Shown here: positions 1 through 31,925 of the stretch, in pieces
How positions within the stretch are numbered: position 1 is the stretch's first letter
Layout of the letters: each line of letters opens with the position of its first letter
DNA from: a virus
IMG/VR virus record: IMGVR_UViG_3300032284_001720
Coordinates: 1-31,925 of that record
Reading direction: 5' to 3' (one strand)
Length of the DNA stretch: 31,925 bases
Translations under genes and position numbers: made by a program
The notes under the pieces: model-generated
The model's input: the letters and a program-made list of their open reading frames with translations, nothing else
What the model was told of the DNA's origin: nothing
Database searches by the model: none

Positions 1-586
1 ATATGGTTCTTACGATATACCTCAACAAAAAATTAAACATTATAAAAATGATTGGAACAGCGAACAATCGATTACTGTTTCTAGATTTGATTCACTTACG
101 ATCGGAGAGAGAAAATATTGGGAGCCTGTTTATGGCTATAATAATATAATTGCTTCTTATAAAAGAAAAGAAAAAGATTGGATTGTAAACACAAATAAGG
201 TTGTGAAGTATACTGTCACTAATACTAATGGGTTTATTAAAGACGAAATATGTACGATATATCTTAATAATAAACTTGGTAAGGGGCAAGTATTATTTGC
301 TTCAGGTACAGAATTATATCTTCAACATGTTTCTGGGTATTATTATGATTCAACAATGACAGAAACTAATAGTATTGTTGGTTCGGAAAGCGAATTATCA
401 ACAGAATTTTCTGCTGTTGAAATATCGGTAAATAATATTCCTGCTGATGAAGAAGTATATTGGACTCCGATAACATATCTTCAGTATGAATTTGATAAAA
501 ATGAATTCAATAAAACAGTACAAATAATTGATAGTTCTCTCGCTCAACAAGCTTCTGATAACTTAAAAGATTTGATGAAGGTATAA
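1..586 (+). CDS. 53: Baseplate wedge subunit, gp53-like (5' partial)
   Basis: The frame is open from base 2 to the stop at 584-586, giving 194 residues. The start lies upstream of the window, and the GTG at 203 is internal to this continuous frame. In T4, gp53 helps close the ring of six baseplate wedges around the hub. Seen here: a central stretch with DSLTIGERKYWEPVYGYNN (about residues 35-53) and a C-terminal segment YWTPITYLQYEFDKNEFNK followed by an IIDSSL.QQ.SDNLKDL tail (about residues 153-192). A 'YW.P.(S/T)Y..YE...NE' motif plus a short helical tail is what I recall from T4-like gp53 C-termini. The visible length is close to T4 gp53 (196 aa). It sits directly upstream of the hub genes with one base between stop and next start. 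The family assignment is by motif memory, without alignment. Confidence 0.6.
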   Translation, partial: YGSYDIPQQKIKHYKNDWNSEQSITVSRFDSLTIGERKYWEPVYGYNNIIASYKRKEKDWIVNTNKVVKYTVTNTNGFIKDEICTIYLNNKLGKGQVLFASGTELYLQHVSGYYYDSTMTETNSIVGSESELSTEFSAVEISVNNIPADEEVYWTPITYLQYEFDKNEFNKTVQIIDSSLAQQASDNLKDLMKV

Positions 587-587
587 A

Positions 588-1823
588 ATGCCAGCTGGTG
601 ATATTAAAATATCAAAATTAAAAGTAGGCGATATCGATTTAACAAATTTTAATCAAGCTACTTATGGCGAGGTTAATATTTTCGAAGATATTTTAAACAT
701 GTATGGCGCTGCATGCGAAGTACAGGTAATAGATCATAGCGACGCTTTAGGTAAAACGAAACTTAATGGTTCTTTTGATAAGGATATAGAAATTGCTTTT
801 TCTTCTGCAGACGGCGGAGGTCAAATAGGCTTTAAGTTTAAATTTTTCGGAAATAAAAATTTACAAGATTCGGCTGATAGTCATGAAGGTGGATTGAAAA
901 ATAAAACATATGAAATAAGAGGGGTTTGTCAAGAGCTTCTTAGTGCACAAAGTAATCCTGTAAAATATTCTGCAGAAGAACCAACAAGTAAAATGGTTGA
1001 GTCTATTTTGAAAAAAGGATTCAAAACAGATAAACAAATTGATATTCAAGAAGAAACAAAAGGTAAAAGACGTTTAGAATTCAGAAACGAACACCCTTTA
1101 AAATGTTTACAGAAATTAAATAACGAACACGTTTCTCAGCAAAATAAATCTTCTGCGTTTGTATGCTTTCAAAGATCAGAAAACGGAAAACAGAAATATA
1201 TATTTGCAACTTTTGAGCATCTCTTTAAGCAATCCGCCGTAGCTACATTGAAACAGGTTACAACTCTAGATAATGGTTCATCTGAAAAAGATAAACAAAA
1301 TGCTATTTTATCTTTTAACGTTTCTGATTCGTTTTTTACACCAACTAGAGGATTTAGTAAAGCAGAACAATATTCTTATAACCCAACAACTGGTAAATCA
1401 GATCAAGTAGCTCAGAAACCTCAAAATTATAGCGTTGCTGGAACTGTAACTTATAAAACACCTCCTACAAATGCTACATCTGTACCAGTTCATACAGTTA
1501 AAGATTCTGCTAATGATAAAACAGCCACAGGAGTTGCAGAAGCTAGAAAAAATAGAACAGATTTTCTTTCTCACTTAACTCAAAATCATGCAACGTTAGA
1601 AGTAATAGGTAATTCGGCAATTAAATTAGGAAGTATAGTAAAATTACAAATACCAAAAAAATCAGATTCAGGAAACGCTGCTGGTGAAACACAATTTAAC
1701 GCAGAAGCTCTTGTAGTTTCTATTAGACATAAAATAAAACCTGCTGGACAATCCCCTAGATATACTATGTTATTAGGTGTTGTTAAAGGTGGGTTCAAAG
1801 AAGGTGGAGGCGGAAATGGCTAA
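588..1823 (+). CDS. Baseplate hub protein, gp27-like (phage late control D type)
   Basis: 411 residues. It is probably the trimeric hub that joins the tail tube to the central spike, the role of T4 gp27 and P2 gpD. The N-terminal half (about residues 20-110) has the pattern of a hub beta-barrel, with a VNIFEDILNMYGAACEVQVID segment. A middle region (about 105-215) has an EIRGVCQELLSAQSNPV / SKMVESILKKGF helix-strand pattern. The C-terminal barrel (about 325-400) has HATLEVIGNSAIKLGSIV, then LVVSIRHKI and YTMLLGVV; a 'GN..I..G..V.L' strand ahead of 'V..I.H' is typical of hub second barrels. The C-terminus is a Gly-rich GGGGNG. An AAGG Shine-Dalgarno lies just upstream of the ATG, and the 3' end overlaps the next start by 8 bases. 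Its place directly before an OB-fold spike protein supports the hub call. Confidence 0.6.
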   Translation: MPAGDIKISKLKVGDIDLTNFNQATYGEVNIFEDILNMYGAACEVQVIDHSDALGKTKLNGSFDKDIEIAFSSADGGGQIGFKFKFFGNKNLQDSADSHEGGLKNKTYEIRGVCQELLSAQSNPVKYSAEEPTSKMVESILKKGFKTDKQIDIQEETKGKRRLEFRNEHPLKCLQKLNNEHVSQQNKSSAFVCFQRSENGKQKYIFATFEHLFKQSAVATLKQVTTLDNGSSEKDKQNAILSFNVSDSFFTPTRGFSKAEQYSYNPTTGKSDQVAQKPQNYSVAGTVTYKTPPTNATSVPVHTVKDSANDKTATGVAEARKNRTDFLSHLTQNHATLEVIGNSAIKLGSIVKLQIPKKSDSGNAAGETQFNAEALVVSIRHKIKPAGQSPRYTMLLGVVKGGFKEGGGGNG

Positions 1824-2118
1824 TTTTTATTTTGCTGAAGTTAGAGACATATTAGATCCTCTTGGTTCCGGAAGAGTTAAAATTAGAAAATATGGCTATC
1901 AAAATGATGAACAAAATATGAAAGATGATAATTTACCATGGGCGTTGCCTTTGCAACCTGTAACTTCTGCTGCAACAGAAAAAGTAGGTTCAACACCTCA
2001 TGGGCTATTAGTTGGTTCTAGAGTTGTTATATCTTATGCAGAAAATGATATAGCAGAACAATATCCAATTATCTTTGGTTCGTTCGCTCGTGGCGGTTTA
2101 GATTCAGGGGACAAATAA
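1816..2118 (+). CDS. Central spike OB-fold protein (gp5 N-terminal domain-like)
   Basis: 100 residues from the ATG at 1816, preceded by a strong GGTGGAGG Shine-Dalgarno. A longer frame from 1777 would begin inside the hub gene without such a site, so I chose 1816. The protein looks like only the OB-fold domain of gp5/VgrG proteins, which seats the spike on the hub. It contains FAEVRDILDPLGSGRVKIR (N-terminal strands, about 5-23), NLPWALPLQPVTSA (about 38-51), the turn VGSTPHGLLVGSRVVISYAE and a closing YPIIFGSFARGG. The 'D.....GRVK.R..G', 'PWA.P' and 'P...G..V...F' pattern is classic for this fold. In T4 the OB domain is fused to lysozyme and to the beta-helix; here the protein stops after the OB domain and overlaps the next gene as TAATG. 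Confidence 0.75.
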   Translation: MANFYFAEVRDILDPLGSGRVKIRKYGYQNDEQNMKDDNLPWALPLQPVTSAATEKVGSTPHGLLVGSRVVISYAENDIAEQYPIIFGSFARGGLDSGDK

Positions 2119-3722
2119 TGGCGATTAGTAAAACAGATATTGATGGTTCGCTTGATAAAATACCAAAAGATAGTTTTGGTATTGATCTTGCTTCTGGCCG
2201 ACCAGGAAATAAAGACGATCATAAAAAAAATGCAATATTACCAGATATTGGCGGTAATCCTGTTGCTAGAGATAAACCTTCTACTGCTAAATTTGCAGAA
2301 GGTAAAAAGATTAAAAACGGAGAAGGTCAGGAAGCTCTTAAAACATTAGTTTCTAAACATGTTCCAATGGCTGATATGCCAACAACTGCTTCTGCTGTTC
2401 CGGGTTTAGATTTAGCAAAACAAATATCTGCAGTTGATCCTTTGGGCAAAGCTCAAGTATTCGCAAATATGGTAAAACAGTTTGCGATGATTAAGGCAAT
2501 TATGAATATTGCTAATTCTTCTGTGCCTGGAGCTCCTTTAAGTTCGACTCAGACAGCTGTTGTTACAGACGCATTTTCAGAAGCTCTTTGTATTCTTTGT
2601 AAAAAATATACATATACTACAGTTGTAAAAATATTAAACAAGGTTTTGGATAACGGTGGGTTTTTACAAATTAATCCAATTTATCAGGATACTGTAAAAG
2701 GCGCTATTTCAAAATTAATTGAAAAAGCAATGATTTTTGGTGAAAATAATATTCCAATTAAACCAACACCTCCTGTAGTTTATGGAAATAATGTACCCTC
2801 TTCTTCTTCAATTTTATCAAGTTTTGATTCAGTTCCGACTCTTGCGATAAAACAATATTATTCTATCGATACTGATCCATATACAGGGTATATAGAATAT
2901 TTAACAAATGATCAAATTACTGTTTATGTAAAAAGAACAGCAACAGATTATCCTTACGAATCAGTAGATGACGAATGCCTTGCTCTTGCTGAAAAAGGAA
3001 TCGCAGATGATTTAGATATATATTTTAGATATCCAGATTATTATTTTATTACTCAACTTATTGACGTAACACCCTTTATTTTAACTCCTACTATTTTAAG
3101 TACCATTTTAGATAAACATAAGGTTCTTCACGAAAATAATGGTATGAATTTCGTTGTTGGTAAAAATAGTAGTTCTTCTTTAATGTCTAATTTGCCTCAA
3201 ATTTTAGGTCTTTTAGGAACAGCGATAAATATTACTAAAACTGATTTCTTACCAAATTCTGGACTTGATGTTGGAGCGGTAGGAAAGGCTCTTGAAAGTT
3301 ACTCTAAAAATATGGCAATGGTAACGATGATGACTCAAAAAGCTAAAACTGCATTTGGGACGCCACCAGGATTGCCAATACCAGCTTTAGGAAGTTTAGC
3401 TGGTGTTTCGGCTCTTGCTGGAGCTCTTGGTGGTCTTGGTATTTCTATTCCTTCTTTAGTTCCTGCTCTTGGTGGTATTTCCGCTGTTACAGGATTAACT
3501 TCTTCTCTTGGAGCTGTTGCTGGTATTACTTCAGCTTTAGGGTCTATAAACAGTGTTAATATAGGTTTGCAAGCATCTGGTCTTTCAATTCCAGCTTTAA
3601 CAGTAAATAGTATTGGTTTATCTCCTGCAAGATCAAATATATCTAAAGCTCTTTTAATTGCGGGAACTACTGAGGTTGCAGTTTCTGCAACTTCTAATAT
3701 TCTTAAAAATATGGGTGTTTAA
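2118..3722 (+). CDS. Unrecognised spike-associated structural protein with hydrophobic Gly/Ala-rich C-terminal region
   Basis: 534 residues. I do not recognise the family. The start is set by the TAATG overlap with the OB-fold gene. The N-terminus (about 1-95) is polar and Lys/Asp-rich. Residues about 95-205 look mostly helical (DPLGKAQVFANMVKQFAMIK, then ALCILCKKYTYTTVVKILNK). A middle segment rich in Tyr/Asp follows (about 240-310). The last 130 or so residues are low-complexity, Gly/Ala/Leu/Ser-rich and hydrophobic (for example GSLAGVSALAGALGGLGISI). No lysozyme catalytic pattern is apparent. It occupies the place between OB domain and beta-helix that lysozyme fills in T4 gp5. From unverified memory, marine cyanomyoviruses carry a large 'VrlC'-type protein in this neighbourhood, which could be related. 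A virion role is inferred from position only. Confidence 0.5.
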   Translation: MAISKTDIDGSLDKIPKDSFGIDLASGRPGNKDDHKKNAILPDIGGNPVARDKPSTAKFAEGKKIKNGEGQEALKTLVSKHVPMADMPTTASAVPGLDLAKQISAVDPLGKAQVFANMVKQFAMIKAIMNIANSSVPGAPLSSTQTAVVTDAFSEALCILCKKYTYTTVVKILNKVLDNGGFLQINPIYQDTVKGAISKLIEKAMIFGENNIPIKPTPPVVYGNNVPSSSSILSSFDSVPTLAIKQYYSIDTDPYTGYIEYLTNDQITVYVKRTATDYPYESVDDECLALAEKGIADDLDIYFRYPDYYFITQLIDVTPFILTPTILSTILDKHKVLHENNGMNFVVGKNSSSSLMSNLPQILGLLGTAINITKTDFLPNSGLDVGAVGKALESYSKNMAMVTMMTQKAKTAFGTPPGLPIPALGSLAGVSALAGALGGLGISIPSLVPALGGISAVTGLTSSLGAVAGITSALGSINSVNIGLQASGLSIPALTVNSIGLSPARSNISKALLIAGTTEVAVSATSNILKNMGV

Positions 3723-3724
3723 TT

Positions 3725-4435
3725 ATGGGTCAACCACCAAATAAAAAAGTTCCTGAATCAGCTGCGCAAACAAAATCTGTTGTTCATCCAGTATATCTTC
3801 ATATGATTACAGATGTTCTAGGACGTATGATTACTACACATGCTAATCCTAATAAACCAAAAGATGCTTTTCATTCTTCAGTAAATCATGATGGTAGTTT
3901 TAACACAGAAGAAATATCTGATTCTTTTAAAGGTATGAAAACTTCTCATACTCATCACGAAAGAAGTAATGCTGGTAGCTCTAGTAAAAATAATGATGGA
4001 CCAGTAGATAGTAGCGCACAAGGAACTAAAAATTCTAATGTTAAAGGTGATTCAGGAGGTGCTACTGGGGGAACTTCTTATAAAGGAGCTAAAAAAGAAA
4101 TAGGCGGTACATCCGAAGGAACAATGTCAACAGTACCAGGAGCGAAAACATATGTTCATTCTGGTGGCGATAGAATATATAAACTTGATAAAAATTGCGA
4201 TGCTCATATAGATGGCGACGACACAAGTACAGTAATGGGTTCTAAAATTGATGCTGTTTATAAAGAAATAGGACTAGTTTCTGTAACAGGTAATATTAGT
4301 GTTAAATCACAAAGCGGCGAAATAAAAATGGAAGCTGCTAAAAAAATAACCTTTAAAGTTGGAACTTCAACTATTGTAATGGAACCAACTCAAATAACAG
4401 TTACAGCGTCAGCTGTTAAATTTAAAAAGGCTTAA
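3725..4435 (+). CDS. Central spike protein, gp5 C-terminal beta-helix-like
   Basis: 236 residues. It probably forms the trimeric needle below the hub. The N-terminus has PVYLHMITDVLGRMITTHAN; a polar, low-complexity Ser/Gly/Asn/His linker follows (about 55-135, including a HTHHE cluster). The C-terminal 100 residues look like a short-period triple-stranded beta-helix as in gp5C and VgrG: YKLDKNCDAHIDGDDTSTV, then VSVTGNISVKSQSGEIKME, then AAKKITFKVGTSTIVMEP and ITVTASAVKF. The alternating 'I.V....G.I.M.A...ITF' strands are typical of that fold. It starts 2 bases after the previous stop and is followed at once by a PAAR-type gene, as expected for a spike shaft with a separate tip. T4 has this segment as the C-terminus of gp5, so its independence here is noteworthy. 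Confidence 0.65.
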   Translation: MGQPPNKKVPESAAQTKSVVHPVYLHMITDVLGRMITTHANPNKPKDAFHSSVNHDGSFNTEEISDSFKGMKTSHTHHERSNAGSSSKNNDGPVDSSAQGTKNSNVKGDSGGATGGTSYKGAKKEIGGTSEGTMSTVPGAKTYVHSGGDRIYKLDKNCDAHIDGDDTSTVMGSKIDAVYKEIGLVSVTGNISVKSQSGEIKMEAAKKITFKVGTSTIVMEPTQITVTASAVKFKKA

Positions 4436-4437
4436 TA

Positions 4438-4725
4438 ATGGCTTACTCTCATAGGGATACAGATTCAAGAGCTTGTGGTGCAACTACTATCGTGTCCGGA
4501 CAAGATTTTGTTACTGTTGATGATAAGCTTTGGTCAGTTAATGGGGATGATAATACGGATGGTGGCGGAGCTTTAAGTACATCGCACAGTTGGCTTACTA
4601 TAGCCGACAAAGGAATAATTGTAAATGGCGATTCAGCAGCTTCTGATTCTCTTTGTTTTCCTATCGGCGGAAATCACTGTGCGCCGTCCGCAACTGGATA
4701 CGATAATTTAATAGAGGTAACATAA
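4438..4725 (+). CDS. PAAR-like spike tip protein (gp5.4-like)
   Basis: 95 residues. PAAR proteins cap phage and type VI secretion spikes with a small metal-binding cone. The sequence begins with HRDTDSRACGATTIVSGQDFV, matching the usual opening 'D...CG..T.V.G...V', followed by VDDKLWSVNGDD, a second half WLTIADKGIIVNGDSAASDS, and CFPIGGNHCAPSATG near the end. Candidate metal ligands are Cys13, His50, Cys73, His80 and Cys81; PAAR proteins characterised so far use three His and one Cys. The length matches stand-alone PAAR proteins (about 95-100 aa). An AAAAAGG ribosome-binding site overlaps the end of the spike gene. Its position directly after the beta-helix gene supports the call. Confidence 0.75.
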   Translation: MAYSHRDTDSRACGATTIVSGQDFVTVDDKLWSVNGDDNTDGGGALSTSHSWLTIADKGIIVNGDSAASDSLCFPIGGNHCAPSATGYDNLIEVT

Positions 4726-4727
4726 AA

Positions 4728-5150
4728 ATGGCATTAACAAGAGCAGAAACAGTAAATGGTGTTAAAAAGAAAACTGAGTTTTTCTCTGATTTTCTTAACA
4801 GTTTTGCAAAAACGCCATATGGGAATCAGCTTGGTAGAGTAACCAATGAACAGTCTGTAAATCAAGCTCTTAAAAACTTATTATTAACGAATATTGGGGA
4901 GAGGTTGTTTCAGCCAACAACTGGTTCTACAATTATGTCTTCTTTGTTTGAAATTAATGATCAAGCCAGTTTATCTACGCTCGAATTTTATATTCAAAAT
5001 ACAATAAAAAACGATGAGCCAAGAGTTAACCCTTTGAAAATTGAAGCTCTTTTTGTTAATGATTATGAAATTCAAATAAATATTGTTTATTCTTTAATAA
5101 ATAATCCAGCACCTGTAAGTTTCAGTTTTCTCTTAAAAAGAGCAAGATAA
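4728..5150 (+). CDS. 25: Baseplate wedge subunit gp25 (GPW/gp25 family)
   Basis: 140 residues (T4 gp25 is 132). It forms the sheath-initiator part of the inner baseplate and contacts gp6 and gp53. The family signature EPR is present at residues 97-99 in IKNDEPRVN. It is preceded by ALKNLLLTNIGERLFQPTTG (about 48-67), whose 'N.GER...P..G' is the second hallmark, and followed by a strand-rich end that closes with VSFSFLLKRAR. An AGAGGT Shine-Dalgarno lies upstream, and the stop abuts the gp6 start with no spacer. The order gp25-gp6 is conserved across T4-like phages. Despite its old name, the family has no demonstrated lysozyme role here. Confidence 0.9.
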   Translation: MALTRAETVNGVKKKTEFFSDFLNSFAKTPYGNQLGRVTNEQSVNQALKNLLLTNIGERLFQPTTGSTIMSSLFEINDQASLSTLEFYIQNTIKNDEPRVNPLKIEALFVNDYEIQINIVYSLINNPAPVSFSFLLKRAR

Positions 5151-6920
5151 ATGGCCAATAGTTCTTTACAACTTAGTTCGTTAGATTTCGATACGTTAAA
5201 ACAGAATTTTAAAGATTATCTTTCATCACAATCAACTTTTAAAGATTATGATTTTGATGGGTCGAATATCAACGTTCTCTTAGATGTAATGACTTATAAT
5301 TCATATTTAAATTCTTTCTATTTGAATATGATTGCATCCGAAATGTTTCTTGATACTGCTCAAAAACTAGATTCTGTAATTTCTCATGCTAAAGAATTAA
5401 ATTATTTACCTAGATCTAATCGCTCTTCAAAAGCTGTTATAAATGTTGATATTACAACAACTGGTATAGAAAACCCTTTTGTTTTACCAAAAGGAACAGT
5501 TTTTAGTGGTTTGAATTCAAACGGGTTTTTTAATTTTGTTACAGATAAAGAACAATATTTCTTATCTTCAGATAAAATATACAGAATAAGCGACTTAGAA
5601 ATTTACGAAGGATCTTATATTCAAGATTCATTTATAATGGATTATTCTTCAGAAACTCAAAAGTTTATCTTATCTAATTTTCAAATAGATACTAATAGTT
5701 TAGAAATTACTATTACAGAAAATAGTGTTAATACTATATTTTCTTTTGCTGAAAACCTTTACGATTTGAATTCTCTAAGTAACGTTTACTTTTTACAGGC
5801 TACTTCTAATCAACAATACGAACTTATATTTGGCGATAATATTTTTGGTAGAAAACCAAAAAATGGAGCTATTATAACTGCAAATTATAGAATTACTAGT
5901 GGTTCTGATGGTAATGGAATTACAACTTTTACATTAGACTCTGATTTAGGTCCAATTAATGATGGAACAGCTATTCCTGGCGATGTTATTACAGTTTCTG
6001 GAGCTCTGAGTGGAGCGAATGCAGAAGGTATCGAATCCATTCGTTTCAACGCTCCAAGACATTATCAAACACAAGGTCGTTGCGTTACAAGTAACGATTA
6101 TGAAGTTTTGGTTCTACAAAATTATCCAGAAATTCAATATGTAAATGTTTATGGCGGAGAAATAACAAATACAGAAGTAAATTTTGGAACAGTATTCATA
6201 TCTCCTAGTACATTTTCCGGTAACGTATTAACAGATACAAGAAAAGCTGATATTGTTGCTTATGTAAATAAGCTTTCTCCTATCGGAATAAGGGTTAAGA
6301 TTATAGATCCAGATTATCTTTATATTACTATTAATTCGATAATTCATACAAACTTAGCATCTACAACTTCTTCGCCAACATCGATAATAAACAAAGTTAC
6401 GAATGCTATTAAATCATATAATACTGATAATCTTCAAAATTTTAATACTGCGTTCAGACTATCTCGTTTAGAGCAGCAAATCAACGAAGCTGATATTGGT
6501 ATATTAAGTAATGAAAGTACAACTCAAATTTATAGACTATTTTCGCCTGATATAAATCAGCCAACAATTATAACATGCGATTTAAACAACTCTATTGAAA
6601 GAGGTTCTGTAGTAAGTTCTAAATTTATTACAAATGGTAAAAATTATATATTCACTGATTATATTGAGGACGTTTCAACAGGTAATGGAACGTTATATCA
6701 ATACGAACAAGAAAATAATGTCATAAAAAATTACACTGAAGTTGGAACAATTAACTATACTACAGGTTTGATATATATTAATTCTATCGTATATTTTAAT
6801 ATTTTTGGTGGATTAAAAATATTTGCAACGACTAATAATAAAGATATATATTGTAGAAATAATAGTATAATAGAAATTGATACAATTTCAGGTTTGACTC
6901 TTACAACAGTTAACGAATAA
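5151..6920 (+). CDS. 6: Baseplate wedge subunit gp6 (baseplate J-like)
   Basis: 589 residues (T4 gp6 is 660). It dimerises in each wedge and forms the inner ring that changes conformation on sheath contraction. The N-terminus has the standard opening: LDFDTLKQNFKDYLSSQ (about 8-24), DFDGSNINVLLDVMTYNSYL (about 34-53), then NMIASEMFLDTAQ and HAKELNYLPRSNRS. The middle has LIFGDNIFGRKPKNGAIIT and VSGALSGANAEGIESIRFNAP, which resemble the baseplate J core. C-terminally, SNDYEVLVLQNYPEIQYVNV and RKADIVAYVNKLSPIG precede a beta-rich tail. It abuts gp25 upstream and overlaps the next gene as TAATG downstream, consistent with a single translationally coupled wedge operon. Confidence 0.88.
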   Translation: MANSSLQLSSLDFDTLKQNFKDYLSSQSTFKDYDFDGSNINVLLDVMTYNSYLNSFYLNMIASEMFLDTAQKLDSVISHAKELNYLPRSNRSSKAVINVDITTTGIENPFVLPKGTVFSGLNSNGFFNFVTDKEQYFLSSDKIYRISDLEIYEGSYIQDSFIMDYSSETQKFILSNFQIDTNSLEITITENSVNTIFSFAENLYDLNSLSNVYFLQATSNQQYELIFGDNIFGRKPKNGAIITANYRITSGSDGNGITTFTLDSDLGPINDGTAIPGDVITVSGALSGANAEGIESIRFNAPRHYQTQGRCVTSNDYEVLVLQNYPEIQYVNVYGGEITNTEVNFGTVFISPSTFSGNVLTDTRKADIVAYVNKLSPIGIRVKIIDPDYLYITINSIIHTNLASTTSSPTSIINKVTNAIKSYNTDNLQNFNTAFRLSRLEQQINEADIGILSNESTTQIYRLFSPDINQPTIITCDLNNSIERGSVVSSKFITNGKNYIFTDYIEDVSTGNGTLYQYEQENNVIKNYTEVGTINYTTGLIYINSIVYFNIFGGLKIFATTNNKDIYCRNNSIIEIDTISGLTLTTVNE

Positions 6921-9900
6921 TGTCAATAGAAAAATTTATTTCGCCTTTTATTGAATCCCAGTTTCCCCAGTTCTATCAAGAAGAGGGTCCGCAATTTATT
7001 GAATTCGTTAAAGCGTATTATTCTTGGTTGGAATCTCAAGGCGAAATAATTAATGAAAGTCGTTCTCTTTTAGAGTATAGAGACATTGATACGACATTAA
7101 ATAATTTTATTGTTTACTTTAAAAATAAATATATTAACTCTATTCCAGAAAATATTCTTGCTGATAAATCTTTATTAATTAAACATATATTAGATCTTTA
7201 TCGTTCAAAAGGATCTGACCGTTCTTATTCTCTTCTTTTCAAGCTTTTATTTAATGAAGATATAGAAGTATATACTCCTGGTAAAGATGTATTTAAATTA
7301 TCGGATGGCGATTGGAATGTACCAAGATATATTGAACTTACAGATTGTCCATATTTTGTAAATACGATCGGTCATAAAATTTACTCAACAGGAACTTTTG
7401 CAACAGCTGTTGTTGATAATTATTTTGTTAAAGTTGTTAATAATAAGTATATAAATGTTTTAATGTTAAATGATGTTAAAGGCAATTTTACATACGGCGA
7501 AAAAATACTTTGCGAAGCTGTTCCAGAAATTACTATTGAAAATGGACCAATTATTATTGGTTCTCTTTCTTCTATTGGTATTACTGATGGTGGTCTTAAT
7601 TATAATGTTGGTGATTTAGTAAACGTTAATAATAGTGGCGTTGGTGGTGTTGCAAGAGTTGTTTCGACAACAAGTAGAAACGGCCAAGTTCAGTTTACGC
7701 TATTAGATGGAGGATCTGGTTTTTCTCTTGACGCCATAGTAAATGTTGTAGGCGAGACTAGAGAAATAGATTCTATTACCTTAGAAAGTTTTGTTCACGT
7801 TGATACTAATAAAACTGAAGGAACTTTTGACCTTTATGAAAATATATATTTTTCAAATAATGTAATCGCAAACAATAAAATATCTGGAGTTGTTCTTGAT
7901 TTAGAAAGTAATACTGTTACAGGTAATAGTACATTAAGTATTCCATTAAATGCGGGCGATCTAGTTTATTTTGAAAGTAATAACCAAATAAAAGTTTCGA
8001 CGTCAAACGTTAATATTTCTACTAATATAATAACGATAACTAATCACGGTTATTCAACTGGTGATTCTATTTACTATTTAAGTATCGGTTCTCCTTCTAT
8101 ACAGTATCTTTCTGATACTGGTACAATCGATTTAGTTGACGATCAAGAATATTTCGTAATAAAAGTCAGTAACGACACATTTAAACTTGCTTTAAATAAA
8201 GATAATGCTACTATTGGCACAGCTATAGATTTAAATGGTACTGGTAACGCAGATCAAATATTTAAAAATACAGTTTTAAACGCTAACGTTATTGTTAGAA
8301 TTGTTTATACTAAAGAAAACGATCATTCTTTCGTTCTTACACAAGTACCATCTTGGTCAAGCGCAAACGCAAGTTCTGGTATTATAACAGGTAATGGCGT
8401 TATACGAGATTTTGATTACCTTACTGGTAATGTCGTTATTTCTAATTCTTCTGTGCATAAAGTTATTACAGATATTGGTCCTCCAGAAGTATCGATATTA
8501 CCAATCGATTATCTTACATCAGATCATAAAATAATTGCTTCTAAATCCCAAGCATCAACAGTTATTAATACTTCTGACGATGTTAGATACGTTATTACTG
8601 TAAAACCAGAACCTGTTAAAAATAGTTCTAATAAAATTGTTTCTTATAAAGGACATATGTTAGAAAACAGAGATACAGTAAGAATAGATTATATCTTAGG
8701 TGTTAATAATCTTAATATTCAAAATTATGGTTATTATGTAAAAATTGTAAATTCTTATGCATTCGAATTATTTACTGATTATGATCTAGATGCAAATACT
8801 TCAACAAATTATTATACGGATTCACATAAAAAAGCAAATTACCAAGTTCCTGTATTAGATAATCCTACATTATATTATATTTTAAATACGGGTTATTCGT
8901 TTCAAAATCCAGGTGGCGTTGGCGCTACTTTTAAAGTTGGTAGTATCGTAAATAAAGAAATTTATAGACTTAATACAGATCATATTGAAGATTATGTAAA
9001 TGAAAGAATGGAAAGTTCTGCTAGAGTAGGTGGTGGCTGGGATATACATCTTTCAGATGTTGTCGGGACATTTAGTTCTGGCGATATATTAGTTATGGAT
9101 GAAGAGCCAGTTAAACGTTTTGATTCAAGTAAAATTTCTATTGAAACTTTGATGTCTAATGGCGAATTTATGTTTAATACAAGTTTAGGTATCAATAATC
9201 TAACTGTAGTAAATACTGACGAAACCTATATTGAAGTTGTATCAACAGATCCGTCTTTAATTGAAACTGGCGTAAATCATCCTCAGTTATCTGGCCCTCT
9301 ACCAAGAACAGTATTAAGAAGCGCAGTTAATGTTGATATAAATCAAATTTATATACTAAATCATGGTTATACAACTGGCGATCCTACTTATTATAAACCT
9401 CATGGTGGCGCTTCAATCCAAATTTCGCAAGCTGGATTTAATACAGATCAAGATGGTTATCTACTAGATAATCAGGTTTATTATGTAAATGTTATAGACG
9501 GAAGCCATATTAAACTTGCACTTGATAAAAACCATGCTATCTGGGGAATAACTTATAATATTATTGATGTAGGTAATGATAACCAAACTTTTAGAAGAGA
9601 AAACGATCAGAGATATTATTTTCCTGGTAATCTTTTAGATAGCACAGGAAATGAATTTTCGGCAGGTTCTGCATATCACGTCGATGCTATCATGGACGAT
9701 GAAGTTATAAGTTTTTCCGGTGGAGAGTGTACTTCGGTTATTGGTAATGTAGTAGAAGTACAACAAATAGAAGTATCACCGCCTGTTGTTGGGTATCCTG
9801 TTTATAATGGAATTTTAAGATCTATTGGTCATAGATTTGTACAATATAATCCTTATTCGCCATATGATGGATTAAATCTTGCTCTTGGTACTCCATGTAT

Positions 9901-11344
9901 ACTTTATTTACCAGCTTTTTCTATACCGCCGATAAATACTCCAATAACTTTTCAGGTATATGATAATCAAGAGTATCCAGAACCAACACTTCCATATGGG
10001 TTAACACCTGGTCAGACATATTATTCTAAATTTACAGATACTCTTGACGAAGAACTATTACATTATCAAATTCATTTTTCTGCTTCTCCGTTTATATTTG
10101 TAAATCCTGCAATTGTTAATATTACTGATAACACAATACATATTCCTAATCATGGTTTCGTTACAGGGGATTCTTTGTATTACGTAAGTAAGAGCGATGT
10201 TGATCAAGTAATTACATCAAAAATAACATATAATGATGGAACAGAGCACGAATTAGAAGATGAAAAAGGTGACCCACTTAATCCATTAGTTGATCCACCA
10301 TATGGAGTTATTCGCATAGATGATAATTATTTTAAAATTGCTTTGACTCCGGCAGAAGCTTCATCAGGAAATTATTTAAACTTAACTGGGGCAGGAAATA
10401 TACATCAAAGTGTTAGAAAAACAGCTCTTGTTGGTTGTGGCGCTGAATATGCTCCCCCAGGAACCACTGGAGCTTACGAATATCCTCCTTATGATGGTTC
10501 CGATCCTTATCATCCTGGAACCAAATACGAAGTATATTTTGATAAAGCACATGGAACTATTATTAAAACCGATAGATTAACTCATTACGATTTTCCAAAA
10601 ATTACTGTCGCCCCATATGATGATAGAGAAAATATGGATACTATTATTTCTGATGCGCTTACATATGTAGATAAGGAAGTAGGTGATATCGCCAGACTTA
10701 GCAACATTAATAGCGGCGAAGGTTATGCAAATGATCCTAAAGTTGTAGTTATCGAACCATTAATTTATGAATTAAGAGAAGTTGGTAAAAATGGCGGATA
10801 TAAAGGATTTAATGCAAACGTTGCGGCTAAGGCTGGTTATGCTGGTGGTATTGTAACTGCGATTGAAATTGTAGATAGTGGTTATGGATATGAAAGAGAT
10901 CAACAGGTAGCATTAACAAATGAAAATAATCCTTATGGTATTATTGGAACAACAGTAGTTGATCTAGGCGGTAAAGGTAAGGGTTATTGGAAAGGTAATC
11001 AAGGTTTCTTGAGCGATCAAATATATCTTGAAGATAGTTACTATTATCAGAAGTTTTCTTATGAAATTATTGCATCAAGAATGTTAAATACATATGAAAA
11101 ATATGTAAAAGATTTAGTACACCCTTCCGGAATGAAGCTTTTTGGAAGGTTTGTAAATAAGAACGAATTAGAACAAGAAAATGCAGAAGTAATGTATAGT
11201 AGCTTAAATAAGAATGTAATATCAATTATTGAGCCACCTCCTGTCGTTAATAAGATACTTACAGTTGATAATACTAAGGAAGGTGATGATGAAACAGTAT
11301 TCACTTCTGACCGTTTACTAGCGCCTTACGAACAAACTCAATAG
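6920..11344 (+). CDS. Large baseplate wedge protein in gp7 position, with inserted repeat modules
   Basis: 1474 residues (T4 gp7 is 1032). The N-terminus FPQFYQEEGPQFIEFVKAYY (about 16-35), then RSLLEYRDIDTTLNNF and HILDLYRSKGSDRSYSLLFK, followed by a YTPGKDVFKLSDGDW segment, is a pattern I associate with marine T4-like wedge proteins annotated as gp7 or 'virion structural'. The C-terminus closes with GKGYWKGNQGFLSDQIYLED and a long helix ending HPSGMKLFGRF. In between are 'GG.NY.VGDLVNV' type beta repeats and three copies of an approximately 95-residue module marked by NHG(Y/F).TGD, centred near residues 375, 814 and 1077. Residues about 300-565 share a split domain with the 2054-residue protein downstream. 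It starts on TAATG and ends 12 bases before the next gene. Equivalence to gp7 is inferred from order (25-6-7) rather than clear homology. Confidence 0.6.
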   Translation: MSIEKFISPFIESQFPQFYQEEGPQFIEFVKAYYSWLESQGEIINESRSLLEYRDIDTTLNNFIVYFKNKYINSIPENILADKSLLIKHILDLYRSKGSDRSYSLLFKLLFNEDIEVYTPGKDVFKLSDGDWNVPRYIELTDCPYFVNTIGHKIYSTGTFATAVVDNYFVKVVNNKYINVLMLNDVKGNFTYGEKILCEAVPEITIENGPIIIGSLSSIGITDGGLNYNVGDLVNVNNSGVGGVARVVSTTSRNGQVQFTLLDGGSGFSLDAIVNVVGETREIDSITLESFVHVDTNKTEGTFDLYENIYFSNNVIANNKISGVVLDLESNTVTGNSTLSIPLNAGDLVYFESNNQIKVSTSNVNISTNIITITNHGYSTGDSIYYLSIGSPSIQYLSDTGTIDLVDDQEYFVIKVSNDTFKLALNKDNATIGTAIDLNGTGNADQIFKNTVLNANVIVRIVYTKENDHSFVLTQVPSWSSANASSGIITGNGVIRDFDYLTGNVVISNSSVHKVITDIGPPEVSILPIDYLTSDHKIIASKSQASTVINTSDDVRYVITVKPEPVKNSSNKIVSYKGHMLENRDTVRIDYILGVNNLNIQNYGYYVKIVNSYAFELFTDYDLDANTSTNYYTDSHKKANYQVPVLDNPTLYYILNTGYSFQNPGGVGATFKVGSIVNKEIYRLNTDHIEDYVNERMESSARVGGGWDIHLSDVVGTFSSGDILVMDEEPVKRFDSSKISIETLMSNGEFMFNTSLGINNLTVVNTDETYIEVVSTDPSLIETGVNHPQLSGPLPRTVLRSAVNVDINQIYILNHGYTTGDPTYYKPHGGASIQISQAGFNTDQDGYLLDNQVYYVNVIDGSHIKLALDKNHAIWGITYNIIDVGNDNQTFRRENDQRYYFPGNLLDSTGNEFSAGSAYHVDAIMDDEVISFSGGECTSVIGNVVEVQQIEVSPPVVGYPVYNGILRSIGHRFVQYNPYSPYDGLNLALGTPCILYLPAFSIPPINTPITFQVYDNQEYPEPTLPYGLTPGQTYYSKFTDTLDEELLHYQIHFSASPFIFVNPAIVNITDNTIHIPNHGFVTGDSLYYVSKSDVDQVITSKITYNDGTEHELEDEKGDPLNPLVDPPYGVIRIDDNYFKIALTPAEASSGNYLNLTGAGNIHQSVRKTALVGCGAEYAPPGTTGAYEYPPYDGSDPYHPGTKYEVYFDKAHGTIIKTDRLTHYDFPKITVAPYDDRENMDTIISDALTYVDKEVGDIARLSNINSGEGYANDPKVVVIEPLIYELREVGKNGGYKGFNANVAAKAGYAGGIVTAIEIVDSGYGYERDQQVALTNENNPYGIIGTTVVDLGGKGKGYWKGNQGFLSDQIYLEDSYYYQKFSYEIIASRMLNTYEKYVKDLVHPSGMKLFGRFVNKNELEQENAEVMYSSLNKNVISIIEPPPVVNKILTVDNTKEGDDETVFTSDRLLAPYEQTQ

Positions 11345-11356
11345 GGAAATTAAAAG

Positions 11357-14300
11357 ATGTCGCAGAAAATAATTAATGTCGGTAATGCTCCTGATGATGG
11401 TGCAGGCGATCCGCTCCGCACGTCGATGCAAAAGGTAAATGATAATTTTACCGAATTTTATACTGCGATAACGCCAACTGGTAAAAACGTTGGTATTGGT
11501 ACATCAACACCAGATTCTAGATTAACAGTTGTCGCTGATACTGTTGGTAATGCTGTTAGAATTACACAAACTGGTACAGGAAACGCTCTAGTTGTTGAAG
11601 ATAGCACAAACCCAGACGCAACATCTTTCGTTATTAATAGCGATGGTAATGTTGGTATAGGTAAAAATGTTCCTATCTATCCATTGGATATAAATGGTGA
11701 TATTAATACTTCTGGTAAATTACGTTTTAATTCCGGAACAAAATATATCGGATTTGAAAATGGAGTTTATAACTTACCAGCAGCTGATTTAACAATAAAT
11801 GGTTCTAAAGCAATAACAGTAAGTAATTTTAATTTATATGCACCAACTTTATCTGGTGCTGGTGCTTATGGACTTTGGGATATTACAGTTGCTGATGCAA
11901 CATATTCTACAGGTTCTAGATCAAATACATTTACGATTGGTACAGGTTCGACTTTTGTCGCTAATGGAAATTTTGGTATTAATAAAACATCACCACAGGC
12001 TAAACTTCATGTTGGTGGTAATGCGATCGTAAATAATAATTTAACTGTAAATGGTAGTATTATAGCTGGTTTTTCGACTTCTGCAGATGTTGGCGTTTAT
12101 GGTATATCTAATAGTTGGTATGGAGTCCAGGGACAATCAAATACTAACAATGGCGTAGTTGGAATTTCTAATAGTGCCTATGGCGTTTTTGGCCAATCAA
12201 ACATAACTTCTGGTGGTTATTTTATATCAAATACTGGTATCGCAGTAGAAGGCGTATCAAATAGTAATTTTGGTGTATATGGTAGTTCGAACACAACTGT
12301 TGGTGTTGCAGGTTATTCAAATAGCTGGGTTGGTGTATGGGGATATTCTAACGTTTCTTATGGCGTATACGCTCAGTCGAATAGCGGTCCTCCACTTTGG
12401 GTAGGAAACGGCGCTGTTGAATTCGTAAGCGTTGCAGCTAATGGTAATCTTGGTATTGCGAACTCAATTCCAGCTCATAAGTTATCAGTAAATGGTCCTT
12501 CTTATTTTGGAGCTGCATTACAGTTAAATGGAGCATTACGTGTTGGTACTGGAACTGGTTCAACTGGAACTGCAGGTCAAGTATTAACTTCTTCTGGCGC
12601 TACAGGAGCTCCAACATGGATAACAATTCCAACTAGTGGTGGTGGAGGTGGAGGTGGAGACACCATCGTAAATAATTTGTCGGAAGGTGATGGTCAAATA
12701 CATTCTCAATTATTTACATCTTCTAGTACATGGACTGTACCGCATGGAGTAGCAAGAGTAAAAGTTTATGTTATCGGCGGCGGTGCTGGCGGCGGTGGCG
12801 GTTATGATGATGGAGATAATCCTATTTCTGGTTCACCAGGTGGTTCTGGTGGATTCGCTGTTGGTGAATATGATATAATTCCTGGTGACGTATATACTAT
12901 TACAGTCGGTCAAGGTGGACATGCAAATAATTTTAGTGGAGGAAGTGGATATACTGGTCAATATGCAGGAGCTTCTGGCGGAACTTCTTCTTTTACTTTA
13001 TCTGGAGGTTCAACTTTAATTTCTGCTACAGGCGGTACAGGTACTGCTTTAGGTTCTAGTACAATCGTACAAGGCACTGGTTCTGGTGGCACTTTAAGAA
13101 ATTCTAGTTTTATTAATAATGGTGCTGGAGGTTCTTTCAACAATCAAACTGATTTTCCTGTAAATTTTGCTTCTGGTATTTTTAATGGAGGGCATAGAAA
13201 CGCTTCTCTTGATTCTTCAGTAAGTGAAAGAACATCATGGACAATTAGTTCCGAAGCAGCGCCTGGTATTGGCGGTTTAGCAACAACTGGTTCTGCAAGA
13301 GCACAAGGTGGTGTTGATGGTATTGTTTATCTTGAATGGGTAGAAGCTGCTAAAGGTTTCCAGACAGCAAACGTACAAACATTTGATACTTCAGGAACAT
13401 GGCATAAGCCAGACGGTCTTGATGGTTCTTCTTTTGTTTTAGTTCAAATGTGGGGCGGCGGTGCAGGTGGTATAATACATGGATTAGGCGGAGGAGGTGG
13501 CGGTTATACCTCAGCTTGGTATTCTCTAAGTGAATTAAATTCTACAGAAACTGTTACAGTTGGTCATGGAGGAGCTGGTGGCTATAACGGAAGTGGGTCT
13601 ATATCTACATATAATGGAGGCGATACTAATTTTAAAAATGGTTATGCGTATGGAGGAACAACTGGTGATTGGAATCTTAATACTTTAGGATTTGGTGGAG
13701 GTGGTGCTTTTAGCGGAGGGACTGGCGGTGGATTCGCTACAGAAGCAGGTGGTTTTTCTGAAAATGGAGGCACTAGCATTTATGGCGGTGGTGGTGGCGC
13801 TGGTGTTAATGAATATGGTTCTTATAATGGAACAGGTGGTTCTTCTATGTTCGGAGGAGCTGGCGGTAGTGGAAGTTCCGGAAATGGAACTGTTCCAGGA
13901 GGTGGTGGTGCAGGACAAACTGGTTCTGGTGCACATGGTAGAGTTATTGTAACTATATTTGGTGCAAGTACATCATCTGGCGGAGGAAATGGTTTTACAA
14001 CTATACCAGATACAGTAACATTTACTACTACAGGTTCTCATAGTTTTGTTGTACCTGCTAACGTTTCTAAAGTAAAAGTAACAGTAGTTGGTGGAGGTGG
14101 CGGCGCAGCATCAACTTATTATTCTCCCGGAAGTGCTTATTTTGCAGGTGGTGGCGGCGGAACAGCGATAAAAGTAATTAAGAATCTTGTTCCTGGTACA
14201 AGCATTCCAATCGTTGTTGGCGCTGCTGGTTTAACTAATACTTTACCAGGTGGAGGAACTTCTTCTTTCGGAACTTATTGTTCTGCAACTGGAGGTACTT

Positions 14301-14548
14301 GTGGCTATGGAGGCGGAGCTCCTTCTTTTGCTGGCGGTGGTGGAATAGGAATTAATGGTGATATTAATCTATCAGGAACTCCTGGAACTCCAGCTCTTGG
14401 AATTTCTGGATTGAGTGGTTCTGACAATCCAACTTATACGCCTATTTCTGATGGTATACCAGGAACATCATATCTTGGTTTAAGTTATGGCGGTGGTGGA
14501 ACAAATGGAATTCCAGCTACTTCTGGTATAGTTATTGTTGAATACTAA
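11357..14548 (+). CDS. Tail fibre/adhesin with 10-residue repeats and three Gly-rich domains
   Basis: 1063 residues. The N-terminal IINVGNAPDDGAGDPLRTSM (residues 5-24) followed by VNDNFTEFY is a widespread phage fibre attachment motif. Next come typical fibre shaft turns, NVGIGTSTPDSRLTV and NVGIGKNVPIYPLDINGDI. Residues about 250-349 are ten exact 10-residue repeats. Residues about 448 to the end form three tandem Gly-rich domains. Each opens with a strand of the type 'FT.SSTWTVP.GV..VKV.VIGGGAGG' and closes with a 'G.V.V' strand (EWV, VTIFG, VEY endings). Gly-rich domains of this kind resemble receptor-binding adhesins, so the distal part probably touches the host surface. No S74 autocleaving chaperone domain is visible. 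It sits between the gp7-position gene and the gp8-like gene, with AGGGAAA upstream of the ATG. Confidence 0.7.
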   Translation: MSQKIINVGNAPDDGAGDPLRTSMQKVNDNFTEFYTAITPTGKNVGIGTSTPDSRLTVVADTVGNAVRITQTGTGNALVVEDSTNPDATSFVINSDGNVGIGKNVPIYPLDINGDINTSGKLRFNSGTKYIGFENGVYNLPAADLTINGSKAITVSNFNLYAPTLSGAGAYGLWDITVADATYSTGSRSNTFTIGTGSTFVANGNFGINKTSPQAKLHVGGNAIVNNNLTVNGSIIAGFSTSADVGVYGISNSWYGVQGQSNTNNGVVGISNSAYGVFGQSNITSGGYFISNTGIAVEGVSNSNFGVYGSSNTTVGVAGYSNSWVGVWGYSNVSYGVYAQSNSGPPLWVGNGAVEFVSVAANGNLGIANSIPAHKLSVNGPSYFGAALQLNGALRVGTGTGSTGTAGQVLTSSGATGAPTWITIPTSGGGGGGGDTIVNNLSEGDGQIHSQLFTSSSTWTVPHGVARVKVYVIGGGAGGGGGYDDGDNPISGSPGGSGGFAVGEYDIIPGDVYTITVGQGGHANNFSGGSGYTGQYAGASGGTSSFTLSGGSTLISATGGTGTALGSSTIVQGTGSGGTLRNSSFINNGAGGSFNNQTDFPVNFASGIFNGGHRNASLDSSVSERTSWTISSEAAPGIGGLATTGSARAQGGVDGIVYLEWVEAAKGFQTANVQTFDTSGTWHKPDGLDGSSFVLVQMWGGGAGGIIHGLGGGGGGYTSAWYSLSELNSTETVTVGHGGAGGYNGSGSISTYNGGDTNFKNGYAYGGTTGDWNLNTLGFGGGGAFSGGTGGGFATEAGGFSENGGTSIYGGGGGAGVNEYGSYNGTGGSSMFGGAGGSGSSGNGTVPGGGGAGQTGSGAHGRVIVTIFGASTSSGGGNGFTTIPDTVTFTTTGSHSFVVPANVSKVKVTVVGGGGGAASTYYSPGSAYFAGGGGGTAIKVIKNLVPGTSIPIVVGAAGLTNTLPGGGTSSFGTYCSATGGTCGYGGGAPSFAGGGGIGINGDINLSGTPGTPALGISGLSGSDNPTYTPISDGIPGTSYLGLSYGGGGTNGIPATSGIVIVEY
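12104..12403 (+). repeat. Ten tandem 30-bp coding repeats (x-S-N-x-x-x-G-V-x-G)
   Basis: Ser-Asn pairs recur with a spacing of exactly 30 bases: the Ser codons checked at 12107, 12137, 12167 and 12197 extend in phase to 12377. The repeat encodes ISNSWYGVQG, QSNTNNGVVG, ISNSAYGVFG and so on, ending with QSNSG. The third unit after ISNSAYGVFG (QSNITSGGYF) and the next (ISNTGIAVEG) are the most divergent. Codons vary between units, so the repeat is maintained at protein level. One 10-residue turn per repeat suggests a beta-solenoid or trimeric beta-prism shaft. Confidence 0.9.
12700..14545 (+). repeat. Three tandem Gly-rich domains in the fibre
   Basis: Domain 1 spans about 12700-13350, domain 2 about 13370-13965 and domain 3 about 14008-14545. 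Each begins with an amphipathic 'strand-W/F-.VP-V..VKV' unit followed by GGGAGGGGG, GGGAGG or GGGGGAAS. Each continues with poly-Gly loops separated by aromatic residues, and each ends in a short hydrophobic strand. Sequence identity between copies is low outside these marks, so they are old duplications or independently acquired relatives rather than a recent DNA duplication. Confidence 0.75.
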
Positions 14549-14556
14549 TATAAATA
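14549..14556 (+). promoter_or_regulatory. T4-type late promoter (TATAAATA)
   Basis: A perfect TATAAATA begins at the base after the fibre stop codon, in one of only two clear intergenic gaps (37 bases). T4 late promoters consist essentially of this -10 element, read by the phage sigma factor gp55 with the sliding clamp. The position, about 30 bases upstream of the gp8-like ATG, fits a late start for that gene. A GGGG run at 14568-14571 is the only Shine-Dalgarno-like sequence nearby. Confidence 0.75.
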
Positions 14557-14585
14557 TAAAAAATATCGGGGATAAGAGTAAATAA

Positions 14586-17500
14586 ATGGCAGTTTTAACA
14601 ATAAATCAAAAGCTTGATCAGGTTAATAACTTTATTAATTCAATCAAGGATAGTAAAAATTCTTACTATTTCTTTGTTGGTAAAGCAGAACCATGGAGAG
14701 ACGAAAACGGAAACGTTGACGAAACTCAAGTCCCCGTTGCTGACAATTCGCTCTCTCAAATCGAGCAGTCAGTATATAAAGATATAGTATATGGTAAATT
14801 GTTAGATTCTTCTGACGTTACTTCAATAGTTAGAAGATATAACTGGACAAATAATACAATTTATGCCCGTTATAATAACAACGATCCTGATATCTATAGT
14901 AAAAATTTCTATGTTATTAATGATTCAAACGAAGTATATAAATGTATTGATAACGGTCGTTCCCCAAATTACCCAGATGGAGTTCCGTCATCTGTAAAAC
15001 CATCCATTACACAAACAAGCGGTACATTTAGAACTTATGATGGTTACATTTGGAAATATATGTACACATGTGATCCAACTCAATATAATAAGTTTCAAAC
15101 TAAAGATTATATACCAGTAACGCCAAATAACGATGTTATTACATATTCTGTAAATGGTACGATTGATTCTATAACTCTTATGAATGGTGGAGAAAATTAT
15201 CAGGTTTTCGAAACTGGGTTTCTTAGTAAATTTATAAACAGTCAAGTAGTTGAATTAGCTTATACTGCTTCGCCACACGATAACCATTATAAAGATTCTC
15301 AAATTTATTTAAAAGCTGGTTTCGGCGGCGGTCAAATTAGAAGAATTACTTCATCAAGCGGTTTAAATAAAACAATTTCTGTTGAGCCTGCGTTTAATTA
15401 TTATGAAAACTTAAAGCTAAAAAATATAAATGGTATTTTTACTATTGGAGATCTTGTAGAGCAGCACATTTATAACATTAAATACATTTTTGATGTTGGT
15501 TTCTTAAATATTGGCGATACTGTAATACAGTCTGATACTGGTTCTTCTGGTATAATTATTACATCAAATACATCTGTAATGAGAATCGAAACTAATTCAG
15601 AAGTTGAATTTAATGTAGATTACCCTATTATAGATACTGCTTCTTCTCCGGTTCAAAAAAACGGTTTGGTTGACGTATATGACGATTCAAATTTACAGCT
15701 TGAATTTAAAGGTCGCCTAACTTATGAAGCTATCGCCAATAGCGGTTGGTCAAAGGCTATTCCTTTTTCTCAAGAATTTACAGGATTTAAAACAAAATTC
15801 GAAGACGATTTCAGCGTTGGATCTTTCCTTCAGGTTAATAATGAAGAATACAAAAACGTTCGTAGAATCACAAGAATTGCAGACCCGAATTGGTTTGTAA
15901 GAACTGCTGTTGCAAATACACAGGGAATAGATGTAGATAATAATGTAATCAAAATGGTTGATGCGAACACATATTTCCGTATCAATGATTATATTCAATA
16001 TATTGTTCCAACAAATAATACAGCAATAAAAGCAACATATACAGATACAAGTGGAACTCCAAGAACAAGTTTAGCAAACAATTCTTTCTTTTATATTTCC
16101 TTTGTTAATACTTCTTCTATTGCTATTTCTACAACATACAATGGCGCAAATATAGATTTAACAGAAGATAGAACAACTTTTGGCGAAAAACACTCATTCA
16201 AGTATACAGTTGTAAATAGAAACGTTTCTGCTAATACAATCGGAGCCAATGCTGGTGTATTAGTAGATACTGTAAATGGTACAAATCACATCTATTCGGT
16301 TTCTTCTGCCGATGTATTTTTAATGCCTCGTGCTAATACATTTTTTAGCGTTCATGATAAAGTTTATTATACAGTTGCAAATAACAGTATTCCTTTAGGT
16401 AGTTTAACTGGTAATTCTTTTTATTATATTTCATTTGTTAATTCTACATCATTCGCTCTTTCAGCAAATGATAGCCTTCAATCTGGTTTATCGGCTAATA
16501 TATCTCTTGAAGATAGAAGATTAAGAGTTGTAAAACCAGTTGGTGGTCATAATGACGTTCACGGAAATCCTTTAGCAGAACCAAATGAAATAACCTATCT
16601 AGCTTATGATATTAAGCCAGATACAACTGCATTAGGTGTAAATTCAACTTCCGATACAATTTATCTTGCATATGCCAATTCATATTATGAAAAAAATTAT
16701 AAGGTAAAATATACAACTAAAAATAATGGATCTCCAATTGGAGGTCTTGTAAATAATTCGATTTATTATATTTCCTTTTCTAATTCTTCTTCTTTCGCTC
16801 TTTCAACAGATTATAATGGATCAAATATTCAACTTACAGAAAGTAGAGGATCGGCTTGCACAGATATTCATAATATTCAGTTTGTTCAAGATCAACATAC
16901 ATTTACTGTATTCCCATATATGTTTGTTAATTCTCCGTTTGTACAAGGATTAGATAATAAGAAAATCTATAGCGTACCAACAGCTCTTTCTATTGATTCA
17001 TATAATACAAGTTCTTCACTTGGATCTATCGTATATGTTAATTTAAATTCGGCAGAAATTACTTTTGCTGATATTCATCCTGTTGATCAAAGTTTCCTTT
17101 TTGGTGAAAGTTTGGTAGTTGTTGATAATGCAAACAATAACTTATATACAAACGGAACAGTTTCCTTTACAAACAATTTTACTGTTATCCTTTCTGACGT
17201 ACAGGGTAGTAATTTTATCCCAGTTAAAGAATCATATCGCCCATCATATCTTTATGGTTTAACTTCTAAAATTAAAGCTAGAATTGTTTCTCTTAATACA
17301 GATCCAAATATAACTGTTGAAACGCAAGAAGGTGGATTTTCATCTGGCGGAACAATTTTTGTTAAAACAGCTGATGGTGTTCCAACAGCTAATGCAAAAA
17401 TTATTTCAAAATACTCATCTCCGAACGATATTACAGAATATGTAATTGGACCAAGAGTAAATATTGATGGCGATGGTAATGGGGCTCTAGCTTTTTGTAC

Positions 17501-20129
17501 TGTAGATTTAAGTAGTAATAATCCAACAAGAAAAATTACTGCTATTGAATTAATAAATCATGGTCAAAATTATACAAGAGCAAATGTATCTGTAACAAGT
17601 AATACTCTTTATGGTCATGGAGCTTCTTTCGAAGCTACTGTTTCACCAATAAGAGGTCATGGATTCGATGCTTATTCTGAATTAGGTTCGTTCTATACTG
17701 GTATTTCTAAAAAATTCGATACTGCGATTAATGAATCATTTTATTTCCCAACATATGGTTCATATAGAAAAATTGGTATTATTAGAAATCCATTTATTAA
17801 CGATGTTATTTTCGATGTTGATAATTTTGATAGAGTAACGTTAAAATACGATAATTGGAATTCAATTTATTTTGAAGACGATGAAATTTTAGTTCAGCCA
17901 GGTTCAAATTCTGCAGGAATTATAGTTTCTTCTAATTCTACAGCTATCGAATTAAAGAACGTTAGAGGAACATTTTTACAGGATCCAGATAATCTAGCAA
18001 ACGCTTCAACTACAATTCACGGTTGGGTTTCTGGTGCAAATGCTCACGTTACGAACAATCAAATTAAATATTTTACATTGGCTTCTGATTTAGAATCTGT
18101 ATCTGAAGAAATCCCAGGTGGTACTGGTAAAATTAATCAGGTATTTTTAGATACTGGCGAAGTTGTTGTATATAGAAATGTAATAGCAAATACATATTCT
18201 TCTCAAAACCCTGTTGGCGTTGATAGTGCTAGAATTGTTGATGCTGCTTTAGTTGATTCTATAAATGATGTTATTCCTCTTGAAAACGCTAACATTTATT
18301 TTAGCGTAAATGATAAAGTATATTACTATACTCCAGCAGTTAGTGATGGAGCAATTGGTGGTTTAAGTAATAACACATTTTACTATATTTCGTTTGCTAA
18401 TTCAAGCACCTTTGCTCTTTCTGAAACTTATGGTGGAGCTAATATAGCATTATCAGTAACATACTCTGCAGATGCCGAATATCATAAAGTAAGATATGTC
18501 GATAGCGGTAAAATTACTGGAGATAATAATTACGATGTTATTAAAATAGATTTAGCGAATACAATATATAAAGTTGGCGATGTTGTAACTTATCTTGTTC
18601 CAGAAGATGGAGATGCGATTGGTGGTCTTTTACATAATAACGATTACTATATTGCATATGTTAATTCTTCTTCTTTTGCTCTTTCTAATGAGCCAGAAGG
18701 CGATGTTATTCCTATTACTGAATCAAGAATTACAACGCCAAGCACATTTACAATTTATGCAAATACAGATGGCGTTGAAGCGTCAACTAATACAATTTTC
18801 CTAGAAAATATTTCTGCAAAATTAGCAGTAAATGATAAAATCTATTATTCATACCCCGAAACTAATACTGCGATAAATGGTCTTTTAAATTACACATATT
18901 ATTATGTTTCTTATGTTCAACCTTCTGTTTCTCATCCAATAGTCGCAAATACTTCATTTGTTAATTCTATAGATAATACTATTAAATTAAGTGGCGCTTC
19001 AACTAAATTACATGTTGGTGATAAATTATTCTATAAATCTGAACCTGGTATACCAATAAGCCCTCTTGTTGATGGAACTTATTATTATGTTTCTAGTGTA
19101 AGCGGCGACTGGTTCTCTCTTGCAGAAACAAGAGGAGGTTCTACGATTAATATATCAGAATCTAGAACTGACGATCCTGGCGAAATTCATCATGTATCAA
19201 CTCTTTCTAAATTTGCACTTTCAGCAACTAAAAATGGTTCTAATCTTCAAATTTCAGCAACAAAAGAAGTAAGCGGAAGTCTAGTAGATAGAACCGATAA
19301 CCCAGGGGAAGAACATTCTATTTTCATTACTCCTCAAGTTCATCAGTTTAAATACAATGTTACTAATTTAAATGCTAAAAACACTAAAATTAGAGTTACA
19401 GATGCAGTTGGTTCATTTGCTGTTGGCGATCATATTTACGAACCAAGAACAAATGCTCACGCTCAAATAACTAAAATTTTAACGGCTAATGGTGAAAAAG
19501 ATTCTTCTATCGGTTTCGGTAATAAATTTAACCAAACTGCAAGAATAACTCTTTCTGCAAACGATCATCCATACATTAAATATGAGTATGTATACCAGTC
19601 AGATACATACGCTACTGGTCAAATTATAAGTACAAATGACGAATTAGATATTGAATATATTGATGAAGCAAATTTCGTAGTTGGTGAAAAGGTAGTAAAT
19701 CAACAAACACACGCTACGGCTATTATTTCTTCGGTTAATACAGCAAGTAAAATGATAAAGCTTACTTCTGTTTCTACAGAAGGTTTTGATGATTATACAA
19801 ATAAACCATTTAACCCTTCAAATATTATTAAAAATTCAACAGAAACTAAAACCACTGCTATAAATAAGGTATATTCTGTATTGGTATTGGCCGACGTTGA
19901 TCATGTAAATAATAATGAAACTACTCCTTATCTTGGTAAATTTAGAATAGGTAATAATAATATTTGGGGTTACACTTCTAATTCAAAGGGCGAAACTGTT
20001 TTATCTGATTCTATCGTATATCCAGATTTGGTTAAATACAGTGGTAAGGTTATCTATACAGACAATATAAGTAAATTTGATAAAGATCCTTCGTCTAATG
20101 AACAGCTTAAATTAATTATTAAATTTTAG
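14586..20129 (+). CDS. 8: Baseplate wedge protein gp8-like, greatly extended by repeat modules
   Basis: 1847 residues (T4 gp8 is 334). The N-terminal 200 residues match the gp8 type: a start with NQKLDQVNNFINSIK, YYFFVGKAEPWRDENG, VYGKLLDSSDVTSIVRRYNW, FYVINDSNEVYKCIDN, then GYIWKYMYTCDP and YIPVTPN. The C-terminus SGKVIYTDNISKFDKD then NEQLKLIIKF resembles the 'G.v.Y..N...i.R...Q.E.lk.i.eF' ending of gp8 proteins. Between them lie beta-rich domains (for example FEATVSPIRGHGFDAYSELG) and about seven modules of roughly 95 residues marked by 'VNDKVYY...', 'NN..YYISFVNSSSFALS' and 'NI.L.ESR'. In T4, gp8 links gp10 and gp7 at the wedge rim. The extra modules probably enlarge the baseplate periphery. 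A late promoter lies directly upstream; the next gene follows after 8 bases. Confidence 0.72.
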   Translation: MAVLTINQKLDQVNNFINSIKDSKNSYYFFVGKAEPWRDENGNVDETQVPVADNSLSQIEQSVYKDIVYGKLLDSSDVTSIVRRYNWTNNTIYARYNNNDPDIYSKNFYVINDSNEVYKCIDNGRSPNYPDGVPSSVKPSITQTSGTFRTYDGYIWKYMYTCDPTQYNKFQTKDYIPVTPNNDVITYSVNGTIDSITLMNGGENYQVFETGFLSKFINSQVVELAYTASPHDNHYKDSQIYLKAGFGGGQIRRITSSSGLNKTISVEPAFNYYENLKLKNINGIFTIGDLVEQHIYNIKYIFDVGFLNIGDTVIQSDTGSSGIIITSNTSVMRIETNSEVEFNVDYPIIDTASSPVQKNGLVDVYDDSNLQLEFKGRLTYEAIANSGWSKAIPFSQEFTGFKTKFEDDFSVGSFLQVNNEEYKNVRRITRIADPNWFVRTAVANTQGIDVDNNVIKMVDANTYFRINDYIQYIVPTNNTAIKATYTDTSGTPRTSLANNSFFYISFVNTSSIAISTTYNGANIDLTEDRTTFGEKHSFKYTVVNRNVSANTIGANAGVLVDTVNGTNHIYSVSSADVFLMPRANTFFSVHDKVYYTVANNSIPLGSLTGNSFYYISFVNSTSFALSANDSLQSGLSANISLEDRRLRVVKPVGGHNDVHGNPLAEPNEITYLAYDIKPDTTALGVNSTSDTIYLAYANSYYEKNYKVKYTTKNNGSPIGGLVNNSIYYISFSNSSSFALSTDYNGSNIQLTESRGSACTDIHNIQFVQDQHTFTVFPYMFVNSPFVQGLDNKKIYSVPTALSIDSYNTSSSLGSIVYVNLNSAEITFADIHPVDQSFLFGESLVVVDNANNNLYTNGTVSFTNNFTVILSDVQGSNFIPVKESYRPSYLYGLTSKIKARIVSLNTDPNITVETQEGGFSSGGTIFVKTADGVPTANAKIISKYSSPNDITEYVIGPRVNIDGDGNGALAFCTVDLSSNNPTRKITAIELINHGQNYTRANVSVTSNTLYGHGASFEATVSPIRGHGFDAYSELGSFYTGISKKFDTAINESFYFPTYGSYRKIGIIRNPFINDVIFDVDNFDRVTLKYDNWNSIYFEDDEILVQPGSNSAGIIVSSNSTAIELKNVRGTFLQDPDNLANASTTIHGWVSGANAHVTNNQIKYFTLASDLESVSEEIPGGTGKINQVFLDTGEVVVYRNVIANTYSSQNPVGVDSARIVDAALVDSINDVIPLENANIYFSVNDKVYYYTPAVSDGAIGGLSNNTFYYISFANSSTFALSETYGGANIALSVTYSADAEYHKVRYVDSGKITGDNNYDVIKIDLANTIYKVGDVVTYLVPEDGDAIGGLLHNNDYYIAYVNSSSFALSNEPEGDVIPITESRITTPSTFTIYANTDGVEASTNTIFLENISAKLAVNDKIYYSYPETNTAINGLLNYTYYYVSYVQPSVSHPIVANTSFVNSIDNTIKLSGASTKLHVGDKLFYKSEPGIPISPLVDGTYYYVSSVSGDWFSLAETRGGSTINISESRTDDPGEIHHVSTLSKFALSATKNGSNLQISATKEVSGSLVDRTDNPGEEHSIFITPQVHQFKYNVTNLNAKNTKIRVTDAVGSFAVGDHIYEPRTNAHAQITKILTANGEKDSSIGFGNKFNQTARITLSANDHPYIKYEYVYQSDTYATGQIISTNDELDIEYIDEANFVVGEKVVNQQTHATAIISSVNTASKMIKLTSVSTEGFDDYTNKPFNPSNIIKNSTETKTTAINKVYSVLVLADVDHVNNNETTPYLGKFRIGNNNIWGYTSNSKGETVLSDSIVYPDLVKYSGKVIYTDNISKFDKDPSSNEQLKLIIKF
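15910..19335 (+). repeat. Seven-copy approximately 95-residue module array within the gp8-like protein
   Basis: Approximate copies: A 15910-16207, B 16250-16540, C 16633-16895, D 18220-18500, E 18505-18755, F first half 18768-18917 with second half 19206-19335, and G 18918-19205 lying between the F halves. Shared marks in order are an 'N.I.L..AN..F.VND.(V/I)YY' strand pair, 'AIGGL.NN..YYIS(F/Y)VNSSSFALS', then '(Y)NG.NI.LTESR' and a closing H-containing strand. Bases 16900-18200 between copies C and D are unrelated wedge sequence. Copies differ widely at DNA level. Confidence 0.75.
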
Positions 20130-20137
20130 AGGAAATA

Positions 20138-23100
20138 ATGGCTTTAGATACCAACCTATCTCGCAGTCCGTACTTTGATACTTTTAACACCGATAGTGGT
20201 TATCATCAAATTCTTTTTAGACCAGCCGTTGCTGTTCAAACCAGAGAACTTAATGAATTACAGTCTATTCAACAGGATCAGATTGCTAAATTCGGTCGTC
20301 AAATATTTACAGAAGGTTCGGTCGTAGAAGGTTGTCAATTATCTTTCGAAAATAGTATCCCATACGTTAAGATTAACGATGAGTATGCAAATGGTACTGT
20401 TTTCGGTAACGTTAATGAATTTCTAGGTTTAACTGCAGTTAATGCAGCTAATGTTTCTGCTATTATTCTTAATACATATCCTGGTGGTATTGCTAAATCT
20501 CCTGATCTTAATACTCTTTATGTTAGATACACACAAGCCGCAGATTTTACCAGTCAAAAGGTTTTCCAACCAGGAGAGCAGTTAACGCTCTACACAACTT
20601 CTGGTAATCCTATTGGTAATGTTGTTGTTGCTAATACGACTGCTTCTGGCGCTACACCACCAACTGGTCTTGGTTATATCGTACACGCACAGGAAGGGGT
20701 TGTATTCCAAAAAGGTTATTTTATTAGATCAACCCCACAAAGTTATGTTTTATCAAAATACGATTCTAATCCTAATAATGTTTCTATTGGTTATACAACA
20801 ATCGAAACTATCGATACCCCAGAATCAAATACCCAGCTTTTAGATAATGCTTCTGGCGCTCCAAACTATTCGGCTCCTGGCGCTCATAGATTAAAGCTTA
20901 CGCCTGTTCTTATTTCAAGAGTAACCACAGATACGTCAAATACAACTAGCTTTTTTGCTATTGCTGATTTTGCGGACGGCAATCCTTCAATAATTAGAAC
21001 AGATCCTAGCTATTCTAGCTTAGGAAAGCAATTAGCCCAACGTACATTCGACGAAAGTGGCAATTATATGATTGATCCTTTTATTGTTCGTTTAGGTACA
21101 AAATATGATTCAAATGATAATATCGTCGCCGACCAGTTAAAATTAGAAATTGAAAAAGGTTTGGCGTATATTAATGGTTATAGAGTCGAAACTATCGGTA
21201 AATTGGTAAATTCAATTCGTCGCGGTACAGACACCAAAACAATTTATACTCAAAGCATTACTTCTACAATGGGAAGTTATGTTTATGTTAAAGAATTTTC
21301 AGGTATTTTTGATCCAACATCTTTTCAACAAGTTTCACTTAGAAGTGCAACTGCTCAATCTATTACAAATAGAACTTCTGGTGCAACAGTAGACTCTTTA
21401 AGTCCTCCTGGTTCAGAATTAGGAAAAGCAAATATTATTGCCGTTGAATATGATTCTGGATATCCTGGTACCCCAAGTTGCGTTTATAGAGTTTATCTAA
21501 CGAATATAACTTGTTCTAATTTTGCGGCTGTAAGAAGTATTTATGTTACTAATTCTACAGGCGAAGGTTATGCAGATATTATTCTTGATACTAATGGAAA
21601 TTGCGTATTAAATGACGCTAATTTACAATCTTTAACATTTCCATTTAATCAAAAAGCGGTAAAAACTTTATTTGGGTTCGCTCAAGACGCTAATAGAACA
21701 CAATTTGATTTTAAAGCAAAAAGCGATATAATTATTACAACATCAGGAACTGCTTCTATTCCTGTATTAAGTGTAACTGGAGGAATAAATAAATTTCCTT
21801 ATTCTGGTGTTTTAGATAACATTTCAGAAAGAAATTTCATTATAACTTATACAGGAAGTTCTGGTGTTACATCTGCTAATATTTCTGGTTATGTAACTGG
21901 TACTTCTGCTTGTAATATTTTAACTGGTCATAGTACATCATTTACTTTAAATTTTGCAAATGGTAATTTAATAAGAATAGCTAATGGTTCGAATACACCA
22001 ATTTATAAAAGAATTGCTTCGGTTGATAGTGATACACAAATTACTCTTACTGAAACTTTAGGTAGTACACAAGGAGGAAGCGATGCACTTGTCGCTCTTT
22101 ATTTAACAAAGGGAGAACCTATTTCTACCTTTACATTACCTAATGCTACAATTACAATTAATGATACTCAAACATCTGCAGCTTTGGCTCTTAATAGAAC
22201 TTTTTCAGGAACTTTAAATGCTGAAGTTCTTTATAATGTTAGAAGAACAGTTGCTAGACCTTTAAAGAAAAAGCTTAATCAAAATCTCTATGTTAAGATT
22301 GATACTTCTAGTGTAGATAAGAAAAATATTGGTCCTTGGTGTTTAGGAATCCCAGACGTATATAAAGTAACAAATGTTTATGTCGGTACTAATTATAGTA
22401 CTTCAAATCCAGACCTTGCTTCTTCTTTTACTTTAGATAATGGTCAAAGAGATGCATTTTATAATTTAGCTTATTTAAATAAGAAAAATGGATTTTCTAT
22501 TCCTTCTGGATCAAAAATATTAGTTAAATTAGATGCGTTTAAAGAAGACGCAACAACAGGAGCTGGTTATTTTAGTATTGACTCTTATCCGATTGATGAT
22601 ACGGGGTCAACAGCAAATACTATATTAACAAGAAATATTCCTGTTTATAATTCTGCAACTTCTGGACAATATGACTTAAGAAATATTGCTGATTTTAGAG
22701 TTTATGCAACTAATACTGCAACTTATACAACAAATTCGGATACTGCTACAGAAAACCCTTCTAGTACTATCGCATTTAGCAGTTCTACTACTGGTTTTAT
22801 TCCAGTTCCGGATTCTTCTTTTGAAACTGATCTTGAATATTATGTTGGTAGATACGATAAGGTTGGTTTAGATTCGTTTGGTAATATTAAAGTTATTGAA
22901 GGATCCGCAGACGAAAATCCAATTCCTCCTATTGATAGTCAGGCAATGATGACTCTTGCTCTGGTTAAAGTTCCCCCTTATCCATCTCTTGCTCCGTCAG
23001 AAGCCGTTACTTCTGGAAGACCTGATTTGATTGCGGATATTTCTTATTATAAAAATAAAAGATATACTATGAGAGATATTTCAACTCTTGATAAAAGAAT

Positions 23101-26100
23101 TGAAACTCTTGAATATTATACTTCTTTAAGTACTCTTGAACTTTCAACAAAATCATTATTGATTGATAATGGAGTTGGTGGAAATAGATTCCAGTATGGA
23201 TTGCTAGTTGATCCAATGAAGGGTCATGATATTGGTAACGTTAATGATCCACAATATAGAATTGCTATCGACTATGATGCTACAGAAGCCAGACCAATGG
23301 TTGAAGAAATAAGAGTAGATTTAACATATAATACAACAGCAGGTTCAAAAGTTTCAACCGATGGACGTTTAATAACTCTTGATTATAATACTGCGGGAAG
23401 TTTTGATAATTATATTGCACAACCTTTTGCTACAAAGTATAGAAATTGTTCTCAAGACGTAACTTATATATACAATGGACACATTGATTTAACTCCTGCA
23501 GGCGACTGGACTCCAGATGTAACAACAAATCCAGATATCAATATTAATTTAGATATCTATAGTAATTTGCCTGTTATCGCAGATGCAATAGGAACAATTT
23601 ATGGTGCTTATAAAGAAATAAGCAGTCAAACATCTACATCAAATCCAATAGTAACAACTTCAAGTTTTGGTGTTTCTGGTGGCACTGAAACACAGACAAC
23701 AACTACAACAACTGCAACAACAAAATCTACACAACAAGCAGTTACTACTAAGTTAATTGCTTCTGCCCCAGACAATGTTTCTTACCCATTAGGCGACATT
23801 GTAAATAATGTTGCTTTACAACCATATATTAAACCTCAAAAAATTACATTTAAGGCAACTGGATTAAAGCCAAATGCTACTGTTTATGCATTTTTTGATG
23901 ACGTTAATGTTACTCAATATTGCACACCATCTATTTTAAAAGTTTCTTCTGATGGGTCTATAACAGGATCTTTTGCCATTCCATCAAAAACTTTCTATGC
24001 GGGCGAAAGAGAATTTAAACTAGTTGACGTTGATAACCTTATTCAAGGAGCTAGTGATATTCAAACTCAGGCTTCTTCTATATGGTTTGGAACTAACTTA
24101 TCATTTTCAAAAGAAAATGTTACATTAAATACCGTAAAAGGTCAAATTACTAAAGTTACTGGATCTGATACAAAAGTTGTTACAACAACACAAACTACAA
24201 CAAATTATTCTACAGTATTTACACCAGCTCCTCAAATCGACCCATTAATTCAAACATTTAATGTTAATGAAAAAGATGATATTGCTGGAATTTTCTTAAA
24301 ATCAATCGACCTTTATTTTTATAAAAAAGATTCAAGTCGTGGTATTCGAATAGAAATTAGAGAAATGTTTAACGGATTCCCAGGATTTAACGTTTTACCA
24401 TTTTCTTCTACATATTTACCAGCTTCTTCTGTTAATGTATCTTCTGATTCGTCTGTAAAAACTACTTTCGTTTTCGAAGCTCCTGTTTTTGTAAAGAATC
24501 AAACAGAATATGCAATCGCCATAACTCCAGACGCTTCAAGTCCAGATTATGCTATTTGGACAGCAGAACTCAGTGGTATTGATGTTAAATCTAATTCGCC
24601 AGTGTTTATTAATAGCGACGTAGGCGTTATGTTTACTTCTTCTGATAATAAAACTTGGACACCATATCAGAAAGAAGATGTAAAATTTGGTATAACTAGA
24701 TACGACTTTACTCCTATAAATTCTGCTGTTAATGTTCTTTTAACTAATGATGACACGGAATATCTTTCTGCCAACGATTTATTAGGAACATTTGATACAA
24801 ACGAAAAAGTATATTTTTCAAATAATGTTATTGATAGTGAAGTAACAGTTTCTTCTGCTACTAATGTTATCAGCTCAATTTCTAGCACTTCTTCTATAAC
24901 AGTAAACGATTTAATTTATATAAGAAATAGTACTGGAACACAAACAAATGTTAGAAAAATAACTGCTAAGGGAACAGATAATGTAACTGTTGACACTATT
25001 CCAACATTCTCTGATTCTGTTTCTACTATAGGTAAGTTAAGTGGAAATGGTGATTTTAATGGTATTATTAAAACTATAAATTATTCAAATGGTTATATTA
25101 TGATAGGTAATTCAACAGCTAATTCTACTGTTTACCTAACTGAAAATCATTTGATAATTCCTTCAAGTTCACAAGCTTCTGCAACCATTAAGTCTATTAA
25201 TACCGTTAAATATGATGTTGTTATGCCAAAGTTTTCAATTTCAACACCTCCTTATACATCTATTGATTTATCGATAAAAGGAATGGCAAACGATTATAGT
25301 ACTGATTCATCTTATTATAATTTAGTGTTTGCACAAGAAACACCATTTTATGATAAGGAAAGAATTGTATTAAGTAAAAGTGACGAATATCGTTATAATA
25401 CTGGTAACAAATCAGTACAAGTAAATGCTAAATTTATGTCTTCAAATACTAAATTGACTCCTGTTATTGACCAAATTAAATCTGGATTTATCGCAACTTA
25501 TAATATAGTAAATTATGACGATTCATCGCCTCAAAATATTTCATTAACTATTCAGTACAATAACGCTAACGGAACCTTTAACGTCGGTGATCAAATAGCA
25601 TTAATTGAAAGCGATGTTATAAGCACAACTAAAACATCTAATGTTATTTACTCTTATGCTTCAAATAATACGAATGGAACAATGATAGTAAATTATCTTG
25701 GAGGTGCAACTCCTGTTTCTCCTTCTGTTTTTGTAGCTGGAGCTAATGTAAAAAATATTAGTGCAAGCGGAAACGTAGTCGCAAATATGCAGTTTGTCGA
25801 CACTTCAACTTCTATTCTTGCAACCGAAAAAACACCAGATAGTGGTTTAGCAAAAGCTAGATATATTTCTAAAAAGGTTATTCTAGCCGATAAGCAAGAT
25901 GCTGATGATATCAAAGTTTACGTAGCTGCTTATAAACCAGCAGGAACAGACGTATTAGTATTCGCTAAATTTTGGAATGCAGCTGACCCAGAATCATTTG
26001 ACAACAAACAGTGGACTCAGCTTTCAACGACAAATACTCTTGTAAGTAGCAAAGCTAATATAAACGACTTCATTGAGTATGAATACGATTTAACTAATAA

Positions 26101-26302
26101 AACAGCAACAAATGATTATACAGGTTATTTAAACTTAGTAAATAATTCTTATGTATTAAGATATAAAAATAGGGATGGAAGTATTTTCGATACTTATAAA
26201 GCATTTTCGATAAAAATTGTTCTACTTTCTTCTGATTCTAGTATTGTACCAAGAATACAGGACTATAGAGCCATTGCCTTGAGTGCTGGGGAAATTATTT
26301 AA
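20138..26302 (+). CDS. DUF4815-type virion structural protein
   Basis: 2054 residues. The N-terminus LSRSPYFDTFNTDSGYHQIL (residues 7-26), then FRPAVAVQTRELNELQSIQQ and FGRQIFTEGSVVEG, is the DUF4815 signature found in marine T4-like phages. Later landmarks are LGIPDVYKVTNVYVG with IPSGSKILVKLDAF (about 735-815), a Thr-rich linker (about 1184-1206), ITFKATGLKPNATVYAFFDD (about 1235), and IAGIFLKSIDLYFYKK with RIEIREMFNGFPG (about 1385-1415). A segment shared with the gp7-position protein covers about 1550-1700. The C-terminal domain has KARYISKKVILADKQDAD and PRIQDYRAIALS. It probably lies at the baseplate periphery or anchors fibres; its exact role is unknown to me. AGAGGAAA precedes the ATG, and the 3' end overlaps the next gene as TAATG. 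Confidence 0.75.
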   Translation: MALDTNLSRSPYFDTFNTDSGYHQILFRPAVAVQTRELNELQSIQQDQIAKFGRQIFTEGSVVEGCQLSFENSIPYVKINDEYANGTVFGNVNEFLGLTAVNAANVSAIILNTYPGGIAKSPDLNTLYVRYTQAADFTSQKVFQPGEQLTLYTTSGNPIGNVVVANTTASGATPPTGLGYIVHAQEGVVFQKGYFIRSTPQSYVLSKYDSNPNNVSIGYTTIETIDTPESNTQLLDNASGAPNYSAPGAHRLKLTPVLISRVTTDTSNTTSFFAIADFADGNPSIIRTDPSYSSLGKQLAQRTFDESGNYMIDPFIVRLGTKYDSNDNIVADQLKLEIEKGLAYINGYRVETIGKLVNSIRRGTDTKTIYTQSITSTMGSYVYVKEFSGIFDPTSFQQVSLRSATAQSITNRTSGATVDSLSPPGSELGKANIIAVEYDSGYPGTPSCVYRVYLTNITCSNFAAVRSIYVTNSTGEGYADIILDTNGNCVLNDANLQSLTFPFNQKAVKTLFGFAQDANRTQFDFKAKSDIIITTSGTASIPVLSVTGGINKFPYSGVLDNISERNFIITYTGSSGVTSANISGYVTGTSACNILTGHSTSFTLNFANGNLIRIANGSNTPIYKRIASVDSDTQITLTETLGSTQGGSDALVALYLTKGEPISTFTLPNATITINDTQTSAALALNRTFSGTLNAEVLYNVRRTVARPLKKKLNQNLYVKIDTSSVDKKNIGPWCLGIPDVYKVTNVYVGTNYSTSNPDLASSFTLDNGQRDAFYNLAYLNKKNGFSIPSGSKILVKLDAFKEDATTGAGYFSIDSYPIDDTGSTANTILTRNIPVYNSATSGQYDLRNIADFRVYATNTATYTTNSDTATENPSSTIAFSSSTTGFIPVPDSSFETDLEYYVGRYDKVGLDSFGNIKVIEGSADENPIPPIDSQAMMTLALVKVPPYPSLAPSEAVTSGRPDLIADISYYKNKRYTMRDISTLDKRIETLEYYTSLSTLELSTKSLLIDNGVGGNRFQYGLLVDPMKGHDIGNVNDPQYRIAIDYDATEARPMVEEIRVDLTYNTTAGSKVSTDGRLITLDYNTAGSFDNYIAQPFATKYRNCSQDVTYIYNGHIDLTPAGDWTPDVTTNPDININLDIYSNLPVIADAIGTIYGAYKEISSQTSTSNPIVTTSSFGVSGGTETQTTTTTTATTKSTQQAVTTKLIASAPDNVSYPLGDIVNNVALQPYIKPQKITFKATGLKPNATVYAFFDDVNVTQYCTPSILKVSSDGSITGSFAIPSKTFYAGEREFKLVDVDNLIQGASDIQTQASSIWFGTNLSFSKENVTLNTVKGQITKVTGSDTKVVTTTQTTTNYSTVFTPAPQIDPLIQTFNVNEKDDIAGIFLKSIDLYFYKKDSSRGIRIEIREMFNGFPGFNVLPFSSTYLPASSVNVSSDSSVKTTFVFEAPVFVKNQTEYAIAITPDASSPDYAIWTAELSGIDVKSNSPVFINSDVGVMFTSSDNKTWTPYQKEDVKFGITRYDFTPINSAVNVLLTNDDTEYLSANDLLGTFDTNEKVYFSNNVIDSEVTVSSATNVISSISSTSSITVNDLIYIRNSTGTQTNVRKITAKGTDNVTVDTIPTFSDSVSTIGKLSGNGDFNGIIKTINYSNGYIMIGNSTANSTVYLTENHLIIPSSSQASATIKSINTVKYDVVMPKFSISTPPYTSIDLSIKGMANDYSTDSSYYNLVFAQETPFYDKERIVLSKSDEYRYNTGNKSVQVNAKFMSSNTKLTPVIDQIKSGFIATYNIVNYDDSSPQNISLTIQYNNANGTFNVGDQIALIESDVISTTKTSNVIYSYASNNTNGTMIVNYLGGATPVSPSVFVAGANVKNISASGNVVANMQFVDTSTSILATEKTPDSGLAKARYISKKVILADKQDADDIKVYVAAYKPAGTDVLVFAKFWNAADPESFDNKQWTQLSTTNTLVSSKANINDFIEYEYDLTNKTATNDYTGYLNLVNNSYVLRYKNRDGSIFDTYKAFSIKIVLLSSDSSIVPRIQDYRAIALSAGEII

Positions 26303-26532
26303 TGTATTATAAAGTTACGGATGAACCAGATTTAGTTCGTGATTCAAAATCAAAAGCTATTTTAAATGTAAACACTGAAGCATTAAATAAATATAAAAGA
26401 GAAAAAGAAGAAAGAATGAAAATTCGAAAAATGGTAAATGATTATGATGATTTGAAAGAAGAGCTTCAAGTAACTAAGAATGATATAAGAGAAATTAAAC
26501 AAATGCTAATGCAATTAATGGAAAAGAGATAA
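26302..26532 (+). CDS. Small coiled-coil protein, unknown function
   Basis: 76 residues, starting on the TAATG overlap with the DUF4815-type gene and preceded by GGGGAAA. The N-terminus YYKVTDEPDLVRDSKSKAIL is followed by a charged helix with a heptad pattern (MVNDYDDLKEELQVTKNDIR, then EIKQMLMQLMEK). I recall similar short 'Y.VTD.PDLVRD..SKAILN' proteins next to structural genes in marine T4-like phages, with no assigned function. Translational coupling to a 2054-residue virion protein suggests an assembly partner or chaperone for it or for the fibre that follows; that is inference. Confidence 0.6.
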   Translation: MYYKVTDEPDLVRDSKSKAILNVNTEALNKYKREKEERMKIRKMVNDYDDLKEELQVTKNDIREIKQMLMQLMEKR

Positions 26533-29070
26533 ATGTCAGTTTACATTTCACAAGTAGCTAATTCTCAAACGTTCGGTACTTGGCTCGCAAGAACGAATCA
26601 GACTATTTCTGTTCTTTCAACAAACGCAGTAACTACTGATAATACAGTAATTGGCGGTTTTACGAACGGTAATGGTACTGTTAACGGTTATTTTGGTTCT
26701 AATACTTTATTTGCAATCAATAACCTTCGTGGCGGTAATGTAACTTCTTCTAATACGCTCACTGTTACATCCAATGCTACTTTTAATTTCGCTAATTCTT
26801 TAGGTGGTATCGCCAATCTAGTTATGATTACTGGTGTTACAGATCCTGCTTCTCCGCATTTTGATCAAACTAATGTTCATGTTTATGTTAACACTGTAGT
26901 TATTGACGCTACTTCAAATACCTATATTAATTCAAATGATCTTATAGTAACAACTACATCTAACTCATTCGTTACTTCTAATAATCTATTAGTTACGACA
27001 ACATCTAATGCTGGTATTGTATCTAATACACTTACGGTTCAATCTGCTAATGCGCTTGTTAACTCAAATTTCTTATGGGTTAATACTATATCAAATACTG
27101 CTATAAATTCGAACAATTTAACAGTTACAACAGTAGCAAATGCTGGTATTGTTTCTAATACACTTACGATTCAATCGTCTAATGCATTAGTAAATGGTAA
27201 TTACTTAGTTATAAATTCAGTTGCTAATACTACAATAAATTCAAATAATTTAATAATAGGAACTACAGTTAATTCTTTTATAACAACTGGTAAAAATTTA
27301 TACGTTACTTCAAACAATAATGTTATTACAGGTAATTTATATGTAAATTCTTCTGCAGCTGCTGGTCCTGGCGGTAGTCCATACACAGTTTTAAATATTG
27401 ATGCTTCTACTAATACAGTTCAAGTTAATGCGACTTCTGTAAACGTTGCTTCTAATACTAAATTTGTTGGCACTAACACTGTTATTCTTTCTAACGTTAC
27501 TATTCAAACTTCTGGTGGTTTTACAAACGTAAATTCTAATACGTATATTACTGGCGGTAATCTTGTTATAAAAACTACTAATACTGATATCGCTTCTAAT
27601 GTTACTGTTACTGGATCTAATACAACACTTAATTCTAATCTAACAGTTGTAGGAACAATAGCAAACATAAATTCAAATACGTATATTACAGGTTCAAATT
27701 TAGTTATAACAGAATCAAACACTAATATTGTATCAAACGTTGTTATAACAGGAACTAATACTACAATAACTTCTAATTTAACTGTAACTGGTGTTAATAC
27801 ATCTATAACTAGCGATTTAAATGTTACAGGTACATTAACGTCTATCTCTAGTAATTTAATCGTAACTGGTACTACTTCTAATATAAATTCAACATTAGGC
27901 GTATCTGGTGCTGCTAATTTAGCTTCTACTTTAGGCGTTCAGGGTGCTGCTAATTTATTTTCTACTCTTGGCGTCGTTAGCACTATTTCTTCTGGTGCAA
28001 ACGTTACCGCAAATAATACTGCAGTTAGAGTAGGTAATTCTATAGTAAATACGGTTATTTCTAATAATACAATTTTTACTGGTAACACGGATTATACTTC
28101 TATAAATTCTACTTCAATTACAACTACAGGTTATGCTAATATAGCGGGTAATGCGAACGTAGGCGGTAATGCGAACATCGCTGGTAATTTAACTGTTGGT
28201 GGTTGGGCTAATGTTATAGGTAACTTTAAAGTTGGTGGTAATTTTGACGTTTCTGGTGCAGTTGTTTATACAGGAACTGCTACAGGTAATATTAACCCAA
28301 CTTCAAATATGGCATACTCGTTTGGTAATGCACAGTATCAATGGTCAAATAGTTATATTGGTAGAGGGTTTTTCAGCAATGGTGTTGTAATAACTGGTAC
28401 AACTAATTCTACATTTTATACAAACCTTCTTTACATTGATGTTAGTAACTCTCGTATAGGTGTAGGTAATTCTGCCCCAGGATCTCCTTTAACAGTAAAA
28501 GGTATTATTGAAACAACTTATACTTCCGGAACTACTGGTGGCGGTGTTAAATTCCCAGATGGAACTATACAAACTACAGCGTCTGCTTCTGTTTCTGCAT
28601 CTGGTTCTGATACTCAAATACAGTATAATAGTGGTGGTTCGTTCGCTGGATCTGCAGGATTAACTTTCACATCATCAAGTAATACAGTTACTGTAGGTAA
28701 TAATGTTAATACAAGAAATATTACTTTTGCAAACTCTACTTCTAATGTAGCCTTTACTTCTACTAACACTTATACATTTAGTTCTACGACAGCGCAAACA
28801 ATTGATTCTTTTGCTGTAGCAACTTATAGATCAGCAGAATATACAATTCAATTTACAGACGCTACAAATACTAATTATCAGTTAACTAAGATATTAGCAA
28901 TACATAATGGAACCACTTCATATATAACTGAATATGGTTCAATTTCTAATGCTACTGCACCTTTAGGAACGTTAACAGCTACTATTGGTAGTGGTAACTT
29001 TAATTTAATATGCACACCTGCTACAGCTACTGTTGTGGCTAAAATTTTCAGAACTAGTATGACGGTTTAA
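26533..29070 (+). CDS. Tail fibre protein with Asn/Ser/Thr-rich beta-repeat shaft
   Basis: 845 residues. It starts immediately after the previous stop. The N-terminus SVYISQVANSQTFGTWLART (2-21) looks like a short attachment domain. Residues about 127-275 are 14-15-residue repeats of the type 'N..INSNNL.VTTTS'. Residues about 333-480 are 13-residue repeats of the type 'TG.NT.I.SNL.V', then 'GAANL.STLGV'. The distal part has 'AGNANVGGNANIAGNLTVGG' shaft turns, FGNAQYQWSNSYIGRGFFSN, NSRIGVGNSAPGSPLTVKGI and GVKFPDGTIQTTAS; the last is a common phage fibre motif. The C-terminal domain (about 690-845) is beta-rich and not recognised. There is no S74 chaperone domain. Composition is strongly biased to Asn, Ser, Thr and Val, as in fibrous beta-solenoids. 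Confidence 0.7.
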   Translation: MSVYISQVANSQTFGTWLARTNQTISVLSTNAVTTDNTVIGGFTNGNGTVNGYFGSNTLFAINNLRGGNVTSSNTLTVTSNATFNFANSLGGIANLVMITGVTDPASPHFDQTNVHVYVNTVVIDATSNTYINSNDLIVTTTSNSFVTSNNLLVTTTSNAGIVSNTLTVQSANALVNSNFLWVNTISNTAINSNNLTVTTVANAGIVSNTLTIQSSNALVNGNYLVINSVANTTINSNNLIIGTTVNSFITTGKNLYVTSNNNVITGNLYVNSSAAAGPGGSPYTVLNIDASTNTVQVNATSVNVASNTKFVGTNTVILSNVTIQTSGGFTNVNSNTYITGGNLVIKTTNTDIASNVTVTGSNTTLNSNLTVVGTIANINSNTYITGSNLVITESNTNIVSNVVITGTNTTITSNLTVTGVNTSITSDLNVTGTLTSISSNLIVTGTTSNINSTLGVSGAANLASTLGVQGAANLFSTLGVVSTISSGANVTANNTAVRVGNSIVNTVISNNTIFTGNTDYTSINSTSITTTGYANIAGNANVGGNANIAGNLTVGGWANVIGNFKVGGNFDVSGAVVYTGTATGNINPTSNMAYSFGNAQYQWSNSYIGRGFFSNGVVITGTTNSTFYTNLLYIDVSNSRIGVGNSAPGSPLTVKGIIETTYTSGTTGGGVKFPDGTIQTTASASVSASGSDTQIQYNSGGSFAGSAGLTFTSSSNTVTVGNNVNTRNITFANSTSNVAFTSTNTYTFSSTTAQTIDSFAVATYRSAEYTIQFTDATNTNYQLTKILAIHNGTTSYITEYGSISNATAPLGTLTATIGSGNFNLICTPATATVVAKIFRTSMTV
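26911..27350 (+). repeat. 14-15-residue fibre repeats with a 132-bp higher-order duplication
   Basis: About ten units of the form 'N(T/S/A)..(N/V/T)SN.L.V.T' follow one another. On top of this, the segment beginning AATGCTGGTATTGT at 27007 recurs at 27139 (AGIVSNTLTVQSANALVNSN versus AGIVSNTLTIQSSNALVNGN). This is a duplication of three units (44 codons, 132 bases) and one of the few places where the DNA copies are still similar. Confidence 0.8.
27529..27976 (+). repeat. 12-13-residue fibre repeats
   Basis: Units such as TGTNTTITSNLTV, TGVNTSITSDLNV, TGTLTSISSNLIV and TGTTSNINSTLGV follow at 13 residues (39 bases). They then shorten to 12 residues in SGAANLASTLGV and QGAANLFSTLGV. The change in period marks a shaft transition before the distal region. 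Confidence 0.8.
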
Positions 29071-29071
29071 G

Positions 29072-29401
29072 ATGGCAACTAAAGCAAACTTAGTAATAGA
29101 TCAAGGCTCAACGTTTTCTGTAGATTTAACTTTACAGGACGAAAATGGTGATCCTCTAAACTTACTTGGGTATACGGCTAATTCTCAAATGAGAAAATGG
29201 TATACTTCTATTAATCCAGCAGCTACATTTTCAACTAATGTTAATACTATTTCGGGCGTAATTACGTTGTCTTTAGATTCGTCAAATACTTCTGGTCTAG
29301 TTGCTGGTAGATACGTTTATGATGTTGAAATTGATAACGGTTCAACTATTTCTCGCGTTGTAGAAGGTATAGTTACTGTAACTCCTCAAGTTACGAGGTA
29401 A
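29072..29401 (+). CDS. Small beta-sandwich-like virion protein
   Basis: 109 residues. The pattern 'NLVIDQGSTFSVDLTLQDEN' (6-25), 'GDPLNLLGYTANSQMRKWY' (26-44), then a V..GVITLSL strand, 'SGLVAGRYVYDVEI' and 'VVEGIVTVTPQVTR' is a recurrent single-domain beta-sandwich type in phage baseplate and fibre regions, reminiscent of the N-terminal domain of BppU-type proteins. It starts one base after the upstream stop and sits among fibre genes, so it is probably a minor structural or fibre-adapter subunit. I know of no demonstrated function. Confidence 0.5.
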   Translation: MATKANLVIDQGSTFSVDLTLQDENGDPLNLLGYTANSQMRKWYTSINPAATFSTNVNTISGVITLSLDSSNTSGLVAGRYVYDVEIDNGSTISRVVEGIVTVTPQVTR

Positions 29402-29403
29402 AA

Positions 29404-29670
29404 ATGACTAACGTTATTGTTTCAAGAAATAGAACAATAAAAGTTTCTTCAGGAGGAACTGCAGGAATTGTTGATTCGATAACGCCTGTTGTTTTAAAAA
29501 ATGTAACTAATGCTGCTGGAATTAATAGATTAGACCATTTATTAGACGTTGATGCTTCTCATGAAGTAGAAAACGCAACTCTTGTTTATGACCAAAATAC
29601 TGACAAATATATTGTAAAAAAACTTGATTTAGCTGATGTAACTGGGAATTTGGACGGTGGAACTTTTTAA
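29404..29670 (+). CDS. Short fibre-like protein ending in LDGGTF
   Basis: 88 residues, with GAGGT upstream of the ATG. The N-terminus has VIVSRNRTIKVSSGG. The second half, INRLDHLLDVDASHEV then NATLVYDQNTDKYIVKKLDL and a LDGGTF end, resembles the C-terminal segment of marine phage fibres ('L.DV....NATLVYD..TDKY'). The next gene (a 466-residue fibre) ends in the same six residues. It may be a fibre tip separated from its shaft, or a small partner subunit. It ends directly before a late promoter. Confidence 0.5.
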   Translation: MTNVIVSRNRTIKVSSGGTAGIVDSITPVVLKNVTNAAGINRLDHLLDVDASHEVENATLVYDQNTDKYIVKKLDLADVTGNLDGGTF

Positions 29671-29672
29671 AA

Positions 29673-29680
29673 TATAAATA
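29673..29680 (+). promoter_or_regulatory. T4-type late promoter (TATAAATA)
   Basis: A perfect TATAAATA lies in the 37-base gap between the 88-residue protein and the fibre gene. A good Shine-Dalgarno (AAGGA at 29694-29698) follows before the ATG at 29708. It is the same arrangement as the element at 14549, which makes chance occurrence in AT-rich DNA less likely. It would start a separate transcript for the distal fibre genes. Confidence 0.75.
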
Positions 29681-29707
29681 ATTATAAAAAAACAAGGACC
29701 GCTCTAA

Positions 29708-31108
29708 ATGTCAAATAAAATTCAAATTAAAAGATCGATAGCTAATAGCACAGTAACTGGATTAAGTAACGGCGAATTAGCCTTTACAGCTAATGGTAAT
29801 GTATTTTATATCGGTAATCCTGTAGACGGTTCTTCTATCCGCATCGGCGGTGAAATGGTTCCTGGAACGCTTACAGCGAACCAGGCTCTTGTTGCAAACT
29901 CTACAAGTGGTATCGATAATATAATTGTTGCAAATCTAGCAGCAAATAGTATCTTCGCGAACGGTTCTTCTGGTGTAAATCAGCTTCTTGCTTCTAATTC
30001 TAGCGGTGGTGCTTACTGGATCGATCAGGGCGCTATTTCTATTAATGTTGATTCTAATTTTACTTGGACTAATGTTCATACATTCCAGGCAAATTTAAAC
30101 GGTTATATAATAAACGCTACATCGTTTACTATTGGTACAGATTTTTCTGCTAATTCAACTAATGTCGTATTCAGTTCTGGTGGTATTACAGCAAATGCAT
30201 TTTACGGAAATGGTGCTGGTATTAGTTCTGTTGATGCTATTACAGTTGGTGGTAATTCTGCTTATGATCTTCGTACATATTCAGAAGATAAAGCTTCGAA
30301 CGCTTATTCGAACGCTATGTCTGATACTCTTTCTCGTGACGGCTTATATACTGGCAATAACGAGTTTTCTAACGGAACTACATTTAGTTCAAACGTAACA
30401 GTTTCTGGTTATATAAACAGTAACGTAGTTCCACAAGCAAATGTAACCTACAATCTAGGTAATGACGGTCTTCGTTGGCAGACAATTTTCGCTAATACAG
30501 TAAATGCTGTTTCTGGTAATTTCAGCGGAAATGTTTCTGTTCTCGGCGACTTAACAGTTACTGGTAATCTTACAACTATCGATATTAATTCTGTTGTTGT
30601 ATCTGATCCATTAATTTACCTTGCAGGTAACAATACAACATCTGATACTGTTGATATAGGTTTTGTTGGTGAATATTATTCCGAAGCATTAATCAGATCT
30701 GCTGGTCTTTTCAGAGACCATGAAGACGGTGTATTCAAATTATTCAAACATTTAGCTCAAGATATTAAAGCTAATAATAACATTGACACAAATGATTCTT
30801 CATATCAAATTGCAACTCTTAAAGCATATCTTGATTCTGGTGCTCTTGTATCAAATTCTCTTACAGTTGCAATAACTGCTAATTCTTCTGTAAACGTTAA
30901 TATCGTTGCTAATACTCTTAGCCTATCTTCACCATTACTTGGTAATTCTGGTGGTACTGGTTTGAGTAGTTACTCTAATAATGATCTTATGATTGCTAAT
31001 AGCACTAATGGATTCACACCATTGGCATTCAATACTAACGTTGGATACGTTTTGCAATCAAATGGTTCAGCGATTGTGTATGATATTCTAGACGGCGGAA
31101 CGTTCTAA
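29708..31108 (+). CDS. Tail fibre protein with Mtd-N-like attachment start and LDGGTF end
   Basis: 466 residues. The N-terminus KIQIKRSIANSTVTGLSNGE (4-23), then LAFTANGNVFYIGNP and SIRIGG, follows the 'I.LKR.......L..GELA....G.LYIG....V.IGG' pattern seen at the base of many phage fibres and in the N-terminal domain of Mtd-like proteins. The middle has SNGTTFSSNVTVSGYINSN, 'PQANVTYNLGNDGLRWQTIF' and VLGDLTVTGNLTTIDINSVV, followed by VSDPLIYLAGNN and a GLFRDHEDGVFKLF unit, all common fibre shaft modules. The end LLGNSGGTGLSSYSNNDLMI, then VGYVLQSNGSAIVYDILDGGTF-type closure, is also typical. It has its own late promoter. Host-receptor binding is the likely role, without direct evidence. Confidence 0.72.
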   Translation: MSNKIQIKRSIANSTVTGLSNGELAFTANGNVFYIGNPVDGSSIRIGGEMVPGTLTANQALVANSTSGIDNIIVANLAANSIFANGSSGVNQLLASNSSGGAYWIDQGAISINVDSNFTWTNVHTFQANLNGYIINATSFTIGTDFSANSTNVVFSSGGITANAFYGNGAGISSVDAITVGGNSAYDLRTYSEDKASNAYSNAMSDTLSRDGLYTGNNEFSNGTTFSSNVTVSGYINSNVVPQANVTYNLGNDGLRWQTIFANTVNAVSGNFSGNVSVLGDLTVTGNLTTIDINSVVVSDPLIYLAGNNTTSDTVDIGFVGEYYSEALIRSAGLFRDHEDGVFKLFKHLAQDIKANNNIDTNDSSYQIATLKAYLDSGALVSNSLTVAITANSSVNVNIVANTLSLSSPLLGNSGGTGLSSYSNNDLMIANSTNGFTPLAFNTNVGYVLQSNGSAIVYDILDGGTF

Positions 31109-31125
31109 CAAAGGTTGATTATATA

Positions 31126-31617
31126 ATGGATTTATCTGAACAAAGTAATTATAACCTATTTTACATTAAACGTCAAGAACAATTATTGTTTGAGTATATG
31201 AAAAAGAGCATCGATTACGAGGTAAAACTTGCGATGCTCATGAACTCATCAGAAGAATCAAAGAAAAACTTAGAAATTCAAAACGATATAAATCAACAGG
31301 CTTTACGTTCTGTTGAGGATCTTACAATTAAAAACAAAAATTTCGAAGCCCAAATAGAACAGTTGACTGCTAGAAACACGTTTATAGAAAAAGGCATACA
31401 AGAATCAAATAGAAATAAAGAGGCGTTGGTTCAAGAACGAGATAAATTGTCTTTTAGAATAAATGATTTAGAAAAAGAAATACAAAGACAAAAAGAAGAA
31501 ATGCAGCAGTTATTTGACGAAAACGTTGAATTAAAAGAAATTAACAATAAGAAAACAATAAATAAAAAGAAACCAGTAGAACCTACTGCTGTTTTATTAG
31601 AAGATAATGTATTTTAA
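31126..31617 (+). CDS. Coiled-coil protein between fibre genes, unknown function
   Basis: 163 residues, with AAAGG about 10 bases upstream. After a polar start (MDLSEQSNYNLFYIKRQEQL) the protein is a nearly continuous charged helix from about 20 to 140, with heptad spacing of Leu/Ile (VEDLTIKNKNFEAQIEQL; DKLSFRINDLEKEIQRQKEE). A Lys-rich stretch (NNKKTINKKKPVEP) precedes a short hydrophobic tail, VLLEDNVF. I do not recognise the family. Lying between two fibre genes, it could be a fibre-folding chaperone (a role like T4 gp57A or gp38) or a trimeric connector; neither can be decided from sequence. Confidence 0.55.
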   Translation: MDLSEQSNYNLFYIKRQEQLLFEYMKKSIDYEVKLAMLMNSSEESKKNLEIQNDINQQALRSVEDLTIKNKNFEAQIEQLTARNTFIEKGIQESNRNKEALVQERDKLSFRINDLEKEIQRQKEEMQQLFDENVELKEINNKKTINKKKPVEPTAVLLEDNVF

Positions 31618-31618
31618 C

Positions 31619-31634
31619 CTCAGTATATACTGAG
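31619..31634 (+). terminator. 16-bp perfect palindrome followed by TTTT
   Basis: CTCAGTATATACTGAG is fully self-complementary and is followed at once by TTTT. It begins two bases after the coiled-coil gene stop. Folded, it gives a 6-bp stem with an ATAT loop, which is short for an intrinsic terminator. It could attenuate transcription before the next fibre gene, protect a 3' end, or be a protein-binding site. The U-run favours a weak terminator. Confidence 0.35.
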
Positions 31635-31649
31635 TTTTAGGGGAGCCAT

Positions 31650-31925
31650 ATGGCGGCTAATACTACCTTTCGTCTTAAACGCTCATCTGTAGCAGGAAAG
31701 ACGCCTACTACTGTTACATTAAGTACAGGCGAACTCGCGCTCAATTTAACAGATAAGAAGCTTTATTCTTCTGATGGTAGTAATATTTTTGAGCCAGCTG
31801 GTAACGTAAGCTCTCTTTATATCGGCAATTCAGTTTCTTATATTGCTGCAAATTCCACAAATATAGTTGCTAATAATGGTTTGACGATAAATCAAACTGA
31901 TGCAACAGAGTACCTTATTCTTAAG
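31650..31925 (+). CDS. Tail fibre protein, 3' partial
   Basis: 92 codons are visible before the window ends. The ATG at 31650 is preceded by a strong AGGGGAG Shine-Dalgarno. The N-terminus TTFRLKRSSVAGKTPTTVTL, then STGELALNLTDKKLYSSDG, follows the same 'I.LKRS.......LS.GELA.....K.LY' attachment pattern as the 466-residue fibre two genes upstream. It continues with SLYIGNSVSYIAANSTNIV, a shaft-like beta repeat. It is therefore probably a second fibre that shares a docking site, or a docking fold, with its neighbour. Nothing can be said about its tip. Confidence 0.65.
   Translation, partial: MAANTTFRLKRSSVAGKTPTTVTLSTGELALNLTDKKLYSSDGSNIFEPAGNVSSLYIGNSVSYIAANSTNIVANNGLTINQTDATEYLILK

Follow-up and report, generated by a model that had tools for sequence, protein, structure and literature searches.

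The central spike of the virus studied here is split over consecutive genes, and a protein of 534 amino acids without a hydrolase signature (hereafter P534) occupies, judging from gene order, the slot that in T4 gp5 holds lysozyme. We analyzed a window of 31,925 nucleotides (positions 1 to 31,925 of IMG/VR record IMGVR_UViG_3300032284_001720; Table 1) together with related viral contigs, in which a separate gene beside gp26, here called HYD, encodes peptidoglycan-hydrolase domains. We regard it as reasonably probable that these viruses have a split T4-type spike in which P534 is structural and HYD supplies the wall hydrolase.

Table 1. Genes of the spike locus and its flanks in the window
Feature	Coordinates	Strand	Basis of assignment
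gp53-like baseplate wedge, C-terminal part	203..586	+	phrog_232 baseplate wedge subunit, E 2.3e-5; longer relatives
gp27-type hub, 411 aa	588..1823	+	phrog_350 tail protein, E 1e-24; family profile
OB protein, 100 aa, own gene	1816..2118	+	PF06714, E 4.9e-8; phrog_430, E 1.5e-20
P534, 534 aa, putative occupant of gp5 lysozyme slot	2118..3722	+	no Pfam or PHROG family; position; AF2 model
gp5C-type beta-helix spike protein, 236 aa, own gene	3725..4435	+	family profile, DUF2345
PAAR-like tip, 95 aa	4438..4725	+	position; phmmer; UpfC (9vyi) profile match
gp25 baseplate wedge	4728..5150	+	PF04965, E 1.4e-12
gp6 baseplate wedge	5151..6920	+	phrog_219, E 6.1e-151

The initial annotation described an OB protein, the 534-aa protein, a beta-helix protein and a 95-aa tip as products of consecutive, tightly packed genes, and open reading frames (ORFs) of these sizes are indeed found in this order. 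The ORF listed for the OB gene begins further 5' at a GTG, and the ATG at 1816 gives the 100-aa product. The hub and OB frames overlap by 8 bases, the OB and P534 frames have one base in common (taatg), and gaps of 2, 2 and 2 bases follow the P534, beta-helix and tip genes. The precursor, a single polypeptide in T4 gp5, is therefore several ORFs in the window. Nor does the locus encode a VgrG, the type VI spike defined by hub, OB and needle in one chain, as these are three separate ORFs. The same gene order was found again in tens of related viral contigs, and therefore the split is neither chance nor misassembly. Upstream, the 5' start of the gp53-like gene precedes the window; full-length relatives are mostly about 280-300 aa long.

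Family profiles for P534, the hub, OB, beta-helix and tip proteins were built from loci including L002-L007, so that matches in those loci arise partly by construction; where these profiles are used as support, only phages from outside that set are cited. The hub profile matched the hub-position genes of Cr30 (6.2e-56), HTVC008M (2.8e-47) and S-H38 (1.7e-45), all outside the set used to build it; a PDB sequence search with the 411-aa hub returned no match. The Gp5_OB match of the OB protein lies above the Pfam cut-off, as expected for the N-terminal OB domain of T4 gp5, and its PHROG family, "baseplate hub subunit and tail lysozyme", is matched over the OB part only. By itself the 236-aa protein matches DUF2345 weakly (7.2e-5), its 23.1 bits falling short of the 30.7 required, and DUF2345 was matched in 26 of the 32 members of its family. 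The family profile matched VgrG (6sjl, 9.1e-7), the central spike of Anabaena myophage A-1(L) (8kea_D, 1.7e-4) and residues 383-546 of T4 gp5 (1.9e-3). It also aligned to two T4-type gp5s; in that of Acinetobacter phage 133 the match begins at residue 394 (5.4e-10). At the sequence level, all these alignments point to the C-terminal triple-stranded beta-helix of T4 gp5. As to the tip, its description as PAAR-type holds by position and family-profile pattern and is not proven. The tip profile matched a 94-aa PDB chain named UpfC (9vyi, 1.5e-4), phmmer matched the tip to a 96-aa protein of phage OC that adjoins gp25 (4e-14), and a close relative (L009) has a PAAR_motif-like protein at the tip position (2.2e-5; 25 bits, below the cut-off of 27). 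On the other hand, the tip did not match Pfam PAAR (PF05488), and its PHROG PAAR match reached an E value of only 0.13.

Relatives of P534 were collected from 87 loci (the window and 86 others, 42 of the total being non-redundant), a count in which a single contig can be represented by several overlapping segments (L009, L046 and L050, for instance) and which omits L029, whose frames are broken. The next recognized gene 3' of P534 is the beta-helix gene in all 79 loci that reach it. On the 5' side P534 adjoins a recognized OB gene in 59 loci and is fused to OB as one ORF in ten (6 of the 42 non-redundant loci); of the remaining 18, 12 have the hub as the nearest recognized gene on that side, and in six the locus ends. 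Six of the 12 were read before P534 (L093, L099, L101, L104, L107 and L111), and each has an ORF of 90-199 aa or an N-terminal extension that is OB-like by eye and was unmatched by the OB profile. Fusion of P534 to the needle was found in 0 of 87 loci. A 41-row tree requires four or more switches between fusion and separation of OB and P534, three of them forced by well supported branches, and sister rows differ (one ORF in L107, two in L111). A fold search with P534 also returned a relative of 543 aa annotated "Gp5, N-terminal OB-fold domain containing protein" (3e-8). Gene order thus supports the earlier placement of the 534-aa protein in the lysozyme's position, and the single OB-P534 ORFs strengthen it.

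The family was found only in uncultured phages: three members used as queries matched nothing in 50,697 phage records, and the four stretches of bacterial genomes that fitted a pattern included no true relative. Among open-access PubMed Central papers, none was found that describes a spike protein of the P534 type; a text search of PMC3037559, on 26 T4-like genomes, gave zero occurrences of "lysozyme." Members are 21-83% identical to the protein of the window and keep the core motifs PTTA, VDP and DPYPGY. This conservation suggests more than a mere spacer fixing how far the needle stands from the hub, with the split functionally neutral, a reading that gains from ACP17, V45v66 and HTVC008M, which have OB and needle with no middle domain, and that we consider somewhat doubtful.

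That no lysozyme is visible in the spike genes was borne out by profile scans, which detected peptidoglycan-hydrolase families in 0 of 40 P534 members and 0 of 32 beta-helix members. Hydrolase families were likewise absent from the four window proteins (OB, P534, beta-helix and tip), and PF00959 and PF18013, the families sought for the lysozyme domain of T4 gp5, were unmatched in the window record. The P534 of the window has no Pfam match, and its best PHROG match (E 0.028) is at chance level. Two of the 42 non-redundant rows, L122 (with an insert) and L080 (partial), were kept out of the alignment; the other 40 share no conserved His or Cys column and so lack the residues of a typical zinc or cysteine peptidase site. 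Conserved acidic residues are present: Asp107 (40/40), Asp253 (39/40) and Glu292 (33/40). An AF2 model of medium quality (mean pLDDT 60.9) found no clear fold match in the PDB by Foldseek (best E 0.4), a result of little weight because the model is mediocre and the acidic residues are conserved. These residues are compatible with P534 itself being a peptidoglycan-degrading enzyme of unrecognized fold, HYD then serving another purpose such as lysis from within. The slot behind OB is enzymatic elsewhere, with lysozyme in T4 (PMC3004832), M15 and lysozyme2 domains in OC, CHAP in Atu_ph04, lysozyme2 in Cr30 and a sub-threshold VanY match in Melnitz. The lack of any hydrolase family, conserved His or Cys, or convincing fold match, together with the hydrolases already supplied by HYD genes, makes an enzymatic P534 unlikely.

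The fused OB-P534 protein of L120 matches T4-type gp5s, the first rows extending to query residue 284-396, beyond OB. When its first 117 residues (the OB part) are removed, the best of three such gp5s reaches only E 0.012 over 40 residues, and so we take the extension to be carried by OB. P534 profiles likewise reach E 0.0073 at best against these gp5s, versus 1e-24 or better for OB. P534 and these gp5s may still be very distantly related. A normal gp5 elsewhere in the genomes of the relatives, which would have undercut the proposed split, was not found: each of 10 long records (fragments of 58-159 kb and of uncertain completeness, some of them near-copies) has a single Gp5_OB place.

Also improbable is a P534 that is membrane-active or translocated, its small-residue-rich, low-charge C-terminal part meeting the inner membrane or preceding the DNA: the last 140 residues of the window protein are 5% charged and 41% Gly/Ala/Ser, but the same stretch is 20-26% charged in L062, L093, L099, L104, L111 and L118, and the highest 19-residue hydropathy means in the 40 rows are just 1.24-1.88 and at varying places, so that we rejected a conserved transmembrane segment as a family trait.

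The HYD gene of the relatives lies on the other strand, adjoins gp26 and is 6.1-6.3 kb from OB. Its product has an N-terminal coiled coil followed by peptidoglycan-hydrolase domains, which among relatives are of lysozyme, transglycosylase, glucosaminidase, amidase and/or M15 peptidase kinds. PF18013 was present in 7 of 13 records, in opposite-strand frames of 673-699 aa at this distance from OB, and PF00959 lysozyme and M23 peptidase were each found in 0 of 13. Among 21 picked HYD copies of at least 500 aa (near-copies and shorter pieces, such as those of L067, L104, L114 and L124, were left unscanned), 17 passed a Pfam hydrolase cut-off and two more have the M15 motif; L063 gave a sub-threshold signal and L109 none. 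Outside the 21, the loci of L117 and L120 break off early in the corresponding gene, which follows a membrane-protein-like ORF; just beyond, their records have Peptidase_M15_4 in frames that are 1199 and 999 aa long.

A close relative of the window is L045, whose hub is 84% identical. The zinc site of M15 peptidases has the motif [ST]xHxxGxAxD followed by a later His. Both are present in the HYD of L045 and invariant in 4/4 rows, and this HYD matched nothing in Pfam. In a Foldseek search with a model of its domain, the top seven rows were zinc peptidases or endolysins (probability 0.69-0.99), which we take to be of the M15/LAS type; the best had an E value of 2.0e-3, and no row fell below 0.001. 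VIA-align ranked Hedgehog proteins (Z up to 7.1) over M15 enzymes (Z 3.9-6.6), with all Z below 8. We take Hedgehog proteins to share a fold class with these peptidases and read the matches in that way, not as a sign of function. The HYD of L045 is thus likely, by motif and modeled fold, an M15 peptidase.

Since relatives have this separate hydrolase gene beside gp26, the wall enzyme seems to have been relocated, not lost, and the group probably does not lack wall hydrolysis. The alternative route through the cell wall suggested by the initial annotation is accordingly not needed. The window stops short of the HYD position, and we infer from the relatives that its own phage carries the gene. 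In the favored reading HYD would be part of the virion; it could instead be a lysis enzyme. Hydrolase domains similar to those of HYD occur in Rhizobium and Agrobacterium phage proteins that carry tape measure or tail/structural annotations, a tape measure being the length ruler inside the tail tube.

In the model we favor, one T4-type central spike would be distributed over several polypeptides. The OB domain would dock on the gp27-type hub, P534 would connect OB with the needle as a middle module, the beta-helix protein would be that needle and the counterpart of gp5C, and the PAAR-like protein would form the tip. P534 would replace lysozyme in the middle slot, where its role is most likely structural and not enzymatic, joining or bracing the spike, and it may also dock the wall hydrolase. 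HYD, encoded divergently next to gp26 at a position about 6 kb upstream that the window does not reach, would digest the wall, its coiled coil being followed by exchangeable glycosidase and peptidase/amidase slots. Because the needle gene starts near the cut site of the T4 gp5 precursor, part of the split would achieve through gene structure what T4 achieves by proteolysis. More tentatively, P534 could be a spike module of a new kind that takes an active part in infecting the cell: an enzyme with a new fold, or else a docking and release device for the separately encoded hydrolase. In the latter case, needle, adaptor and enzyme would be an exchangeable injection set, with the hydrolase carried down with the needle.

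The usual description of contractile spikes, in T4, type VI secretion and R-type tailocins, is OB plus needle with an optional enzyme. The slot between OB and needle appears to accept, in this phage group, a widespread and previously undescribed non-lysozyme protein, and to have become a gene of its own repeatedly. Wall-cutting domains can, it seems, sit on another tail-region gene with exchangeable enzyme slots. P534, which we found only in uncultured phages, thereby gains a putative place, and whether the enzyme must be on the needle becomes a testable question.

Finally, split or lysozyme-free spikes are already known, in Melnitz, A-1(L) and HTVC008M, and the group of the window is a variant. 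Like T4 gp5, the window spike has an OB domain, a beta-helix needle, a gp27-type hub partner and a middle slot; in T4, PMC3004832 places a cut between residues 351 and 352, after which the needle and OB plus middle are separate chains, whereas here they are separate genes, with P534 instead of lysozyme in the slot. Methylophilales phage Melnitz EXVC044M similarly has a gene-split OB (346 aa), beta-helix (667 aa) and PAAR protein upstream of gp25 and gp6, but its OB ORF continues into a VanY-like stretch (1.1e-4, below cut-off) and P534 is unmatched. The spike of A-1(L), as described in PMC10966104, combines OB and beta domains without an enzyme and has its hydrolases on another baseplate part, but there the spike is one protein and the hub protein carries the enzyme domains. 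The gp5s of Ochrobactrum phage vB_OspM_OC and Caulobacter phage Cr30 share the OB start and related baseplate neighbors; they differ in being one polypeptide with Phage_lysozyme2 behind OB (and Peptidase_M15_3 in OC), and the protein near gp26 in OC matched nothing in Pfam. The gp5 of Synechococcus phage S-PM2 (Kyanoviridae) has only an OB match, and Phage_lysozyme2 lies in a 1167-aa protein adjoining gp26/gp51; however, this gp5 is one protein of 981 aa, P534 is unmatched, and the 1167-aa protein matches ADP-ribosyltransferase families, not the HYD N-terminal profile. The N-terminal part common to HYD proteins is only about 100-165 residues, and its profile left the counterpart-position proteins of OC (p073) and S-PM2 (p207) unmatched (E 4), so that orthology with either is not supported. 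Both proteins agree with HYD in position, and that of S-PM2 alone agrees also in its lysozyme domain.

A baseplate region of the T4 type lies in the window, a 31,925-base virus record of IMG/VR, with the gene order gp53-like end, hub, OB, P534 (the 534-residue protein), beta-helix protein (the needle), PAAR-like tip, gp25 and gp6. The ORFs for OB, P534, needle and tip have exactly the sizes given in the initial annotation, and the spike genes follow one another closely: neighbouring frames overlap by 8 and 1 bases or lie 2, 2 and 2 bases apart. For gp6, Caulobacter phage Cr30 ranks first among cultured relatives in the "phages" collection (37.0% identity).

Coordinates of the features discussed
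Record	Feature	Positions	Remark
Window	OB	1816-2118	100 aa
Window	P534	2118-3722	534 aa
Window	Beta-helix protein	3725-4435	236 aa
Window	Tip	4438-4725	PAAR-like, 95 aa
Window	1474-aa protein	6920-11344	
Window	1063-aa protein	11357-14548	Glycine-rich domain PF21722, three stretches, E 2.8e-14
Window	1847-aa protein	14586-20129	
L001	Beta-helix gene/gp25 border	3584-3598	13 bases between the genes
L009	Protein in tip position	5671-5979	PAAR_motif-like
L122	P534 relative with insert	609-3185	858 aa
L124	P534 relative with insert	6224-8800	858 aa
Melnitz (L139)	Split gp5	10619-13662	
S-PM2 (L004)	p207	1636-5139	1167-aa hypothetical protein

Queried with the P534 of the window by itself, a viral scan retrieved 1 locus, whereas a scan with a seven-row profile yielded 94 relatives that were confirmed, and 80 of these entered the set; small sets underlie the E-values of the locus-wide profile searches. 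With all scans pooled, a P534 ORF is present in 87 loci, including the window and excluding one 158,790-base record (L029) with broken frames. There the genes for hub, P534, beta-helix protein and gp6 are fragmented into short frames, the pattern expected of sequencing errors left uncorrected. Downstream of P534, all 79 loci that extend to another recognised gene have the one for the beta-helix protein next. On the upstream side, a separate OB gene is present in 59 of the 87, a single ORF joining OB and P534 in 10, the hub as the closest recognised gene in 12 and the end of the locus in 6; for 42 non-redundant loci the figures are 30 with a separate OB gene, 6 with the fusion, 4 with the hub closest and 2 cut. 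The conserved arrangement of the split spike is thus not accidental.

The fusions of OB to P534 are the strongest reason for calling P534 the middle part of gp5. The fusion state changed at least four times on a 41-row tree, three of the changes being forced by well supported branches. At least one change is recent, because the sister rows L107 (one ORF, scored as fused since its first ~95 residues look OB-like) and L111 (two ORFs) differ on end branches of ~0.02. A fold search among predicted viral proteins found three relatives of P534 (E 5.7e-24, 3.0e-8 and 1.4e-3), one of which, named "Protein Gp5, N-terminal OB-fold domain containing protein", repeats the fusion independently.

P534 itself matches no known family in Pfam or PHROG. 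The window protein had no Pfam match, and only chance-level matches were obtained with Pfam over 40 members (best E 0.023) and with PHROG (best E 0.013); against PDB sequences the best E was 0.48. The AF2 model has a mean pLDDT of 60.9, with core residues 141-310 mostly at ~80, and at such quality the results of Foldseek against the PDB (best E 0.4) and VIA-align (no row at Z 8 or more) are weak evidence. Among the 40 members Thr89, Asp107 and Gly348 are invariant, Tyr247, Asp253, Pro254, Gly257 and Tyr258 are kept in 39 and Glu292 in 33, and at no position is a His or a Cys shared by half of the rows. In L122 and its near-copy L124 the middle of the protein holds an insert, consisting in L122 of DUF4214 repeats (E 3.1e-27).

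A 32-row profile of the beta-helix family matched VgrG 6sjl (E 9.1e-7), the central spike of Anabaena myophage A-1(L) (E 1.7e-4) and residues 383-546 of T4 gp5 (E 1.9e-3), and another beta-helix profile matched, from residue 394 onward, the gp5 of Acinetobacter phage 133, which is of the T4 type. Since T4 gp5 is cleaved between residues 351 and 352, as a passage of PMC3004832 reports, the gene border falls near the T4 protein border. The tip gene is swapped among close relatives: the window has the 95-residue type and L009 a PAAR_motif-like protein (E 2.2e-5, just under the cut-off), and the nearest P534 relative, L001, lacks a tip gene.

The P534-bearing spike brings in a new protein family; it is a new variant and not a new kind of machine, because Melnitz, A-1(L), HTVC008M, ACP17 and V45v66 precede it. 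The spike of Melnitz is already split between genes, that of A-1(L) is enzyme-free with hydrolases on the hub (as described in PMC10966104), and HTVC008M, ACP17 and V45v66 have OB and needle only. In Melnitz a VanY-like stretch lies behind OB, and the needle protein has a second SQHNTGNAVD motif near its end; the Melnitz paper yielded no passage on gp5, the OB domain, the baseplate hub or a peptidase.

A putative wall hydrolase is encoded elsewhere in relatives. In 13 records (the window, ten long records, L011 and L009) neither PF00959 lysozyme nor M23 peptidase was found, and PF18013 (Phage_lysozyme2) was found in seven, some of them near-copies; in every case the frame that holds it has 673-699 residues and lies on the strand opposite OB, 6.1-6.3 kb from it. 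The gene in question, HYD, comes after gp26 (so called for its similarity to that of Synechococcus phage S-PM2) at the end of a divergent block; the window's 31,925 bases do not include it. Of 21 copies examined, some of them near-copies and many truncated by the locus edge, 17 pass the Pfam cut-off for a peptidoglycan-hydrolase family; Phage_lysozyme2, SLT_3/SLT, Glucosaminidase, Amidase_2, Hydrolase_2 and M15/VanY were seen. The L107 copy passes the cut-off in one scan and fails in another, L045 and L100 have an M15 motif alone, L063 has a Hydrolase_2 match below threshold, and L109 gave no signal with Pfam or the M15 motif. HYD may plausibly be a virion protein, as Rhizobium and Agrobacterium phages carry domains of this sort in proteins annotated as tape measure, tail or structural.

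The HYD of L045 weighs most, because the hub and P534 of that locus are 84% and 63% identical to the window's. Pfam did not recognise it; its domain has an M15 motif that is kept across four aligned rows. With an AF2 model of mean pLDDT 69, the first seven Foldseek rows, with E from 2.0e-3 to 6.1e-2, were all endolysins or zinc peptidases, and in VIA-align such enzymes scored Z 3.9-6.6, under Hedgehog proteins (up to 7.1). At sequence level, a weak match to the endolysin Ply500 (E 0.12) points towards the same enzymes. Three chitoporin rows ranked ahead of Ply500 and were taken as chance.

The PF18013 enzyme occupies the gp5 slot in some records and a different gene in others, and none of the records examined has it in both places. 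It lies within gp5 in Cr30 and Ochrobactrum phage vB_OspM_OC (one each), whereas in S-PM2 (one) and S-H38 (two) it is in proteins other than gp5, and HYD is its place in those P534 records that have a match; 7 of the 11 records of the comparison set have none. S-PM2 p207, which adjoins gp26/gp51, has matches to Phage_lysozyme2 and ADP-ribosyltransferase (E 1.3e-5).

Finally, we note three large proteins of the window. The 1063-residue protein is, to judge from its domain content, probably of the fibre type. The 1847-residue protein contains a degenerate repeat with a 79-nt core present five times and a 35-nt core present six times; copies resembling YYISFVNSSSFALS are spaced at 264-342 or 1617 nt. 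Peptides resembling this repeat, as judged by eye, are also found in the 1474-residue protein.
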